Positions 1 to 64,000 of a stretch of DNA of 64,000 bases are shown here, one piece after another. Each line of letters begins with the position of its first letter. The stretch's first letter is position 1. The notes beneath the pieces are model-generated. The model saw nothing but the letters and a program-made list of their open reading frames with translations. It ran no database searches and had not been told where the DNA came from. The translations under genes were made by a program, and so were the position numbers. The stretch comes from Frankia nepalensis (GTDB taxonomy: Bacteria > Actinomycetota > Actinomycetes > Frankiales > Frankiaceae): the NCBI RefSeq assembly GCF_016786325.1, contig NZ_JADWYU010000098.1:40494-104493 (forward strand), read 5' to 3'.

Positions 1-2834
1 TCGCCGCCCGCGGAGAACACCAGATCCCGCACGGCGCCGTCGAGTTCGGGAAGCGGCCCGAGGAAGACCGGGCCGTCGAAACCGCGCGGGTCCCACACCA
101 GGGCCTCACCGCCGTCCAGCCTGACGGCCAGGACCTCGCCGTCGACGGAGAGCACCGGGTCCCCCGACGCGGTGTCGTCGAGCCCGTGAAGGAGCCTGGG
201 AGGGCCGGAGCCGCTCAGGTCCCACACCAGCGTCTCACCGTCGACCAGATTCCCCTCCTCGTCGGCCAGCCTGACGACCAGGACCTCGCCGTCGGCGGAG
301 AACCTCCAGTCCCACACGCCGTCGTCGAGCCTGAGAAGGAGCCTCGGCGGGCCGGAGCCACTCAGGTCCCACACCAGCCCCCCGCCGTCGGCCAGCACGA
401 CGGCCAGCACCTCGTCGTTCGGGCTGAGCTCGACACCCACGACAGGGCCGCCGAGGTCGAGGGCCCTGGCGGAGGCATCGATGGGGCGGGTGAACGCGAG
501 CGTGATCGCGATGGCGGAGGCCGCGGCGGTGGCCACCAGTCGGCGGGGGACGGCGCGGGGGACGGGTGAGGCTGGTGGCCTCGTCCGGGTGTGGCCGGTG
601 AGCGCCTGGTTGGCGAGTCGCTCCTGGAGACGGACGTGGCGGAACTGGTAGGTGCCGCCGGCCTGGCGGAGCAGTCCTCGGTCGCGGGCGTCGGTGAGGA
701 AGTCCAGCAGCCGCCAGGGAAGATGACCACCGGCCGCGAGAAGCAACCGCGCGATGAGGAAGCGGGGCCAGGCGCGGGTGAGCAGGACCAGCACGGCGAA
801 CGCGGCGCCCGGAAGCAGGCAGGCCAGGCCGAGGAACGCGACGACGCCGATCTGGTCGTCCCAGGCACGGGTCCGGTCAAGGACGAGGGAGGCGACACCG
901 CCCAGGTCGGGTTCTCCGGGCCGGCCAGGCCAGCCGGTGACGACCCGGCCCAGCAGGCCGCCAGCGAACTCGCCGGTGGCAAGGGCGGGAAGGGCGATGG
1001 CGACCGTCAGGCCGGCGGCCAGCGCGCCGGCCAGGGCGGAGCGGCGGTCCTGGCGCAGCAGGCTGGCGGGGCTGGCGTGGCCTGGCCGTTCGGGTGGGGC
1101 GTCGAGCCAGTTGTGGGCGGCGATCGCCAGGCCGGCGAGGATGGCCAGCGCGACGGCGACGCCGCACGCCTCGAAGAACAGCAGGAAGTTACGGGTGGTC
1201 CATCCGCCGGCGGCGGTGACGATCACGACGATCGCGGTCAGTGGCAGCCCGGTCAGGATCCCCGTCAGCGCGAATCCGGTCGCGAAGCCGCGGCGCAACC
1301 GGCCCAGCGAGCCGTCGACCGCGAACGACAGCCGTCCGGGCGCTCTGGCCGGGGAGGCGTACCAGACGATCAGGGACAGCACCGCGAACCCCGCGCCCGC
1401 GATTGCGCCGATGGCCAGCGGCCCGCCGACGTCGGTGGGCCCGTCGGCGCGGGCGGCGACGGTGGCGACCAGGGTCATCACCGCCACTCCGGTGACGATC
1501 CCCAGGGCGGGAATCGCCCACGCCGACAGCAGACGGGACGGCATCTGCCACCAGGCCAGATCACGGTCGCGGTGCTGGTGAACGTAGCGGGCGAGGAACA
1601 TCAGCCAGCGGCGGGCACGCTCGGCGTCCCACCGGCCGTTCGCGGCCACGGGCTGTCCGGAGGGCAGCCGGTCAGGGGCGTAGGCTGCGTCGATCACCAG
1701 GTCGGTGAGCCGGTCCTCGACCGCGTGCCGGCAGTCATACCTCTGGGGGTCGAGCAGCTCGCCGGGGTCGCCACCGCACCTCTGGTACACCAGGCGGGCT
1801 ATCGACACCATCAGCGGTGTGGACAGCGCGGCTCGGACCGGGCTTTCCGCGCGGTCCGAGTCCCGTAGCCGCGCGAAGACGCGTTCCCAGCTGGTCCCTT
1901 CCGGCCAGTCCACCGCCGTCAGGTAGGCGATCACATCCTCGGCGGGCAGGGGCGCGACCTCGACCACCGGGGCGCCGCGCAGCACCGGGGCGCCGCCCTC
2001 GATGACGTCCTCGTACTCGGCGGCCCGGCAGGTCACCACGACCGGCCGCTCCCGGCCCACCGTCTGGTTGACCGCGCGGACCGCGCTACGCCGCGCGGAC
2101 TCGGGGATCTCGTCGAGCCCGTCGAGCACCGGCAGCAACAGGCCCGCGTCCCACAGGAGGCGCGGGACCTCCGGCCTGCCCGAGTAGTAGGTGACGGCCA
2201 GGTCGCGCACCAGCCACCGGTCCAACGCCTCGGTCACCGGATCCCAGGAGGACGCCGACACCAGCACCGGAACCGGCCCGCCGGCCTCCCGCCGGTCCAA
2301 CAGCCCGAGGGTCAGCAGGATCGCCAGCACCGTCTTGCCCGCTCCCGGCTCGCCGAGCACCACCATCCGCCCGCTTGGCACCAGCTGGTAGCCGTCAGCG
2401 AGCCGACGGGTCACCTCCTCGAACCTGCCCTCCAGCCTGCCGTCCAGGCGTAGCCGGGTCACCCGCCCGGCCGCGTCCCGCGTCGCCGTCGCCCGCGGGT
2501 CGGCGACCTCACGGCGGGTCGCCGACCAGCTCAGTGGGAGAACGCCCGGGTCCCGCAGCCGGCGGGCCGCCGCCTCCTCCACCCACTGCCCGCGAAGCGT
2601 CCCCGTCAGGTCGTCGGCGAGTTCGGCGAGGTCGCGCCGCGGCCGCTCCCCGGACCGCAGGTAGTCCGCCACCGCCAACGCCAACCCGGCGATCGTCACG
2701 AACAGGCCCGCGATCGCCGCGATGTCGACCGCGTTCTTCGAACCGGCGTGCACCATCACCGCCGCGAGCCCCGCGGAGCCCAAGCCGAGTCCGCACAGCG
2801 CCACAAGACGCACGCGGCGCCAGACCCCCGTCAT
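1..2834 (-). CDS. NACHT-type STAND NTPase with membrane segments and WD40-like repeats (C-terminus outside window)
   Basis: The frame is open from the ATG at 2834 to the window edge, so about 944 codons are present and the C-terminus is missing. Two hydrophobic segments lie near the N-terminus (about residues 8-30 and 38-60). The P-loop GEPGAGKT is at residues 161-168 and a Walker B motif, LDGLDEI, near 236. A linker containing DLAWW precedes a central run of hydrophobic helices. The visible C-terminal end has degenerate WD40-like blades (GEVLAV...LVWD) repeating every 49 residues; two DNA copies lie 147 bp apart (214 and 361). STAND NTPases act as signal-dependent switches in signalling, conflict or cell-death pathways, with WD40 repeats as likely sensors. 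The trigger cannot be read from the sequence. The domain calls are firm; the biological role is inferred. Confidence 0.85.
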   Translation of the reverse strand, partial: MTGVWRRVRLVALCGLGLGSAGLAAVMVHAGSKNAVDIAAIAGLFVTIAGLALAVADYLRSGERPRRDLAELADDLTGTLRGQWVEEAAARRLRDPGVLPLSWSATRREVADPRATATRDAAGRVTRLRLDGRLEGRFEEVTRRLADGYQLVPSGRMVVLGEPGAGKTVLAILLTLGLLDRREAGGPVPVLVSASSWDPVTEALDRWLVRDLAVTYYSGRPEVPRLLWDAGLLLPVLDGLDEIPESARRSAVRAVNQTVGRERPVVVTCRAAEYEDVIEGGAPVLRGAPVVEVAPLPAEDVIAYLTAVDWPEGTSWERVFARLRDSDRAESPVRAALSTPLMVSIARLVYQRCGGDPGELLDPQRYDCRHAVEDRLTDLVIDAAYAPDRLPSGQPVAANGRWDAERARRWLMFLARYVHQHRDRDLAWWQMPSRLLSAWAIPALGIVTGVAVMTLVATVAARADGPTDVGGPLAIGAIAGAGFAVLSLIVWYASPARAPGRLSFAVDGSLGRLRRGFATGFALTGILTGLPLTAIVVIVTAAGGWTTRNFLLFFEACGVAVALAILAGLAIAAHNWLDAPPERPGHASPASLLRQDRRSALAGALAAGLTVAIALPALATGEFAGGLLGRVVTGWPGRPGEPDLGGVASLVLDRTRAWDDQIGVVAFLGLACLLPGAAFAVLVLLTRAWPRFLIARLLLAAGGHLPWRLLDFLTDARDRGLLRQAGGTYQFRHVRLQERLANQALTGHTRTRPPASPVPRAVPRRLVATAAASAIAITLAFTRPIDASARALDLGGPVVGVELSPNDEVLAVVLADGGGLVWDLSGSGPPRLLLRLDDGVWDWRFSADGEVLVVRLADEEGNLVDGETLVWDLSGSGPPRLLHGLDDTASGDPVLSVDGEVLAVRLDGGEALVWDPRGFDGPVFLGPLPELDGAVRDLVFSAGG

Positions 2835-3051
2835 GGTCACGCAGCTTAGATCTGATGGACACGTACAGTCACAAGACTCGCGGACTGCCGATGGTGTCAG
2901 GAACAGGACCCATTGACGTGACGGTCTCGGCGAGGTCGCCAGGCTCACCGGCAACGCCCCGAAACTCGCCGCAAAGAAAGAGAACCACTATGCGCTGATG
3001 CCCGGGAGTGCCACTCGTCGCGGAGAACGGCGCCGCGGACCGTGACGCCGC

Positions 3052-4038
3052 TCAGCGCAGGCGCGAGGACGGCATGCCGTAGCGGGTGGCGATCGCGGCG
3101 GCGCGGTCGTGCAGGGAGGTACGCAACCACCGCGGGGCCAGGGCCTCCGCGTTCGTGGCGAGCTGCCACAGCGCCCATTCGGCGTGTCTCGGATCCTGGA
3201 AGGTCACCTCCAGCCGCAGCCAGCCGTCCGCGTCGACTTCTTCGGCGCGGACGGCCAGCGCGGTGCCCACCAGGTCTTCCCGCCGCGCCGGGTCCACCCG
3301 TACCAGCACGGTGACCTGGTCGCCGCCGGTCCGGAACCGCGTGCCGCGTTCCTGCCAGGCGCGGTCCAGATCGACCCGGTCTGGCCGCTGCGCGGGTTCG
3401 GCGAGTTCCTCGGCAGCCAGGACGCGGGACAGCCGGTAGGTGCGGTCCGCGCCAGATCTCGTGGCCAGCAAGTAGCCCTGGTCGCGCACGGTGACCAGGC
3501 CTATCGGGTCCACCGTGCGCCATGTCGGGGTCTGGCCCGCGGCCGCGTAGTGGATGCGCAGCTTGTGGCCGGCGAACACCGCGCGCCGGACCTCGGCCGC
3601 TACGGTGTCGGGCACCTCCTCAGCGACCAGCCGGCGTGAGAGGAGGTCGGTCTCCGGGTCGATGAGCAGTCGCTGGGCCGCGCCGGCCGCGGTGTCCCGA
3701 TAGCTTTCGGGCAGCGCGTCAACCACCTTGAGCATCGCCGAAGCGAGCGCCGACCCGAGGCCGAACGCCTGCGCGCCGCGCCGTGATCCGGCGACCAGCA
3801 GGGCAAGGGCCTCGTCGTGGTTCAGTCCGGTGAGCTCGGTGCGGAAACCGGGCAACAACGCGAACCCGCCGTGCCGGCCGCGTTCGGCGTAGACCGGGAC
3901 GCCGGCCGCGGACAGCGCCTCGATGTCGCGCAGCACGGTGCGGGTGGATACCTCCAGCTCGCGGGCCAGCGCGGCCGCGGACAGCCGACCATGCTGCCGC
4001 AGCAGCAGCACCAGCGAGACCAACCGGTCGGCGCGCAC
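3052..4038 (-). CDS. YafY-type transcriptional regulator with HTH and WYL domains
   Basis: The protein has 328 residues. The N-terminal helix-turn-helix begins RADRLVSLVLLLRQHGRLSAA and includes STRTVLRDIEAL, typical of the DeoR-like HTH_11 fold. It is followed by a WYL-type sensor domain around residues 135-210 and a C-terminal extension typical of YafY proteins. The start is GTG at 4038; a TAGAGT -10-like box at 4045-4050 sits about seven bases before it, so the mRNA may be leaderless. It is divergent from the RidA gene and a 27-bp dyad lies between them, suggesting that it controls itself and RidA. The ligand is unknown. Confidence 0.88.
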   Translation of the reverse strand: MRADRLVSLVLLLRQHGRLSAAALARELEVSTRTVLRDIEALSAAGVPVYAERGRHGGFALLPGFRTELTGLNHDEALALLVAGSRRGAQAFGLGSALASAMLKVVDALPESYRDTAAGAAQRLLIDPETDLLSRRLVAEEVPDTVAAEVRRAVFAGHKLRIHYAAAGQTPTWRTVDPIGLVTVRDQGYLLATRSGADRTYRLSRVLAAEELAEPAQRPDRVDLDRAWQERGTRFRTGGDQVTVLVRVDPARREDLVGTALAVRAEEVDADGWLRLEVTFQDPRHAEWALWQLATNAEALAPRWLRTSLHDRAAAIATRYGMPSSRLR

Positions 4039-4054
4039 ACGAAAACTCTACCGG

Positions 4055-4081
4055 AATACACGACACAGGATGTCATGTATT
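4055..4081. promoter_or_regulatory. 27-bp imperfect dyad between WYL regulator and RidA gene
   Basis: The arms AATACACGACA and TGTCATGTATT are 11 bp each with one mismatch and a 5-bp spacer. The dyad lies just upstream of the regulator's -10-like box and 88 bp before the RidA start. It is the natural candidate operator for the WYL regulator; binding is inferred. Confidence 0.6.
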
Positions 4082-4168
4082 GCTGGGAGGCTTCTCGACA
4101 GGACGAAAAAGACGGTGGCTACCGAGTCGATGGGCGTTCGTCCTGTCAACGAGTCGAAGGGAGTCAAG

Positions 4169-4570
4169 ATGGCAATGGAGCGAACGGCGGTCAATCCGTG
4201 GGCGTGGTCGGTGGAGATGGGGTACAACCAGGGTGAGATCGTCTCCGGGCACACCCGGACCCTGTACTGCGCCGGGCAGACCGCGATGAGCGGTGACGGC
4301 AAACCCCAGCACGCCGGTGACATGGCGGCGCAGTTGGCGCTGAGCCTCAACAACCTGGAGGCCGTGCTCGGCGAGGCCGGCATGTCCCTCGCGAACCTCG
4401 TCCGGCTCAACGTCTACACCACCGACGTGGATCGACTCTTCGAGCACTACGCAGTGCTGGCCTCGCGGTTGGGCGCCGCCGAGATGGCACCGCCCACCAC
4501 GATGCTCGGCGTCGCACGGCTGGCAATCCCCGACCTGATGGTCGAGCTTGAAGGGACCGCCGTCGCGTGA
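4169..4570 (+). CDS. RidA family enamine/imine deaminase-like protein
   Basis: The protein has 133 residues, the usual RidA/YjgF length. It contains GHTRTLYCAGQTAMSGDGK at the N-terminal strand, a helix with NNLEAVLGEAGMSLANLVRLNVYTT, and the closing PPTTMLGVARLAIPDLMVELE. RidA proteins hydrolyse reactive 2-aminoacrylate-type enamines or related substrates in the cytosol. The ATG at 4169 was chosen because AAGGGAG lies at the right distance upstream and the longer reading frame to the left is not protein-like. The divergent WYL regulator probably controls it. The subclass and substrate are not determined. Confidence 0.88.
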   Translation: MAMERTAVNPWAWSVEMGYNQGEIVSGHTRTLYCAGQTAMSGDGKPQHAGDMAAQLALSLNNLEAVLGEAGMSLANLVRLNVYTTDVDRLFEHYAVLASRLGAAEMAPPTTMLGVARLAIPDLMVELEGTAVA

Positions 4571-4791
4571 CGCGACCTCGCCACCGCAGGCAGGCCGCCG
4601 GTTGGACCGGCACGAGTAGTGCCGTGACCGCCAACGCCGACCCGCCGCGCAGGATCGCCGACAGCGCCCCGGAAAGGTGGCGGACAAGGCCAGGTCGCGA
4701 CCTCCAGAAAGCAAAGAACGGCGATTGTCTCCGGCGCCGGGACAGGACGAACCCTGGCGGGCCGCGGTGATGGGCAGGTGGGTGATTTCCG

Positions 4792-5277
4792 GTGCTCAGG
4801 ATAGTGACGATCGGCGTCTACGGCTTCGGCGGCGATTCTTTCCTGCAACGGCTGCGGCACGCGGACGTTCGCCTGCTGCTCGACGTACGCCAGCGCCGCG
4901 GTGTCCGCGGGCCCGAGTACGCCTGGGCGAACTCACGCCGGCTGCAGGCGGCCCTCGCCCAGGCTCGGATCGCCTACGAGCATCACCCCGAGCTCGCCCC
5001 AACCACCGAGTTACGCCAGCTCCAGTACGCCGAGGATGACCGTCAAGGGGTCGGCAAGCGCTCGCGCCGCGTACTCGCCGCGGAGTACACCCGCCGCTAC
5101 ACCAACGAGATCCTCGACCGCGCCGACCTCACGCCGATCGTGTCGGAGCTGCCGAGCAGCGGGACCGCGGCTCTGCTCTGTGTCGAGCGCGACCCCGAGG
5201 CCTGCCACCGTTCGTTGATCGCCCAGCGGCTGATCGAGCGGCACCACGTCACGATCGAACACCTGCGCCCGTCGTGA
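4792..5277 (+). CDS. DUF488 family protein
   Basis: The protein has 161 residues and starts at GTG 4792. It shows the family's TIGVYGFGGDSFLQRL opening, the LLLDVRQRRGVRGPEYAW block, and the near-C-terminal ALLCVERDPEACHRSLIAQRL motif with its conserved Cys-His-Arg. DUF488 proteins are small cytosolic proteins of unknown biochemical role. It stands alone between the RidA gene and a convergent membrane-protein gene, and no clear Shine-Dalgarno sequence precedes it. Confidence 0.85.
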   Translation: MLRIVTIGVYGFGGDSFLQRLRHADVRLLLDVRQRRGVRGPEYAWANSRRLQAALAQARIAYEHHPELAPTTELRQLQYAEDDRQGVGKRSRRVLAAEYTRRYTNEILDRADLTPIVSELPSSGTAALLCVERDPEACHRSLIAQRLIERHHVTIEHLRPS

Positions 5278-5306
5278 CTCGTGAACTCCCAGGGCACGGT
5301 CGGCAT

Positions 5307-5972
5307 TCAGCTGGCTGACGCGGGGGCACCGCGGCTGGTGGCCGGGCCGGCCGACCGGAGATACCCGGCCACAGCAGCGCTTGTCACGGCGGCCCAGGCG
5401 CACCACAGCGAGGTGACAGCGTCAGTCGCGATCCAGGCCAGCAGCGCGACCGCGGCCAGGTTGATCACGCCGAACCAGCGCAGGAACCGCTGTCCGGAGA
5501 CAATCAGCGCACCGCACGTACTGACGAGATACAGAGCGATGACCACCGCTCCGGCCGGCAGATGCACGTGATAAACGATGTGATGGCCCTCTGGGCGCGC
5601 CGTGAAGGGCTCCGTGACAAGGGCCGCCGCCAGCCATATGGCGCAGAGCACGCCGGCGACAAGCGTAACGATCTCAACCGCCCGAAGCATTGGCGCGTCT
5701 TCCAGAACCAACACCATGACAGGCACGTACACCGGCAGGACGACGAAGGCGACGCCCAGGTAGAGCGCGGTCGCGACCGTCTGGACCACGTCACCGACGT
5801 CGCCGCGCAGCCCCCACCAGACGAACGCCTCGACCAGCGTGTGCCCGGCGAGCAGGAGCGGCAGCGCCGCCAGCGGCCACTGCGCGCCGTTCTGGACATG
5901 ACGGGCGGCGTCGACGCCGATACCACCAATCACGACGGCGGCCACGACGTCGGCCTCCGGGGAGAAACACAT
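5307..5972 (-). CDS. DUF6629-like multi-pass membrane protein
   Basis: The protein has 221 residues, begins MCFSPEADVVAAVVIGGIG and has about seven hydrophobic segments spread along its length. The N-terminal CFSPEAD signature and overall topology match a family of actinobacterial membrane proteins I recall as DUF6629. Its function is unknown. It is convergent with the DUF488 gene, with only 29 bp between the two stops. The family name comes from memory of the N-terminal motif and should be treated as probable. Confidence 0.75.
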   Translation of the reverse strand: MCFSPEADVVAAVVIGGIGVDAARHVQNGAQWPLAALPLLLAGHTLVEAFVWWGLRGDVGDVVQTVATALYLGVAFVVLPVYVPVMVLVLEDAPMLRAVEIVTLVAGVLCAIWLAAALVTEPFTARPEGHHIVYHVHLPAGAVVIALYLVSTCGALIVSGQRFLRWFGVINLAAVALLAWIATDAVTSLWCAWAAVTSAAVAGYLRSAGPATSRGAPASAS

Positions 5973-6228
5973 TCCGGCCCCCGTCCGCGGTTCACACCCG
6001 CCCCTGCCGCCTCGGAGTATCTCCTGGTGGCTCGGGCCTCGACAATCTCGGCGGCGGCGTCCTGGACCGGCCGCGTCGGCGGCTGGTCAGCTCCTGGCCG
6101 CCCCCGATCTTCCGAACGCCCGTGGGAGGGCCCCACCGGATCAGCTCGCGAAGGCGGGGCCCGCCCTTGTCGGGATCCTTACCCCGCTCCGAATTCCCGT
6201 GCCTGCCAGGCTCCGGCATGATGCTCAG

Positions 6229-7383
6229 GTGCTGAGCGTGCCGCGGGCCTGGTCGGACGTGACCCCACAGTGGATGACGGCGGCTCTCGCCGCCGCGTGC
6301 CCCGGCGCCGCGGTCGCGGCGGTCGAGATCGACGACCTCGCCGACGGGACGAACAGTCGAGCCCGGGTGCGGCTGCGCTACGCGTCAGGCGGCGGCCCGG
6401 AACGGGTGTTCGTCAAGCGCGAGGGCCGGATGCTCAACCGGCTCGCGCTGACCGCCCTGGGCGCCCGGGAGGCCGAGGCCCGCCTGGCCGGTGCCGGGCC
6501 GGACCTGCCGCTGGAGCATCCCGCCTTCTACGCCGCCGCCGTCGACCGGCGCAGGCTGGCGACGGTGACCGTGATGGAGGACGTGACGCTGCGCGGAGCG
6601 CGGGCGAACGTCGCCACCGTCCCCCTGGAGGTCGACCAGGTGCGCGACGGCCTGCTCGGCCTGGCCAGGCTGCACGCGGCCTACTGGGAGAACTCGCTGC
6701 CGGGGCCGCTGGATTTCGTGCGTCCCTGGCGGCTCGGGCGGGTCTGGGCGCCGGTCTCCTGGGCGAGCCTGGCACGGGCGCTGCGGCTGCTGCGGTCCGG
6801 CGGGCACGACCGGCTGATCCCCGCCGGCGTCGACGCGGGTGTCGTCGAGCGGGGATTCCGCGGCTGGGCGGCGCTGGCGGCGGCGTACCCGCGGACGTTG
6901 CTGCACGGCGACCCGCACCTGGCCAACACCTACGCCCTGCCCGGAGGCGTCACCGGCTTCTACGACTGGCAGCTGGTCCGGGCCGGCAACTGGTCGCACG
7001 ACGTCGGGTATTTCCTGGTCTCCTGCCTGAGCACCGCCGACCGGCGTGACCACGAGCGTGATCTCCTGGGCGACTACCTGAAGGAACTCGCCGGCCAGGG
7101 GGCACCCGGCCCGGGGCTCGACGAAGCCTGGGACCTGTACCGCCAGACGCCGGTGTTCGGGCTCGGCACCTGGCTGCACACGCTGTCCGGTGGCGGCTTC
7201 CAGCCGACCGACGTGTGCCTGGCGGTCATCGAGCGTTTCGCCACCGCGCACGCCGACCACAGCGGCGCGGTCACGCCACCGCGGCGCCGGTCGCGCATGG
7301 CGTTGCCCCGGCCCCGCACCCCTGGGTCCGCTCAGCCTGTCCCGACGAGCCCGACGACATCCACCTCCACCAGCGACCGGTGA
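6229..7383 (+). CDS. Aminoglycoside-phosphotransferase-fold kinase-like protein
   Basis: The core motif LLHGDPHLANTYALPGG gives the catalytic-loop HGDxHxxN, followed by GFYDWQLVRAGNWSHDVGYFL with the metal-binding Asp-Trp. Together they define the APH/choline-kinase fold, in the branch related to ecdysteroid-kinase-like proteins. From GTG 6229 it has 384 residues; an upstream GTG at 6199 would add ten residues that do not look conserved. A CATGAT box at 6217-6222 would fit a leaderless start at 6229. The C-terminal tail is Pro/Ser/Thr-rich. The substrate is unknown; a small-molecule hydroxyl is more likely than an antibiotic. Confidence 0.8.
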   Translation: MLSVPRAWSDVTPQWMTAALAAACPGAAVAAVEIDDLADGTNSRARVRLRYASGGGPERVFVKREGRMLNRLALTALGAREAEARLAGAGPDLPLEHPAFYAAAVDRRRLATVTVMEDVTLRGARANVATVPLEVDQVRDGLLGLARLHAAYWENSLPGPLDFVRPWRLGRVWAPVSWASLARALRLLRSGGHDRLIPAGVDAGVVERGFRGWAALAAAYPRTLLHGDPHLANTYALPGGVTGFYDWQLVRAGNWSHDVGYFLVSCLSTADRRDHERDLLGDYLKELAGQGAPGPGLDEAWDLYRQTPVFGLGTWLHTLSGGGFQPTDVCLAVIERFATAHADHSGAVTPPRRRSRMALPRPRTPGSAQPVPTSPTTSTSTSDR

Positions 7384-7448
7384 CGCCGGATCAGCGCGAA
7401 GCCGACGCCGGGACTGACGGACGGGCTCCGCGCCACGACCTGACCGGC

Positions 7449-7479
7449 GGTCGAGCGGTCGAGCGGTCGAGCGGTCGAG
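7449..7479. repeat. 8-bp tandem repeat (GGTCGAGC, about four copies)
   Basis: GGTCGAGC is repeated three times in full, followed by a partial fourth copy, in the gap between two convergent genes. It is a simple slippage-type repeat with no visible function. Confidence 0.85.
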
Positions 7480-7560
7480 ATTAGCCGCGCAACGGCAGCG
7501 GCCCGGCAGCGAGCAAGCACTCGCACCGGCATCGCCGGGGCAGGCAGATCCTCCGCCGGA

Positions 7561-7595
7561 GCCTCGGAGGTAGCGCCGCGCGCCACCTCCGAGGC
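7561..7595. terminator. Hairpin between convergent genes, likely bidirectional terminator
   Basis: A perfect 11-bp stem (GCCTCGGAGGT with ACCTCCGAGGC) closes a 13-nt loop. It lies between the stop of the phosphotransferase (7383) and the stop of the rhodanese gene (7625). There is no U-tract, as is common in high-GC actinobacteria. Confidence 0.65.
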
Positions 7596-7624
7596 CTCGC
7601 CGCCGACCGTCACGAAACGAGGAG

Positions 7625-7951
7625 CTAGGCCGATTCGGTGGGCAGGCCGGCCGCCACCCAGTCCTCGATGCCCTCGCGGTACTTGCGGACGTTGGAGTAG
7701 CCGAGCGCGGTGAGCCGGTCGGCGACCTGCCCGCTGTTCGGGCAGGAGGGGCCGGTGCAGTAGGTGACGATGGCGGCGCCACGGTCCGGCAACGCGGCGG
7801 ACGCCCTCGCGCCGACCTCGGCCGGGACCAGGGGCAGGGCCCCGGGCAGGTGCCGCTTGGCATAGTACTCGCCGCCCAACGCGTCGACGACGGTCACGTT
7901 CCCGGCGTCGATCGCCGCCTTCAGCTCTTCACGGGTGATGAGCACGGTCAT
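7625..7951 (-). CDS. Rhodanese-like domain protein (single domain)
   Basis: This is a 108-residue single rhodanese domain with the expected landmarks: VVDALGGEYYAKRHLPGAL near the N-terminus, the active-site loop YCTGPSCPNSG carrying the catalytic Cys, and YREGIEDWVAAGLP at the end. Such proteins transfer sulfane sulfur or carry redox-active cysteine in the cytosol. The ATG at 7951 follows a good GGAGG seven bases upstream. Transcription probably starts inside the palindrome shared with the divergent TetR gene, so the TetR protein likely represses it. Confidence 0.9.
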   Translation of the reverse strand: MTVLITREELKAAIDAGNVTVVDALGGEYYAKRHLPGALPLVPAEVGARASAALPDRGAAIVTYCTGPSCPNSGQVADRLTALGYSNVRKYREGIEDWVAAGLPTESA

Positions 7952-7971
7952 GCCACTACCTCCAAAGGAAT

Positions 7972-8020
7972 CGGACTATAGTCCGGTTGTGCAGGAGAAC
8001 CTTAGCGGACCACAGTCCGC
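7972..8020. promoter_or_regulatory. Divergent promoter with two GGAC-N4-GTCC operators
   Basis: CGGACTATAGTCCG (7972-7985) is a perfect 14-bp palindrome. Because it contains TATAGT on both strands, it can provide a -10 box in each direction. A second site, GCGGAC-N4-GTCCGC (8005-8020), lies 34 bp away, inside the start of the TetR reading frame. Two matching half-site patterns next to a TetR gene suggest autoregulation and joint control of the rhodanese gene. Confidence 0.75.
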
Positions 8021-8612
8021 TTACGCAACCCCGTTGGAGCTGCTCCGTACCCCGCCGCCCAAGGAACGAGCCGACGCCGCGCGCAACCGGACGGCCGTGC
8101 TGGACGCGGCCGCCCGGCTGTTCGCCGAGCACGGGGTGGCGGCGGTCTCCATGGACCAGATCGCCGCGGCCGCCGGAGTGGGCAAGGGCACCCTCTTCCG
8201 CCGCTTCGGCGACAAGGCGGGCCTGGCGGTCGCGCTGCTCGACACGCGGGAGCAGGTGCTACAGGAGGCGATCCTGCACGGGCCACCGCCGCTCGGCCCC
8301 GGCGCGCCGCCCGCCGAACGGCTCACCGCGTTCGTCGACGCCTACCTCGACTACCTGCTCGAGCACCTGGACCTGGTACGGATGTCGGAAACCGCGGCGC
8401 CCGGCGCCCGCTACCGCATCGGGGCCTACCGGTTCTGGCACCGGCACGTGGCCATCCAGCTGGGCGACGCACCCGACCCGGACCACGCCGCGCACACCCT
8501 GCTCGCCGCGCTGGCCGCCGAGCACGTGGCCGCGCTGCTGCCCGAACTCGGCGAGCCACGCATCAGAACCGGCCTACGCCGCCTCGCCGAGAACTACAAC
8601 GCACGTCGCTAA
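7989..8612 (+). CDS. TetR/AcrR family regulator, probably autoregulated and leaderless
   Basis: The N-terminal HTH reads NRTAVLDAAARLFAEHGVAAVSMDQIAAAAGVGKGTLFRRFGDKAGL, a textbook TetR_N domain. The rest is a helical ligand-binding domain. The start is ambiguous: GTG 7989 is seven bases after the TATAGT box, so a leaderless mRNA starting there is the best fit and gives 207 residues. No ATG exists before the HTH. The divergent rhodanese gene and the paired GGAC-N4-GTCC sites indicate that it regulates both genes. The ligand is unknown. Confidence 0.87.
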   Translation: MQENLSGPQSAYATPLELLRTPPPKERADAARNRTAVLDAAARLFAEHGVAAVSMDQIAAAAGVGKGTLFRRFGDKAGLAVALLDTREQVLQEAILHGPPPLGPGAPPAERLTAFVDAYLDYLLEHLDLVRMSETAAPGARYRIGAYRFWHRHVAIQLGDAPDPDHAAHTLLAALAAEHVAALLPELGEPRIRTGLRRLAENYNARR

Positions 8613-8786
8613 GGAAGCGGGTCCGGGGAGGAGCGGAGTGGAGTCGGGGGAAATCCCCGCCCCGCCGGGTGAGGCTTCCCTGCTCGACCACGCAAACCTC
8701 GATGAGGGCGAACCTCACCGCGCCAGGCAACGGCCACCCGCCGAGCTGGCCCGGCCACGGTGCCGAGGCGCCTCGGTCGCGCGCTT

Positions 8787-9824
8787 TCAGGAATCCCTGT
8801 CGCCTCGGTCTTCGGAGGACCGCTCTTCGACAACGTCGACGAAGACCGAGGCGACGAGGGCGACCATGCGGTCGCCGTCGTGAGTCAGTTGGCGCAGAAC
8901 CTCCCGCGCCGCGGTCCCCGGCAGCTCGACCAGCGCCTGGGTCAGGCGTATCCGCACCGCGGAGTCCGCGCCGGGCGCGGCGAGCTCGTCGACCAGCGCG
9001 CCGATGATCCGGTCCGCGCAGTCCGAGTCCAGGGACAGCGTTCCCAGGACCTCCGCCGCCTCGACGTCGCCTGCGCCCTCGACCACCATGGCGACGAGTG
9101 TCGGCACGGCGGCGGTCACGCCGTGCCTTCCCAGCGCCAGCGCGGCGTGCCGGCGCACCGTTGTGTCCGGGTCCCCGAGCGCGTCCGCGAGCACGGCGGT
9201 CGCACCCGGGGACCCGGACATCTCGGCGATCGCCAACACCGCGCGCTGCCGGATGCCGACATCCCGCGAGTGCACGCCGGCGGCCAGCGCCGCCACGCCG
9301 TCGGCGCCCGATCGGGCGAGCGCCCAGCGCAGAGCGCCCGCGACGTTGGGGTCGGACTCGGCCAGGACCGCCCTGGCCAGCAGCTCGGCGGGAACGGACA
9401 CGCCCTCGGGTCGGGCCAGGACGGCCTGCTGCCTGCGTGTGGCGCTGGTCGAGTCGAGCCCCTGGATGAGTTCGACGATACGCAGTACGCCCTGCCAGTT
9501 GGTGGGCGCCGACGCGTCGATCGCGCGGAGCCGCTCGAGCAGCTCCCGTTCCCGCTCCAAACGGTCTTCGGTCGACCGGATGAGGTCGCTGACCAGGGCG
9601 GACGGCGAGAAGGCCGGGTCCTCCAGCGCCCGCCCGACCTGCTTGAGCGAGAGCCCGAGAGACCGCAGGCTCTCCACATGGAAGATCCTCCGGACGTCCT
9701 CGGCGGAGTACTCGCGGTAGCCGCCGACGGTGCGACCGGTCGGTCGCACCAGCCCGAGGGCGTCGTAGTACCGAAGCATCCGGGTGCTCACCCCCGAGTG
9801 GCGGGCCACGTCGCCGATCAGCAA
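8787..9824 (-). CDS. MerR family regulator with C-terminal HEAT-like repeats
   Basis: Residues 1-110 form a MerR-type winged helix (LIGDVARHSGVSTRMLRYYDALGLV, then GGYREYSAEDVRRI and a coiled dimerisation helix). From about residue 130 the protein turns into HEAT-like helical repeats (VRRHAALALGRHGVTAAVPTLVAMV). The start is TTG 9824, overlapping the stop of the upstream HEAT gene, so translation is probably coupled. A MerR-type promoter precedes the two-gene operon. MerR proteins activate by twisting 19-bp-spacer promoters. The HEAT domain may bind a protein rather than a small molecule, which is inference. Confidence 0.85.
   Translation of the reverse strand: MLIGDVARHSGVSTRMLRYYDALGLVRPTGRTVGGYREYSAEDVRRIFHVESLRSLGLSLKQVGRALEDPAFSPSALVSDLIRSTEDRLERERELLERLRAIDASAPTNWQGVLRIVELIQGLDSTSATRRQQAVLARPEGVSVPAELLARAVLAESDPNVAGALRWALARSGADGVAALAAGVHSRDVGIRQRAVLAIAEMSGSPGATAVLADALGDPDTTVRRHAALALGRHGVTAAVPTLVAMVVEGAGDVEAAEVLGTLSLDSDCADRIIGALVDELAAPGADSAVRIRLTQALVELPGTAAREVLRQLTHDGDRMVALVASVFVDVVEERSSEDRGDRDS
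8799..8855. repeat. 15-bp perfect inverted repeat inside the 3' end of the MerR gene
   Basis: GTCGCCTCGGTCTTC at 8799-8813 is the exact reverse complement of 8841-8855, with a 27-nt loop. It lies in the last 70 bp of the MerR-HEAT reading frame, so the mRNA can form a strong hairpin just before the stop. It may act as a terminator or protect the 3' end. Confidence 0.7.
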
Positions 9825-10675
9825 TCCACTGCCTCCGCGGCCTCCATCGACTCGGCCGTCTCCGCGGGTTCGCCGATCTCCGCGACGCCGGCGGTCTCCG
9901 CGGTCTCGGCGGCCTCCGAAGTCTCGATGGCCTCCGAAGCCTCGGCGGCCTTCGAAGTCTCACCGACTCCCGGCGCTGCCGCGGCAGCGGCAGCGGCGGC
10001 GGCTCGTTCCGGGCCGAGCGCGATGACCCGCTTCGCCTCGTCGATGGCCGCGTCGAAACCGGCCTCCGGGTCCTGGCGGAGCAACCTGGTGGCGCGGGCG
10101 TGCGCGGCCACGGCCGGGTCGGGATCCGCCGTGGCCTTCTCCAGGGCGGGCTCGACCACGTCGCCGAGGTCGACGAGCGCGCGGCTCAGGCTCAGCCGCA
10201 CAGCGCGGTCGCCGCGGCCCAGCTGCGCAACCAGTTCGTCGGCCAGGTCCTTCTTCTCGTCCTCGGGCACGAGGGCGACCGCGAGGCGCCACGCGGTGCG
10301 CGCGACCTCGTCGTCGGCGTCACGCAGCATGTCGCGTGTGATCCAGGCCCACGCGCCCCTGTCGCCGATCTTGCTGAGCGTGTGCAACGCCTGGCTGCGA
10401 GCCTGAACGCGCGCGGAGTCGAGTTCCCGGCGGATCCGGGGCAGGGTGATCTGCGGCGAGAGGCGGGTCAGCGCCCAGGAAAGCATGTCTCGCACGAAGA
10501 AGTCCGGCTCGACCGCGCACCGCTCGACGAGCGTCTCCAGGAGGCCGGGGTCGGGGTTCGAGCCGACCGCCAGGGCCGCCTGAAGCCGGACCGATGGGTC
10601 CTTGGCGCCCAGGGCGTTGGCCACGCGGGTGTTCTGCGGGGTTCCGTCTGTCGTGTTGATCGGACCACCTCCCAC
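9818..10675 (-). CDS. HEAT repeat protein, first gene of MerR operon
   Basis: The protein is made of HEAT/armadillo-like helical pairs (SVRLQAALAVGS, EVARTAWRLAVALV, AVRLSLSRALVDLG) followed by an Ala-run and a low-complexity tail rich in EASEAAETAE near the C-terminus. Its stop overlaps the TTG start of the MerR gene. The start is uncertain. A GTG at 10696 lies upstream of the predicted transcription start. GTG 10675 could be a leaderless start. The best Shine-Dalgarno (GGGAGG, 10668-10673) is instead seven bases before an ATC codon at 10660. It is probably a scaffold or partner of the HEAT-bearing MerR regulator. Confidence 0.75.
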   Translation of the reverse strand: MGGGPINTTDGTPQNTRVANALGAKDPSVRLQAALAVGSNPDPGLLETLVERCAVEPDFFVRDMLSWALTRLSPQITLPRIRRELDSARVQARSQALHTLSKIGDRGAWAWITRDMLRDADDEVARTAWRLAVALVPEDEKKDLADELVAQLGRGDRAVRLSLSRALVDLGDVVEPALEKATADPDPAVAAHARATRLLRQDPEAGFDAAIDEAKRVIALGPERAAAAAAAAAAPGVGETSKAAEASEAIETSEAAETAETAGVAEIGEPAETAESMEAAEAVDC

Positions 10676-10679
10676 TCCC

Positions 10680-10710
10680 AGTGGAAGCCCTATCACCGTG
10701 TCAAGGTCAA
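10680..10710 (-). promoter_or_regulatory. MerR-type promoter with 19-bp spacer and dyad
   Basis: On the minus strand TTGACC (10710-10705) and TCCACT (10685-10680) are separated by exactly 19 bp, the spacer length characteristic of MerR-activated promoters. Inside lies a 19-bp imperfect dyad (10706-10688) of form CC-T--CAC-GTG--A-GG. Transcription would begin near 10673. The operon's own MerR protein is the likely regulator. Confidence 0.65.
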
Positions 10711-10831
10711 GCCCGTGACCAGCGGTTCACAAGATCGCCTGACTCGGGTGCGTCGGCATGGTGGATGACGGTATGGGACACCGCACAGGTGCCGGTGGAG
10801 CGCGGGAAGGCGGCCTCGGCGCGGGTGCCCC

Positions 10832-10877
10832 TCTCTCGCTCGAACACGGGCGACTCTCTCGCTCGAACACGGGCGAC
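10832..10877. repeat. 23-bp perfect tandem duplication
   Basis: A 23-bp unit containing CTCGCTCGAACACGGGCGAC occurs twice head to tail in the non-coding gap between the HEAT operon promoter and the deaminase gene. It is probably a replication-slippage product. Confidence 0.85.
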
Positions 10878-10937
10878 GCGACCTGATGCTCAATGTCGGG
10901 TGGGGCTTCGTGAGCTTCCGATCATGCCGCCCGGGTT

Positions 10938-11423
10938 CTACCGGAGGTGGGGGAAACGGGCGCGGTGCAGGCTCCGGACGATCTCGGTGAAACTCTCCAC
11001 GGGGCCTTCCACGACGGCCCCTGGCACGACCCGCGAGATTGGTAGCGCCGCGACCGGCGCCGGTGGAACTCCCCATTCTTCGAGCCACGAGACCAGCTGG
11101 CCGCTGGACGCCGCGTAGACGATGCGCCCCAGGCCAACCCAGCCGTGGCTCGCGGCGCACATGGGGCAGTGCTCGCCGGATGTGTACACGGTCGCCGCCG
11201 CTCGTTCGTCCGGCGTCAGGTTCTCGGCGGACCACCGGGAGATCTCGAACTCGGGGTGGCGCGTGGCGTCCCCGTCCTTGACCCGGTTCCGGTCCTCGAA
11301 CAGGACCGCGTCATCGCCTGACACGAGCACGGAGCCGAATGGCTCGTCACCATCCTCCAGCGCCTCGCGCGCCAGTTCGACACACCGTTGAAGGTGAACA
11401 AGATCGGCCGCGGTGATGGTCAT
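10938..11423 (-). CDS. Nucleoside/guanine deaminase-like zinc enzyme (CDA superfamily)
   Basis: The 161-residue protein carries the cytidine-deaminase-fold zinc motifs: HPEFEI (the HxE motif with Pro in place of the usual Ala) and GEHCPMCAASHGW (the CxxC). The fold opens with LARRAL-like helix REALEDGDEPFGSVLV. Enzymes with this layout deaminate guanine, other nucleobases or nucleosides in the cytosol. The HPE form and CPMC spacing suit the free-base/nucleoside branch better than tRNA adenosine deaminase. It stands alone, minus strand, with GTG/ATG start at 11423. The substrate is not decided by the sequence. Confidence 0.82.
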   Translation of the reverse strand: MTITAADLVHLQRCVELAREALEDGDEPFGSVLVSGDDAVLFEDRNRVKDGDATRHPEFEISRWSAENLTPDERAAATVYTSGEHCPMCAASHGWVGLGRIVYAASSGQLVSWLEEWGVPPAPVAALPISRVVPGAVVEGPVESFTEIVRSLHRARFPHLR

Positions 11424-11537
11424 CCACTGATCTTCCCGCCTCGCCTCGCCTGGCCTGTCATGACCCGCCCGGCCACCACGTCGCTCCTGATCGATCTCCG
11501 GCGAGACAAGGGCTCCCGGTCAGGCGGCGCGCCGTCG

Positions 11538-12005
11538 TCAGGGGCGGTTGAACGCCCACGCGACGAGCAGGGCCAGACCCGTGGCGACCAGCACCAGCGC
11601 CACCCCGCCGAGAAAGAAGAACCCGACCGTCTTCAGCAGCGCCACCGCGACCGGGACGGTGGCGGCTAGAACGAGGAAGCCCCGGGCGGTGACCGGAGCC
11701 CGCAGCAGCGTCAGCCACGTCCTCGACGCGCCGTATCCTTCCTCGCTCAGGTCCGCCAGCGCGGCCGGGACCAGCCGCAGCGTCCCCCAGGACAGCGCGG
11801 CGAACGCGACGGACAGCCCGAGGGCGTATAGGAAACCGATGGCGCCGCCGAACGCGTCGAACGACGCGCCGGCCCCGATCGCGGTACAGACGAACGCGAG
11901 GTACCAGGGCACGGTGCGGTCCTGTCGGGCCTGGACGGCCAGCCGGCGGGCCTGCGCCATCCGCTCGGCGCGCCGACCGCCTCCCGCGGAATCCATGACG
12001 TCCAT
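11538..12005 (-). CDS. Small membrane protein of unknown function
   Basis: From ATG 12005 this is a 155-residue protein. A basic N-terminal cytosolic stretch (RRAERMAQARRLAVQARQDR) is followed by four hydrophobic helices, grouped as two pairs separated by a short charged loop (LSEEGYGASRTW). ATG 12005 is preceded by AAGGGG; a longer frame from 12056 is possible but lacks a ribosome site. No family was recognised. Neighbours give no functional hint. Confidence 0.6.
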   Translation of the reverse strand: MDVMDSAGGGRRAERMAQARRLAVQARQDRTVPWYLAFVCTAIGAGASFDAFGGAIGFLYALGLSVAFAALSWGTLRLVPAALADLSEEGYGASRTWLTLLRAPVTARGFLVLAATVPVAVALLKTVGFFFLGGVALVLVATGLALLVAWAFNRP

Positions 12006-12140
12006 CGCAGACCCCTTCCCTCCACGCTCGTGAACCCTCGGATACTCGACGTCCATCGTCTCGCCCCGGATCCGGGAACGCAGGACATCGCCGGATTCGA
12101 CGGGCCATCAGGCCCGCCGAGGGTCCGGTCTTGGGATGAC

Positions 12141-12473
12141 TTACCGGCCGAGTTGCCGGTTGAGCTCCTCAAGCATGTCAATGATTTCCAGTCTGCTGGT
12201 GCCGGCTGGCGTGATCCGCGTCGTGCCGTAGGCGAGCTCGGCCAAAGCCGAGCGCGCGGCGGCAAGCTCGGCCGCGGTGACGTCCAGTTGGTACCAGGAG
12301 GCGTTGGTCGCCGGGACGGCCTCGTCACGCAGCCGCACGGCGACGGCCCGCGCCGTCTCGGCGCCCACGCCCGTCCGGATCCTCCACTCGTCGTCTCCAA
12401 GGTCGTCCAGGGCAATGTCGACGGCGCGCGAGAATGGGTCCGTGTCCGATCTGGCCTGGGACGACGTGCGCAT
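12141..12473 (-). CDS. Small protein of unknown function with duplicated C-terminal segment
   Basis: The frame contains RTSSQARSDTDPFSRAVDIALDDL at the N-terminus and ends with ELAYGTTRITPAGT and EELNRQLGR. The last 33 codons (12142-12240) are 91% identical in DNA to 28990-29088. The start is weakly supported: ATG 12473 overlaps the divergent gene by 32 bp and its only purine-rich tract touches the ATG. No known domain was recognised. It may be about 110 residues, or shorter if another start is used. Confidence 0.45.
   Translation of the reverse strand: MRTSSQARSDTDPFSRAVDIALDDLGDDEWRIRTGVGAETARAVAVRLRDEAVPATNASWYQLDVTAAELAAARSALAELAYGTTRITPAGTSRLEIIDMLEELNRQLGR
12142..12240. repeat. 99-bp dispersed repeat, copy 1 (copy 2 at 28990-29088)
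   Basis: The segment matches 28990-29088 in the same orientation at 90 of 99 positions. Most differences are at third codon positions of the minus-strand frame, which points to past selection as coding sequence in both copies. Here it is the in-frame C-terminus of a small gene. Confidence 0.85.
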
Positions 12474-12939
12474 CCTCTTTGATCCTGAACTGAATGGGAC
12501 CTTGCCCGATGTGGCCATCGACCCGGCCGGCGTGGACGACTGGCAGGCGATCTTCGACCTGATCCGGGCTCGGAACTGGGTTTGCGAATACACGGAGGGC
12601 TCCGCGGCGCTCGCCCTGCCCTCCGCCGGGGAGATCTTCACTCGGCACGGGCGGGAGTCCGTTCTGTTGAAGATGTGGCCGACCCCGGATGTCCAGGTGA
12701 ACTTCTGGCCGATGAGCGCGGACCGTGTCGATTTCGATGTCGACCTTCGAGAGCTGCAGGGCCAGGACCGCTTGGACGATCTGTGCGAGCTGCTGCGAGT
12801 ACTCGGGCGCCTGCTGGGCAAGCCGGTAGTGATGACGGCGGAAGGTAACTACCAGGACCGGCTACTCGGATACGACGTCGAAGCGGATCGGGTTGTTCTG
12901 CTGGTTGATCCGACCGCCGGCTTCGCCCCTCGGCCGTAG
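12442..12939 (+). CDS. Hypothetical protein
   Basis: GTG 12442 opens a 165-residue acidic protein: DDVRILFDPELNGTLPDVAIDPAG, WQAIFDLIRARNW, and VNFWPMSADRVDFDVDLRELQGQDRLDDLCELLRVLGRLLGKPV. The mixed strand-helix pattern and composition look like a small cytosolic alpha/beta protein. I recognise no family. It is divergent from, and slightly overlaps, the small gene at 12141-12473. Codon use is typical of the genome. An immunity-type protein is conceivable but not shown. Confidence 0.6.
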   Translation: MSDLAWDDVRILFDPELNGTLPDVAIDPAGVDDWQAIFDLIRARNWVCEYTEGSAALALPSAGEIFTRHGRESVLLKMWPTPDVQVNFWPMSADRVDFDVDLRELQGQDRLDDLCELLRVLGRLLGKPVVMTAEGNYQDRLLGYDVEADRVVLLVDPTAGFAPRP

Positions 12940-13061
12940 GCGGCCCGGCAGCCTGGTCAAGGCATGCGGCTGCCAGCGTGGCTGCCAGAAACGATCAAAG
13001 GCCAACGGAGCTGATCAACATCAGCCCTGTTGACCTGCAAGAACTACACAGTGCAAGCGTT

Positions 13062-13101
13062 GGGCGGGTGGGGCTCGAACCCACGACCGGAGGATTATGA
13101 G
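13062..13101. repeat. Attachment-site-like copy of tRNA-Met 3' half
   Basis: These 40 bases are identical to 17719-17758 in the tRNA-Met gene, covering the anticodon, variable loop, T-arm and most of the acceptor strand. To the right the match breaks down into a few tRNA-like scraps (CCGGCTTAGC against CCGGCTGAGC), so it may be a decayed full copy. From 13102 to 13358 I see no gene. Confidence 0.8.
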
Positions 13102-13358
13102 GACTATCCGGCTTAGCGGTGTGCTGAGCTGCATAGATACACCTCATACGCCACCGTGCGTCGTCGAATACTCCGCTGTACGCAGCCCCGGCGTGGGCGT
13201 CCAGAGGTGTCGGACATCACGTCGCGCATCCGGGCGTTAGACCTGATCCGCCGAAGGGTCATCAGACGGTCCTGTTTGGGATCGACCTCGGTTCCGAGGA
13301 CGTGAGCGCGCCTGGTTCTGCGCCCGAGGTTCTGTACCTCCCGGCTTGGTGTCCCTGC

Positions 13359-13784
13359 CTACAGATGGGAGGTCCAAGGGTTGACGAGTGGGACCCGCAT
13401 GGGCGCGAAGTCGGACTCGTTGCGGGTGACAAGCGTGAGGCTGTGGACCTGGGCTGTGGCGGCGATGAGCGCGTCGTGGGCTGGGCGTCGGTCGGGCACG
13501 TGGAGTCGTGCTGCCGAGTCGGCGACGGCTTGGTCGACGTCGAGCAGGCGGCCCGAGTATGCCGGGAGCACGTTCTGATCGAGCCATGAGTCCAGGATGG
13601 CTGCCTGTTGCGCGTCGTGCCGTCGTTTGTTCTCGATGCCTGCGCGCAGCTCCAGCAGGGTGATGACGGAGAGGTAGGTGTCTGATGGCGACAGGGTGTC
13701 GGCCCAGGCGTTGAATCGGTCATCTCTGCGTTTCGCGGGCTTGCGGAGCTCGGAGATGACGTTGGTGTCGAGTAGGAAGGTCAT
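13359..13784 (-). CDS. vapC: PIN-domain toxin, VapC/FitB type
   Basis: The 141-residue PIN domain begins FLLDTNVISELRKP with the first catalytic Asp. It has the ITLLELRAGIE block with the conserved Glu, HDALIAATAQ with the third acidic residue, and LVTRNESDFAPM near the end. VapC-type toxins are Mg-dependent ribonucleases, often cutting tRNA, held in check by the partner antitoxin. The ATG at 13784 overlaps the antitoxin stop by four bases (ATGA), indicating coupled translation. The gene may stabilise the island. Confidence 0.88.
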   Translation of the reverse strand: MTFLLDTNVISELRKPAKRRDDRFNAWADTLSPSDTYLSVITLLELRAGIENKRRHDAQQAAILDSWLDQNVLPAYSGRLLDVDQAVADSAARLHVPDRRPAHDALIAATAQVHSLTLVTRNESDFAPMRVPLVNPWTSHL

Positions 13785-14020
13785 AGGTCGACCTCGCGCA
13801 GGGAGTCCCGCGGACGCACCGGCTCGAAGTCGATCTCCTCGTCGAGGACGAACGCATCCCCCAGGCTGCCTGCACTGCCCGTGAGCCGCTGGTAGTCGGC
13901 GAACGACAGCAGCACGTGCGAGGGTCGTCCGTGGTCTGTGATGATCACAGGGCCGCTGGCGGCAGCTCGTTTGACCGCGCTCACGTCCCGGTTGAACTCT
14001 CGCGACGAGACCATGGTCAT
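13781..14020 (-). CDS. vapB: Phd/YefM-type antitoxin
   Basis: The small acidic protein (79 residues) opens MTMVSSREFNRDVSAVKRAAASGPVIITDHGRPSHVLLSFADYQRL, the Phd/YefM DNA-binding fold. A C-terminal acidic tail (FVLDEEIDFEPVRP) is suited to wrap the toxin. ATG 14020 was chosen because GGGGAGG lies eight bases upstream; the frame extends to 14029 without a better start. A perfect 16-bp palindrome just upstream is the probable autoregulatory operator. The pairing of a Phd-type antitoxin with a FitB-like PIN toxin is common. Confidence 0.87.
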   Translation of the reverse strand: MTMVSSREFNRDVSAVKRAAASGPVIITDHGRPSHVLLSFADYQRLTGSAGSLGDAFVLDEEIDFEPVRPRDSLREVDL

Positions 14021-14036
14021 CGCGACCACCTCCCCG

Positions 14037-14052
14037 GTAGGTACGTACCTAC
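14037..14052. promoter_or_regulatory. 16-bp perfect palindrome, toxin-antitoxin operator
   Basis: GTAGGTACGTACCTAC reads the same on both strands and ends 17 bases before the antitoxin ATG. Antitoxins of this type repress their own operon from such sites, so autoregulation is the simplest reading. Confidence 0.75.
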
Positions 14053-14285
14053 ACTACCCGCTGCGAGGTGTCCCGCTTCGGTCGTCCGTGGAGATCGCCT
14101 CCAACGCCCCGACCGCGACGACTGTGACCTCAGGCCATAGGCGCGACCCAGACGGCAGCCTTGCTACAGATCGGGTGGCTGTCGTCCGCAGCGTGCCCTC
14201 CAGAGGGCAACTGACGGCACGGCTCAACCACGAGGAGGTCGCACAGACAGTTGCCCGGTTGATCGAGATCCGTCGATGGCACTTC

Positions 14286-16598
14286 TCACCCGTTCTGCCC
14301 TACGCCGGACGACAACAGGTATCGGGCACGCGTCGCGAACAGCGTGTCGTCCGTTCGTTCCACGCGCCAGAACCGCCAGTCGCCCGGGTTGGGCGCTCCG
14401 GTGGCGGCCTTGGCCGCGGCGCTCAGCGAGCGATGGATCTTGCCGGAAGCCGTGCGAATCCGGCCGTCGGCTGTCAGCGTCGCAGGGAACATCTGACCGT
14501 CGCGACGCCCAACGAGCCGTTCGTCGGCGCGCAGGAGGCCAGCGTCGATCAGTTCCTTCAGCGTCACGTTGTACCGCTGCCGCCGCCGGGGCGCATCGTC
14601 GTCAACATCGCGCCCGCCATCACCGCGATCATTGCCGACCGCCGTGACGGGCGATCGGGTGCTGGACGAGAGGGGCAGACCGAGTGACTCCGGCGACCAG
14701 ATCCGTTCGGCCATCGCCCGATACAACCGGCCGCGGGCATTGACGACCGCCTCTGGGGGGTCGCCGACATCGTAGGGCCGAAACAGCTCGGTCAGCCCCT
14801 GCTCTGCGATGAAGGTGCTGAAGCGTTTGTGTCCGCGGCTCCGGTAGATGTCCGGGTGCAACGAACCAGCCAAAACATTGGACCGAAGGTACGACGCGAG
14901 CTTTCTTTCCAGCGGCAGGCCACCGACGCTGGCGTTGTCCGACCCGTCGAGCAGGACAAGGCCACCAAGCCGTGACCGCATGCGCTCGAAGTCCGTGGCG
15001 GACGTTGCCTGCGCCGCGTAGGTGCCGGCGCCGCTGCTCTTCGTGAACAAGTGTTCAACCTCGAAAGGCCGTCGACCTTGCGCCACCGCCAGCAGGTGCT
15101 CCACGTTCTCGCTATGGCCGGTACCTCCCGCCAGCCACACGGTGAGTCTGGCGAGGAGATACAGCACGAAAGACCGGTTCCCGCCCTGCAGGTAACGTAG
15201 CTCGGGCATTTCGACGAGATGGACGTACCAGCCGGCTGCTGCCTCGCCGAGCACATGGCCCAACTCATCAGCGGTGCGGGTCATCCGTACTCGGCCGAGC
15301 AGCGCCGACACCAGTTCGTCGAGCTCGCTCGGGCCGTAGGGCAGCTGCCGGACCCCGCGGGTGACGACGAATAAGTCAAGGAACCGGGCCACCAGCTCGG
15401 CCTTACGAAGTACGGATGGCTCCGGCTCGTTCGGCTCGGCGGCGGCTAACGCAAGGTCGAACTGGCGCGGTATCCGGTGATAGGTATTATACCAGATCGC
15501 TTCCTGGCCCGGACGGAGCTGGCTCGTCGCCTCCAGCATCGCCACATAGGGCCGCGAAAGCGGCTCGAAGACATCGGTGAAAAGCCTGACCCGTCCGTCC
15601 CTCTTCCGGTTCTGACCGATAGTTTCGGCATTTTCGTGGAGCCATTCGTGTGGAGCGCTCTCCAGCAGCTGGCTGGCATCGGCGGCGGGAGTTACGTACT
15701 TGGCGCGCACCACCGCGCGCACGAACTCCAGCGGGGCGTCCCGGTCCGGGCCGTGCAGCTTGTCAACCATATGCTGCCACCGCAGGTCGAGCTGGTAAGG
15801 ATCGCCGGGCGCGTCGGCGAGCAGGTAGTTCTTCAGCAGGTCCAGCGGGGCGAGATGTTTGCCGCGGTCATTCATCGCGGAGAACATCTCCTTGCCGCGG
15901 GTGGCGTCGCCGGCGTCGAGCTCGACGAGCGAGACCCGGTCGAGAAGCCAGCGGGCGAAGTACGGAAGCGCGTCCTGCTTCAGGTCCTCCGGCCAGCGAG
16001 TAAGCAGATGCTCCGCGGCCTCGTGCAGCCGCCGCACATCGGCGGGCACACCGTCGCTGGTAAAAGGGCGGTCGTTGGCGAGCTGGTCAAAGAACTCTGC
16101 ATACCGGTCGACGCGGACGGCGAAGTGCTGGCCGCCATGGTCCTCGCCGCGCATAAGCAAGCGAACCGCCGCATGTAGGTGTCCAGCGTCGTGCCGGTAC
16201 TCAGTCAGAGTGCCCAGCCTGATCAGCATCAGCAGTAGCGTGATGACCCGCTGCTGACCGTCAGCAAGATATATCCGCCCATTCTGGCGATAGATAATAA
16301 TGGAGCCGAGAAAATAGGGATCGTAAAGCTTGGTATCCTCCTCCAGATGTGTCTCGTACCACTGTGCGGTGAACTTCGCCGCCAGATCGTCGACCAGTTT
16401 CTCGACCTGTACGATTTCCCAGGCGTAATCACGTTGGAAGGAGTCGAGATAGTAGGTCCTGCCGTCGAATAGCTTCCGGACCGTCAGCACTGCGGGCTCT
16501 ACCAGCGGTTTTGCGACCGCAGGTAGGCGTGCCATTCTCGGCACCGGCCTCCGGCTCGGTGGTCTCGTCGTGGCCACGGTGGCTCTTTCCGCCGTCAA
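14286..16598 (-). CDS. GmrSD-like DUF262-DUF1524 nuclease fused to C-terminal RAMA domain
   Basis: The 770-residue protein has DUF262 landmarks: FQRDYAWE (54-61), FLGSIIIY, and the ADGQQRVITL motif (112-121) of the GmrS NTP-binding/ParB-like site. A long helical middle leads to a DUF1524 HNH-type domain: VEHL with His516, then LGGLVLLDGSDNASVGGLPLERKLASY. The C-terminus (about 673-760) matches a RAMA-type module: VTLKELIDAGLLRADE, DGRIRTASG, SLSAAAKAATG, WRFWRV. GmrSD enzymes cut DNA with modified bases, and RAMA modules accompany restriction and methylation proteins. The TTG start overlaps the upstream stop (TTGA), so the genes are coupled. ATG 16535 is an alternative start. The architecture is seen; the role in defence is inferred. 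Confidence 0.85.
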   Translation of the reverse strand: MTAERATVATTRPPSRRPVPRMARLPAVAKPLVEPAVLTVRKLFDGRTYYLDSFQRDYAWEIVQVEKLVDDLAAKFTAQWYETHLEEDTKLYDPYFLGSIIIYRQNGRIYLADGQQRVITLLLMLIRLGTLTEYRHDAGHLHAAVRLLMRGEDHGGQHFAVRVDRYAEFFDQLANDRPFTSDGVPADVRRLHEAAEHLLTRWPEDLKQDALPYFARWLLDRVSLVELDAGDATRGKEMFSAMNDRGKHLAPLDLLKNYLLADAPGDPYQLDLRWQHMVDKLHGPDRDAPLEFVRAVVRAKYVTPAADASQLLESAPHEWLHENAETIGQNRKRDGRVRLFTDVFEPLSRPYVAMLEATSQLRPGQEAIWYNTYHRIPRQFDLALAAAEPNEPEPSVLRKAELVARFLDLFVVTRGVRQLPYGPSELDELVSALLGRVRMTRTADELGHVLGEAAAGWYVHLVEMPELRYLQGGNRSFVLYLLARLTVWLAGGTGHSENVEHLLAVAQGRRPFEVEHLFTKSSGAGTYAAQATSATDFERMRSRLGGLVLLDGSDNASVGGLPLERKLASYLRSNVLAGSLHPDIYRSRGHKRFSTFIAEQGLTELFRPYDVGDPPEAVVNARGRLYRAMAERIWSPESLGLPLSSSTRSPVTAVGNDRGDGGRDVDDDAPRRRQRYNVTLKELIDAGLLRADERLVGRRDGQMFPATLTADGRIRTASGKIHRSLSAAAKAATGAPNPGDWRFWRVERTDDTLFATRARYLLSSGVGQNG

Positions 16599-17284
16599 GG
16601 CAGTTTGACGACAGCCCTGGCCACCACGACCGGACGGCCGCCACCGGACCAGGTGAAGCCGGGCCGCACTACCCGGACGTCCGCGCCCGCGTCGAGGTTG
16701 GACGCGCCGACGGCCTCATGTACGTCACCGTCGAACAGGGTCCGCTCACCTGCCCGTCCGATTGGTGTGAGTCGGCGGCGACCGGCCTCATCGAGCAGCC
16801 AGCTCACGAGATCCGGCGCCGCTGCTCCGGCAGAGGCGAGCTGCGCAGCGTAGCCGACGATGCCCGCCACCAAGGCAGCCTTCTCCTGTTCACGCTGCTC
16901 GGTCCAGCTGATCTGGGAGCGTGGGCCGGCGATGGCAGAGCGGACGAGATTGTCGGTGACGTTGTCGGCGAAGGCCCCAATCAGCCAGGCTGGCCCGCGC
17001 CGGCCTGCGTAGGCTACTAGCGCGTCGAGGGAGACCTTGGCCGAGTGTGCAGCTGGAGACCACTCATACAGCGCCGGCTGCGGTTTGGAGACATGTGGAT
17101 GCGTGCGGAACAGCGGTCGCAGGCGCTTCCACTGGCGGTCCACGTCGTCGACAGGTACGCCGGCGTCGACCAGGACCGCGCGTATCTCCTGTAGCCGCAC
17201 CGGCCGATCGGCCCGCCTGATCACTTCGATGAACGCAGAGCCAGCGTCGTCGACGAACTGCTTTGCGAGAATCCGGTCGCCCAT
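16595..17284 (-). CDS. Winged-helix/GrpE-like protein, partner of the GmrSD-like nuclease
   Basis: From ATG 17284 (GAGG five bases upstream) the protein has 229 residues. Residues 10-75 look like a winged helix (AFIEVIRRADRPVRLQEIRAVLV, then WKRLRPLFRTHPHV and a YEW wing). A helical middle follows. The last 55 residues resemble the beta-domain of GrpE nucleotide-exchange factors: LFDGDVHEAVG, AGADVRVVRPGF, VVVARAVV. It precedes the nuclease gene with a 4-base overlap. A regulatory, sensing or chaperone-linked role is possible. The GrpE resemblance is short and should be tested by structure prediction. A longer frame to 17704 lacks coding character. Confidence 0.72.
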   Translation of the reverse strand: MGDRILAKQFVDDAGSAFIEVIRRADRPVRLQEIRAVLVDAGVPVDDVDRQWKRLRPLFRTHPHVSKPQPALYEWSPAAHSAKVSLDALVAYAGRRGPAWLIGAFADNVTDNLVRSAIAGPRSQISWTEQREQEKAALVAGIVGYAAQLASAGAAAPDLVSWLLDEAGRRRLTPIGRAGERTLFDGDVHEAVGASNLDAGADVRVVRPGFTWSGGGRPVVVARAVVKLP

Positions 17285-17716
17285 CGAGACCTCACCCCAG
17301 TCGGAATCATGGCGCCGGGATGAGGAAACAGCCCGACCTTCAGCTCCCGATACTAGGAAGAGCGGTGCGATTCCGCCGATTTTTCCGCCCCATGGTTCGC
17401 CGCTGCGACCACCTGCCGGGAATTTGAGCTTTGAGGAGATTTGACCGGTTGGCGATGCTTCGCAACGACACGCTCGTCGTCGTACTCGGGGTTGCGGCGC
17501 TGCCAGCGCGCGTCCGGGGCGTCGAGGGATCTTGACAGTCCCCCGCTGTACGAGCGCTGTCGGACGCAGTACCCGCATATTGCCTGATGACGGGACGCGC
17601 AAGCCTCGAGCCAAGGCTGGACGCGGGCTGCCGAGTTGGACGCCTGGTCCGACCGCCAGGTGACGATATTGATCCACATCGAATGCGTTGACCTGCGGGA
17701 ACATCAGAGGTGAGCG
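17285..17716. other. Island leader region with no confident gene
   Basis: These 432 bp separate the cassette from the tRNA and are less GC-rich than the flanks. A 108-codon minus-strand frame (17353-17679) contains ICGYC and starts inside the 90-bp similarity shared with 13010-13101. It could be a zinc-finger or HNH fragment but shows weak codon bias, so it is not called. Confidence 0.4.
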
Positions 17717-17790
17717 TGGGGCGGGTGGGGCTCGAACCCACGACCGGAGGATTATGAGTCCCCTGCTCTGACCGGCTGAGCTACCGCCCC
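17717..17790 (-). tRNA. tRNA-Met (anticodon CAT)
   Basis: Read on the minus strand, the gene folds as a full cloverleaf. The 7-bp acceptor stem is GGGGCGG with CCGCCCC, and the D-arm is GCTC/GAGC. The anticodon stem has one G-T pair around the loop CTCATAA, and the T-arm is GTGGG-TTCGAGC-CCCAC. The discriminator is A and CCA is not encoded. The anticodon CAT with this body fits elongator Met; a lysidine-modified Ile tRNA is less likely. Its 3' half is duplicated at 13062-13101. Confidence 0.93.
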
Positions 17791-18359
17791 AGGCTTCCGT
17801 AGCCTACCGACTACGGCCGACTCATGCCGAATCCGCCTGCCCCGCAGGCGTGGTCCACGGCCGCGCGGCCGGCGCTCTGCCGGGCGGTGCCGGCTCGTGC
17901 CGTCAGGTGTCGGTCAGTTCGTGCCCGGTTCGTGCCTGGTCGACCACCACGACAGAAGCCACGATGGTCACCGTCGGTGACACATCCCATCAATTCAAGC
18001 GAAACGCGTTTCTCCGAGATGGCCCTCACCCAGGCACCTGGGACCACAGGCAAGCCCACCCGTCACCCACTGCTCGGCGAGGCTCGATCTTCCTGAGCGG
18101 ATACCCCGGCCGCACACCACAGGCGCTGGTCACAGCGTGTCAGGAATGCTTCGGCTTCATCGCCTTGCGAGACGCGGAGGACGCTTCGGAACAGGCGGCG
18201 TCAGCCTCCCGAACACGCCTCATTTCCGGCCGGACTAGCGGCGCCGTCGCAGGGCAAACCGTGCATCTTCCGATGCGGCGCCGGGTCCCGGGCCACGAGC
18301 GTCTCCTGCGAGGCGACCAGGATGCTTACGCTTCGACGGGGCGCTACGCCAGCTCGGTG

Positions 18360-18389
18360 TCCCGGGCGGCCTCGTCCCGGGCGGCCTCG
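18360..18389. repeat. 15-bp tandem duplication
   Basis: TCCCGGGCGGCCTCG occurs twice in direct succession inside the region that appears non-coding. Confidence 0.85.
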
Positions 18390-18693
18390 CCAGCCTGCTC
18401 GCCCCAGGATGGGTCTGACACCCGCTCGCCGCCGCGGCAATGATCTCACGCTCGTCGGCGGCGAATGGACGATCGACGTCCATGTCCGGCGGCGACCTCG
18501 CCGAGATGCTGGGCCAGCGTGACGCGTTGATCCACGCGCGGCGCGCGCTGCCCCCGCCAGCGGGCTGTGCTGGTGTTGCGATATGCCGAAGACCTGCCGA
18601 GGCGGACGTCGCCGCCGCGCTTGGCTGCTCGGTCGGCACCGGCCCGGGCTTGGCGATGGACCCTGCCGACGCCCGGCCCACCGGGCCGCTCAT

Positions 18694-18737
18694 CTTCGAG
18701 GTCCGGATCTCGCCGCTTCGAGGTCCGGATCTCGCCG
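18694..18737. repeat. 22-bp perfect tandem duplication
   Basis: A 22-bp unit starting CTTCGAGGTCCGGATCTCG is repeated exactly, back to back, in the apparently non-coding stretch. It probably arose by slippage. Confidence 0.88.
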
Positions 18738-19015
18738 CGCGTGGCCCTCACGATCGGCGGCCAGCCTACTTCCATCCGTGTTGCCCCGATCTTGTCACCG
18801 TAGTGCTTGTGAAACCTCTGAAGGCCGCCGTCGGGTCGTGATATCCGGAACCTTCAGAGCTGGCTGTCCCTGTCCCCTTCACGTCCGGGACCGCCACGCC
18901 GCTCAGGACGGCCCGGCCACACGACCCCAGCCCTCCAGATCCAAACGATCACATAAGTCCGGCTGGAGTGCTAATCGTGGACCGGCGGCAGTCCCGTACT
19001 CTAGGATTCAGAATC

Positions 19016-19984
19016 GTGACGAGTTCAAGAGCATTCCGATTCGCGGTGCAGGCGACCAAGGCGCGTTCCGGCGGTGAATGGCGAACGCTCGCCCGCCAGA
19101 TCGAGGATCTGGGATTCTCGACGCTCTTCCTGGCGGACCACTATCTGGGTCGCGGGCCCGCGAGCAAGGAGGCCCGCCAGCCGCCGCAGCACCTTGCGCC
19201 GATCACCGCGATGGCCGTCGCCGCGGCCGTGACCGAGACGCTGCGGATCGGCTGCCGGGTCTTCTGCGTCGATTACCACGTGCCGGCTGTGCTGGCGAAG
19301 GAGGCGGCCACCCTCGACCTGCTTTCGGACGGCCGGCTGGAGTTCGGCATCGGCGCCGGCTGGAGCGCGCCCGAGTACCGGGCGATGGGGCTGGAGTTCG
19401 CGCCGGGGCCGCGGCGGATCAGCAAGCTCGAGGAGGTGATCGCGCTGGTCAAGGCACACTGCTCGGGCGAGGACCTGGACCAGCACGGCGAGTTCGTCGA
19501 GGTGAGTGGCTACGCCGGGCTGCCCCTGCCCGTGCAGCGGCCGCACCCGCCGATCATGATCGGCGGCGGGAAGAAGCGGGTGCTGTCGCTCGCCGGCCGG
19601 CAGGCCGACATCGTGAGCATCGCGAACGTGCCGTTCACGCCCGTGAACGACGACGGACTGACCCCGCACCAGGAGGCGGAACGCCGGCTCGGGTACGTCC
19701 GGGACGCGGCCGGCGAGCGGTTCGGCACGCTCGACGTGGAGGGTTCGCCGTTCTTCACCCGGGTGACCGACGACCCGGAGGGCGCGCTCGTGCCGGTCGC
19801 CGAGGCGATGGGCATGCCGCCGTCCGAGCTGCGCAGCCACCCGAACGTCCTGGCCGGCACCGTCGACGAGATCGTCGACCTGCTGGAGCTGCGGCGGGAG
19901 ACCTTCGGGGTCAACTACGTGAGCGTCCAGCAGGCCGACGCGGAGGCCTTCGCGCCGGTCGTCGCCCGGCTGGCCGGTAAGTAG
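19016..19984 (+). CDS. F420-dependent LLM-class oxidoreductase, TIGR03621-like
   Basis: This TIM-barrel protein of the luciferase-like monooxygenase class has 322 residues from GTG 19016. Typical blocks are RFAVQATKARSGGEWRTLARQIEDLGFSTLFLADH, LLSDGRLEFGIGAGWSAPEY, and RPHPPIMIGGGKKRVL. The C-terminal VLAGTVDEIVDLLELRRE and the overall pattern match the F420-dependent subgroup. It would transfer hydride between F420H2 and an organic substrate that the sequence does not identify. A TAGGAT box at 19002-19007 would suit a leaderless GTG. A strong terminator follows. It may work with the SDR and ligase genes next door. Confidence 0.87.
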   Translation: MTSSRAFRFAVQATKARSGGEWRTLARQIEDLGFSTLFLADHYLGRGPASKEARQPPQHLAPITAMAVAAAVTETLRIGCRVFCVDYHVPAVLAKEAATLDLLSDGRLEFGIGAGWSAPEYRAMGLEFAPGPRRISKLEEVIALVKAHCSGEDLDQHGEFVEVSGYAGLPLPVQRPHPPIMIGGGKKRVLSLAGRQADIVSIANVPFTPVNDDGLTPHQEAERRLGYVRDAAGERFGTLDVEGSPFFTRVTDDPEGALVPVAEAMGMPPSELRSHPNVLAGTVDEIVDLLELRRETFGVNYVSVQQADAEAFAPVVARLAGK

Positions 19985-19994
19985 GAGGGCCAAA

Positions 19995-20026
19995 GGGCGT
20001 GCGAAAATGATCTTCTTCGCACGCCC
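19995..20026. terminator. Strong hairpin terminator between convergent genes
   Basis: A perfect 11-bp stem (GGGCGTGCGAA with TTCGCACGCCC) and a 10-nt loop lie ten bases after the oxidoreductase stop and 84 bases from the convergent SDR stop. It probably serves both directions. Confidence 0.8.
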
Positions 20027-20109
20027 GGCCGGGGTCCCTGCCGGATCGCGCAGCGATCTGGGAGGTCTGCGAGCAGGTCCGCTGGGAGGTCCGATTGTCC
20101 CAGGATCAC

Positions 20110-20865
20110 TCAGCGGGCCGTGTAGCCGCCGTCCACCGGGAGCAACGTGCCGGTCACGAAGGACGACTCGTCGCTGGCCAGGAAGAGCGCGGCGGCCGCC
20201 AGCTCCTCCGGCATGCCCCACCGCTTCATCGGCTGCGGCGGGATCAGGTCGGCCGGCGGGGTCGAACCAGGCTCGCCGCCGGCGAGGCCCGTCCAGATCA
20301 TGCCGGGGCAGATCGCGTTCACCCGCACTCCCTGGGTGGCGTAGTCGAGCGCGGCCGTCCTGGTGAGCTGCACGACCCCGCCTTTGGCAGCGGCGTAGAC
20401 CGCCTGGTGCTTCAGCCCGACCAGGCCGGCGACGGACGCCGTGTTGATCACCGAGCCGCCGCCGGAGCGCAGCATGGCCGCGATGCCGTGCCGCATGCCG
20501 AGGAAGACGCCCTTGAGGTTGACCGCGACGACGTCGTCGAAGATCTGCTCGTCGAAGTCGGCCAGCGGTCGGCGCGGGCCGCCGAAGCCGGCGTTGTTGA
20601 AGAGAACATCGAGCCCGCCGAATTCGCGCTCGGCAGTCTCGATCATCCGCGCGACGTCGTCGTTCCGTGACACGTCGACATGAACAGCGACCGCCGTATC
20701 ACCGATCTCGGCGACGACTTCCTTCTCTTTCCCGCTGATGTCCGCGCACACCACACGGGCGCCTTCTCGCGCGAAGAGGAGGGCTGTCGCGCGCCCTATT
20801 CCTGAACCGGCGCCGGTGACCACGGCGACCTTTCCGGCAAGTCGACCCGTCTTTTCGTCGCTCAT
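20110..20865 (-). CDS. Short-chain dehydrogenase/reductase (SDR)
   Basis: The classical SDR of 251 residues has the cofactor motif VVTGAGSGIG, NNAG at the end of beta-4, catalytic Ser in GGGSVINTASVAG, YAAAKGG for Tyr and Lys, and the closing ASDESSFVTGTLLPVDGG. The Asp after beta-2 (CADISG) favours NAD over NADP. The start is ATG 20865; a TACACT box is close upstream and there is no good Shine-Dalgarno, so it may be leaderless. It is divergent from the sugar-isomerase-like gene, with 52 bp between them. The substrate is not known; a hydroxyacyl or alcohol catabolite is likely. Confidence 0.92.
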   Translation of the reverse strand: MSDEKTGRLAGKVAVVTGAGSGIGRATALLFAREGARVVCADISGKEKEVVAEIGDTAVAVHVDVSRNDDVARMIETAEREFGGLDVLFNNAGFGGPRRPLADFDEQIFDDVVAVNLKGVFLGMRHGIAAMLRSGGGSVINTASVAGLVGLKHQAVYAAAKGGVVQLTRTAALDYATQGVRVNAICPGMIWTGLAGGEPGSTPPADLIPPQPMKRWGMPEELAAAALFLASDESSFVTGTLLPVDGGYTAR

Positions 20866-20917
20866 AGGGGAAAGTGTAGTACAACGGTATAGCTGAGGTC
20901 GATTTCGAGGAGGAGAC

Positions 20918-21682
20918 ATGGCGACGGTCGAGCTCGCGCTGAGCCCCGACACGATGTGGGACGTCGATATTGACGCGATGGCCGGCGCGACCCGGGCGGC
21001 CGGCTTCTCGGCGCTCGGGCTCGCGATCATCGGCGGGGTGGACGAGAAGGCCGCGGCCGCGCTCGACACGTCCGGGCTGCGCTGCCACGAGCTGATGGCG
21101 CTGCTGTTCACCGGGCGGGAGGACGTCGTACTCCGGCACGCGGCCAAGCTCGCGGGCGTCGCGGCGGCCGTACGGGCCGAGTGGATCGTGGCCACGTTCC
21201 TCGCGCCGCTGGGTGGGCAGTCGCTGGACCTCCTCAAGCGCAGCACGGACATCTTCGCCGAGGCGGGGGCGCGGCTGGCGGTGGAGCCCAGTCCGCTCGG
21301 CGGGGTGGCGTCGATCGACGACGCGCTCGAGGTGGTCGAGGCCGCGGGCCCGGACCGGGCCGGGGTGCTGATCGACAGCTGGCACTTCTTCCGCGGCGGC
21401 GCCCCCTGGGAGCAGCTCGAGCGGGTCCCGCTCGACCGCGTCGCGTATGTACAGATGGCCGATGCGCTGCCGCCGGCCTCCGAGGACGCGGTGAGCGAGA
21501 CCGCGAACCGGCGGGCGCTTCCGGGTCACGGCGTGCTTGACCTCGACCGGTTCGCCGGGACGCTGCGCGACCGCGGCTACGACGGGCTCGTCAGCGTGGA
21601 GGTGCTGAACGAGGAACTGCGCCGCGATCCGCTGAAGCTGCCGCAGGCAGCCATGGAGGCGACGGCGCCGTACTGGCGCTGA
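20918..21682 (+). CDS. Sugar phosphate isomerase/epimerase-like TIM barrel protein
   Basis: The 254-residue protein matches the xylose-isomerase-like (AP endonuclease 2) TIM barrel. It has GFSALGLAIIGG early, metal-site residues in LAVEPSPLGG (Glu) and GVLIDSWHFFRGG (Asp, His), then VAYVQMADALPP and the final GYDGLVSVEVLNEELR with a Glu. GAGGAGG lies seven bases before ATG 20918. Members isomerise or epimerise sugars and related hydroxy-acids. It is convergent with the ligase gene, with only 25 bp between stops, and divergent from the SDR. Confidence 0.87.
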   Translation: MATVELALSPDTMWDVDIDAMAGATRAAGFSALGLAIIGGVDEKAAAALDTSGLRCHELMALLFTGREDVVLRHAAKLAGVAAAVRAEWIVATFLAPLGGQSLDLLKRSTDIFAEAGARLAVEPSPLGGVASIDDALEVVEAAGPDRAGVLIDSWHFFRGGAPWEQLERVPLDRVAYVQMADALPPASEDAVSETANRRALPGHGVLDLDRFAGTLRDRGYDGLVSVEVLNEELRRDPLKLPQAAMEATAPYWR

Positions 21683-21707
21683 GGGCGGGCCGCTCACGCC
21701 ACGCCGC

Positions 21708-23249
21708 TCACGCCGGGCCGATCCGGAACCGGCGGACCTTGCCGACGCTGGTGCGCGGCAGCTCGTCGATCAGGTGCCACTCGCGCGGGCGGGCGGCCGG
21801 CGGAAGATTGCCGGTCGCCCAGTCCGCCACCTCGTTCAGGTCGGGCGGGGCGCCCGCGTCCCGCGGCACGAGGTACGCCACGGGGACGACGTCGCGGGTC
21901 GGGTCCGCCTTGGCCACCACGGCGGCCTCCAGGACGCCCGGCGCCTGCGCCAGGACCGACTCCACCTCGGTGAGGCTGACGTTCTCGCCAGCGACCTTGA
22001 TCACGTCGTCGACCCGCCCGACGAAGCGCAGCAGCCCGTCGGCGTCGGCCGCCACCAGGTCGCCGGTCGTGAACCAGCTCGTCCCGTCCGGAAGGTCGGT
22101 GAACGACCGGCCGGTCGTCTCCGGGTCGTCGAGGTAGCCCGCGAAGAGGTCCGCGCCGCGCACCCCGCGTACCCGCAGGATGCCGGGCGTCCCCGCTGGG
22201 GCGGGGCCGCCGTCCACGGGGTCGACCAGCGCGATCTCGCGGCCGCCGAGCGGCTCGCCGATCACGTCGTGCCGCAGCGGGACGCTGGTGTCGCCGGTGA
22301 CCGCGGCGATGGTCTCGGTCATCCCGTACAGCTGGCGCGGCCGGCACCCGACGATCTCGGCGAACCGCTCGTAGTGCTGCTCCCCGAGGCTCTGCGCGAA
22401 CCACACGTGCCGCATCTTCAGCGGCGGGAGCTCGCTCCCGCAGCGGGCGAGGATCATCCGGATCGGCGCCGCGAACAGGCTCGCGTGCGTCGCGCCGAGC
22501 TCGTCCGCCTGCCGGACCCAGCGGGACGCGGAGAACGTGTGGGTGAGCGCGACGGCGGCGCCGGTCGCGATCGCCGGGGCGAAGCAGTAGTACTGCGCGT
22601 TCGCGTGGAAGAGCGGCAGCGTGACGAGCCAGCGGTCCTCGGGCCGCAGGCCCACGGCCGCGGCCATGGCCACGCCGACCGTGTGGTAGTTCTCCTGCGT
22701 CAGCACGACGCCCTTCGGCTCGGACGTGGTGCCCGACGTGAACATCACCGCGAGCCGGTCCCGCGGGTCGACGCGGGCGGCGGCGGTGACTGGCTCACCG
22801 CCGGGCAGCGGGCCGCTCGGCGCCACGTCGGCGGCCGTCTCGGTGAGCTCGATCACCACCGCGACCGCGTCGGCGGCGCCCGCGCGGTAGGCGTCCGCCC
22901 GGGCGGCGGCACACAGGGCGACGGCCGGCCGGATCCGGCGGACCTGCGCGGCGATGTCACGCGCCGTCGACGCCGGGTCGGCGGGCACGATCCAGGCGCC
23001 CAGCCGGGCCGCGGCGAGCCAGGCGGCGACGAAGGCCGGGCAGTTGGCGAGCGCGAGGTGCACGCACGAGCCGGGCCCGACGCCGGCGGCCCGCAGCGTC
23101 CCGGCGGTCTCGGCCACGATCTGGTCGAACTCCTCGTACGAGTACGCGTTGATCGCGTGGTCGTCGCGGAAGAGAAGGAAGAGCCGGTCGCCGTGGTCCG
23201 CCACGGCCGCGGACCACTGTTCGTGGAACGTCGCGGAAGGCACTCGCAT
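21708..23249 (-). CDS. AMP-dependent synthetase/ligase (acyl-CoA synthetase-like)
   Basis: The 513-residue ANL-superfamily enzyme has the P-loop-like AVMFTSGTTSEPKGV and YGMTE at the A5 motif. It also has WFTTGDLVAADADG with the adenylate-binding Asp, GRVDDVIKVAGENVS, and the C-terminal lysine motif RTSVGKVRRF. It should activate a carboxylate to an acyl-adenylate and then a CoA ester. The acid is not identified, though the family branch resembles crotonobetaine/carnitine-type ligases. ATG 23249 overlaps the aldolase stop by one base (TGATG), placing the two in one operon. Confidence 0.9.
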   Translation of the reverse strand: MRVPSATFHEQWSAAVADHGDRLFLLFRDDHAINAYSYEEFDQIVAETAGTLRAAGVGPGSCVHLALANCPAFVAAWLAAARLGAWIVPADPASTARDIAAQVRRIRPAVALCAAARADAYRAGAADAVAVVIELTETAADVAPSGPLPGGEPVTAAARVDPRDRLAVMFTSGTTSEPKGVVLTQENYHTVGVAMAAAVGLRPEDRWLVTLPLFHANAQYYCFAPAIATGAAVALTHTFSASRWVRQADELGATHASLFAAPIRMILARCGSELPPLKMRHVWFAQSLGEQHYERFAEIVGCRPRQLYGMTETIAAVTGDTSVPLRHDVIGEPLGGREIALVDPVDGGPAPAGTPGILRVRGVRGADLFAGYLDDPETTGRSFTDLPDGTSWFTTGDLVAADADGLLRFVGRVDDVIKVAGENVSLTEVESVLAQAPGVLEAAVVAKADPTRDVVPVAYLVPRDAGAPPDLNEVADWATGNLPPAARPREWHLIDELPRTSVGKVRRFRIGPA

Positions 23250-24043
23250 CAGTCCGCGAACGACGGGTCGAGCCGCTCGACCTTCCGCAGCAGCGCGGGC
23301 CACTCGCGGTCGTGCGAGCCGGCGAGGTCGCGCAGCCACTGACGGGCGGTCACCGCGACGACCTCCGGCGGCGGGACGGTGAGCGGCCGCCCGGTGGACA
23401 GCGCCAGGAGCTGCGCCCGCGCGGCCTTCTCCAGGTAGAAACACTCCGTGAACGCGTGCCCGACGCTGCGGCCGACCGTGATCGTCCCGTGGTTGCGCAG
23501 GACCAGGCCGGCGTGGTCGCCCAGGTCGCGGACCAGCCGCTCCCGCTCGCCCGAGGCGAGCGCGATGCCCTCATAGTCGTGGTAGCCGAGCCGGTCGTGG
23601 AAGCGCATGGCGTGCTGGGTCAGCGGAAGCAGCCCGTCGGCCAGCGCCGACAGCGCCATTCCGGCCTCGGTGTGCAGGTGCACCACGGCGTGGGCGTCCT
23701 CGCGGGCGGCGTGGATCGCGCCGTGGATGACGAAGCCCGCCGCGTTCGGCCGGAACGGGCTCTCGCCGATGACCACGCCGTCCTGGTCGATCTTCACCAG
23801 GCTGGACGCGGTGATCTCGTCGAAGCCGAGCCCGAGCGGGTTGACCAGGAAGTGGTGCCCCGGGCCGGGCACCCGCGCCGAGATGTGCGTGTAGATCAGG
23901 TCATCCCAGCCGAAGAGCGCGCACAGGCGGTACGCGGCGGCCAGGTCGCGCCGGATCCGCCGCTCCTCGGCCGACATCGGCCCGTCCTCGGCCACCCGCT
24001 CGACGGGCAACTCGAACGACGAGTATTCGGTGACCGTTGCCAT
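23249..24043 (-). CDS. Class II aldolase/adducin family protein
   Basis: The 264-residue protein has the class II aldolase fold. LFGWDDLIYTHISARVPG and HHFLVNPLGLGFDEITAS form the N-terminal half, and the metal-binding histidines are in VVHLHTEAGMALSAL and VLRNHGTITVG. Members include fuculose-phosphate aldolase and decarboxylases of hydroxy-acids; here the substrate is unknown. The ATG at 24043 is first in the operon with the ligase. A perfect 20-bp palindrome lies 25 bases upstream, followed by a divergent TetR gene, which is the probable repressor. Confidence 0.9.
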   Translation of the reverse strand: MATVTEYSSFELPVERVAEDGPMSAEERRIRRDLAAAYRLCALFGWDDLIYTHISARVPGPGHHFLVNPLGLGFDEITASSLVKIDQDGVVIGESPFRPNAAGFVIHGAIHAAREDAHAVVHLHTEAGMALSALADGLLPLTQHAMRFHDRLGYHDYEGIALASGERERLVRDLGDHAGLVLRNHGTITVGRSVGHAFTECFYLEKAARAQLLALSTGRPLTVPPPEVVAVTARQWLRDLAGSHDREWPALLRKVERLDPSFAD

Positions 24044-24067
24044 GCCTGCCCCACCGCCCGCCTCAAC

Positions 24068-24087
24068 TGAACTGTACGTACAGTTCA
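24068..24087. promoter_or_regulatory. 20-bp perfect palindrome, TetR operator
   Basis: TGAACTGTACGTACAGTTCA is its own reverse complement. It lies between the divergent aldolase-ligase operon and the TetR gene, 25 and 46 bases from their start codons, and is the expected operator for that TetR protein. Confidence 0.82.
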
Positions 24088-24132
24088 CTCTGTCGACCAG
24101 AGGGCGCGGCGTCAACAGAAAGGAGCGCCAGC

Positions 24133-24681
24133 ATGCCGGCACGAGCCGAGTCGGCGATCCTCGACGCGGCGTACGCGCTGCTCGTCGAACGCGGGCTCGA
24201 GGCCACGACCATCGAGGCGATCGCCGCGCGGGCGGGCGTGAGCAAGGTGACCATCTACAAGTGGTGGCCCAACCGCGCCGCCGTGATCATGTCGGCATTC
24301 CTGCGCAAGTCCGTCGATCTGCTGCCCTACCCCGAGCACTTCCATCTGGAGCAGGTCGAGGACCGCCTGCTGATGATGACCGCGGCGTTCCGGGGCGCGA
24401 CCGGGACCGCGATGGCGGCGCTGATCGCCGCCGGCCAGTCCGACCCGCAGCTCGCCGAGGCGTTCCGCGACGGCTACATCAACGCTCGGCGGCGGGACGG
24501 CATCGCGATCGTGCGGGCGGCCGTGGAGGCCGGGGAGATTCGGCCCGCCAGTCCCGACGTGGTGCTCGACCTGGTGTACGCGCCGCTCTACTTCCGGCTG
24601 ATGGTCGGACACAAGCCGCTGGACGAGGACGACGTGCGCGAGCACGTCCGGTTGGTGCTCGCGGCACTGCGCCCCGCCTGA
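24133..24681 (+). CDS. TetR/AcrR family transcriptional regulator
   Basis: The protein has 182 residues from ATG 24133, with AAGGAG eight bases upstream. The HTH is AILDAAYALLVERGLEATTIEAIAARAGVSKVTIYKWWPNRAAV, where KWW is typical of the TetR_C_16/AcrR-like branch. The C-terminal part is a helical ligand pocket. Divergent from the aldolase-ligase operon and separated from it by a 20-bp palindrome, it probably represses that operon until a substrate or CoA ester binds. Confidence 0.93.
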   Translation: MPARAESAILDAAYALLVERGLEATTIEAIAARAGVSKVTIYKWWPNRAAVIMSAFLRKSVDLLPYPEHFHLEQVEDRLLMMTAAFRGATGTAMAALIAAGQSDPQLAEAFRDGYINARRRDGIAIVRAAVEAGEIRPASPDVVLDLVYAPLYFRLMVGHKPLDEDDVREHVRLVLAALRPA

Positions 24682-24700
24682 CGGGCATCCCGCGCACGAC

Positions 24701-24728
24701 GAAGACCGCCGGAGATCCGGTGGCCTTC
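24701..24728. terminator. Hairpin between convergent genes
   Basis: A 12-bp stem with two imperfect pairs (GAAGACCGCCGG against CCGGTGGCCTTC) closes a tetraloop, AGAT. It sits 20 bases after the TetR stop and faces the convergent ADP-ribosylglycohydrolase gene. Confidence 0.55.
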
Positions 24729-24869
24729 GCTGATCTGTAGCGGGGGCGGCTGCCGTCGCGGAACGCGCCGCCGACGACTCAGTAAACCGTGGCGGCCGCG
24801 GCCGTGACCTCGCGGACCCTCGGCCGTGCCGAGCGAACCGAAGCCAGCCCGGCGAGGTCGTGGAGAGGG

Positions 24870-25787
24870 CTAATGGCTGTCTTTCCCGCCGGCGGGGACG
24901 CTGGCCACGTCGGCCCAGTCGGGAAGTGGCTCGCAGGTCGTGGCCCAGTGGCCGGGAAGGCCCTGGGCGCCGACGTGCGCGGCGACGATCCCGCCGACGA
25001 TCGCGCAGGTGGTGTCGACGTCCCCGCCGGTGCTGGCGGTCGTCCAGAACGCCTGCTCATAGTCGGCGAGATGGCGGGCGGCGGCCCACAGCGCGAACGG
25101 CACCGTGTCGTGCGCACTGGTGTTGCGCCCGTTGCCCAGCTCGCGGACCGCGACGTGCGCGTGCGGAACGTGCGCCAGGCCCCGGGCGGCCCAGACACCG
25201 TGACGCACCCGCCCGGGCGGCACATAGCCAAGGACCTCGTCGAGGAACTCCCGCGGCTCGGGCGTGCCGGGGCGGGTGGCCAGCGCGGCGGCCACGGCGA
25301 CGGCGACCGCGCCGGCCACACCCTCCGGATGAGCGTGCGTGACCTCGGCCGACCTTGCCGCCTGCGCCGCGGCCTTCGCCGGATCGTCGCCGAACCAGGC
25401 ACCGAGTGGCGCGACACGCATCGCGGCGCCGTTGCCCCAGGAACCCTGGCCATCGAACAGGCCGACGGCGAGCTCTCGCCAGGCACCGCCCTGTCGGATC
25501 AGTCGCAGCAGCCGGTTCATGGCTGGGCCGTAGCCGCGGTCAAAGTCGTGATGCTCGGCGAAACTCGCTGCCAGCATGTCCTGGTCGACACCGCCGTGCC
25601 GTTGCAGCACGGCGACGACGGAGCAGGCCATCTCGGTGTCGTCGGTCCACTGCCACGGCCCGGGCGGAAGACCACGTCGTGTCAGGGCATCGCGGTGAGC
25701 AGGCACGAAGAACTGCGACCCCAGCGCATCCCCCACAGCCAGCCCGTGCAGGGCGTCGAGCGCACGTACCCGCCGGTCGATCGTCAT
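24870..25787 (-). CDS. ADP-ribosylglycohydrolase family protein
   Basis: From ATG 25787 the protein has 305 residues. The diagnostic metal-site motifs are WTDDTEMA (residues 47-54) and GGDVDTTCAIVGGIVAA near the C-terminus, together with GLAVGDALGS at the N-terminus. These coordinate two Mg ions in the DraG/ARH fold, which removes ADP-ribose from proteins or small molecules. Starts at 25796 or 25799 would add three or four residues, and no clear ribosome site decides between them. No ADP-ribosyltransferase is nearby, so the substrate is open. Confidence 0.9.
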   Translation of the reverse strand: MTIDRRVRALDALHGLAVGDALGSQFFVPAHRDALTRRGLPPGPWQWTDDTEMACSVVAVLQRHGGVDQDMLAASFAEHHDFDRGYGPAMNRLLRLIRQGGAWRELAVGLFDGQGSWGNGAAMRVAPLGAWFGDDPAKAAAQAARSAEVTHAHPEGVAGAVAVAVAAALATRPGTPEPREFLDEVLGYVPPGRVRHGVWAARGLAHVPHAHVAVRELGNGRNTSAHDTVPFALWAAARHLADYEQAFWTTASTGGDVDTTCAIVGGIVAAHVGAQGLPGHWATTCEPLPDWADVASVPAGGKDSH

Positions 25788-25915
25788 TACACCCATCATC
25801 ACCGCCACCATCCGATCAGCCAACACCGCCGCCGAGAAACCATCTCCTGCACGAGCACATTGATAGAGATCTCGCCGGAGCCAGCCGAAGATCAACCGCA
25901 CTGAACTGGCTGTGG

Positions 25916-27493
25916 TCAGCGTCGAGGAACGAGGCGCGGCCAGGGACGACGCCTGGTTGTCGTTCCCGGTCCTGCTTCGGGCTCGGGGCGAGGCGGCGGG
26001 GGTGCGGGCCGGATTCCGGCGCTGAAGGCCAGCAGGCGTCGGCTGGCGTCGTCGAGTCCCGCGGCTGGGAGGCGGTCGGCTATCCGTGCCCGCTGGTCCG
26101 AGGGAAGGGGCTGCCAGGCGTTCGTGGCGCCTGTCGTCAGCCAGGCGCGCAGTCCGGCGCGGCCGAGGCGGGCCAGGCGAGGGTCCGGGTCGGCGGCGGC
26201 GCGCAGGTCCGCCTCGGCGCGGTGCCAGCCGCCGGCTTCGCGGGCAAGCAGCCAGGCCGCGCGTCTGCTGGCCAGCTTGGAGGAGACCCAGAGCGGCTCG
26301 GCCACCGAGGGCGGGGCGCGGTGCTTCGCCAGTGTTCTCGCGGCGGTCGCGCTGACGCGGGCGCTCGGGTCATGCAGCAGCGGCACGATCAGCGGGACGG
26401 CCGGTTCGGCGCCGGCCCGCGCGAAAAGACCGTTCACGGCGGCGGCGCGGACGCGGGCGTTGTCGTGTGACAGGTGCGCGGCGAACGTGGACAGGTCCGG
26501 GTGGTCGCCGACGGCGGCGAGCTCGTCCAGAGCGGCGGCCCGCCGGCGCGTGGTGAGGCCGGGATCCGCCAGCCGCCGGCGGTAGAAGGCGGCGAGCTCG
26601 ATGCCGCGCCGCTTCGCCCGCCAGCGCGCCGTCTCGCGCACCCTCGGCGACCGGTCCGTCAGCAGCCCGCCCAGGGTGTCGTCGTCGAGGTCGCCGTCGG
26701 GCACGGCCGTGAGCGCCTCGAGGCGGGCCTCGACCGAGCTGGCCGTCAGAAGGGCGGCCAGCCGAGGCCCGTCGGCTGTCTCCGCCAGCCACCGTGCGCA
26801 GGTGGCACGCAGCCACTGGTCCGGGTCGCCGCGGGCGGTGTCGAGCAGGTCGTCCAGGGTCAGCGCGCCGCGCCCACGACCCAGCTCGAACGCCCACCGC
26901 CGCACCTGGCGTTGGCCGCCGCTAGTCAGGGCACGGACGAGATCGACGGCCGGCACGCTCGCCAGCAACGCGTCCCGCACCTCGGTGAGCGCCTGGCCGG
27001 CCGGCTGCCGGTCCCGCCCCGCGAGCAGCACATCGAGAACGACCGCGGCCGTGCCAGCGTCGAGCCGGGGCCGCAGGGCCGCCCAGGCCGCCGCCCGCAC
27101 CCGCTCGACGTGGTCGAGAAGCCGGACCGCCAGCGCCGACGTCGCGACATCGCCGCCCACAGTGGCGAGGGCCAGGGCAGCGCGTTCCCGCAGGCGGCCG
27201 TCCGCGTGCAGGCTCGCGACCACGGCGCCGAACCCACCGCGCTCCGCTTCGACGATCACAGACCAGCCGTTGACCCCGGCGATCGCCGCGCCATACCGGT
27301 AGCTCGACCGACGCGCGGCCGCGTCCAGTAACAGCCAGCCACGGCCGTCGAGGCGCTCCAGCTCCGCCGCGACCGCGTGCCCGCGCGCCGGGTCCGGGCC
27401 GGTCACCGCGGCGGCTAAGCGCTCCGCGAGGTCCCGGGCCTCCGACAACGTCATCGCCGGCCCATCCTGATCTGCCCACCACCCAGCCGTCAC
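25916..27493 (-). CDS. HEAT repeat protein
   Basis: The 525-residue protein consists almost entirely of helical repeat pairs such as RLRERAALALATVGGDVATSALAVRLLD, RVRETARWRAKRRG and RVRAAAVNGLFARAGAEPAV. It ends in a Pro/Arg-rich tail. The start is GTG 27493, or ATG 27454 (TLSEARDLAERL). HEAT arrays are protein-binding scaffolds and the partner is unknown. A gene-like frame upstream (27755) reads into this gene in another frame. The neighbouring ADP-ribosylglycohydrolase is transcribed in the same direction, 128 bp downstream. Confidence 0.75.
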   Translation of the reverse strand: MTAGWWADQDGPAMTLSEARDLAERLAAAVTGPDPARGHAVAAELERLDGRGWLLLDAAARRSSYRYGAAIAGVNGWSVIVEAERGGFGAVVASLHADGRLRERAALALATVGGDVATSALAVRLLDHVERVRAAAWAALRPRLDAGTAAVVLDVLLAGRDRQPAGQALTEVRDALLASVPAVDLVRALTSGGQRQVRRWAFELGRGRGALTLDDLLDTARGDPDQWLRATCARWLAETADGPRLAALLTASSVEARLEALTAVPDGDLDDDTLGGLLTDRSPRVRETARWRAKRRGIELAAFYRRRLADPGLTTRRRAAALDELAAVGDHPDLSTFAAHLSHDNARVRAAAVNGLFARAGAEPAVPLIVPLLHDPSARVSATAARTLAKHRAPPSVAEPLWVSSKLASRRAAWLLAREAGGWHRAEADLRAAADPDPRLARLGRAGLRAWLTTGATNAWQPLPSDQRARIADRLPAAGLDDASRRLLAFSAGIRPAPPPPRPEPEAGPGTTTRRRPWPRLVPRR

Positions 27494-27755
27494 CCCGTTT
27501 CCCGCGTGGTGCGGCCACCTTCGCCAAGGTCAGATCCGCTTTATGTCCATGTCCGTCCGTGTCGGCCGCGCGTTGCTCCCGATCGGGAGCGAGGGGCTGA
27601 TTCGCCAGGTCATCGACGACGTCCGCGTGAAATTCGACGCGATCGAGCAGGCGGAGCTCGGAGATCTTCAGGGTCGGGCCCGTCAGGATGTCGCACCCGG
27701 TCGGCGGCTCGATGACGATCTCGGCCGGCGTGACCAGCGAAACGCGTACGCGCAC
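26922..27755 (-). CDS. Doubtful ORF whose first 60 codons look genuine
   Basis: GTG 27755 lies four bases after the stop of the small membrane protein gene, suggesting coupling. The first 60 codons (VSLVTPAEIVIEPPTGCD, ISELRLLDRVEFHADVVDDLAN) have normal codon bias and look protein-like. Beyond about 27500 the frame runs through the HEAT gene out of frame and loses that character. The true gene may be a short protein with a lost stop or a frameshift near its end. No family was recognised. Confidence 0.3.
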   Translation of the reverse strand: MRVRVSLVTPAEIVIEPPTGCDILTGPTLKISELRLLDRVEFHADVVDDLANQPLAPDREQRAADTDGHGHKADLTLAKVAAPRGKRGDGWVVGRSGWAGDDVVGGPGPRGALSRRGDRPGPGARARGRGGAGAPRRPWLAVTGRGRASVELPVWRGDRRGQRLVCDRRSGARWVRRRGREPARGRPPAGTRCPGPRHCGRRCRDVGAGGPASRPRRAGAGGGLGGPAAPARRWHGRGRSRCAARGAGPAAGRPGAHRGAGRVAGERAGRRSRPCPD

Positions 27756-27758
27756 CGC

Positions 27759-28244
27759 TCAGCGGTGTGCTCGTGCACCGCCCAGGAGCGGCGCGAGATG
27801 AACAGCCAGCAGCAGGAGCCCCAGACCCGTCGCCGACAGCAGGCCCAGACCCGGGCGGCTGCTGGCGACCGGTTCGAACAGGTTGCCCGCCGGATCCATC
27901 ATGTAGGCACGCGCAGTCTTCGACCTGACGACGACGATGCAACGGACGGCCGCCAGCACAGCGCACAAGGCGGCGGCGCAGCCGACCACCCGCCATCCAC
28001 GCGCGGACCGACCAAACGACGCCATAGCGGCCAGGACCATCTCCAGCACCACCGCTACCCCGAGGCCCAGCCCCAGGGCCGCCGCGACCACAGCGCCGCG
28101 ATCCCTGAGAACGTCGAGGGCGGTCTCCGCCCCGGTGATGTCATTGTCGGCCCAGGGCAACAGCACCACCCCCACGACCAGAACAAGCTGACCTATCGCC
28201 AAGACGATCAACACCGGTGCCCGCCGGACGCCCCTCATGACCAT
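27759..28244 (-). CDS. Small membrane protein of unknown function
   Basis: The protein has 161 residues and four hydrophobic helices: VLIVLAIGQLVLVVGVVLLPW, then VVAAALGLGLGVAVVLEMVLAA, VVGCAAALCAVLAAVRCIVVV and LGLLSATGLGLLLLAVHLAPL. A loop (SKTARAYMMDPAGNLFEPV) lies between helices three and four. Start at 28244 (an ATG is also available two codons later). It appears to form an operon with the short frame beginning at 27755. No family was recognised. Confidence 0.6.
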   Translation of the reverse strand: MVMRGVRRAPVLIVLAIGQLVLVVGVVLLPWADNDITGAETALDVLRDRGAVVAAALGLGLGVAVVLEMVLAAMASFGRSARGWRVVGCAAALCAVLAAVRCIVVVRSKTARAYMMDPAGNLFEPVASSRPGLGLLSATGLGLLLLAVHLAPLLGGARAHR

Positions 28245-28415
28245 TCGGACGCATCCCGCCCACGACCGGTTCTGCGCGCGAACTCCAGAACTCCGATTCA
28301 GCGACGACCCACATGTCTACGTGCCGACAGGCCCGCGAGATTCCAGGATCGGTACAGGTGGTGGCGGCCATAAACGGGTGCCTTGCCGTGGCGGACTGCC
28401 CTACCCTCTGCCCCA

Positions 28416-28928
28416 ATGAGAGACGAAACCGCCCTCACCGCGAGATGCACCCAGCGCGCGTACCTGTACCTGGAACGCGACCACGACCCCGCCGGGCCGC
28501 CGTACAGCGACCGCGACCGCGACCAGATGGCGTTCGACCCTGACGAGGTCACCTCCCTGGTCGGGCTCACCCCGACCGAGGCATGGCGACGTGGAGATCC
28601 CGCCGCGCGGGCCGGTCGACCTCCACGCCGGTTCAGCAACTGGAAATACGGGCTACCGGAAGTCCGCACCTTCGACACCGAGGAGGTCGTCACCGCGCTC
28701 CTGGACGCGATCGAGCCGCACGCCACCGGAATCACCAACGCCTACCGCGCACTGGGCATGCGCGGCGGCGTCATGGTCGTCATCTGGATGCACGGCGTCC
28801 GAAACGCTGACGGCGACGTCGCCGTGTCCACCCCCGCGCTCAGCTACAGCAGGCAGACCGTGCAACGGCTGGCCCAGCTACAGCTGGCGGTCCACCACGA
28901 CCAGTACATCGAGCTACCTGACCCGTAA
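28416..28928 (+). CDS. DUF4279 domain protein
   Basis: The 170-residue protein shows the DUF4279 pattern: FDPDEVTSLVGLTPTEAWRRGD, then a WKYGLPEVRTFDTEEVVTALLDAI block and the conserved C-terminal VMVVIWMHGVRNADGDVAVSTPALSYSRQTVQRLAQL. Its function is unknown; the family is cytosolic and often found in accessory regions. ATG 28416 follows a TACCCT box at 28402-28407 by nine bases, so the mRNA may be leaderless. The downstream neighbour is an ankyrin pseudogene on the opposite strand. Confidence 0.78.
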   Translation: MRDETALTARCTQRAYLYLERDHDPAGPPYSDRDRDQMAFDPDEVTSLVGLTPTEAWRRGDPAARAGRPPRRFSNWKYGLPEVRTFDTEEVVTALLDAIEPHATGITNAYRALGMRGGVMVVIWMHGVRNADGDVAVSTPALSYSRQTVQRLAQLQLAVHHDQYIELPDP

Positions 28929-28988
28929 ACCCCCGGTCGGCTCTGCCTTCAGCCAGCCCGAACGCTGAGGATGCTGGCTTTGGGTGGC

Positions 28989-29327
28989 CTACCGGCCGAG
29001 TGGCCGGTTGAGCTCCTCCTCCATGTCGATGATCTCCAGCCTGCCGGTGCCGGCTGGCGTGATACGCGTCGTGCCGTAGGCGAGCTCGACGGGAGGACCC
29101 GACCACGTCCGTGCGCGCCTCGCGCCCGGCGGCGCGCAGCGGCGACGCCGAGTAGGCGTCGACGGGCTCGATGCGGGCGCCCGCGTCCACCAGCAGCCCC
29201 ACGATGTCCACACGGCCGCTGCGCGCGGCCTCGGCCAGTACCGGCCCTCGAAACCGGTCGATGCTCATGTTCGGGTCCGCGCCGTCGGCCAGCGCCTGTC
29301 CGAACGGGCGCCCTTCAGGGCAGCCGG
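28989..29327 (-). pseudogene. Ankyrin-repeat gene remnant joined to a duplicated segment
   Basis: The 5' part encodes ankyrin-like sequence (ADGADPNMSIDRFRGPVLAEAARSG, then IVGLLVDAGARIEPVDAYSASPLRAA). After about 29095 the meaning shifts to another frame, which encodes ELAYGTTRITPAGT and EELNRPLGR, the segment duplicated from 12142-12240. The upstream frame is closed by a stop and lacks a normal start. Truncation at both ends plus a frame change make a functional product unlikely. Confidence 0.65.
28990..29088. repeat. 99-bp dispersed repeat, copy 2
   Basis: It matches 12142-12240 at 90 of 99 positions in the same orientation. Here it is attached out of frame to an ankyrin fragment. Confidence 0.85.
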
Positions 29328-29331
29328 TGAC

Positions 29332-30048
29332 TCACGCCGTGCGGCCGACCCTCGGTCCGACGTCGTCCGACGACGCACCGGATGGTGCGCTGGGCGGTGG
29401 TGTGTCAGGCGACGACGCACCGGACGGCGGCATGTCGGGCGGTCGCGTGTCGGCGGTCGTCCCGAGGCGCAGCGCGATCAGGGAGCGGGCCAGCGCCAGG
29501 GGCTCGGTGGTGTCGCTCAGGTTGCGGGACACGTTGGCGGCGGCGAGCAGGGCGTCGATCTCGAACGCCAGCATGGCGGCCGGCGGCGAGCTGGGAAGAT
29601 GGCCCGCGGACTGGGCGATCGCGGCGTCCCGCTCGAGCAGGTCCAGCCAGCGCTGCCGGGAGGCGGCCAACGCGTCCCGCACCGGTCCTGGGCGGCTGTC
29701 GAAGTCGGCGAGCGTGGCGACCATGAAGCATCCGCCTGGGAAGACCCGCCGTTCGACGTAGTCGAACCAGGCCTCGATGAGCGCGCTGAGTCTCGGCAGC
29801 CCTTCGGGCTGGGCGTGGGCGGGCGCCACGACCTCGGCGACGAAGACGTCCGTGGCCGCGGCGACCGCCGCGAGCTGGACCGCCTCCTTGGTGGCGTACG
29901 CGGCCTGGACACTGCTCTTGCTGACTCCGAGAGCGCCGGCGACCTCCGACAACGTGAGCCCGGAAAGGCCATGCACGGAGGCGAGCGCGGCGGCCTGCTC
30001 CGCCACGGCTCGCCGAGTCCGGTCTCCCCGCTGTCGCCGCCCGTCCAT
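29332..30048 (-). CDS. TetR family regulator with low-complexity C-terminal tail
   Basis: The 238-residue protein has the HTH AVAEQAAALASVHGLSGLTLSEVAGALGVSKSSVQAAYATKEAV and a helical C-domain containing WFDYVERRVFPGGCFMVATLADFDSRPGPV, as in TetR_C_16-like regulators. The last 40 residues are a Pro/Ser/Asp-rich tail with repeated SGASS. ATG 30048 is used. It is divergent from the alpha/beta hydrolase operon. A 24-bp dyad overlaps that operon's promoter, so repression of the hydrolase is likely. Confidence 0.88.
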   Translation of the reverse strand: MDGRRQRGDRTRRAVAEQAAALASVHGLSGLTLSEVAGALGVSKSSVQAAYATKEAVQLAAVAAATDVFVAEVVAPAHAQPEGLPRLSALIEAWFDYVERRVFPGGCFMVATLADFDSRPGPVRDALAASRQRWLDLLERDAAIAQSAGHLPSSPPAAMLAFEIDALLAAANVSRNLSDTTEPLALARSLIALRLGTTADTRPPDMPPSGASSPDTPPPSAPSGASSDDVGPRVGRTA

Positions 30049-30093
30049 CTCCCCACCATTGTCGCGGCGCGATCGCCGGCTTCCGCGAGCCCC

Positions 30094-30125
30094 TTGACAT
30101 TAAATACGTACGACCGTACATATTT
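30094..30125 (+). promoter_or_regulatory. Consensus-like promoter overlapped by a 24-bp TetR-type dyad
   Basis: TTGACA (30094-30099) and TACATA (30117-30122) are separated by exactly 17 bp, very strong for this genome. A near-perfect 24-bp dyad at 30102-30125 (arms AAATACGTACG and CGTACATATTT) covers the spacer and the -10. Repression by the divergent TetR protein is the obvious model. The start point near 30129 almost coincides with ATG 30131. Confidence 0.8.
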
Positions 30126-30130
30126 TAGTC

Positions 30131-30304
30131 ATGCCTCAGCCAGCCGGCACCGCGCGCGAGAAGGCCGGCTTCGCCGGCCGTCGACCGTACCGGGGAGTTC
30201 TCCCCGATCCCCCGCGAGTCCCCGACCTCCCGCGAACGGCTTCGCCCGCCGCCACGACCGCGGCCATCGAGGCCATCGGGCGGCACCGGGGCGGCCGGCC
30301 ATGA
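30131..30304 (+). CDS. Possible 57-residue leader protein coupled to hydrolase
   Basis: ATG 30131 is at the predicted transcription start and opens a 57-codon frame: QPAGTAREKAGFAGRRPYRG first, then Pro/Arg/Ala-rich sequence. Its TGA overlaps the hydrolase ATG (ATGA), and the hydrolase has no Shine-Dalgarno of its own. The frame could exist mainly to deliver ribosomes to the hydrolase start. The peptide is basic, low in complexity and resembles nothing I know. Confidence 0.45.
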   Translation: MPQPAGTAREKAGFAGRRPYRGVLPDPPRVPDLPRTASPAATTAAIEAIGRHRGGRP

Positions 30305-31314
30305 AGCAGGTCGAGCTGTCCGGCGGGACCATCGAGTACACCGACAGTGGCGGCGAGGGTCCGGTACTCGTGCTGCTGCACGGGCTCCTGATGGACGCCT
30401 CGCTGTGGGACGGGCTGATCGCGGAACTCTCCGCCGATCACCGATGCGTCGCGCCCACGCTGCCGATGGGCGCGCACCGCCACCCGGCGCACGCCGACGC
30501 GGACCTGTCGCTGCCTGGGATGGCACGGCAGGTCGGCGAGCTCCTCGACCGTCTCGACCTGACGGACGTCACCCTCGTCGGCAACGACACCGGGGGTGCC
30601 GTCGTCCAGCTGGTCGTCACCGACACCGCCGTCTCCGGCGACTCCGTCTCTGGCGACTCCGGTCCCGACACAGCCGTTCGCGACACAGCCGTTGGCGACA
30701 GCGCCGCGCGGGTGGGCCGGATCGTCCTCGTCTCGTGCGAGGCGTTCGACAACTTCCCGGCCGGCTTGACCGAGAAGACTCTGGTTCTGAGCGGCAAGCT
30801 CCCGCCCGCGCTGTTCGGGCTGTTCATGCAACAAATGCGGCTCCGGATCCTGCGGCGGCTCCCGCTCGCGTTCGGATGGCTGACCATCCGCGGTGACGCG
30901 GCCACCGCCCGCTGGCTGCAGCCGATCCTGCGACGCAGCGACATCCGCCGCGACACCGTCCGGCTGCTGCGTGCCCTCGCGAACGGGCGGGAACTCCTGC
31001 TCGAAGCCGCGGCCCGGCTGCCCGGCTTCGACCGCCCCGCCCTGGTGGCCTGGGCCGCCGACGACCGCGTGATGCCACCCGAACACGGCCGGCGCCTCGC
31101 CGAGCTCCTTCCACAGGGACGACTGGTCGCGATACCCGACAGCTACACCCTCGTCCCGCTGGACCAGCCGGAACGGCTCGCCCAGATCATCCGCGAGTTC
31201 ACCGCGTCCCGCGCCGCGGCCCAGCGGCCAGCCCCGGAGCCGCGCCGCTCGGCGGGTACCGAAAGCCGCGACCTCGCCGGAGCGGACGTCACCGGAGCCA
31301 AAGAACCTCGGTGA
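30301..31314 (+). CDS. Alpha/beta-fold hydrolase with Asp nucleophile
   Basis: The 337-residue protein has the oxyanion motif LLHGLLMDASLW and the nucleophile elbow VGNDTGG with Asp96. It is thus like epoxide hydrolases and haloalkane dehalogenases rather than Ser esterases. An acid is available in WAADDRV. At the usual His position the sequence is IPDSYTLVPLDQPERL, with no His, so the normal triad is incomplete. Residues 106-137 are an insertion of short repeats (VSGDSVSGDS, DTAVRDTAVGDS) right after the elbow helix. A disordered C-terminal tail follows. It probably lies in one transcript with the 57-codon frame and is TetR-controlled. Confidence 0.82.
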   Translation: MKQVELSGGTIEYTDSGGEGPVLVLLHGLLMDASLWDGLIAELSADHRCVAPTLPMGAHRHPAHADADLSLPGMARQVGELLDRLDLTDVTLVGNDTGGAVVQLVVTDTAVSGDSVSGDSGPDTAVRDTAVGDSAARVGRIVLVSCEAFDNFPAGLTEKTLVLSGKLPPALFGLFMQQMRLRILRRLPLAFGWLTIRGDAATARWLQPILRRSDIRRDTVRLLRALANGRELLLEAAARLPGFDRPALVAWAADDRVMPPEHGRRLAELLPQGRLVAIPDSYTLVPLDQPERLAQIIREFTASRAAAQRPAPEPRRSAGTESRDLAGADVTGAKEPR

Positions 31315-31410
31315 CGGCCGGGGGCGGGTACAGGAATTGGCTGGATCCCCTCCCGTCCTGGGCCGCACGATCGCACCGGATCGGGCGAGACCGGGAGAGA
31401 GGAACGGGCG

Positions 31411-32790
31411 ATGGCTTTGCCTTCCGAGGAGTTGTTGCCGGGCACGCGCCGCGCGCTGCTGCACCGGCTGGCCGTCGGGCAGGCGGAGGGGCGCACGCCC
31501 TCGCTGGTCGGCGCGGTCGCGCGCGGCGGGCGGCTGGTCTGGTCCGACGGCCGGAGCATGCTCGACGGGCACAGCCCGGACGCCGACGTCCAGTACCGGA
31601 TCGGCTCGATCACGAAGACCTTCGTCGCGACGCAGGTCATGCGCCTGCGGGACGAGGGCGCGCTGGACCTGGCCGACCCGCTGGACCGTCATCTGCCTGG
31701 CACCCCAGCCGGGTCGCTGACGATCGCCCAGTTGCTCGGCCACACCTCGGGCCTCGCGTCCGAGACCCCCGGCCCCTGGTGGGAGCGCACGCCGGGAACG
31801 CTGCGGCCATGGCTCGGTGACGTGCTCGGCGAGCCGGCGGTACGCCACCCGGCCGGCCGCCGGTTTCACTACTCGAATCCCGGGTTCGCGCTGCTCGGCG
31901 CGCTGGTCGGCCGGTTGCGCGGGCAGCCGTGGGGCGACGCGCTGCATCAGGAGGTGTTGGCGCCACTCGGCCTGACCAGGACGACGCTGTCGCCGCGGGC
32001 TCCGCGCGCCGGCGGCTTCGCGGTGCATCCCTGGGCGGACGTGATGGTGCCCGAGCCGCTGGAGGACACCGGCGTGATGGCGCCGGCGGGCCAGCTCTGG
32101 TCGACCGCCGCCGACCTGTGCCGCTGGGCCGCGTTCCTGGCCCGCGGCGCCGAGGGCGTCCTCGGCGCCGGCACCCTCGCCGAGATGCGCCGGCCCGCGG
32201 CGGAACCCGACGAGGCGGACGACTGGACCGCCTCCTACGGGCTCGGCCTGGAACTGCGCCGGTGGGACGGCCGAGGGCTGTACGGCCACACCGGCTCGAT
32301 GCCGGGATTCCTGGCCGCGCTGTGGGTGAGCCCACGGGACGACGTCGCCGCCGTCGTCCTGGCGAACGCGACCGCCGGGCCGGCGGTCCCGCTGATCGCC
32401 GCGGACCTGATCCGGATCGTCGCCGAGCACGAGCCGCGCATCCCGGACCCGTGGCGCCCGCTCCCGGACGTCGATCCAGAGCTCCTCGCGCTCACCGGCC
32501 TGTGGCACTGGGGCCCGTCGCCGCACCTGCTGCGCCTGCGCGCCGACCGTGGGCTGGAGCTCGTTCCGGAGGGCCAGGCCGGCCGCGGTGCCCGCTTCCG
32601 CGCGGAGGCGGACGGCACCTGGACCGGGCTTGACGGCTACTACGCGGGCGAGACGCTGCGCGTCGTCCGGGCGCCGGACGGCGCCCCCAGGCATCTGGAC
32701 ATCGGCAGCTTCGTGCTCACCCGCACTCCCTACGACCCGGACGCGGACATCCCCGGCGGGCTCCACCCGGACGGCTGGGGGGCCTACTGA
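31411..32790 (+). CDS. Serine hydrolase, class C beta-lactamase family
   Basis: The 459-residue protein has the three motifs of the penicillin-binding/class C fold: SITK (Ser66, Lys69), YSN (154-156) and HTG in GLYGHTGSMPG near residue 290. There is no signal peptide, so it is probably cytosolic and more likely an esterase or peptidase than an antibiotic-hydrolysing enzyme. A C-terminal beta-rich domain (residues 345-459) follows, as in D-aminopeptidase-like and EstB-like proteins. GGAGAGGAA precedes ATG 31411. It lies 96 bp after the hydrolase gene and may be co-transcribed. A strong hairpin follows. Confidence 0.9.
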   Translation: MALPSEELLPGTRRALLHRLAVGQAEGRTPSLVGAVARGGRLVWSDGRSMLDGHSPDADVQYRIGSITKTFVATQVMRLRDEGALDLADPLDRHLPGTPAGSLTIAQLLGHTSGLASETPGPWWERTPGTLRPWLGDVLGEPAVRHPAGRRFHYSNPGFALLGALVGRLRGQPWGDALHQEVLAPLGLTRTTLSPRAPRAGGFAVHPWADVMVPEPLEDTGVMAPAGQLWSTAADLCRWAAFLARGAEGVLGAGTLAEMRRPAAEPDEADDWTASYGLGLELRRWDGRGLYGHTGSMPGFLAALWVSPRDDVAAVVLANATAGPAVPLIAADLIRIVAEHEPRIPDPWRPLPDVDPELLALTGLWHWGPSPHLLRLRADRGLELVPEGQAGRGARFRAEADGTWTGLDGYYAGETLRVVRAPDGAPRHLDIGSFVLTRTPYDPDADIPGGLHPDGWGAY

Positions 32791-32860
32791 CACGTCAGCA
32801 GGTCCAGTACGTCCCGTCGATGGCGCCAGGCGCGGCCCAGGGCCCGAGGGCCGACGCCGT

Positions 32861-32912
32861 TGCTCCTGCCCGCGGCGGGCCGGCAGGCGAAGCCCGCCGC
32901 CGGGCAGGAGCA
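32861..32912. terminator. Long hairpin between convergent genes
   Basis: A stem of about 20 bp with one bulge (TGCTCCTGCCCGCGGCGGGC at 32861-32880 against 32892-32912) encloses an 11-nt loop. It lies between the serine hydrolase stop (32790) and the MarR stop (32953) and can serve both. Confidence 0.75.
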
Positions 32913-32952
32913 GCCGCCGGGCGGGAGCAGGGCGACGCAGCGGTGGCGGCGT

Positions 32953-33450
32953 TCAGCTCACGGGCGCGGCGCGCTCGTTGGCGGCGCGTTCATTGGCGGC
33001 GCGCTCGTAGGCGCGCAGGGTGTCGACGACCAGGCTGCGTTCGGCCGGGGTCAGCGGCCCGAGGGCCGCGCGCCAGGCGGCGGCGCCCGGGCCGAGCCAG
33101 CCCTCGATCGCCGGGCGGCCGGCGTCGGTGATGCTCACGATCCGGCGCCGGCGGTCGTCGGGATCCTCGCGGCGCTCCACGACCCCGCCCCGGCTGAGGT
33201 CGGCGACCATGAGGCTGACCGTCGTCGGCGCCACCTCGAGCCGCGCGGCCAGGGCGTTGACGGTCATGGGCCCGTCGAACAGCAGGTAGGAGAGCAGCGA
33301 CAGGTGCCGCGGGCCGAGGGCGAGCCCGGCGAGCTCGGCCGGCGGCGGCGTCCGCTTCGCCCGGCCGACCAGTTGCGGCATCAGCAGCAACAGCGCGCGG
33401 ACGGCCTCGTCCACGTCGAGTTCGTTCCCGCGCTCGGGTCGGGTTGACAT
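32953..33450 (-). CDS. MarR family transcriptional regulator
   Basis: From ATG 33450 (GGAGG just upstream) the protein has 165 residues. The winged helix is clear: LSLLSYLLFDGPMTVNALAARLEVAPTTVSLMVADLSRGGVVERREDPDDRRRRIVSIT. The C-terminus ends in a repeated heptad (ANERAANERAA) encoded by direct repeats. It is divergent from the NmrA-like gene, and a 37-bp dyad covers its promoter, so it likely represses itself and that gene. Confidence 0.92.
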   Translation of the reverse strand: MSTRPERGNELDVDEAVRALLLLMPQLVGRAKRTPPPAELAGLALGPRHLSLLSYLLFDGPMTVNALAARLEVAPTTVSLMVADLSRGGVVERREDPDDRRRRIVSITDAGRPAIEGWLGPGAAAWRAALGPLTPAERSLVVDTLRAYERAANERAANERAAPVS

Positions 33451-33468
33451 CGCCCTCCTCGCCGTATT

Positions 33469-33505
33469 TAGCTTTGCCCGCAAAATAGTTTTGCCAGCAA
33501 AGCTA
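33469..33505. promoter_or_regulatory. 37-bp nested dyad, MarR operator
   Basis: The outer arms TAGCTTTGC and GCAAAGCTA are perfect, and inner arms GCAAAA and TTTTGC are also perfect, sharing one centre at 33487. It is AT-rich against a GC-rich background and sits between divergent MarR and NmrA-like genes. Confidence 0.82.
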
Positions 33506-33544
33506 TGAGGCCACGCTCCTCGTCCACCTCACCATGGGAGTGTC

Positions 33545-34393
33545 ATGACCATTCTCGTCACCGGCGCGCGGGGGAACATCGGGTCGCGCCTGGTCGCCGC
33601 GCTGGCCGAGGCCGGCCATCCGGTCCGCGGCTCGGCCCGCGACGCCACGACGCTGCGGCTGCCCGCCGGCGCCGAGCCGGCCGAACTCGACCTCACCGAC
33701 CCGGGGCCGGCCGCCGCGGACGCGCTGCGCGGCGTCGACGCGGTCTTCCTCTACCCGGTCATCGGTTCCGTCGACGCGTTCCTGGAGGCGGCCGTGGCGG
33801 CGGGCGTGCGCTACCTGGTGCTGCTGTCCTCACCCTCGGCCTACGAGGCCGGGGAGTTCGACCGCCCCATCGGGCTCGTCCACCGCGCGGTCGAACGGGC
33901 GGTGGCCGGCTCCGGCCTCAAGCACACCGTGCTCTACCCGAGCTGGCTCGCGACCAACGCGGGGCGGGACTGGGCCGACCAGATCCGCGCCAGTAGGCGG
34001 GTCGCGATGGCCTTCGGGGACGCCTCCGTCACGCCGGTCCATCCCGACGACATCGCGCGGGTCGCCGCCGACCTGCTCACCCGCGACACCCACCGCGCCC
34101 GGATGCAGATCCTCACCGGACCGCGGCCACTGCGGCTGCGGGACGCGGTCGCGACCATCGGGGATGTGCTCGGCGTCGAGCTGCCCGTCGACGACCTGAC
34201 GCGCGACGAGGCGCTCGAGCGCGATCAGGGCAGGATGCCGCGCCCGATCCTGGAAACCCTGCTCGACGTGGCCGCGGCGAGCGTCGGCCAGACCGCCCCG
34301 GTCACCAACGCGGTCGAACGCGTCACCGGTCGCCCCGCCCAGCCGTTCCGCTCCTGGGTCGAGGCCCACCGGGCCGACTTCCAGCCCGGCTGA
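33545..34393 (+). CDS. NAD(P)H-binding NmrA/atypical SDR-like protein
   Basis: The 282-residue protein opens ILVTGARGNIGSRLVAALAEAGHPVRGSARD, a Rossmann dinucleotide site of the GxxGxxG type. It continues as an atypical SDR (AVFLYPVIGSVDAFLEAAVAAGVRYLVLLSS, LKHTVLYPSWLATN). The classical YxxxK is absent. Related proteins are quinone oxidoreductases or redox-sensing regulators. GGGAG is placed close to ATG 33545. The MarR protein on the opposite strand probably represses it; such pairs often respond to quinones or electrophiles, which is an inference here. Confidence 0.88.
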   Translation: MTILVTGARGNIGSRLVAALAEAGHPVRGSARDATTLRLPAGAEPAELDLTDPGPAAADALRGVDAVFLYPVIGSVDAFLEAAVAAGVRYLVLLSSPSAYEAGEFDRPIGLVHRAVERAVAGSGLKHTVLYPSWLATNAGRDWADQIRASRRVAMAFGDASVTPVHPDDIARVAADLLTRDTHRARMQILTGPRPLRLRDAVATIGDVLGVELPVDDLTRDEALERDQGRMPRPILETLLDVAAASVGQTAPVTNAVERVTGRPAQPFRSWVEAHRADFQPG

Positions 34394-34744
34394 CGGCCCA
34401 CGGCTCCCCTCCCGGCTTCCCTGACCGGCCCGCGGATTCCCTGACGACGCCTCCGTGTCTCCCGGCGGTCTCCCGGCGGCGACGCGCCCGGCGGTCTTTC
34501 CGGACACCGGCGACCGCCGGCCGACTCGGCGCCAGGGAATCCGCGACGGGCGGTGTCCGCGACGGAAGGAACCTCTATATCGACATCAACCTTGACATAG
34601 GGCACTCTGGGGAGGCGACCGGTCGAGGCCCGCGACGGCCGCGGCTGCTCATTGGCGGCGCCCGGTGGCGCCGGCGAGCAGCCGGACGATCTACGTCATC
34701 CCGGCGCCCCTGACCGGCCAGACCGACTAGGCGGGAGACGCGTC
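34394..34744. other. Intergenic region carrying regulon operator copy 1
   Basis: No gene is seen in these 351 bp. The notable content is the 19-bp core TCGACATCAACCTTGACAT at 34580-34598, an AT-richer patch about 147 bp before the TetR start. The same core recurs at three other sites up to 38.7 kb. Confidence 0.7.
34580..34598 (+). promoter_or_regulatory. Regulon operator, copy 1 (TCGACRTCRAYNTYGAYAT core)
   Basis: TCGACATCAACCTTGACAT differs from copy 4 at only one position. It lies upstream of the TetR gene at 34745, consistent with autoregulation by that protein. Confidence 0.65.
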
Positions 34745-35452
34745 ATGGAAACCCGAGCCCAGCTCGCGCGGACGGCGATCGTCGTCGACCTGCCCACGGG
34801 CCTCCATCGCGCGGGCGAGCCGCTCTCGTCGACGCGCCAGCGGACCCGGGAACGGCTCCTCACGGCGGCCAGGGTCGTCTTCGAGCGCGACGGATTCGAC
34901 AACTCGCGGGTCACCGACATCTCGCGCCTGAGCGGCCTGGCCCACGGCGGGTTCTACCGCTACTTCGAGTCCAAGGAGGCGGCCTTCGTGGAGCTCGCGA
35001 CCGCCGCCCACGAACGGCTGGGAACTCCGCTCGACGGGGTGAGTTTCGAACCCGACTCGCTCGACGAGCTGCCGGAACGCCTGCGGGCGAGCATCCGCCG
35101 GTATCTGGCGGCCTACGGGGCGGAGGCGCGGATTCTCGGCCTCGTCGGCGAGGTCAGGCGCCAGGACGACCAACTGCTGGCTCTGCGGTCCGCCTGCCAG
35201 CGCCCTGACATCGCCCGGCACGTCGAACCGGTCCGCCAGTCGCAGCGTCTCGAACTGCTGGAGCCCAGGGTCAACCCGGAGGCCCTGCTGTTCGCGGTCG
35301 TCGGCATGGTGGAGAGGTTCGCCGAGCAGTGGCTGGTGCGGGCCGCCGTCGCCTGCGACCTGGAGACCGCGGCGACCCAGCTGGCCCGGCTGTGCCTCCA
35401 GGCCATGCGGCCGGCGTGGCGCTGCCCGCCGGCCGCGGCGGCCTGGGCGTAG
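34745..35452 (+). CDS. TetR family regulator, probable master of the adjacent degradative regulon
   Basis: The 235-residue protein has a 30-residue N-terminal extension followed by the HTH RERLLTAARVVFERDGFDNSRVTDISRLSGLAHGGFYRYFESKEAAF. A longer helical C-domain includes ALLFAVVGMVERFAEQWL. The start is ATG 34745; the ribosome site is weak (GGGAGACG). The operator core 147 bp upstream recurs between the amidohydrolase and phosphotransferase genes and before the CaiB gene. This protein is therefore the best candidate to control them. The ligand may be a CoA thioester, as for many regulators of such genes, but that is inference. Confidence 0.9.
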   Translation: METRAQLARTAIVVDLPTGLHRAGEPLSSTRQRTRERLLTAARVVFERDGFDNSRVTDISRLSGLAHGGFYRYFESKEAAFVELATAAHERLGTPLDGVSFEPDSLDELPERLRASIRRYLAAYGAEARILGLVGEVRRQDDQLLALRSACQRPDIARHVEPVRQSQRLELLEPRVNPEALLFAVVGMVERFAEQWLVRAAVACDLETAATQLARLCLQAMRPAWRCPPAAAAWA

Positions 35453-35689
35453 CCAGGGCCCGGCCGCGCGACGTCGGCCGCGGGCGCGCGAGCGTCCGAG
35501 GCGGCGCGGCCAGAGCGGCTACCGCCCGGCCTGGCTCCGTGCCCGCGGCGCGCCTACCGGCGCATGCCGCCTGGTCCACGGTCGCACCATGCGAACGCCT
35601 CCGCGGGAACGGATGCCGTCGACCCGTCATGAGCAGACCGTCGCCCCTGGCAAGGTGTCTGGCGCTGTCCCGCGGGGAAGCTCTGGACG

Positions 35690-36871
35690 CTATTTCGACG
35701 GGAGGCCCAGGACCTCGAGGGCGTTCTCGCGGGAGATGCGCGCCACCGCGTCGTCACTCAGGCCGCCCAGGGACTCCGTGACGAAGTCGCGCGGCTCGAC
35801 GACCCCCTCGGCGTGCGGCCAGTCGGACCCGAGCAGCAGCCGCTCGACGGGGACGTCGTCGAGCAGGTCGGAGAGCTGGTCCTCCCAGAACGGTGTGATC
35901 CAGACGTGCTCGTTGAAGGAGTCGCGCGGGCTCTCGCTGAAGTAGCCGGGGTTGCGGTTGGCGGCGTCGTCGAGGCGGTGCAGCAGGTCGGGGACCCAGC
36001 CCGCGCCGTTCTCGACGCTGGCCATCCGCAGCCCCGGGAATCGCTCGAACAGCAGCCCACACACCGCGGCGCCGTAGAAGTCGGCCACCGCGCGGCCCTT
36101 CGTCAGCACCCCGCGCAACGGGGAACGCAACACCGACGACTCCCGCGCCCCCGGTTCCCACATCTGCACGATCGCGTCATAGCCGTCGTTGCCGGCATGG
36201 GTCGCCACCACGATCCCGGCCTCCTCGGCCAGGCCCCAGAAAGCGTCGTAGTCGGGGTCGAACGGCGAACGGTAGCCGCCCGGCGCGGGCACCGGCGCGT
36301 TGCGGACGTTCACGACGAGCGCGCCCTCGTCGAGCACCGTTCGCAGCTCCACGACCGCGGCGATCGGATCCAGCAGTGGAACGTAGGGCACCGCGTAGAG
36401 CCGGTCCTGGTAGTCATAGCCCCAGTCCTCCGCGAGCCAGCGGTTGAAGCCGTGGAAGACCTGGGCACACGCCGCCGGGTCGTCCTTGAGCGCGTCCTCC
36501 AGGCCGACGCCGAGCGTCGGGAACAGCAGGGTTGCGGACACCCCCTGCCGGTCCAGCGCCGCCAGCCTCGCCTCACGGTCCCGGTACTCCGGGGAGATCG
36601 GCTCGAGCTCGCCGAACGCCTCCCGAATGCTCTTCTGCTCGGGGTTGCCCCGGTACCAGGAGTACAACGCCCCCGGCTTGGCCACCGGATCGAACGTCGG
36701 ATTGGCGATGTAGTTGTTCACCACGCCGCCCACGACCAGCCGCCGCCGGCCGTCGATCTCGGCCCACCGCGCCCCTCGGGAGCCCAGCGCCCGCGGCTGG
36801 TAGCGGGTCAACGCGTCCTCGGCCTCGTAGTAGTGACTGTCGAAGTCGAAGATCCAACGGTCCGGTTCCAC
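35690..36871 (-). CDS. Amidohydrolase family 2 protein (metal-dependent hydrolase)
   Basis: The 393-residue TIM-barrel amidohydrolase begins IFDFDSHYYE, where the usual D-x-H metal motif of family 2 is seen as DSHYYE. It has GIVVATHAGNDGY with the barrel His, SVENGAGWVPDLLHRLDD, and ends LLLGSDWPHAEGVVEP with the conserved GSDWPH Asp and His. Family members are decarboxylases or hydrolases of aromatic and cyclic acids. GTG 36871 follows GAGGGAG. Two copies of the regulon operator lie in the divergent promoter region shared with the phosphotransferase gene. Confidence 0.9.
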   Translation of the reverse strand: MEPDRWIFDFDSHYYEAEDALTRYQPRALGSRGARWAEIDGRRRLVVGGVVNNYIANPTFDPVAKPGALYSWYRGNPEQKSIREAFGELEPISPEYRDREARLAALDRQGVSATLLFPTLGVGLEDALKDDPAACAQVFHGFNRWLAEDWGYDYQDRLYAVPYVPLLDPIAAVVELRTVLDEGALVVNVRNAPVPAPGGYRSPFDPDYDAFWGLAEEAGIVVATHAGNDGYDAIVQMWEPGARESSVLRSPLRGVLTKGRAVADFYGAAVCGLLFERFPGLRMASVENGAGWVPDLLHRLDDAANRNPGYFSESPRDSFNEHVWITPFWEDQLSDLLDDVPVERLLLGSDWPHAEGVVEPRDFVTESLGGLSDDAVARISRENALEVLGLPSK

Positions 36872-37075
36872 TTCACCGCTCCCTCAGCTAGGAATCCGGC
36901 CGGGCATCGACGATGCCTCGCGCCATCGACGGGCCGGCAGGTTCGACGATCACCGTGGCGATCGGGTCTGCCTGCCGCGGGGCGAGCCGCTCGGCCCCAG
37001 GCCGCCCTCCGCGCACAGCCGGACCAGGGATGCTCGTCGGCCGGCCAGCCTCCGCCAGGTTCGCGCATGTCAAGT

Positions 37076-37094
37076 TCGACGTCAACTTCGACAT
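37076..37094 (+). promoter_or_regulatory. Regulon operator, copy 2
   Basis: TCGACGTCAACTTCGACAT fits the shared 19-bp core. It is preceded by GTCAAGT, so that GTCAA-N-TTCGAC occurs twice in tandem with a 12-bp period (37070-37093). It lies about 205 bp upstream of the amidohydrolase start. Confidence 0.65.
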
Positions 37095-37163
37095 CGAGTC
37101 ACGAGCGGGATCCGGCGTCCAGCGCGCCCCTCCTCCGGCCCGCCCGTCCTTCCGGTCCGGCGG

Positions 37164-37195
37164 ATACCTCGACATCGATGTCGACATCGAGGTAT
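37164..37195 (+). promoter_or_regulatory. Regulon operator, copy 3, with palindromic flanks
   Basis: The core TCGACATCGATGTCGACAT (37169-37187) is framed by perfect 9-bp arms ATACCTCGA and TCGAGGTAT, making the whole a 32-bp dyad. It lies about 250 bp before the phosphotransferase start. Confidence 0.68.
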
Positions 37196-37447
37196 TACCT
37201 AGGTCGGGTGAGGTCCTGCCTCGGGCTTCTCCGCCGCCGACCGGCCCCGTCGGCGGCGCCGCCCGACGGCGGGGCCCGCTCGGCCCCGCCGCCCTCGACC
37301 GCCGTCCGCCTCGACCGGCCGTCCAGCCCGACCGGCCCGACCCACGGCCCGGGATCGCGGGCGGCACCCGCGCCGGGGCGCGCGACGAGACCAGGGGCGT
37401 GGCCGGATCCCCGCGCTCACCGGCGCCGCATGCGGAGAGGAACCCCG

Positions 37448-38545
37448 ATGTCGACTCCTGTTGACGACCATCCGAGCCACGGCGGCATCGTCGACGACCC
37501 GGCCGAGATCACCACCGACTGGCTGACCGGCGTGCTGCGCGCCGGGGGCGTCGACGGGACCGTCACCGCGCTGCGGCACGAGCGCATCGGCACGGGCCAG
37601 GTCGGCGCGAACTACCGGCTCCATCTCGACCACACCGGCGCGGCGCCGCGCACCCTCGTCGTCAAGCTCGCCGCCGGCGACGAGGACAGCCGCCGCCGGG
37701 TGGGGCCCGGCTACCGCGCCGAGGTCGGCTTCTACACCACCTTCGCCCACCAGACCAGGGTGCGGGTGCCGCGCTGCTGGCATGGAGCGATCTCGCGGGA
37801 CCGGACCAGGTTCACCCTGGTCCTCGAGGACGCCCACCCGGCGCGGCCGGGAAGCCAGCTGGCCGGGTGCGAGGTGGCGTCCGCGCTGGACGCCGTGCGC
37901 AACCTCGCCGGCCTGCACGCCGCCTTCTGGAACAGCGAACACCTGCTCACCGGGACCCGCTGGATGCGCCGCGTCGACGAGGCCGGCGCCGCGTTCCTCG
38001 GCGCGACCCAGGTCGACGCGACCGCGCGGTTCGTCCGGCTCTTCGGGGACGCGCTGGATCCCGAGGACGCGGACACGATGACCCGCGCCGCCGACCTGAC
38101 CGCGCGCTGGCTCGCGGCCGAAGGCTCCCCCTTCTCCCTGCTGCACGGCGACTACCGGCTGGACAACCTCCTGTTCCCGCCCGACGGCGCCGAGGGCGTG
38201 GTGGCCGTCGACTGGCAGACGCTGGCCGTCGGCCTGCCGGCCCGCGACCTGGCGTACTTCGTCAGCACCGCGCTGTCCGGGCCCAGCCGCCGCGCCCACG
38301 AGCAGGCCCTCATCCGGGCCTACCACGAGCGCCTGACCGACCTCGGCGTCTCGGGCTACCCGCTCGCCGACTGCGTCGCGGACTACCGGCGCGGGCTGCC
38401 GCAGGGCCCGATGATCATTTCCATCGGCGCCGTCTTCGCGACGGCGCGGCGCACCGCCGCCTCGGACGAGATGTTCCTGTCCATGACCCGGAACGCCTGC
38501 GCCGCCATCCGTGACGCGGACGCCCTGGCCGCGGTCGCCCGGTAG
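37448..38545 (+). CDS. Phosphotransferase-fold protein (APH/ACAD10-like)
   Basis: The 365-residue protein has the kinase N-lobe (GTGQVGANYRLHLDHTG, TLVVKLAAGDEDSR with the Lys) and the catalytic-loop LLHGDYRLDNLLF. VVAVDWQTLAVGLPARDLAYF supplies the metal Asp. It belongs to the APH branch seen near acyl-CoA enzymes, where some members phosphorylate hydroxyacyl-CoA substrates. That would suit its place beside CaiB and amidohydrolase genes, but is inferred. ATG 37448 follows GGAGAGGAA. The Arg/Pro-rich sequence upstream in the same frame is not coding. Confidence 0.88.
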   Translation: MSTPVDDHPSHGGIVDDPAEITTDWLTGVLRAGGVDGTVTALRHERIGTGQVGANYRLHLDHTGAAPRTLVVKLAAGDEDSRRRVGPGYRAEVGFYTTFAHQTRVRVPRCWHGAISRDRTRFTLVLEDAHPARPGSQLAGCEVASALDAVRNLAGLHAAFWNSEHLLTGTRWMRRVDEAGAAFLGATQVDATARFVRLFGDALDPEDADTMTRAADLTARWLAAEGSPFSLLHGDYRLDNLLFPPDGAEGVVAVDWQTLAVGLPARDLAYFVSTALSGPSRRAHEQALIRAYHERLTDLGVSGYPLADCVADYRRGLPQGPMIISIGAVFATARRTAASDEMFLSMTRNACAAIRDADALAAVAR

Positions 38546-38679
38546 CAGGCCGCCCCATGCGGGCGACGGCTCCCGGCGGCGCCGGCCCTCGCCGGACCAG
38601 GCCGGACCGGTTCGGTCGGGGTCGGCCGGGTCGGCCGGCCGTTGCCTCGCCAGCGCCCGCCCGATATGGTTCGCGAACG

Positions 38680-38707
38680 CCGATATCGACATCAACCTTG
38701 ATATCGG
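38680..38707 (+). promoter_or_regulatory. Regulon operator, copy 4, with palindromic flanks
   Basis: The core TCGACATCAACCTTGATAT (38686-38704) is framed by perfect 8-bp arms CCGATATC and GATATCGG. It lies 127 bp before the CaiB-type gene and is nearly identical to copy 1. Confidence 0.7.
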
Positions 38708-38834
38708 CTCCGATGTCCCGAGGTCGCGGGACCTGGCCGGCCGCGATCGTCATCGGGGCCGAATCCCGCGGCGCGACCGGCGGCGGCTCGGCCCGCCCGG
38801 CACCGCCATCAGCACGAACCGACCGGAGGACGGC

Positions 38835-40049
38835 ATGACGGCAGTGATGAGGGGCGTCCGCGTCCTCGAGGTCGCGGAGCACACCTTCGTCCCGGCCGCG
38901 GCGGCGCTGCTCGCCGACTGGGGCGCGGAGGTCATCAAGATCGAGCACGTCGAGCGCGGCGACGCCATGCGCGGCCTCGCCTCCACGGGCACCGCCCCCG
39001 TCGGCGGAGGCGTCCACGTCCTGCTGGAGCACTCCAACCGCGGCAAGAAGAGCCTCGCCCTCGACCTGACCAGCGAGCGCGGCCTGGAGATCCTCTACCA
39101 GCTCGCCGGGACCGCCGACATCTTCCTGACCAACAAGCTGCCCAGCGTGCGGGCGAAGCTGAAGATCGACGTCGAGCACATCCGCGCCCACAACCCGAAC
39201 ATCATCTACGCCCGCGGCCTGGGCCAGGGCGAGCGCGGCCCGGACGCCGACCGGGGCTCCTACGACTTCCTCGCCTTCTGGGGACGAGCCGGAATCGCGG
39301 CGGCCATGATGGAGGCCGGCGCCGAGCGCGTCCCGTTCCCGCCCGCCCCCGGGTTCGGCGACTCGATCGGGGCGATGACGATCGCCGGCGGGCTGATGGG
39401 CGCGCTGTTCCACCGCGAGCGCACCGGCCACGCCGCCGTCGTGGACGTCTCCCTGATGGCCGCCGGCATGTGGTCCATGGGCCAGGCCATCGGCCTGTCG
39501 GCCCAGCTCGGCATCCCGTGGGCGCAGCCCCCGGAGGGACGCACCGGCAACCCGCTCGTCAACACCTACCGGACCAGCGACGACCGGTTCCTCAGCTTCT
39601 CCTGCCTCCAGGTCACCCGCTACTGGCCGGAGCTCTGCCAGCTCGTCGGCCGGCCGGAGCTCGTCGACGACCCCCGCTTCGCCGACTTCGCCTCGATCAG
39701 CGCCCACGCCCTCGAGGCGACCGCCGAGCTGCGCACGGTGTTCGCGGGCGCCACGCTCGCCGAGTGGCGCGAGCGGCTCGCGTCGTTCAGCGGCCAGTGG
39801 ACCGCCGTCCAGACCACGCTCGAGACGACGACGGACCCGCAGTCGGTCGCCAACGGCTACGTACAGACCCTCGAGTCCGCGAACGGCACACCCTTCCAGC
39901 TCGTGGCCGCGCCGGTCCAGTTCGACGAGCAGCCGGCGCCGGCGGGCCGCGCCCCCGAGCTGAACGAACACGGCGACGCGATCCTCACCGAGCTCGGCTA
40001 CGACTGGGACACCGTCATCGCGCTCAAGCTCGACGGCGTCGTCGCCTGA
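38835..40049 (+). CDS. CaiB/BaiF (class III) CoA-transferase family protein
   Basis: The 404-residue protein opens GVRVLEVAEHTFVPAAAALLADWGAEVIKIEHVERGD. It has SNRGKKSLALDLTSERG, FLTNKLPSVRAKLKID, and the HRERTGHAAVVDVSLMAAGMW block, all hallmarks of the intertwined family III CoA-transferases. The catalytic Asp lies in the central part. The enzyme would move CoA between an acyl-CoA and a free acid. CGGAGGA precedes ATG 38835. It and the downstream amidohydrolase look like an operon controlled from operator copy 4. Confidence 0.93.
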   Translation: MTAVMRGVRVLEVAEHTFVPAAAALLADWGAEVIKIEHVERGDAMRGLASTGTAPVGGGVHVLLEHSNRGKKSLALDLTSERGLEILYQLAGTADIFLTNKLPSVRAKLKIDVEHIRAHNPNIIYARGLGQGERGPDADRGSYDFLAFWGRAGIAAAMMEAGAERVPFPPAPGFGDSIGAMTIAGGLMGALFHRERTGHAAVVDVSLMAAGMWSMGQAIGLSAQLGIPWAQPPEGRTGNPLVNTYRTSDDRFLSFSCLQVTRYWPELCQLVGRPELVDDPRFADFASISAHALEATAELRTVFAGATLAEWRERLASFSGQWTAVQTTLETTTDPQSVANGYVQTLESANGTPFQLVAAPVQFDEQPAPAGRAPELNEHGDAILTELGYDWDTVIALKLDGVVA

Positions 40050-40194
40050 CCGGCCGCCGCGCGGCGCGGCCCTCGCCGCCCGGCCGGGCCGCCCGCGCCG
40101 GCGGCCGTGCCAGCGCGGGCGCCAGCGCCGGGACCAGCGCCAAGGCCGCCAGGAAGCGATGATTGCGACTGGAAGCAAACGCGAGGAGGGGATT

Positions 40195-41466
40195 GTGAAG
40201 GTCGAGGACCTGATCCTGGTGAGCATCGACGACCACGTCGTCGAGCCGCCCGACATGTTCACCCGGCACGTGCCGGCGAAGTGGCTCGACCAGGCCCCGA
40301 AGGTGGTCACCACCGAGGAGGGCTTCCAGGCCTGGGAGTTCAAGGGGAACCGCACCGGGACGCTGTCGCTGAACGCGGTCGTGTCCTGGCCGCCGGAGGA
40401 GTGGGGGCTCGACCCGGCGGGCTACGCCGAGATGCGGCCCGGCGCGTACGACATCCACGAGCGCATCCGCGACATGAACCGCAACGGGATCTTCGCGTCC
40501 ATGTGCTTCCCGACGTTCCCGGGGTTCAGCGCGGGCAACCTCAACCGTGGGCACGACGACCTGGCCTACATCATGGTCCAGGCGTACAACGACTGGCACA
40601 TCGACGAGTGGGCCGCGGCCTACCCGGGTCGGTTCATCCCGCTCGCCCTGCTGCCGACCTGGGATCCGGCGCTGATGGTCGCCGAGATCCGGCGGGTCTC
40701 GGCCAAGGGCTGCCCGGCGGTGTCGATGCCGGAGCTGCCGCACATCGAGGGCCTTCCGAGCTACCACGACCTCAGCCACTGGGGCCCGGTGTTCGAGGCG
40801 CTGGCCGACACCGGCACCGTGATGTGCCTGCACATCGGCCAGGGCTTCGGCGCCCTCAAGCAGCCGCAGGACGCGCCCATCGACAACTTCATCATCCTGG
40901 CGACGCAGGTGTCGACGCTGGCCGCCCAGGACCTGCTGTGGGGCCCGGCGATGCGGAACTACCCCGCTCTCAAGATCGCCTGGTCGGAGGCCGGCATCGG
41001 CTGGATCCCCTTCTACCTCAGCCGCTGCGACCGGCACTACACCAACCAGCGCTGGCTGCGGCGCGACTTCGGCGGGAAGCTGCCCAGCGAGGTCTTCCGC
41101 GACCACTCGCTCGCCTGCTACGTCACCGACCCCGTCGCGCTCAAGGTCCGCCACGACATCGGCGTCGACATCATCGCCTGGGAGTGCGACTACCCGCACT
41201 CGGACTCCATCTGGCCCGACGCCCCGGAGCAGGTCATGCGGGAGATGACCGACGCGGGCGCGAGCGACGACGACATCAACAAGATCACCTGGCAGAACTC
41301 CTGCCGCTTCTTCGACTGGGACCCGTTCCGCGGGCTGCCGCTGGACCAGGTCACCGTCGGCGCCCTGCGGGCGAAGGCCAGCGACGTCGACACCACCGTC
41401 CGGTCGCGCAAGGAGTGGGCAGCGCTCAACGCCGCCCGCACCGCCGGGGCCGCCGCCGGGAGCTAG
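40195..41466 (+). CDS. Amidohydrolase family 2 protein
   Basis: From GTG 40195 (AGGAGG five bases before it) the protein has 423 residues. It begins LILVSIDDHVVEPPDMFTRHVP, with DDH as the metal motif. It has SMCFPTFPGFSAG, GTVMCLHIGQGFG with a barrel His, LKIAWSEAGIGWIPFYLSRCD, and IIAWECDYPHSDSIWP with the late Asp and His. It is a paralogue, not a copy, of the amidohydrolase at 35690. Members hydrolyse or decarboxylate cyclic or aromatic acids. It lies 145 bp after the CaiB-type gene on the same strand. Confidence 0.9.
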   Translation: MKVEDLILVSIDDHVVEPPDMFTRHVPAKWLDQAPKVVTTEEGFQAWEFKGNRTGTLSLNAVVSWPPEEWGLDPAGYAEMRPGAYDIHERIRDMNRNGIFASMCFPTFPGFSAGNLNRGHDDLAYIMVQAYNDWHIDEWAAAYPGRFIPLALLPTWDPALMVAEIRRVSAKGCPAVSMPELPHIEGLPSYHDLSHWGPVFEALADTGTVMCLHIGQGFGALKQPQDAPIDNFIILATQVSTLAAQDLLWGPAMRNYPALKIAWSEAGIGWIPFYLSRCDRHYTNQRWLRRDFGGKLPSEVFRDHSLACYVTDPVALKVRHDIGVDIIAWECDYPHSDSIWPDAPEQVMREMTDAGASDDDINKITWQNSCRFFDWDPFRGLPLDQVTVGALRAKASDVDTTVRSRKEWAALNAARTAGAAAGS

Positions 41467-41601
41467 CGACACCTCGGCGAGCGTTCGCCCCGCCGGCCGC
41501 GCCCGTGGAACCAGGATCAGTCGGACGGTGGCGCGCCGCCGGTGACGCGAAACGTCTGGCCGATCTCTCGGCTGTCGTTCTGGTGTCGACCTCGGTGCCG
41601 G

Positions 41602-42708
41602 TCAACGAGGAGAGGCGGCCACCCGTACGCGGTCGCTCTCGCGGTCGGAGAGGAAGGACGCCAGTTCCCGTCCCTGCTCGGCGACGGCGGCGCGGTCGGC
41701 TCGGGAGAAGCGGCGCAGCGGGGTGACGACCACGGCGCCCGCCTCGACGTTCCAGGTGGCGGCGACCCGGCCGTCGACCAGCACCACGCGCGCGCCGGCG
41801 ACCGACAGGCCGCGGTGGGCGTCGTCGATGATCCGGCCGCGGTCCTGGTAGCCGAGGATCGCGTTGTCGAACGCCGGCAGGAACCGTGCCGGGGCGGGCG
41901 TGTCGGGGTCGGGCCGCGGGGCGTCCGGGAGGTCGAGCAGCTCACGGCCGCGCTCGTCGCGGAAGGCGACGAGCTCCTCTCGGATCGCGGCCACCGCGGC
42001 GGGCAGCCCGGCCAGGCCGCACCAGGCGCGCAGGTCGGCCACCGACGCGGGGCCGAACGCGGCCAGATAGCGCCGCGCCAGCGCCTGGCCGACCGGATCG
42101 GTGCCATCGGGGGCGGGCGGGTCGACCTCCCGGCCCAGCCACGAGGACAGCGCCGCGTGACGCACGCCTGCCCGCGTGCGCCACAGGCCGCGCGGGGGCA
42201 GCTGCGCCAGCGGCGCCAGCGCGCAGGCCATCTCGCCCAGGGCCCGCGGCCCCGGCGCCGGCCAGCGCTCGGCCAGCACCCGCGCGAGCTCCGCCGTCGA
42301 GCGCGGCTGGCCGTCGGCGAGCACCGCCCGGACCGCCGCGGCGAGCTCGTCGAGGTCCAGCCCGCCGAGCTCGCCGCGGTAGACCCCGAGGACCCGCTGG
42401 CGCAGCATGGGGTCATGGCGGGCTCGCCAGGCCAGGGCATCCTCGGCGGCGAGCAGGTGAACGGTGCGGCGCATGAGGTGGGTCCGCACCACGCGCCGCC
42501 CGGTCAGCAGGTCCGAGAGCGCCGCCGCGTCGAACGCGCGCAGCCGTGTCCACAGGCCGACGAACGGCTCCTGCGGCTCCTGCGGCTCCTGCGCCTGCAG
42601 GCCGCCGAGATGCGCGACGGCGTCGAGCACCGGCAGGTCGGCGCGCTCGAGCAGCAACTGGCGGGCCAGGGTCGCGCGGCCCAGCGCCCGGGCGCCCAGA
42701 ACGGTCAT
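41602..42708 (-). CDS. AlkZ/YcaQ-like winged-helix DNA-binding protein (possible DNA glycosylase)
   Basis: From ATG 42708 the protein has 368 residues. It opens LGRATLARQLLLERADLPVLDAVAHLGGLQAQEP, where the QAQ motif and surrounding helix match the HTH_42/AlkZ family. Later blocks (RTHLMRRTVHLLAAEDALAWRA, FLPAFDNAILGYQDR) also fit. AlkZ-type enzymes unhook DNA interstrand crosslinks or remove alkylated bases. Whether this one is catalytic is not certain. A microsatellite-like triplet of EPQ codons follows the QAQ motif. The upstream reading frame passes into an intergenic repeat and is not part of the gene. Confidence 0.83.
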   Translation of the reverse strand: MTVLGARALGRATLARQLLLERADLPVLDAVAHLGGLQAQEPQEPQEPFVGLWTRLRAFDAAALSDLLTGRRVVRTHLMRRTVHLLAAEDALAWRARHDPMLRQRVLGVYRGELGGLDLDELAAAVRAVLADGQPRSTAELARVLAERWPAPGPRALGEMACALAPLAQLPPRGLWRTRAGVRHAALSSWLGREVDPPAPDGTDPVGQALARRYLAAFGPASVADLRAWCGLAGLPAAVAAIREELVAFRDERGRELLDLPDAPRPDPDTPAPARFLPAFDNAILGYQDRGRIIDDAHRGLSVAGARVVLVDGRVAATWNVEAGAVVVTPLRRFSRADRAAVAEQGRELASFLSDRESDRVRVAASPR

Positions 42709-42725
42709 CGGATCACGCCCACATT

Positions 42726-42769
42726 GTCGTCGTCTGGCACGAGACGACGTTGACAGGAAAAGCGGCCAG
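42726..42769. repeat. 44-bp direct repeat with hairpin, copy 1
   Basis: This segment is identical to 43074-43117. It contains CGTCGTCT-N6-AGACGACG, an 8-bp perfect stem with a 6-nt loop, followed by TTGACAGGAAAAGCGGCCAG. Confidence 0.88.
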
Positions 42770-42774
42770 AGTGT

Positions 42775-43076
42775 GACCTGACTTCCCTCACGTTGATCCT
42801 TCTCGAAAGATCGTAAGGCCGTGACCTGCGACTTCGCCGTCACCGGCGACGAAAATTGTGCACTAACGGGAGGCGTCGAGTCGTTGCCGGAGACTGCCGA
42901 CGGGCCCACAAGGAGATCGACTCACGCGACATGGGCGGCAGTTGTACCTACAGATCGGCAACCAACTCTCGCGCCAAGCCCTCCCGCCGGACCAACATTT
43001 CACTGTCCGTAGCATTGCGATCTTGACTGCTGTATCGGGCCGCGCACGTGCGCACTAATTTGAGGGAAGTCAGGTC
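42775..43076. mobile_element. Possible 302-bp MITE-like element with 16-bp terminal inverted repeats
   Basis: GACCTGACTTCCCTCA at the left end is the exact reverse complement of the last 16 bases. The interior encodes nothing recognisable. The right end abuts and overlaps the second 44-bp direct repeat, so the flanks are not a simple target-site duplication. A non-autonomous element or a decayed tandem duplication are both possible. Confidence 0.4.
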
Positions 43077-43117
43077 GTCGTCTGGCACGAGACGACGTTG
43101 ACAGGAAAAGCGGCCAG
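43074..43117. repeat. 44-bp direct repeat with hairpin, copy 2
   Basis: It is identical to 42726-42769. Similarity continues weakly beyond it (GTGACC, then TTCCC after a few bases), so the ancestral unit was somewhat longer. Confidence 0.88.
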
Positions 43118-43226
43118 GTTGTGACCGCTTTCCCGGGCGATCTCCGCATCCGGCCCGGGAACGCCACCGCCCAGTGATCCTCGGATGTGTGCGCCATTCG
43201 GCGGTCGAGCGGCCCCAGCAAGATCC

Positions 43227-44906
43227 CTAGTGGCGGCCGGGGTGGTCGTGGTCGGCGGGGATGGGCGTGTCGCGCTGGAAGACGACGACCTTGCCGGCTC
43301 GTTCCCGCTTCGCGGCGTACATCGCCAGGTCGGCCTGGTGGAGCAGGACGTCGGGGCTGGCCGGCCGGGCGGCGCCGTCGAGCGTGACGAGGCCGAGGCT
43401 GGCGCGCGGGACGTAGGTCCGGCCCGCCAGCCGGCACGGTTCCTGGACCGCCGCCGCGAGCCGTTCGGCGATGCGACGCGGGTCGTCGGGGCCGCCGCCG
43501 TCCAGGATGACCGCGAACTCGTCGCCACCGAGGCGGGCGACGGTGTCGGCCGCGCGGGTACCGGCCCGCAGCCGCGATGCGCTGATCTTGAGCAGCTCGT
43601 CGCCGGCGGCATGCCCGAACTCGTCGTTGACCCGCTTGAAGCGGTCGAGGTCGACGAACAGGACGGAGACGGCAGGTTCATGGGCGGCGAGCGCGCCATT
43701 ACGCCCGGGCATGGTGGCGGAGATGACCGCCCGCTGGAGCCGCCGGGTGAACAGCGCACGGTTGGCCAGGCCGGTCAGCGGGTCATGAAACGCTTGATAG
43801 TGGAGCTGACTCTCACGTTCCCGAATCTCGGTGAGAAGGCGGGTGTTCTCGGCGATGGTAATCATTTGTCGGGCGAGCGCCAGTACCAGCAGAGACACCA
43901 TGCCGTAAACCTCGAACCGGTCGAGCGGGGTACCCGTCACCAGTTTTCCGAGAATCAACAGGCCGGCGGCGCAGAGCGCGGCGTAGGGCAGGGCGGCATG
44001 CACCCACATCGCCCGCGGCCGAGGCCGGGCCGGGCCGTCCGGGTATGCCGGCGCCGACACCGGCACCAGCGCGGCGAGGGCCATCAGCAGGATCGCGACG
44101 ATGAAGGGGATCAGGCTCCACGCCGGGAGGTCGTAGCGCTCATGGGCGACGCGGTAGACGAACACGTTGCCCGTGAGGCCGTAGATCAGCAGGCCCGAGC
44201 CCAGCAGTCCCAACGTCGCCGGGGACCACGGCCGGCGGAAGCTCGCGATCAGCAGGACGACCACCGCCAGGATCAGCACGGCCATCTCGTGGATCAGGGC
44301 GGCCACGAACGACCCGGTGTTGGGCGTGGTCACCCGGACGACGTCGCCCAGCACCGTCCCCCATTCCAGCAGGACCACCGAACCGACGATCAGCACACAG
44401 TCCAGCACGACGATCATGCGCCAGAGAGCCTGGCCGTGCCTCTGCCTGCCCACGCCCGCGCCTCGGCCTTCGGCCGGGTAGGTGGGCAGGCACAACAGGC
44501 CGGCCAGCGCCAGCCCGTAGAAGAAGACGAGACTCGCGTACCCGGACGACGTGCTGGTGGCGGGCGATCCGCCGGTTAACAAGATCAGGATGGTGACGAG
44601 GCCCGCGCCCGCGAGGCCGGTCGCCATCAGGCCGATGAACACCCGCCATCGCCGGTCGCCGGCGACGGCCCTCCGGGCGCTCCAGAAGGCGGCAACCGCC
44701 GCGATGATCTCGGAGGCGAAGGTGACGAAGGTGGTGGCGATCACACCGGGAAGCGGTGCCAGCAGCGCGTCGAACACGACCGCCAACCCGACGAGCAGCA
44801 GGCAGGCCACCACCGCGCACGAGAACACGCGCGACCCGTGGCCTGAACCAGCCGAACGCCGAATGTCCGGCGTGGCGTCCCCGACAATGCGCAACCCAAC
44901 CATCAT
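43227..44906 (-). CDS. Membrane-anchored diguanylate cyclase (GGDEF)
   Basis: From ATG 44906 the protein has 559 residues. The first 370 or so form about ten hydrophobic helices, a membrane sensor module. A linker helix (ENTRLLTEIRERESQLHYQAFHD) leads to a complete GGDEF domain. It has DPLTGLANRALF, LFVDLDRFKRVND, and RLGGDEFAV near residue 460 with the intact active-site motif. It should make cyclic di-GMP at the inner face of the membrane. No EAL domain is present. A G-rich tract precedes the ATG; ATG 44903 is an equal alternative. The signal sensed is unknown. Confidence 0.92.
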   Translation of the reverse strand: MMVGLRIVGDATPDIRRSAGSGHGSRVFSCAVVACLLLVGLAVVFDALLAPLPGVIATTFVTFASEIIAAVAAFWSARRAVAGDRRWRVFIGLMATGLAGAGLVTILILLTGGSPATSTSSGYASLVFFYGLALAGLLCLPTYPAEGRGAGVGRQRHGQALWRMIVVLDCVLIVGSVVLLEWGTVLGDVVRVTTPNTGSFVAALIHEMAVLILAVVVLLIASFRRPWSPATLGLLGSGLLIYGLTGNVFVYRVAHERYDLPAWSLIPFIVAILLMALAALVPVSAPAYPDGPARPRPRAMWVHAALPYAALCAAGLLILGKLVTGTPLDRFEVYGMVSLLVLALARQMITIAENTRLLTEIRERESQLHYQAFHDPLTGLANRALFTRRLQRAVISATMPGRNGALAAHEPAVSVLFVDLDRFKRVNDEFGHAAGDELLKISASRLRAGTRAADTVARLGGDEFAVILDGGGPDDPRRIAERLAAAVQEPCRLAGRTYVPRASLGLVTLDGAARPASPDVLLHQADLAMYAAKRERAGKVVVFQRDTPIPADHDHPGRH

Positions 44907-45503
44907 TTCCCCCCAGGCCAGCGTACCGTAGCCGCCCGGACCCGGACAGCGACAGCCCGCGCCCCATTTCCGACACAAACACTTCGCCAGAATTTGGACG
45001 GACGTATTTCGCGATACGTCCCCACCGGGCATCTGTGCGTTACAGCTGTCCCGTTCCGGCGTCGCGGCCGTACCGCGCGGCCCGGATGCTCTCCTTTGGC
45101 CCAGCTCGTCACCAACGACCTGCCCGTCCCCGCGGCCCTGATCACCGGGATCTGGTCACCGTTGCCACCGCGGAACGCGAAAGCGCAAGGCACCCCGATC
45201 CGGTCATCCCGGCGAACCGCCCCCGGCCGACGCTCCGACCCGGAGCGGCCGGCCGAGCGGCCGGCCGGGTGTAGCGGCCGTCACAGCGCGGCCGGGCCGG
45301 GCGGTGTTATCGTCTCCGGCGGTCCCTTTTGTTACGACTGTGTAGCCGCAGAGATCGTGATCGACCGCCGCGCCGACTGGCCGGGGCGGTCCGCACTGGG
45401 ACCCAGGCCCGTGGACCATGTGCCGCGGCGGCCTGGACGAATCCGGGACTCGTCTCCCCGCCGGCTCGAGCGCCCGCCGCGCTCCGGCCGCGAGGTATGT
45501 CCC
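44907..45503. other. Divergent intergenic region
   Basis: The 597 bp between the diguanylate cyclase and the MFS transporter contain no convincing gene. The stretch CCCTTTTGTTACGACTGTGTAG near 45327 is the only AT-rich patch and may hold the transporter promoter. I see no riboswitch-like structure. Confidence 0.5.
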
Positions 45504-47336
45504 ATGAGCACGTCGTCCGGCCCAAGCACGTCCGCAACCACTTCCGTCCCCGTACTGACCATGACGGTGACGGGCGCCGCCGCGCCCGCCCCGGCCCGTC
45601 CCGAGCTCGGCCGCCGCCACTCACCCAGCGGCGCGCAGCCACCCTCACCGCCTGTGCCGCCGCCCCCGACGGCCATGACGGCCATGACGGCCCCGGCAAC
45701 CACGACGGCCCCGGCAACCACGGCAACCGAGCCGGCTGCCGGCCTCGTCACGGCGCCGCCCGTCTCCGGTGGCGCGGCGGCCTACCGCTGGCTGCTCGGC
45801 CTGCCGGGCGCGAAGCCGATGGTCGCCGCCGGCCTGTTGGCCCGGCTGCCCAACGCGATGATCGGCATAGGCGGGATGCTGCTGGTCGCGGCGACCACCG
45901 GTTCCTACCGGCTGGCCGGCGCGGCGACGGCCGCGATCGCGCTCGCGGGTGCCGCCGCCGGCCCGCTGGTCGGCCGCCGGATCGACCGGCTCGGCCCGCG
46001 CGCGGTGCTGCCGGGGCTGGCCGTCGCCCATGTCGCCGCCGGCGTCGCCTTCCTGGCCGCGGCACTCTCCGGCGCGCCCGTGCCACTGGTGATCGCGGCC
46101 GCGGCCGCCACCGGCGCGACGCTCCCGCAGGTCGGCCCGGTGGCCCGGCAGCGCTGGGCGGCCAGGCTCGGCGACGACCCCCGGCTCAACACGGCCTACG
46201 CCCTGGAGTCGGCGCTCGACGAGGTGACGTTCGTCGTCGGCCCAGCCGCCGCGAGCCTGCTCGCCGGCTTCACCCCGTCGGCCGGCACCGCCGCCAGCCT
46301 GGTGCTCGCCGCCGTCGGCGTCGCCGCCTTCGCCGCCTTGCCCACCCCGGACGCCCCGCCAGCGCCGGACACCCCGCCCACCCTGGGCTCCCCGCTTACG
46401 CCGGACGCCCCGCCCACGCCGGGCTCCCTGTCCGCGCCGGACTCCCCGCCCGCCTCGGACTCCCTGCCCGCGCCCGCGCGCCTTGCCTCGCGGCCCGCGG
46501 CGCCGGCGGCGGCGCGGACACCGACCGCGACCACGCCGGGCCGCGGCCGCCTCGGCCGGGACCGGTCGGTGCTGCGGATCCGTGGGCTGGTGCCCCTGCT
46601 GGTGGCGGCGGCGGCCTTGGGGGCGTTCTTCGGGACGATGGACATCGGGCTGGTCGTCTACGCCAGGGCTCACAGCTGGGCGGGTGCCTCGGGCCTGTTG
46701 CCGACCCTGGTCACGCTGTCGAGCCTGGGAGTCGGCATCGTGTACGGAACAGTCCACTGGCGGACGAGCGTGGTGCGCCGGTACGCGATCGCCGCCACCC
46801 TGCTCGCGGCTGGCGCCGCTCTCGTGCCCCTGGCCGGCTGGGCCGGCGGCATCGGCGCCGTCGTCGCCGCGGCACTGATCACGGGACTGCCGCTCGCTCC
46901 GCTGATCATCACTGGCACCGCGCTCGTCGGCGAGCTGGTTCCGGCCCACCGGCGGACCGAGGGCTTCACCTGGATCGTGATCGCGAACAGTGTCGGCGTC
47001 GCCGCGGGCGCCCCGCTGACCGGCGCGCTCGTCGACCGGCTCGGCGCCACGTGGGCGCTGGCGGCCCTCGCGGTGTGCGGGTCCCTCACCGCGGCCACGG
47101 CCCTGGTCGCCGCCGTCCGCCTGCGCGCCGCGCGCGCCACCGCGCAGGCTCCCCGCGGCGCCACGCGGATCCCGCGCGCGCGGACCCCCCGTGCGCGGAT
47201 CCGGAGCGCCGATGCGCGCACACGACCGGCGATCTCCAGCTCGTCCCGGCGCGGTCCGCGCAGGAGATCACCAGATGCGCACGAAATCCGGGGACAAATG
47301 GGGCCGGAATCGCCGGATGCCGCACAGATCCGATGA
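45504..47336 (+). CDS. MFS transporter with proline-rich central linker
   Basis: From ATG 45504 (GAGG eight bases upstream) the protein has 610 residues. An 85-residue Thr/Pro/Ala-rich N-terminus precedes twelve predicted helices in two bundles. Motif A-like sequence is seen in VGRRIDRLGPRAVLPG. Between helices six and seven is a 90-residue linker with imperfect repeats (TPDAPP, APDTPP, TLGSPL, TPGSLSAPDSPP). A basic Arg-rich tail of about 60 residues follows the last helix. The fold matches drug/sugar-type MFS exporters; the substrate is unknown. Linker and tails are unusually long for the family. Confidence 0.85.
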   Translation: MSTSSGPSTSATTSVPVLTMTVTGAAAPAPARPELGRRHSPSGAQPPSPPVPPPPTAMTAMTAPATTTAPATTATEPAAGLVTAPPVSGGAAAYRWLLGLPGAKPMVAAGLLARLPNAMIGIGGMLLVAATTGSYRLAGAATAAIALAGAAAGPLVGRRIDRLGPRAVLPGLAVAHVAAGVAFLAAALSGAPVPLVIAAAAATGATLPQVGPVARQRWAARLGDDPRLNTAYALESALDEVTFVVGPAAASLLAGFTPSAGTAASLVLAAVGVAAFAALPTPDAPPAPDTPPTLGSPLTPDAPPTPGSLSAPDSPPASDSLPAPARLASRPAAPAAARTPTATTPGRGRLGRDRSVLRIRGLVPLLVAAAALGAFFGTMDIGLVVYARAHSWAGASGLLPTLVTLSSLGVGIVYGTVHWRTSVVRRYAIAATLLAAGAALVPLAGWAGGIGAVVAAALITGLPLAPLIITGTALVGELVPAHRRTEGFTWIVIANSVGVAAGAPLTGALVDRLGATWALAALAVCGSLTAATALVAAVRLRAARATAQAPRGATRIPRARTPRARIRSADARTRPAISSSSRRGPRRRSPDAHEIRGQMGPESPDAAQIR

Positions 47337-47546
47337 TCAGTGCTGCCGCCGAGCCTCCGGGCACGCCATGATCGCCATTGGTGTGCGCGCATCGGCGGGC
47401 GAACGGCCCGGCCAGGGCCCACGTGAAGGCCGCGGGCGGGAGTCGCCGGCCAGCCGGGAGCTTCGGCTGGGCGGCGGCTGTCACAGGTGTGTTTCGTTTG
47501 CTGAGAAGCAGCGAGATCCGGCGCGAGGCGGGCCTACGCTGCTCGG

Positions 47547-48563
47547 GTGAGCCCACGGACGACCACCGACCTGACGGCGCCGGACGGCCCGGACGGGCGC
47601 CGCGGCGGGATTCCGGTCATCGACATCGGGCCGTTCCTGGCCGGGGCGGACCCCGCGGCGGCCGTCGAGCGGATCGCGCACGCCTGCTCGACGGTGAGCT
47701 TCCTGCACGTCGTCGGGCACGGGATCGCGCCGGAGACGTTCGACGCCGTCTACCGGGCCAACGACGCGCTGCTCGCGCTCCCGGAGGCCGAACGGGACCT
47801 GCTCGCCTCCCCCGACCGGCACCCGTTCCGCGGGCTGACCACGATGCGCTCGCCGGACGGCGCGCCGCTCGTCCACCGGTTTCAGGTGTGCCACTACGAC
47901 GACCCGCCGGCGGCCGCCACGGCCGGGGTGCCGGCCAGGTACGTCGACTACTTCGCCCGCAACGTATGGCCGGAGCAGGTGGCCGGCCTGCGGGCCGCGG
48001 TCCTGGCCTGTTTCGCCGAGATGCGGCGGGTCGGCGACACGCTGATGGAGCTGTTCGCCCGGGCGCTCGGGCTCGCGCCGGACTACTTCGCGCCGATGCT
48101 CACCCATCCGGTGTCCGATCTCGCCGTGAACGGCTATCCCGCGCAGCCGCCCCGGGAGTCGGCCGAGCCGGCCCTGACGTTCCTCGAACACACCGACTCC
48201 GGCATGCTGACCCTGCTGCACCAGCGCGGCGACTACCCGGGTCTGCAGGTCCAGGACCTGGACGGAGCCTGGATCACCGTGCCGCTCGACCCCGACGCGC
48301 TCGTCATCAACATCGGCGACCTGATGTCCCGCTGGACGAACGACCGCTGGCCGTCGACCCGGCACCGGGTCGTCGCCGCCGCCGACTCCACCGCCACCCG
48401 GACGTCGATCGCCACGTTCCACCTGCCAAACGTCGACACCGTGATCGCCCCGCTGGAGCCGTTCGTCGGCGCCGACGGCCCCCACTACGAACCGGTCACC
48501 CCATACGTCTGGGAGGCGATGTTCCTCGCCAAGTACCGCCCTCGCGACAGCAAGGCCGCCTGA
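47547..48563 (+). CDS. 2-oxoglutarate/Fe(II) oxygenase, isopenicillin N synthase-like
   Basis: The 338-residue protein starts at GTG 47547. It has the N-terminal DIOX_N domain (IPVIDIGPFLAG, FLHVVGHGIAPETFD). The C-terminal jelly roll contains the metal site HTDSG (His, Asp), the distal His in STRHRV, and the 2-oxoglutarate-binding Arg-x-Ser in TRTSIATFH. It would hydroxylate, desaturate or cyclise a small molecule using iron and oxygen. Such enzymes in actinomycetes act in secondary metabolism or purine and amino acid catabolism. The neighbours give no substrate hint. Confidence 0.92.
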   Translation: MSPRTTTDLTAPDGPDGRRGGIPVIDIGPFLAGADPAAAVERIAHACSTVSFLHVVGHGIAPETFDAVYRANDALLALPEAERDLLASPDRHPFRGLTTMRSPDGAPLVHRFQVCHYDDPPAAATAGVPARYVDYFARNVWPEQVAGLRAAVLACFAEMRRVGDTLMELFARALGLAPDYFAPMLTHPVSDLAVNGYPAQPPRESAEPALTFLEHTDSGMLTLLHQRGDYPGLQVQDLDGAWITVPLDPDALVINIGDLMSRWTNDRWPSTRHRVVAAADSTATRTSIATFHLPNVDTVIAPLEPFVGADGPHYEPVTPYVWEAMFLAKYRPRDSKAA

Positions 48564-48594
48564 CCGGCTCGGGCCGCGGCAGCGTCGAGGTTCC

Positions 48595-48628
48595 GGTCGC
48601 TCCGAGACCTCGGTCGCTCCGAGACCTC
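48595..48628. repeat. 17-bp tandem duplication with hairpin potential
   Basis: GGTCGCTCCGAGACCTC is repeated twice in succession after the oxygenase stop. Each unit can pair GGTC with GACC, so the duplication gives two small stems and may contribute to termination. Confidence 0.7.
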
Positions 48629-48852
48629 GGTTTGCTCTGGCGCCCGCGGGGCGACGCTGGTCGGTTCGGCCACGCGATGGTCATTGACGGTCTTCCGAGT
48701 GAATGTGATGCTTGATCCGGCTCAGTCGTCAAGATGGCGGTGGAGCGTTGGGATGTGAGTTACCGGCCTGGGCCGGTGGTTGACACCACATCGCTGCGCC
48801 GCTCGGCCGGCACTGAGCCATGTCCGAATGGCTCTTGGAAGGTCGACAGACA

Positions 48853-49731
48853 ATGAAGATTGCTTTCGTGGGCGACGTCCACGGTTGTGTGCGGCATGCG
48901 CTGGGCGCGGCGGTGCTGCTCCAGGAACGGCGCGGGATCCGGCTCGACGCCGTGATCCAGGTCGGGGACCTGGGCGCGTACCCGTCGCCCGAGCGGTTCG
49001 ACGGGGCCAGCCGCCGGTTCGCGCGGGACAACCCGGCGCAGGACGACTTCTTCCGGCTGCTGGACCCGTCGCCGAGGTTCGCCGAGGGCGTGCGCGGCGC
49101 GCTGGGGCAGGTCGGGCCGATGCTGTTCGTCAGCGGCAACCACGAGGACCACGACTGGCTCGCCGGGCTGCACGAGGCGGCGGGGGCCGACGTCGTGCCG
49201 GTCGACCCGGGTGGCGCCTGCCGCCATGTGGCCTGCGGGAGCGTGCTGGCGCTCGCCGGGCAGCGCGTGGCGTTCCTGGGGCTGATCGAGGTCGCCGGGA
49301 AGATGGACCTGGACGAGCGCGCCTACACGCGGCTGATGGGTCTTGAACCCGGTGACGTGGACGTCCTGGTCACCCATGACGGCCCGTACGGGATGTCACG
49401 CGACTGGCGCGGGAACGTTCAGGGCTCGGCGAAGCTGTCCCGGCTGATCGAGCATCTTCAGCCCTGGCTGCATGTCAGCGGCCACTACCACCACGTCAAC
49501 GGCCCGCGCCGCTATGGCCGCACGACCTCCTACGCGCTCCACCAGCTGGTGCGGCCCAAGGCCAGCCGGTGGGATCCGGCGTCGGTCAACCCCGAGCAGC
49601 GGGTGACGGCCGGGAGCGTCGGCCTGCTCGACACCGACGCCGGCGACTTCACCTACGTCCACGACGACTGGCTGGCCGACGTGCGGGGAGACGCGCTCGA
49701 CCTCGCCGGCCTCGTCGCCGCGACCCGCTGA
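48853..49731 (+). CDS. Calcineurin-like metallophosphoesterase
   Basis: From ATG 48853 the protein has 292 residues and the full series of metal motifs: FVGDVHG, VIQVGDLG, VSGNHEDHDW, VTHDGPYG and SGHYHH. These define a dinuclear metallophosphoesterase. The layout suits a cytosolic Ser/Thr-type or nucleotide phosphoesterase. GGAAGG lies ten bases before the ATG; an in-frame start at 48820 would add eleven residues. No partner gene is evident. Confidence 0.92.
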   Translation: MKIAFVGDVHGCVRHALGAAVLLQERRGIRLDAVIQVGDLGAYPSPERFDGASRRFARDNPAQDDFFRLLDPSPRFAEGVRGALGQVGPMLFVSGNHEDHDWLAGLHEAAGADVVPVDPGGACRHVACGSVLALAGQRVAFLGLIEVAGKMDLDERAYTRLMGLEPGDVDVLVTHDGPYGMSRDWRGNVQGSAKLSRLIEHLQPWLHVSGHYHHVNGPRRYGRTTSYALHQLVRPKASRWDPASVNPEQRVTAGSVGLLDTDAGDFTYVHDDWLADVRGDALDLAGLVAATR

Positions 49732-49902
49732 CCCGCGCCCGCTGGCCTTCTCGCCGCCCCGCCACCGCGGCCCGCCGCCGCGCCGACGAGCGCCGCGTGG
49801 AGGCACGGGTGGTCCGTCCATTCGCCTTCTGCCGTGGGCGCCGGTCGGGGCGATGCCCTCGTCTGAACGGCCTCGTCCTCGAAGCGGGCCGCCGGCGACC
49901 GG

Positions 49903-50256
49903 TCAGGCGAGCTCGGGAACCGCCTGGCTGACGCGCCGCCGGCGGCGGGCCAGGAGCGCGTCCGCGAGCGCGTCGGCGCGCTCCATGTCGTCGAGGGTCG
50001 GCCGGGCGCGCCCGTCGACCGCGATGATGGCGGCGAGCAGCTCCGCCGACAGCCTCGTCCGCGCCGCCACCCGGGCCACGCTCGGCGGCAGGGTCGTGGG
50101 ATGCTGCGCCAACGGCGGCTGGGGACCGGCGCTGATCCGCGACGGGAGCCGGTGGTCGGCCGCTACCCGGCCTTCCTGGACGACGCCGCCTTCCTGGATG
50201 AGACGGCCTTCCTGGATGACACGGCGACGCGGGCGGGCCCCGAGGAGATCGAACAT
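49903..50256 (-). CDS. Small protein under a LexA-type box
   Basis: ATG 50256 lies inside a perfect SOS-box sequence and opens a 117-residue frame. The N-terminal third carries three tandem copies of a six-residue repeat (VIQEGR, LIQEGG, VVQEGR). The C-terminal half has strong coding bias and a helical pattern: VARVAARTRLSAELLAAIIAV, then TLDDMERADALADALLARRRRR. If transcription begins downstream of the box, translation may start later (TTG, giving AQHPTTLPPSV). No family was recognised. Link to DNA damage is inferred from the box only. Confidence 0.5.
   Translation of the reverse strand: MFDLLGARPRRRVIQEGRLIQEGGVVQEGRVAADHRLPSRISAGPQPPLAQHPTTLPPSVARVAARTRLSAELLAAIIAVDGRARPTLDDMERADALADALLARRRRRVSQAVPELA
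50170..50223. repeat. 18-bp tandem repeat, three copies
   Basis: GCCTTCCTGGACGACGCC and two variants follow each other exactly in phase (50170-50187, 50188-50205, 50206-50223). They fall within the N-terminal part of the minus-strand small gene and keep its frame. Confidence 0.88.
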
Positions 50257-50266
50257 AGGTTCGATC
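50247..50266. promoter_or_regulatory. LexA/SOS box, perfect 8-bp arms
   Basis: GATCGAACATAGGTTCGATC contains TCGAAC-N4-GTTCGA, the actinobacterial LexA consensus, with perfect symmetry extended to 8-bp arms. On the minus strand TATGTT within it could be the -10 of the small gene at 49903-50256. Confidence 0.75.
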
Positions 50267-51094
50267 CTGGCGACGCCGAATCGGGCTGTCAAGCGGCGCC
50301 ACCGGCGGTCCACGGCGGGCCCACGGCCAGCTCACCGCGGGCATGGGAGGCGTGACGCGGGTCACCGAGGCGGCGGGGTGGGGACGGTTCTCGCGGAAAG
50401 GCGGCGCCGGTCCGGAAGTTCTGGCGCAGATCAGGTGATCAAGGCTTGGGCGGCGCGGCCTGATCGCCGCCGCGCCCTTCCGGGTCGCGATCCGCCCCCA
50501 CGGACGACCACTTCCCTACCCGGCCTCGCCTCCGCGCCTGGAGGCCGATCCCCCGGCGCGCGGGCCGCCGGGCCGCCCGTGGTGGGAGGCGTGACGGGAC
50601 GGGGCGGGGGGACAAAGTGGGCGCGGCACGGGCGCGGGGGCCGCGCGCCCGTGCCGCACCGGTCTGTGGGGCCGCGCGTCGCACCGCCGCCCTGTGGACG
50701 ACCCGCGGTTCGCGGAACGCGCCGAACGCGTCGGCGGCACCGTCCCGGCCGGCGCGGACCGCGCGGCCGCCGGTACCGCCGCGAGCAGGCGGCGGCACCG
50801 GCGTGGATGACCGGCGTCATCACTCCTGGAAAGATACAAGTTGTCCGGCCGACAAGTAAATACTTGCGAGCCGGCCAACAAGATGCGACGTTGAACGGGT
50901 GTCCACCCCGCTCCCACCCGCGCCCGTCGGGTCCCCGCCCGTTCCGGCTCGCCTGCCCGTCAGCACAGGCGCGGGCTGTCCCGCCGGCCGGGAACGGGCG
51001 CCCCCGGACACGCCTTCGCGGGACCGAAGTCGCTGGGCCGGGACGCCGCGACGGTCTCCCGTGACGATCAACGTGAGACGTAGACTCGAACATC
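50267..51094. other. Long region without a supported gene
   Basis: About 830 bp show overlapping open frames on both strands, but none has motif content or a ribosome site. They are a by-product of extreme GC content. The only structured part is the dyad at 50841-50881. Confidence 0.55.
50841..50881. promoter_or_regulatory. Large AT-rich dyad upstream of TetR gene
   Basis: The centre CAAGTAAATACTTG (50853-50866) has perfect 6-bp arms. Outer, less exact arms (TTGTCCGGCCG and CCGGCCAACAA) share the same centre. It stands out in a very GC-rich stretch 214 bp before the TetR start and is a candidate operator. Confidence 0.55.
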
Positions 51095-51865
51095 ATGTCG
51101 AAGCCGGACGGGCGGACCGAGCCATCACGGCCAGAGGCATCACGGCCAGAGCCATCACAGCCTGGAGTGCCCCAGCCGGGAGCGCCCCAGCCGGGGGCGC
51201 CGCGGCCCGAGGAGTCACAGCCGGGGGCGCCGCGGCCCGACGCCCCGCGGACTCAGGCCGAGCGGACGGCCCAGGCCCGCCGACGGCTCGTGCGGGCGGC
51301 GATCCGGCTGCTCGCCGAACGCGGCTACACCGGCACGACGCTCGCGGAGATCGGCCGTGAGGCGGGACTGAGCCGGGGCCTGGTCACCCATCACTTCGGC
51401 GGGAAGGACGCCTGCATCCGCGCCGCGATCGAGGAGATCCGGACGGCCGCGCATCGCGCCCTCTACACGGACGCGGACCCGGCGCTGCGCGGCCTGGCCA
51501 AGGTTGACTTCCTCATCGGGGCTTACATCGACTCGGCCCGCGCCGGCCACCCCTATACCCGGGCGTACTACGTCGTGATGGCCGACTCGATCAGCGAGGC
51601 GCCTGAGCTGCGCGACGTCGTGGCGCACGCGAACGAGGTGTTCCGCGACCAGATCCGCGAGTTGCTCCAGGAGGCCGTCGACCTCGGCGAGGCACCCCCC
51701 GAGGCGGACCTGCGCGCGCACGCCGTCCTCCTCGAGGGCCTGCTGCGCGGGGTCTGCCTGCAGTGGTACGTCGACCCCGCCGGAGTGGACCTCGACGCGG
51801 CGGCCGAGGCGGCAAAATCCCTCATCCGTTCCAGCCTGCGCGCCGGTCTCGCGACCCCGGCCTAG
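51095..51865 (+). CDS. TetR family regulator with proline-rich N-terminal extension
   Basis: The 256-residue protein starts with a 50-residue extension made of repeats of SQPGAPRP type. The HTH follows: RRRLVRAAIRLLAERGYTGTTLAEIGREAGLSRGLVTHHFGGKDACI. A C-terminal TetR_C domain contains AHAVLLEGLLRGVCLQWYVDP. ATG 51095 is used, though the extension is dispensable-looking and a later start is possible. It is 276 bp upstream of hppD on the same strand and may regulate the homogentisate operon, but no matching operator near hppD was found. Confidence 0.9.
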   Translation: MSKPDGRTEPSRPEASRPEPSQPGVPQPGAPQPGAPRPEESQPGAPRPDAPRTQAERTAQARRRLVRAAIRLLAERGYTGTTLAEIGREAGLSRGLVTHHFGGKDACIRAAIEEIRTAAHRALYTDADPALRGLAKVDFLIGAYIDSARAGHPYTRAYYVVMADSISEAPELRDVVAHANEVFRDQIRELLQEAVDLGEAPPEADLRAHAVLLEGLLRGVCLQWYVDPAGVDLDAAAEAAKSLIRSSLRAGLATPA

Positions 51866-52111
51866 GCTCCCGCGCGGTGCCAGCGGCCTGGCATGCGCCG
51901 GCGGATCTCGCGGATCCCGTGCGCACGATCTTGTGTGCATGACCCGCGGCGCCGATCCGTGCACGCATTCAGCGATCACCTGCCCGGCCCGGCCCAGGCC
52001 CTACCCGCACGGTAGATCGCCAGATCTGTTCGAAACTCGGACACTGTCGCGGCGTGGGCGGGTCGTTGCGCGTGTGGAGTGGACGGGCCAGCGCGGCGAG
52101 TAGGACGGTGA

Positions 52112-53488
<1,377 letters not shown>

Positions 53489-53630
53489 ACCAGACGATCC
53501 AATTACCAGACCGTCCCTTACCAGGCGATTCGACTACAAGATGATCCGACAAACCAGGCGGTCCGACCTAGCAAGGCGAGCCGACCTGGCGCGAGGACCC
53601 GACAGGGCGAGGTGACCCGACATGGCGTAC
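53489..53630 (+). repeat. Imperfect tandem repeats forming the hmgA leader
   Basis: About eight degenerate units of 15-19 bp, with the pattern CCAGGCGATCCGACCTA, fill the whole gap between hppD and hmgA. The last unit supplies the hmgA ribosome site (GGGCGAGGTGA) and leads straight into the ATG. Units become less alike toward the hppD end. Confidence 0.7.
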
Positions 53631-54896
53631 TACCGGGCTGTCGGCTCGATCCCGCCCAAACGACACACCCAGCACCGCGCCCCGAGCGGGAATCTCTACT
53701 ACGAGGAACTCATGGGGGCCGACGGATTCACGTCGGGCTCGTCTCTGCTCTACCACCGCGCCATCCCGTCCGCGATCGTCGACGCGACGCCGTGGGAGCC
53801 GCCGGAGGCCACACTCACCGAGAACCGCCCGCTGCTTCCCCGGCACCTGCGGCTCCACGAGCTGTTCCCGGGTGAGGAGTGGAAACGGGCCGATCCGGTC
53901 ACCGGGCGGCGGCTGATCCTGGGAAACGCGGACGTCCAGATCTCGTACGTGGTGGCCGGTGAACCCTCGCCGCTCTACCGCAACGCGGGTGCCGACGAGT
54001 GTGTGTATGTCGAGTCGGGTTCGGCGACCGTCGAGACCGTGTTCGGCGCGCTCACCGCGCGCCAGGGCGACTACGTGCTGCTGCCACGGTCGACGACGCA
54101 CCGCTGGCGGCCGGACGGTGACGGCGGCACCTCCGCCGGACCAGCCTCCCCCACGCCGGAATCAGCTGTGTCGGAACCGGCCGTCTCGGCCTCCGCCGGG
54201 CCGCTGCGCCTCTATGTCATCGAGGCGCGCTCGCACCTTGGGCCGCCGAGGCGCTACCAGTCCGCCGAGGGCCAACTGCTGGAACACGCGCCTTACTGCG
54301 AGCGGGACCTGCGCGGCCCGACGGAGCCGCTGCTCGCCGAGGGGACCGACGTCGAGGTGCTGGTGAAGCACCCCGGCGCCCAGGGCGCCGCCGGCACCCG
54401 GTACGTCTACCCGACGCACCCGTTCGACGTCGTCGGCTGGGACGGCTGCCTGTACCCGTACACGTTCAACATCGCCGACTTCGAGCCGGTCACGGGCCGG
54501 GTGCATCAGCCGCCGCCTGCCCACCAGGTGTTCGCGGGCGACGGCTTCGTGATCTGCAACTTCGTGCCGCGCAAGGTCGACTACCACCCCCTGGCGGTAC
54601 CGGTTCCCTACTACCACTCGAACGTCGACTCGGCGGAGGTCATGTTCTACTGCGGCGGCGACTACGCGGCCCGCGAGGGCTCCGGCATCGGGCAGGGGTC
54701 GGTCAGTCTTCACCCGGGCGGCCACTGCCACGGCCCGCAGCCCGGGGCCGTCGAGCGCTCCCTCGGCGTCGAGTTCTTCGACGAGCTCGCCGTCATGGTC
54801 GACACGTTCCGGCCGCTCCGGCTCGGCGAAGGCGGCCTGGCCGCCGAGGACCCGGCCTACGCCTGGACCTGGTCCGGCCGCGGCCCCACCCGCTGA
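53622..54896 (+). CDS. hmgA: Homogentisate 1,2-dioxygenase
   Basis: The cupin-type enzyme opens the ring of homogentisate to maleylacetoacetate. The 424-residue sequence has GSIPPKRHTQHRAPSGNLYYEELMG, the cupin block VVAGEPSPLYRNAGADECVYVESG, and VSLHPGGHCHGPQPGAVERSLG with metal-binding histidines. The Fe-ligand Glu is probably in the SAEVMFYCGGDY region. A Ser/Pro/Ala-rich insertion (about residues 167-195) interrupts the N-terminal beta domain. The start is ATG 53622 with GAGGTGA upstream. It is the second gene of the tyrosine-degradation operon. Confidence 0.95.
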   Translation: MAYYRAVGSIPPKRHTQHRAPSGNLYYEELMGADGFTSGSSLLYHRAIPSAIVDATPWEPPEATLTENRPLLPRHLRLHELFPGEEWKRADPVTGRRLILGNADVQISYVVAGEPSPLYRNAGADECVYVESGSATVETVFGALTARQGDYVLLPRSTTHRWRPDGDGGTSAGPASPTPESAVSEPAVSASAGPLRLYVIEARSHLGPPRRYQSAEGQLLEHAPYCERDLRGPTEPLLAEGTDVEVLVKHPGAQGAAGTRYVYPTHPFDVVGWDGCLYPYTFNIADFEPVTGRVHQPPPAHQVFAGDGFVICNFVPRKVDYHPLAVPVPYYHSNVDSAEVMFYCGGDYAAREGSGIGQGSVSLHPGGHCHGPQPGAVERSLGVEFFDELAVMVDTFRPLRLGEGGLAAEDPAYAWTWSGRGPTR

Positions 54897-54919
54897 CGGC
54901 CCGCGAACCGACCCGCGAC

Positions 54920-56113
54920 GTGGGCACAATCGAGGTGGCGGCCGACTCGCCGTTCGGCCTGGACAACCTGCCGTATGGCGTCTTCTCCCCGGCGGGCGGC
55001 GCGCCGCGGGTGGGGGTGCGGCTCGGGGACACCGTCGTCGACCTGGCCACGCTGCTGCCGACGGACGCCGAGGTGTTCGCCGTGCCCGCGCTGAACCCGT
55101 TCATGGCGCAGGGCCCGGCCCGGTGGCGGGAGATCCGCCGCCGGGTCACCGACCTGCTCGCCGGGGGCGTCCCGGCCGCCGCCTGCCACCGGATCGACGC
55201 CGTGGCCGGGCATCTGCCGTTCGAGGTCGCCGACTACGTGGACTTCTACGCGTCCGAGCACCACGCCTCGAACGTCGGCCGGCTGTTCCGGCCGGGCGCC
55301 CCACCGCTGCCGGCCGCCTGGAAACATCTGCCGATCGCCTACCACGGGAGGGCTGGCACGGTCGTCGTGTCCGGGACCGGGATCGTCCGCCCCCGCGGCC
55401 AGCGGGCCCACCCGGACGAGGACATGCCCGTCTTCGGGCCCAGCCTGCGGCTCGACATCGAGGCCGAGCTCGGGTTCGTCGTCGGCGTCGGCTCGCCGTT
55501 GGGCTCCCCGATCACGGTCGACGAGTTCGACGATCACGTCTTCGGCGCCGTCCTGGTCAACGACTGGTCCGCCCGTGACCTGCAGTCCTGGGAACACGTG
55601 CCGCTCGGCCCACACCAGGGCAAGAGCTTCGCCACCTCGATCTCGCCGTGGGTGGTGCCGATGGCGGCGCTGCGGGCCGCCCGGGTGCCGCTGCCGCGGC
55701 AGATCCCCGAGCCGCTCCCCTACCTGCGCCCTGGCGCCCCCGGCGGCGAGCTGTGGGGGCTGGACGTCGACGTGGCCGTCGAATGGAACGGCGAGATGGT
55801 CTCCCGCCCGCCCTACCGCGAGATGTACTGGTCCCCCGCGCAGATGCTGGCCCATCTGACGGTGAACGGGGCGTCCACCCGCACCGGCGACCTGTTCGCG
55901 TCCGGCACGGTCTCCGGACCGCGCGCGGACCAGCGCGGCGCGTTCCTGGAGCTGACCTGGGGCGGCGCCGAGCCGGTCCGCGTGGGCGGCGAACGGCGCG
56001 CGTTCCTCCTCGACGGCGACCGGGTCACCATCACCGGCACGGCGCCCGGGTCCGGCGGCGGCCGCGTCGGCTTCGGCGCGGTCACCGGCACGGTCCTGCC
56101 GGCGCCTTCCTGA
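54920..56113 (+). CDS. fahA: Fumarylacetoacetase
   Basis: The enzyme hydrolyses fumarylacetoacetate to fumarate and acetoacetate, the last step of the pathway. The 397-residue protein has the N-terminal SH3-like domain and the FAH fold. Motifs are DFYASEHHASNVGRLF, AYHGRAGTVVVSGT, IEAELGFVVG with metal-binding Glu residues, VLVNDWSARDLQSWE, and LGPHQGKSFATSISPWVVP. It lies 23 bp after hmgA. No maleylacetoacetate isomerase gene is in the window, so that step must be encoded elsewhere or be thiol-dependent. The last codons lie inside an inverted repeat. Confidence 0.95.
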   Translation: MGTIEVAADSPFGLDNLPYGVFSPAGGAPRVGVRLGDTVVDLATLLPTDAEVFAVPALNPFMAQGPARWREIRRRVTDLLAGGVPAAACHRIDAVAGHLPFEVADYVDFYASEHHASNVGRLFRPGAPPLPAAWKHLPIAYHGRAGTVVVSGTGIVRPRGQRAHPDEDMPVFGPSLRLDIEAELGFVVGVGSPLGSPITVDEFDDHVFGAVLVNDWSARDLQSWEHVPLGPHQGKSFATSISPWVVPMAALRAARVPLPRQIPEPLPYLRPGAPGGELWGLDVDVAVEWNGEMVSRPPYREMYWSPAQMLAHLTVNGASTRTGDLFASGTVSGPRADQRGAFLELTWGGAEPVRVGGERRAFLLDGDRVTITGTAPGSGGGRVGFGAVTGTVLPAPS

Positions 56114-56209
56114 CCTCCCGCGCCCTCCTGACCGGCCTGCCAGCGCGTTCCTCACCTGCCGCCGGCGCCCTGACGCCGTGCCGGTGATGGTGACCCGGTC
56201 GCCGTCGAG
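56009..56209. repeat. 36-bp perfect inverted repeat spanning the fahA 3' end
   Basis: Bases 56009-56044, inside the fahA frame, are the exact reverse complement of 56174-56209, downstream of the stop. The spacer is 129 bp. The outside copy is non-coding, so a coding segment was duplicated in inverse orientation. It can form a strong cruciform or mRNA stem. Confidence 0.85.
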
Positions 56210-56312
56210 CCGCCGTGTCGCCGTGTCGCCGTGCCGATGTGCCGATGTGCCCGCCGGGGAGGACTTTGTCCCGTTCCGGGAACCGGACCGGCCGCGGTGC
56301 CGTCGAAGGAGC

Positions 56313-57650
56313 ATGCTGCGCAGACGCGATCTGCTCTCGGCCGCGCTGCTCGCGACAGCCGGCCTGGGGGCCGGTGCCCTGGCGAGTGGATGCGGCAAGG
56401 ACACTTCCGGCGCGCCGCCCGCCGGGCCGGGTGCCGGCGGCGGTGACCTGTCCGTGGTGACGGCGGATCTCGAGCGCGCGGCGGCCGACCCGGCGGCACT
56501 GGCCGCGGCGGTCACCTCCGTCCTGGCGTTCACCGCGGACCTGTACCGGCGGGCGGCGGCCGAGCCGGGCAACCAGGTCTGCTCCCCGTACTCGGTGGCG
56601 GTCGCGCTCGGCATGACCCGGGCCGGCGCCCGGGGACGGACGGCGGAGGAGATGGACGCCGTCCTGCACACGCCGGCCGGACCGGAGGCCCTGCACGCCG
56701 GGCTGAACGCGCTGGCGCTGCACGTGGAGGGCCGGGCCGGCGAGTTCGAGCAGCACGACGACTCGGTCGCCGAGATCGTCCTGGACGTGGCGAACTCGCT
56801 GTGGGGACAGCGGAATCTGCCCTGGGAGCAGCCCTTCCTGGACCTGTTGGCCCGGTACTACGGCACGGGCATGCGGATCGTCGACTACGTCGACCAACAA
56901 GCCCGCGAGGGCGCGGCCAAGGAAATCAACGCCTGGGTGTCGGAGCGAACCCACGAGCGCATCCCGGAACTCGTCGCGTCCGGTGACCTGACCGAACTCA
57001 CCCGGCTGGTTCTGGTCAACGCGATCTATCTACGCGCCCCGTGGCTGACTCCGTTCCAGGAGGCCCAGCCCGCCCCCTTCACCCGGGCCGACGGTTCGGT
57101 CGTCCAGGCACCGACCATGTCCCTGGTGGCCGCCCAGCTCGGGTACGCGACGGGCCCAGGCTGGCAGGCAGTCGACATCCCCTATGTCGGCGGCCAGCTC
57201 GCCATGGCCGTCGTCCTGCCCGACCCGGGCCGGTTGGCGGCGGTGGAGGCCGGGCTCGACGGCTCGGCGCTGCGCGGGCTGCTCACCGGGTTCCGGCCGG
57301 CGATGGTCGACCTGGACCTGCCGCGCTGGAAGTTCCGGCGCCGTGCCTACCTGGGTGAGCCGCTCGAGGCGCTCGGGATGCGGACCGCGTTCACCGGGGA
57401 CGCCGACCTCAGCGGTATGACCACCGCCGAACACCTGCTCATCGACAAGGTGATCCACGAGGCGTTCATCGCCGTCGACGAGCAGGGAACCGAGGCCGCC
57501 GCCGCGACGGCGGTGATCGCGCGCGCCCTCTCGGCCGTGGCGACCGAGGCTCACGTCACCGTCGACCGCCCGTTCCTGTTCGTCATCCATGACCGCGAGA
57601 CAGCCGCTCCCCTGTTCGTCGGCCGCGTCGTCGACCCCACCGCCGACTGA
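56313..57650 (+). CDS. Serpin, probable exported lipoprotein
   Basis: The 445-residue protein begins LRRRDLLSAALLATAGLGAG, an Arg-rich Tat-like signal, and has a lipobox ending in Cys27 (LASGC). It should be anchored outside the cell membrane. The mature part is a full serpin fold (NQVCSPYSVAVALGMTRAGARG, LVLVNAIYLRAPW, VDRPFLFVIHDRETAAPLFVGRVVDP). The reactive-centre hinge, VDEQGTEAAAATAV, has the small-residue pattern of inhibitory serpins. It would trap serine or cysteine proteases. GAAGGAG lies very close to ATG 56313. Bacterial serpins are patchily distributed. Confidence 0.92.
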   Translation: MLRRRDLLSAALLATAGLGAGALASGCGKDTSGAPPAGPGAGGGDLSVVTADLERAAADPAALAAAVTSVLAFTADLYRRAAAEPGNQVCSPYSVAVALGMTRAGARGRTAEEMDAVLHTPAGPEALHAGLNALALHVEGRAGEFEQHDDSVAEIVLDVANSLWGQRNLPWEQPFLDLLARYYGTGMRIVDYVDQQAREGAAKEINAWVSERTHERIPELVASGDLTELTRLVLVNAIYLRAPWLTPFQEAQPAPFTRADGSVVQAPTMSLVAAQLGYATGPGWQAVDIPYVGGQLAMAVVLPDPGRLAAVEAGLDGSALRGLLTGFRPAMVDLDLPRWKFRRRAYLGEPLEALGMRTAFTGDADLSGMTTAEHLLIDKVIHEAFIAVDEQGTEAAAATAVIARALSAVATEAHVTVDRPFLFVIHDRETAAPLFVGRVVDPTAD

Positions 57651-57984
57651 CCCGAGGACGACGCGCGCCGCCGCCCATGTGTGGCTTCGCCGCCGCCATA
57701 TCCGCCGCCGTGCCCGCCGCCAAGGCGCGACCGCCGTCGTCAGGACCGGTCGACGGTCACGACCGCGGTGACCGTCCGTCCCCCCATGCGATCCACGGCG
57801 CGAGTGTCACGACTCCCCCGTCTGGGTAGCAAAGGATTTTCGCGGGGCCCGGCGACATAGGCGGCGCCGTCTCGGGCTCGGGCTCGGGCGACCAGATCAC
57901 GTCACGACGGCCGACGCCGGGCAGGTTCGGCCACTAACGTGCCCGCCGGGGCGTGGATGGCGTGGTGGAGGCAGGAGGGCACGC
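57651..57984. other. Intergenic region, nothing recognised
   Basis: The 334 bp between the serpin and the acyl-CoA dehydrogenase contain no gene, hairpin or repeat I can support. TTTTCGCG near 57837 is the only AT-rich patch and may belong to a promoter. Confidence 0.5.
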
Positions 57985-59148
57985 GTGGGCAGGCTGACCC
58001 AGGACGAGCTGGACATGATCGCGGTCGTGCGGGAGTTCGTCGAGGAGCGGGTCAAGCCGGACGTGCGCCGGTTCGAGGCGAGCGACACCTACCCGGATGC
58101 CTTCATCGAACAGATGAAGGCTCTGGGCTTCTTCGGGCTGCTCGCGCCGGCGGAGCACGGCGGGGTCGACGTCTCGATGGCGGCGTTCGCGCGGGTCACC
58201 GAGGAGCTCGCCCGGGGCTGGATGAGCCTGGCGGGCGCGATCGGTGGCCACTCGGTCATCACCTACGTCATCAAGACGTTCGGCACCGAGGAGCAGAAGC
58301 GGGCCTATCTGCCGCGGATGGCCACGGGCGAGGTGCGCGCGACGATGGCGCTGACCGAGCCGAGCGGTGGCTCCGACCTGCAAGGAATGCGGACCTACGC
58401 CGTTTCCGACGGCGACCACTGGGTGATCAACGGTTCCAAGACCTGGATCTCCAACGCGGCTCACTCGGGCCTGATCGCGCTGCTGTGCCGGACCGACCGG
58501 GACGCGAAGCCCGCACACCGCGGCATCAGCGTTCTGCTCATCGAACCCGGCCCCGGGTTGGACATCAGCGCGAAGATCCCGAAGCTCGGCTACCGGGGTG
58601 TGGAGGCGTGCACCCTGTCGTTCGACGCCATGCGGGTGCCGGCGGCCGCGGTGCTCGGCGGCCCGCCGAACAAGGGCTGGGCGCAGATGATGCGCGGCCT
58701 CGAGGTCGGCCGCATCCAGGTCGCGGCGCGGGCGCTCGGCGTCGGCCAGGCGGCCCTGGAGGCGGCCGTCACCTACGCCCAGCAGCGGGAGACGTTCGGC
58801 CAGCCGATCTGGAAGCACCAGAGCGTCGGCAACCTGATCGCCGACATGGCGACCCAGATGCGGGCCGCCCGGCTGCTGACCGCGGACGCCGCCGAACGCT
58901 TCGACTCCGGGCAGCGGTCCGACCTGGAGGCGGGGATGGCGAAGCTGTTCGCCTCCGAGACCGCGATGAAGGTCGCGATCGACGCCATGCGGGTCCACGG
59001 CGGCTACGGCTTCTCCCAGGAGTTCGACGTCGAGCGCTACTTCCGCGACGCCCCGCTGATGATCCTCGGCGAGGGCACCAACGAGATCCAGCGCAACGTC
59101 ATCGCCGCCCAGGTCATCGCCCGCGACGCCGCGGGCGATCGCTACTGA
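57985..59148 (+). CDS. Acyl-CoA dehydrogenase
   Basis: The 387-residue flavoenzyme begins LTQDELDMIAVVREFVEERVKPDVRRFE. It has the FAD-binding block MALTEPSGGSDLQGMRT, then HWVINGSKTWISNAA, the C-terminal helical domain with YAQQRETFGQPIWKHQSV, and LGEGTNEIQRNVIA, whose Glu is the usual position of the catalytic base. It should introduce a trans-2 double bond into an acyl-CoA and pass electrons to ETF. Chain preference cannot be read. GTG 57985 follows GGAGG-rich sequence. It is not obviously in an operon. Confidence 0.94.
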   Translation: MGRLTQDELDMIAVVREFVEERVKPDVRRFEASDTYPDAFIEQMKALGFFGLLAPAEHGGVDVSMAAFARVTEELARGWMSLAGAIGGHSVITYVIKTFGTEEQKRAYLPRMATGEVRATMALTEPSGGSDLQGMRTYAVSDGDHWVINGSKTWISNAAHSGLIALLCRTDRDAKPAHRGISVLLIEPGPGLDISAKIPKLGYRGVEACTLSFDAMRVPAAAVLGGPPNKGWAQMMRGLEVGRIQVAARALGVGQAALEAAVTYAQQRETFGQPIWKHQSVGNLIADMATQMRAARLLTADAAERFDSGQRSDLEAGMAKLFASETAMKVAIDAMRVHGGYGFSQEFDVERYFRDAPLMILGEGTNEIQRNVIAAQVIARDAAGDRY

Positions 59149-59354
59149 GCCTGGCGCGGCCCTCCGCCGCGCCATCGACCCGGCGTCGGTGCCGGTGACG
59201 GCGCCATTCGCCCTGTCCGACGTGACGGCCAGACCTGTCAGGCATCAGCGGGCCGAGGAGCGTCGTCTCGCGCCCCTGGCGTCGGACACGACGCCGGCGC
59301 GCCGGGGGCGCCGGCGAAGGCGGCGGCTGGGGCGGGGAGGGTCATCGCGCGGGG

Positions 59355-61043
59355 TCACGCGAGGCCATCGGCGGGCCGGGGGGCGCGGTCGGCGTTGGTG
59401 GGGCTTGGGGAGGGCGGCGGGACGGTGACGGGATGGGGGACGTCCGGTGTCGCGGCCGGTGCCTCGACGGGCGCGACCGTCGCCCCGTCCGCGGGGTCGG
59501 GGGCGCCGCCGGCCGGGTCGGGGGCGCCGCCGGCGAGCGCGAGCCGCCGCGGGCGTAGCGACACCGCGGCGAGCACGATGCCGGCGGCGACGCAGCCGCA
59601 CGCCACCAGCAGGCCGAGCCGGTTGCCGCCGACGAGCGCCTCGTCGGCGCTGTGGCCGGCCCTGGCCAGCTCCGCGGAGCGGCCGGCGGCGACCGTGCCG
59701 AAGACGGCGAGGCCGATCGCCCCCGAGACCTGCATGGTCACGTTGACGATGCCCGACGCGAGGCCCGCGTCGGCCGGCGGGACGTCCGCGAGGGCGAGCG
59801 TGGTCAGCGAGACGAACGCGCCCCCGCCACCGGCGCCCAGGAGCAGGCTGACGACCAGCAGCCGCGGCACATACTCCGTGCCGACCCCGCCGCCGGCGAA
59901 CAGCGCGAGTCCCACCAGCATGATGACCATGCCGGTGATCAGGACCCGGTAGGGCCCGAACCGCGCGGTCAGCCAGGTCGCGAGCCCGAGTGACATGGCT
60001 CCGACCACGGCCGTCTGCGGCAGGAAGGCCGCTCCCGTGGCTATCGCGTCGTAGCCGAGCACCTGCTGCAGATAGATGGTGCCGAAGAAGAGGTAGCCGT
60101 ACATGCCGGCCGCCATCACCGCCCGCACGGCGCTGCCGGCGAGGAGGCTGCGCTGGCGCAGCACGCGCGGCGGGATCATCGGGTCGGCGGCGCGGGCCTC
60201 CCAGCCGGCGAACGCGGCGAGCAGCACGAGCGCGACCGCCCCGGTGCCGAGGGTGGTCGCGGAAGCCCAGCCGACCTCGGCGGCCCGCACGATCGCGTAG
60301 ATGCCGACCAGCAGCGCCACGGTGACCAGGGCCGCGCCCATGGCGTCGACCCGGCCACGCCGTTGGGCGCCGTCGGCGCCCGATCCTCGTTCGAGGAGCA
60401 CCGCGGCGCCCAGGAACGCGACGGCGCCGATGGGGATGTTGATGGCGAAGATCCAGTGCCAGTCCAGGGTCTGGGTGAGGACCCCGCCGAGCAGCAGGCC
60501 GAGCGAGCCGCCACCGATCGAGACGAGCATGTAGCGGCCGATCGCGCGGGCGCGCTCGGCCGGGTCGACGAACTCGGCGACGATGATGGCGAGCACCGAC
60601 GACGACGCGAACGCGCCGCCGGCACCCTGCACGAACCGGGCCGCGACCAGCGCCGGCACGGATCCGGCGAGCGCGCACGCGACCGACGCGGCCGTGAAGA
60701 CGGCGATGCCGCCGAGGAACAGCTTGCGGCGCCCGATCAGGTCGCCGAGCCGGCCCGCGACGAGCAGCAGGCTGCCGTAGCTGATCAGGTAGCCGTTCAG
60801 CGCCCAGGTGAGGTCGGCCTGGCTCACCTCAAAATCCGTCTGGATCGCCGGGAGCGCCACGTTCACGACGGTGGTGTCCAGCATGACCATCAGCTGCGCC
60901 AGCAGCACGACGACCAGCGCCAGCCAGCGGCGCCGGTCGAACCCGGCCGCGACGGTCACCGGGCCGCCGGCGGCCCCGTGCGCGGTGACGTGTTTCCTGG
61001 CGTCAGTCGAGGGCGACGCCACGTCAGTTTCAATCTCGCTCAC
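59355..61043 (-). CDS. MFS exporter, DHA2 (EmrB/QacA) family, 14 helices
   Basis: The 562-residue protein has about 14 hydrophobic helices and DHA2 signatures: VMLDTTVVNVALPAIQTDF in helix 1, GRLGDLIGRRKLFLGG (motif A), and GGGSLGLLLGGVLTQTLDWHWIFAINIPIG (motif C-like). A Pro/Ala-rich cytosolic tail of about 60 residues follows. It would export drugs or toxic metabolites using the proton gradient. The start is GTG 61043, immediately next to a dyad; a TATGGT box within the dyad fits a leaderless mRNA. The divergent MarR gene is the likely repressor. Confidence 0.93.
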   Translation of the reverse strand: MSEIETDVASPSTDARKHVTAHGAAGGPVTVAAGFDRRRWLALVVVLLAQLMVMLDTTVVNVALPAIQTDFEVSQADLTWALNGYLISYGSLLLVAGRLGDLIGRRKLFLGGIAVFTAASVACALAGSVPALVAARFVQGAGGAFASSSVLAIIVAEFVDPAERARAIGRYMLVSIGGGSLGLLLGGVLTQTLDWHWIFAINIPIGAVAFLGAAVLLERGSGADGAQRRGRVDAMGAALVTVALLVGIYAIVRAAEVGWASATTLGTGAVALVLLAAFAGWEARAADPMIPPRVLRQRSLLAGSAVRAVMAAGMYGYLFFGTIYLQQVLGYDAIATGAAFLPQTAVVGAMSLGLATWLTARFGPYRVLITGMVIMLVGLALFAGGGVGTEYVPRLLVVSLLLGAGGGGAFVSLTTLALADVPPADAGLASGIVNVTMQVSGAIGLAVFGTVAAGRSAELARAGHSADEALVGGNRLGLLVACGCVAAGIVLAAVSLRPRRLALAGGAPDPAGGAPDPADGATVAPVEAPAATPDVPHPVTVPPPSPSPTNADRAPRPADGLA

Positions 61044-61044
61044 G

Positions 61045-61070
61045 AGATAGTCACCATACAGGGACTATCT
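61045..61070. promoter_or_regulatory. Dyad at the exporter promoter
   Basis: Perfect arms AGATAGTC and GACTATCT are separated by 10 bp. The minus-strand -10-like TATGGT falls within the spacer, two bases from the GTG start at 61043. Binding of a repressor here would block the exporter. Confidence 0.7.
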
Positions 61071-61116
61071 ATGATCGCAAATCATCCACACTCAGTGAGC
61101 ATCACCGGTTCTTGAT

Positions 61117-61132
61117 TAACATCAGGATGTTA
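61117..61132. promoter_or_regulatory. Dyad just upstream of the MarR gene
   Basis: TAACATCAGGATGTTA has perfect 7-bp arms around a 2-bp centre and ends 13 bases before the MarR ATG. It differs in sequence from the dyad at 61045-61070, so the two may bind different proteins. Confidence 0.65.
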
Positions 61133-61145
61133 CGCTTGGACCGCC

Positions 61146-61616
61146 ATGGCACCTACGACGAGCCCGCCCGTCGAGGCGGGCACCGCGGCCGACGAGCCGG
61201 CGCCCGTGGGCACGCACGTCCCGGGCGCGCTGGTGCTGCTGACCCGACTGGGCCGCCAGGTCTACCGGGACGCGACCGAGGACCTCCTCGGCATGGGGCT
61301 CAAGCAGTTCGTGGTGCTCAACCAGCTGCGCGAGGACGTCGGCACGCCGCAGCAGCGGCTGGCCGAGCACCTGTGCCTGGGCGCGAACATCCTGGTCCTG
61401 CTGCTCAACGGCGTGGAGAGCGCGGGCTGGGCCGAGCGGCGCCGCGACCCCGCCGACCGCCGCCGCCACCTGGTGCACCGCACCCCGGCGGGCACCGCCG
61501 CCCTCGCCCGCGCCGAGCAGGCGATGGACAGCGTCGAGGACCTGGTCCTGGGGCACCTCTCGCCCGACGAGCGGGCCACCCTGCGCGCCCTGCTCGCCCG
61601 CGCTCTGGGCGACTGA
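61146..61616 (+). CDS. MarR family transcriptional regulator
   Basis: The 156-residue protein has a Pro/Ala-rich N-terminus of 25 residues. The winged helix follows: GLKQFVVLNQLREDVGTPQQRLAEHLCLGANILVLLLNGVESAGWAERRRDPADRRRHLVHRTPAG. ATG 61146 is used. It is divergent from the DHA2 exporter with two separate dyads between them, the standard layout for a phenolic- or drug-responsive efflux switch. Confidence 0.92.
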   Translation: MAPTTSPPVEAGTAADEPAPVGTHVPGALVLLTRLGRQVYRDATEDLLGMGLKQFVVLNQLREDVGTPQQRLAEHLCLGANILVLLLNGVESAGWAERRRDPADRRRHLVHRTPAGTAALARAEQAMDSVEDLVLGHLSPDERATLRALLARALGD

Positions 61617-61983
61617 CGACCCAGCCGGCACCACCAGACGGCCAGACGGCCTAGGGACGCGCCCTAGCCGCCGGGCGCCCTAGCCGCCCGCGACCCGGCG
61701 ATGCGGCGACGCGGGCGACGCGGCGACGCGGGCGGCACGACGCGCGGGCGGCACGATGGCAGAGACCCCGGGGCACGCCGGGCGCGTTCGCTCGCGCGCC
61801 GGCGAACCACCCGCGCCGCCTCAGAAACGACCGCTCGGATGGTCGGCACTCCCCCACGCGGCCTCGGAGCAACGATCTCAGCAAGATCGCTGGATGCCCG
61901 CGAAAATGGCGCGGGCAGCCACTGGTCGTGGGTGCGCCATGTCCGCGAGCGGGCGACGACTGGCCAGGCTGCCCGCCGGCCGG
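61617..61983. other. GC-rich intergenic region with simple repeats
   Basis: These 367 bp between convergent genes include a run of GCGGCGACGCGGGC-type repeats around 61700-61735. Frames on both strands are open but lack coding character. No terminator was clear. Confidence 0.5.
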
Positions 61984-62391
61984 TCAGTCCTGGATGAGGC
62001 TGTCGATCGCTTCGGGGTCGAAGGAGTAGTGGCAGCGCCACTCGACGATCTTGCCGGCCTTGTTGACGCGGATGGAGTCGGCGCCGGTCTTGGACTGGCC
62101 GTCGGCGAAGTGGCAGGTGTAGACGAACACGACGGTCTGGGTGCTCACGAAGGACGATTCGATCGAATACCGGATGCCGGGGACGCGGCGCATCGAGTCG
62201 TCGATGTAGGCGCGGAAGGCGTCATACCCGTCGATGGTCACCTTCTCGGGGTCACCGGTCAGCCGGGGCACGAACGGCGAGCTGAACACCACGTCCTGGT
62301 CGACCGGTTCCAGCACGAGGTCGACGTCGTACCGGTTGAACCCGTCCTCCCAGTGCCGCTGTAACGCCGTGACGACCTTGTCCTCAAGCAT
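61984..62391 (-). CDS. NTF2/SnoaL-like domain protein
   Basis: From ATG 62391 the protein has 135 residues: VVTALQRHWEDGFNRYDVDLVLEPVDQDVVFSSPFVP, then DGYDAFRAYIDDSMRRVPGIRYSIES, and three long strands ending IRVNKAGKIVEWRCHYSFD. This is the cone-shaped alpha+beta NTF2-like fold of about 130 residues, used by ketosteroid isomerases, polyketide cyclases and many binding proteins. GAGGAG seven bases before the ATG decides this start over 62439. Its ligand is unknown. Confidence 0.85.
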   Translation of the reverse strand: MLEDKVVTALQRHWEDGFNRYDVDLVLEPVDQDVVFSSPFVPRLTGDPEKVTIDGYDAFRAYIDDSMRRVPGIRYSIESSFVSTQTVVFVYTCHFADGQSKTGADSIRVNKAGKIVEWRCHYSFDPEAIDSLIQD

Positions 62392-62748
62392 GCCCGTCTC
62401 CTCAGCCCAGACTTCGGGTTCGGCTTCCCGCCGACTCACGTCACCCCAGCCGTCGGTCCAGCGCTGGACTGGATCGAGTCGGCGGGGGCACCGCCCCGGC
62501 GGGCCTGGCCGAGCTCCCAGCCGGTCCGGGCATCCGCCTCCGCGCGGCCGAGGCAGGCGTCACACTAGGCCAGCCACCCGACCGAGGCAAGAACTTAGTG
62601 AGCGCTTGCTCTCGCCATGGCCGCGGCGGCGCCCTGGTAGCGGGGCACCCGAGCACGCGCCGTCCGCGGGAGCACGGTCTCAACGGGCGCGCGGCCCCGA
62701 GCGGACGGCGGCGGATGGCCCCGGGCGGACGGTGTCCGGGGGCGCCGG
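62392..62748. other. Intergenic region, nothing recognised
   Basis: Apart from the ribosome site of the NTF2-like gene, no feature can be supported. AGTGAGCGCTTGCTC near 62596 resembles a half-palindromic regulatory site (GAGCGCTTGCTC), but no matching gene start lies nearby. Confidence 0.45.
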
Positions 62749-64000
62749 CTATGGCGAGGCGGGCTCCACGCGCGGTTCGGCGGTGGTGTCCGTCGCGCTG
62801 GTGAAGGCCACGTGTCGCCCGGTCAGGCCGCGCGGGTCAAGGGCGAACGCGGCGAGGGCGAGCGCCCCGCCGGCGAGGCCGACGGCGACGTATCCATGCG
62901 CGGGTGCCCCGTGGTCGATGACCGCGCCGATCAGGGGCGCGCCGATCAGGTTGCCCACGGACAGCGCCGAGGCGTAACAGCCCAGCACGGTGCCGCGCGC
63001 GGACGGGGGTGTCACCTGGACCAAGCGGTCGGCGCCGGCGGACAGTACCGGCGCGCAGCACAGACCGGCGGGGACCAGCAGCGCCGCGAGCCACCCCCAC
63101 GAGGGGGCGAGCGCCACCGGCGCCGTGAGCGCGGCGAGCGCCGCCAGCAGCACCAACGGGTGGACGCCGCGGCGCAGCGCGCCGTAGACCAGGCCGCCGG
63201 CGAGCGACCCCAGCGTCCAGAGCAGGGCGACGAGGCCCAGCAGTTTCAGCGCGCCGAAGTCGCGCATGCTCGCGGTCATCGCGACGTCCGTGCCCGCGAG
63301 CGTCAACGTCGAGCCCACCGCGACGAGCAGCACCGCCGCGACCGGGGGCCGCAGCCAGCTCCGGATGGGCACGGGTGGCTCCCGGCTGGTGGCGGCGCCG
63401 GTGACGCCGGTGCCCGAGGCGCCCCGGCTCAGCGGGGCGACGGCGGCCGCCAGCGCCACCCCGGCGAGCGGGAGCGCGGCCGCCAGCATCACCAGCGCCG
63501 CCACCGGGCTGGCCTGGGTCGTCACCACCACGCCGAGCAGCGGCCCGAGCCCGTAGGCCGCGTCCACCGACACCGCGTCCAGCGCCAGCGCGGCCTGCCG
63601 TTCGGCGTCGGGCACCAGCTCGGCGAGCGCCTGCCGGCCGACCGTGTAGGCCGGCAGCATGACCAGCCCGCCGGCGAACGCGGCCGGCGCGAGCAGGGCG
63701 AAGGACAGCACCGTCGCGACCGACCAGAACACCGCCTGGCCGGCCGCGGTCACCAGCAGCGCGGCGCGCATGCCGTGCCTGTCGATGCCCCGGCCGACGA
63801 CCGGCGCGCCCACCGCGGAACCGACCGAGAACAGCGCCACCACCACGCCGGCCGCGGTGTAGCCCAGGCCCAGCCCGCCCTCGTCGGCGGGCAGCACGAC
63901 CCGCAGCGTCAGGACGATGCTCATCGCGGTGAGCGGTACCCGCGCCAACGAGCTGATCACCAGCACGCGGCGCACCCCGGGCCGGGCGAGTACTCGGCGG
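62749..64000 (-). CDS. MFS transporter (N-terminus outside window)
   Basis: The frame runs past the right edge: the codons beyond GTG 63975 continue in frame (RVLARPGVRRVLVISSLARVPLTAM), so the true start lies outside. About 417 residues are visible with eleven to twelve hydrophobic helices. GRGIDRHGMRAALLV corresponds to motif A and VLGCYASALSVGNLIGAPLIGAVIDHG to the C-terminal bundle. It resembles multidrug-type 12-helix exporters. A short tail ends in TEPRVEPASP. Confidence 0.88.
   Translation of the reverse strand, partial: RRVLARPGVRRVLVISSLARVPLTAMSIVLTLRVVLPADEGGLGLGYTAAGVVVALFSVGSAVGAPVVGRGIDRHGMRAALLVTAAGQAVFWSVATVLSFALLAPAAFAGGLVMLPAYTVGRQALAELVPDAERQAALALDAVSVDAAYGLGPLLGVVVTTQASPVAALVMLAAALPLAGVALAAAVAPLSRGASGTGVTGAATSREPPVPIRSWLRPPVAAVLLVAVGSTLTLAGTDVAMTASMRDFGALKLLGLVALLWTLGSLAGGLVYGALRRGVHPLVLLAALAALTAPVALAPSWGWLAALLVPAGLCCAPVLSAGADRLVQVTPPSARGTVLGCYASALSVGNLIGAPLIGAVIDHGAPAHGYVAVGLAGGALALAAFALDPRGLTGRHVAFTSATDTTAEPRVEPASP

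Follow-up and report, generated by a model that had tools for sequence, protein, structure and literature searches.

What does a protein with a winged-helix-like head and a GrpE-like tail do beside a predicted nuclease, and do the genes for the two proteins belong together? The question is raised by two minus-strand genes, here called A and B, in a 64,000-nucleotide stretch of the 10.7-Mb Frankia nepalensis genome (the window). Both open reading frames named in a preliminary description of this DNA were found (Table 1), and the overlap through the letters TTGA that it had reported between them was not borne out. Such an overlap needs a TTG start codon for B that the relatives do not have. In Frankia gtarii, whose B protein is the nearest relative at 82% identity, the N terminus reads MTTTRTPRRG and aligns with the window codons running from a GTG at 16577 (VATTRPPSRR). 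On this alignment we favored the shorter gene, which leaves a gap of about 17 bp between A and B in the window. The two genes are closely spaced, without overlap, in every genome. Since the gaps in the relatives range from about 15 to 110 bp, we rejected translational overlap as a conserved trait; it is probably an artifact of a wrong start codon. Residue numbers in B are counted from the TTG.

Table 1. Features of genes A and B, with positions in the window
Feature	Residues	Position	Strand	Evidence
Gene A		16595..17284	minus	ORF, 229 aa; six homologs aligned; AF2 model, structure matches, profile match to GrpE
A, winged-helix-like domain	1-78	17051..17284	minus	Weak VIA matches, Z 5.8/5.7; conservation
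A, GrpE-like helices and beta domain	126-229	16598..16909	minus	8gb3_E, Z 10.0; hhalign probability 85.5, score 38.3
Gene B		14286..16577	minus	GmrSD/SspE/DndI-like nuclease carrying RAMA at its C terminus; GTG at 16577 the probable start
Gene B, longer ORF		14286-16598	minus	770 aa; TTG start at 16598 also possible
B, DUF262/GmrSD_N, D113-G-Q-Q-R117	41-260	15819..16478	minus	PF03235, E 4.6e-23
B, DUF1524 His-Me finger core, E515-H516, N555, K566	510-575	14874..15071	minus	PF07510, E 0.0012
B, RAMA	667-761	14316..14600	minus	PF18755, E 1.2e-18; match to MPND RAMA-DNA complex 7ydw_A

Judged by its sequence and its model, B is a DUF262-DUF1524 nuclease of the GmrSD/SspE/DndI type with a C-terminal RAMA domain. 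The same three parts had been read earlier, two of them from short motifs that are present (FQRDYAWE and DGQQR for DUF262, VEHL followed by LGGLVLL for the HNH-like region), and Pfam matches and the predicted structure agree with that reading. DUF262 scored 82.8 bits against a Pfam cut-off of 33.2, and RAMA scored 67.4 bits against 35.2; GmrSD_C (PF07510), at 19.2 bits, fell under its cut-off of 23 in B itself and was above the cut-off in three homologs (L008, L009, and L013). The DGQQR motif was invariant in 11 homologs of B. The AF2 model of B (mean pLDDT, 80) matched DndI (9jfl) with a Z of 20.5 over 521 residues spanning B 35-637, at an rmsd of 7.7, and SspE with Z scores of 19.8 and 19.6, the large rmsd against SspE probably reflecting movement of the domains. 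The score against BrxU was lower (Z, 12.2), so that by fold score B is closer to DndI and SspE than to BrxU. In the C-terminal region, residues 676 to 763 matched the RAMA-DNA complex of MPND (7ydw_A; Z, 13.1; 84 residues; 1.5 Å), and the RAMA region also matched the C-terminal domain of CcrM (Z, 12.2). We predict that the RAMA domain of B reads a modified base. PADLOC placed B nearest to HEC-06/Orf5/SspE, with no full match.

The active-site residues of B appear to be a variant of those in known enzymes. An alignment of the B clade showed D113 to R117, E515-H516, N555, and K566 kept throughout, and the structural HNH Asn (GNL in SspE) was Gly or Ala across the whole clade, being Gly546 in the window. 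N555 aligns with SspE N676, which is needed for nicking and phage defense, and the middle Asn of the SspE HNH has been described as structural (PMC9646914). Since H516 and N555 are kept and the GNL Asn is replaced by Gly or Ala, the site is a variant that is probably active; the nuclease activity of B is itself predicted by analogy with SspE and BrxU. B shares its domain order, the DGQQR motif, and the D/E-H motif with the GmrSD/BrxU type IV enzymes and, unlike them, has RAMA, a variant HNH core, and close homologs that are always accompanied by gene A. The phosphorothioate-sensing effectors SspE and DndI are its best whole-length matches (Z of about 20), but they have neither the extra RAMA nor the partner A. 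Of the phosphorothioation genes, dndC (TIGR03183) was the one searched for, and it was absent from seven carrier or relative genomes.

Gene A had no family match in Pfam, PADLOC, or NCBIfam. A sequence search of the PDB returned insignificant matches only, and we therefore compared folds. The AF2 model was of moderate confidence (mean pLDDT, 67), reaching 75 to 90 over about residues 161 to 229, with residues 61 to 84 poorly predicted. It consists of a winged-helix-like N-terminal domain, a helical linker, and then a GrpE-like helix/beta domain. Residues 124 to 229 matched Mycobacterium tuberculosis GrpE in its complex with DnaK (8gb3_E) with a Z of 10.0 over 97 residues, at 2.8 Å and 20% identity. 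All of the top six VIA matches were GrpE proteins or complexes (Z, 10.0 to 6.9), the first unrelated match having a Z of 5.8. A profile of A compared by hhalign with a GrpE profile built from 17 actinobacterial sequences scored 38.3 (probability, 85.5); as controls, 20 column-shuffled versions scored 7.6 to 17.5 and the profile in reverse scored 11.1. In the alignment of the tail, F184 and H189 were invariant and D185 was present in six of seven sequences, with N in the other. The Pfam GrpE family (PF01025) did not match A of the window and matched two of seven relatives below the gathering score (best E, 0.096); we therefore call the protein GrpE-like rather than GrpE.

These comparisons, made on a predicted model, uphold the earlier proposal that the C terminus of A folds like GrpE, and the C-terminal half of A is predicted to take the GrpE helix-plus-beta fold. 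Of the GrpE architecture, A seems to have kept the last part of the stalk together with the helical bundle and the beta domain, and the winged-helix-like domain takes the place of the long stalk. The proposal of a winged helix at the N terminus stands in a weaker form. Conservation in A is highest over residues 1 to 78, where 28 of 78 columns are invariant, and the structural matches of these residues, to the N domain of RNA polymerase delta (Z, 5.8 and 5.7) and to the SAMD1 WH (Z, 5.7), are weak and below the level at which we would trust them. No Pfam winged-helix or HARE-HTH family matched this domain, which we describe as winged-helix-like. A thus shares with the GrpE exchange factors their predicted fold and an FD...H motif; unlike them, it has the winged-helix-like domain, a sub-Pfam score, and no Hsp70 gene as a neighbor.

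We searched 196 relatives with B as the query and a species-level genome collection with peptide patterns. The intact close homologs, with identities of 46 to 82%, came from Frankiaceae and from Winogradskya humida (Micromonosporaceae). Each of the six genomes in which B is intact and at least 46% identical has A directly upstream of it in the same orientation: the window genome, Frankia gtarii (G025), Pseudofrankia sp. (G005), G020, G030, and Winogradskya humida. In G033 a contig ends inside B, with an intact A beside it, making a seventh pair; in G015 B is broken, A is absent, and transposase-like genes lie upstream. A profile search covering 35 genomes at the order level and 396 at the phylum level turned up no full-length A that lacked B. 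Four weak matches to the profile (G469, G477, G486, and G145), of which two were inspected at the locus, seem to be out of frame or due to chance. The two genes are thus conserved together, as the preliminary description required, and in this clade we regard the pairing as obligate. The pairwise identities of A and of B were correlated (r, 0.81; Mantel 10/720; six pairs), which fits coinheritance and, with six pairs, is inseparable from ordinary descent. Besides its intact pair, the Pseudofrankia sp. genome contains a degraded second B C terminus comprising the RAMA part (L030; G005:C125:64485-64978).

Other actinobacteria encode GmrSD-RAMA proteins without an accompanying A. Three of them (L008, L009, and L010), 27 to 33% identical to B, are encoded at loci without a recognizable A, and A is therefore not required by the GmrSD-RAMA architecture in general. 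A gene predicted to encode a type I RM methylase lies close to the L008 gene. No plasmid searched carried gene A, the plasmid relatives of B among the matches listed were 24 to 29% identical and stopped before RAMA, and viral contigs contained no relative of A or B.

The composition of the pair suggests that it was acquired, since its GC content (65.5%) and GC3 (0.77) are below the window values (72.2% and a median of 0.92, respectively). Gene A differs from its closest relative at 22, 21, and 82 sites in codon positions 1, 2, and 3. Because these differences are mostly in the third position and 46 to 48% identity is kept in another family, chance is excluded as an explanation of the cassette. 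Two of the loci are set in defense islands. The Frankia gtarii pair adjoins a SNF2 helicase, an N6 methylase fragment, and an Mrr nuclease, and the Winogradskya pair is near E2-E1-JAB, MBL-fold, and patatin genes; this setting supports, short of proof, an antiphage role for the pair.

We put at about even the chance that A and B form a horizontally mobile two-gene antiphage module in which the nuclease B works with A as its dedicated partner. B would be an NTP-gated enzyme that cuts or nicks DNA, with RAMA as its DNA-reading end. The winged-helix-like head of A would probably bind DNA or the nuclease, and the GrpE-like tail, most likely dimeric, would bring the housekeeping DnaK to the nuclease. 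Alternatively, the tail might be a GrpE-derived assembly domain that holds the nuclease inactive or loads it, an action that would last until foreign or modified DNA is encountered. The contacts of A with B and with Hsp70 are putative, as are the roles given to A in regulating or remodeling the nuclease and to DnaK in taking part.

Hints of a link to Hsp70 come from outside the pair. No Hsp70 gene lay beside A and B in the loci examined, so that any Hsp70 partner of A would be the housekeeping DnaK; neither Hsp70, DnaJ, nor methylase genes were consistently linked to the pair in these loci. The profile of A matched a 302-amino-acid protein in another actinobacterium, G036 (E, 1.2e-8), which has a helical, probably coiled-coil region followed by a GrpE-like tail. 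Its gene adjoins an Hsp70-like gene and a gene for a DrmD-like SNF2 helicase; genes for BREX BrxL and for a GmrSD nuclease are a few kilobases away, and all five fall within positions 384 to 12601 of one locus (L051; G036:C12:43000-60000). This locus is the best hint that a GrpE-like tail of this type still serves Hsp70, and the Hsp70/GrpE-like/SNF2 trio may be a defense module of its own. A search with the 302-amino-acid protein revealed no informative wider family. GrpE D171 docks on the Hsp70 lid (PMC11685456) and, to judge from the motif, would fall in the FD motif kept by A. A 146-amino-acid protein with a C-terminal GrpE domain above the Pfam cut-off is encoded at L045 1477-1917 in G032, a genome of the same taxonomic family as the window genome.

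How A might act on B can be read in several ways. That A is a DNA-targeted Hsp70 cochaperone, tethering DnaK through its winged helix so that the ATP cycle licenses or restrains cleavage, we consider unlikely on present evidence. A could also be an autoregulator or an antitoxin-like neutralizer, its winged helix acting on the shared promoter and its tail dimerizing or masking the nuclease, with no part for Hsp70. The position of A before B in every intact pair, the lack of a linked Hsp70 gene, and the strong conservation of the winged-helix part all favor this explanation, but the tail retains the GrpE beta core and the FD/H motif, and the cousin of that tail in G036 adjoins an Hsp70-like gene; we regard it as a tentative possibility, on the unlikely side.

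In a third reading, A would confer DNA specificity on a modification-dependent nuclease made of two subunits; its winged helix and the RAMA of B would both read DNA, in the manner of the winged helices of 6mA-dependent type IV enzymes, and its GrpE-like part would be just a dimer scaffold. It draws on the presence of RAMA in B, on winged-helix fusion endonucleases that sense 6mA (PMC11037411), and on the inclusion of a SAMD1 WH-DNA complex and RNA polymerase delta among the matches to the head of A. Those matches, however, all have a Z below 6, and residues 61 to 84 of the model are poorly predicted, which leaves this reading improbable in our view.

We found no account in the open-access papers searched of a winged-helix/GrpE-like partner of a nuclease or of a GrpE-like protein with a restriction endonuclease, and what we saw there of GmrSD with RAMA did not describe the A-B pair; the pair is apparently a two-gene version, not previously described, of an already known type of nuclease. 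We judge DUF4357, where it stands at the C terminus of GmrSD homologs, likely to be RAMA-like. GmrSD-type nucleases with extra C-terminal domains are known (PMC4619093, PMC12707154), those with DUF4357 among them having been reported in 2015 (Machnicka 2015, PMC4619093), and the parts of the 2015 report available to us describe no winged-helix/GrpE-like partner. The novelty therefore rests in the pairing and in A itself. Hsp70/GrpE pairs have been reported in predicted actinobacterial GAP1-N2 conflict systems (Kaur 2020, PMC7159879); as far as the accessible text goes, these are GTPase centered, and neither a GmrSD nuclease nor a winged-helix-GrpE fusion is mentioned.

If the GrpE-like tail is a nucleotide exchange factor, an Hsp70 machine would be linked directly to a DNA-cutting immune enzyme. 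The only earlier hints of such a link are the part of DnaJ in bNACHT25 sensing, in what we saw of that report (PMC12169576), and the predicted Hsp70/GrpE conflict systems just cited. Even if the tail is not an exchange factor, the pair is a compact two-gene candidate for defense, and its combination of folds escapes standard domain libraries.

Two further features of the window were observed. A VapBC-like pair lies directly downstream of B on the same strand, with a PIN toxin at 13359-13784 and a Phd/YefM antitoxin at 13781-14029. Two minus-strand ORFs 17 kb apart, at 12141-12821 and 28989-29213, share the C-terminal peptide ELAYGTTRITPAGT.RLEIIDM, which suggests a duplicated or decayed gene.
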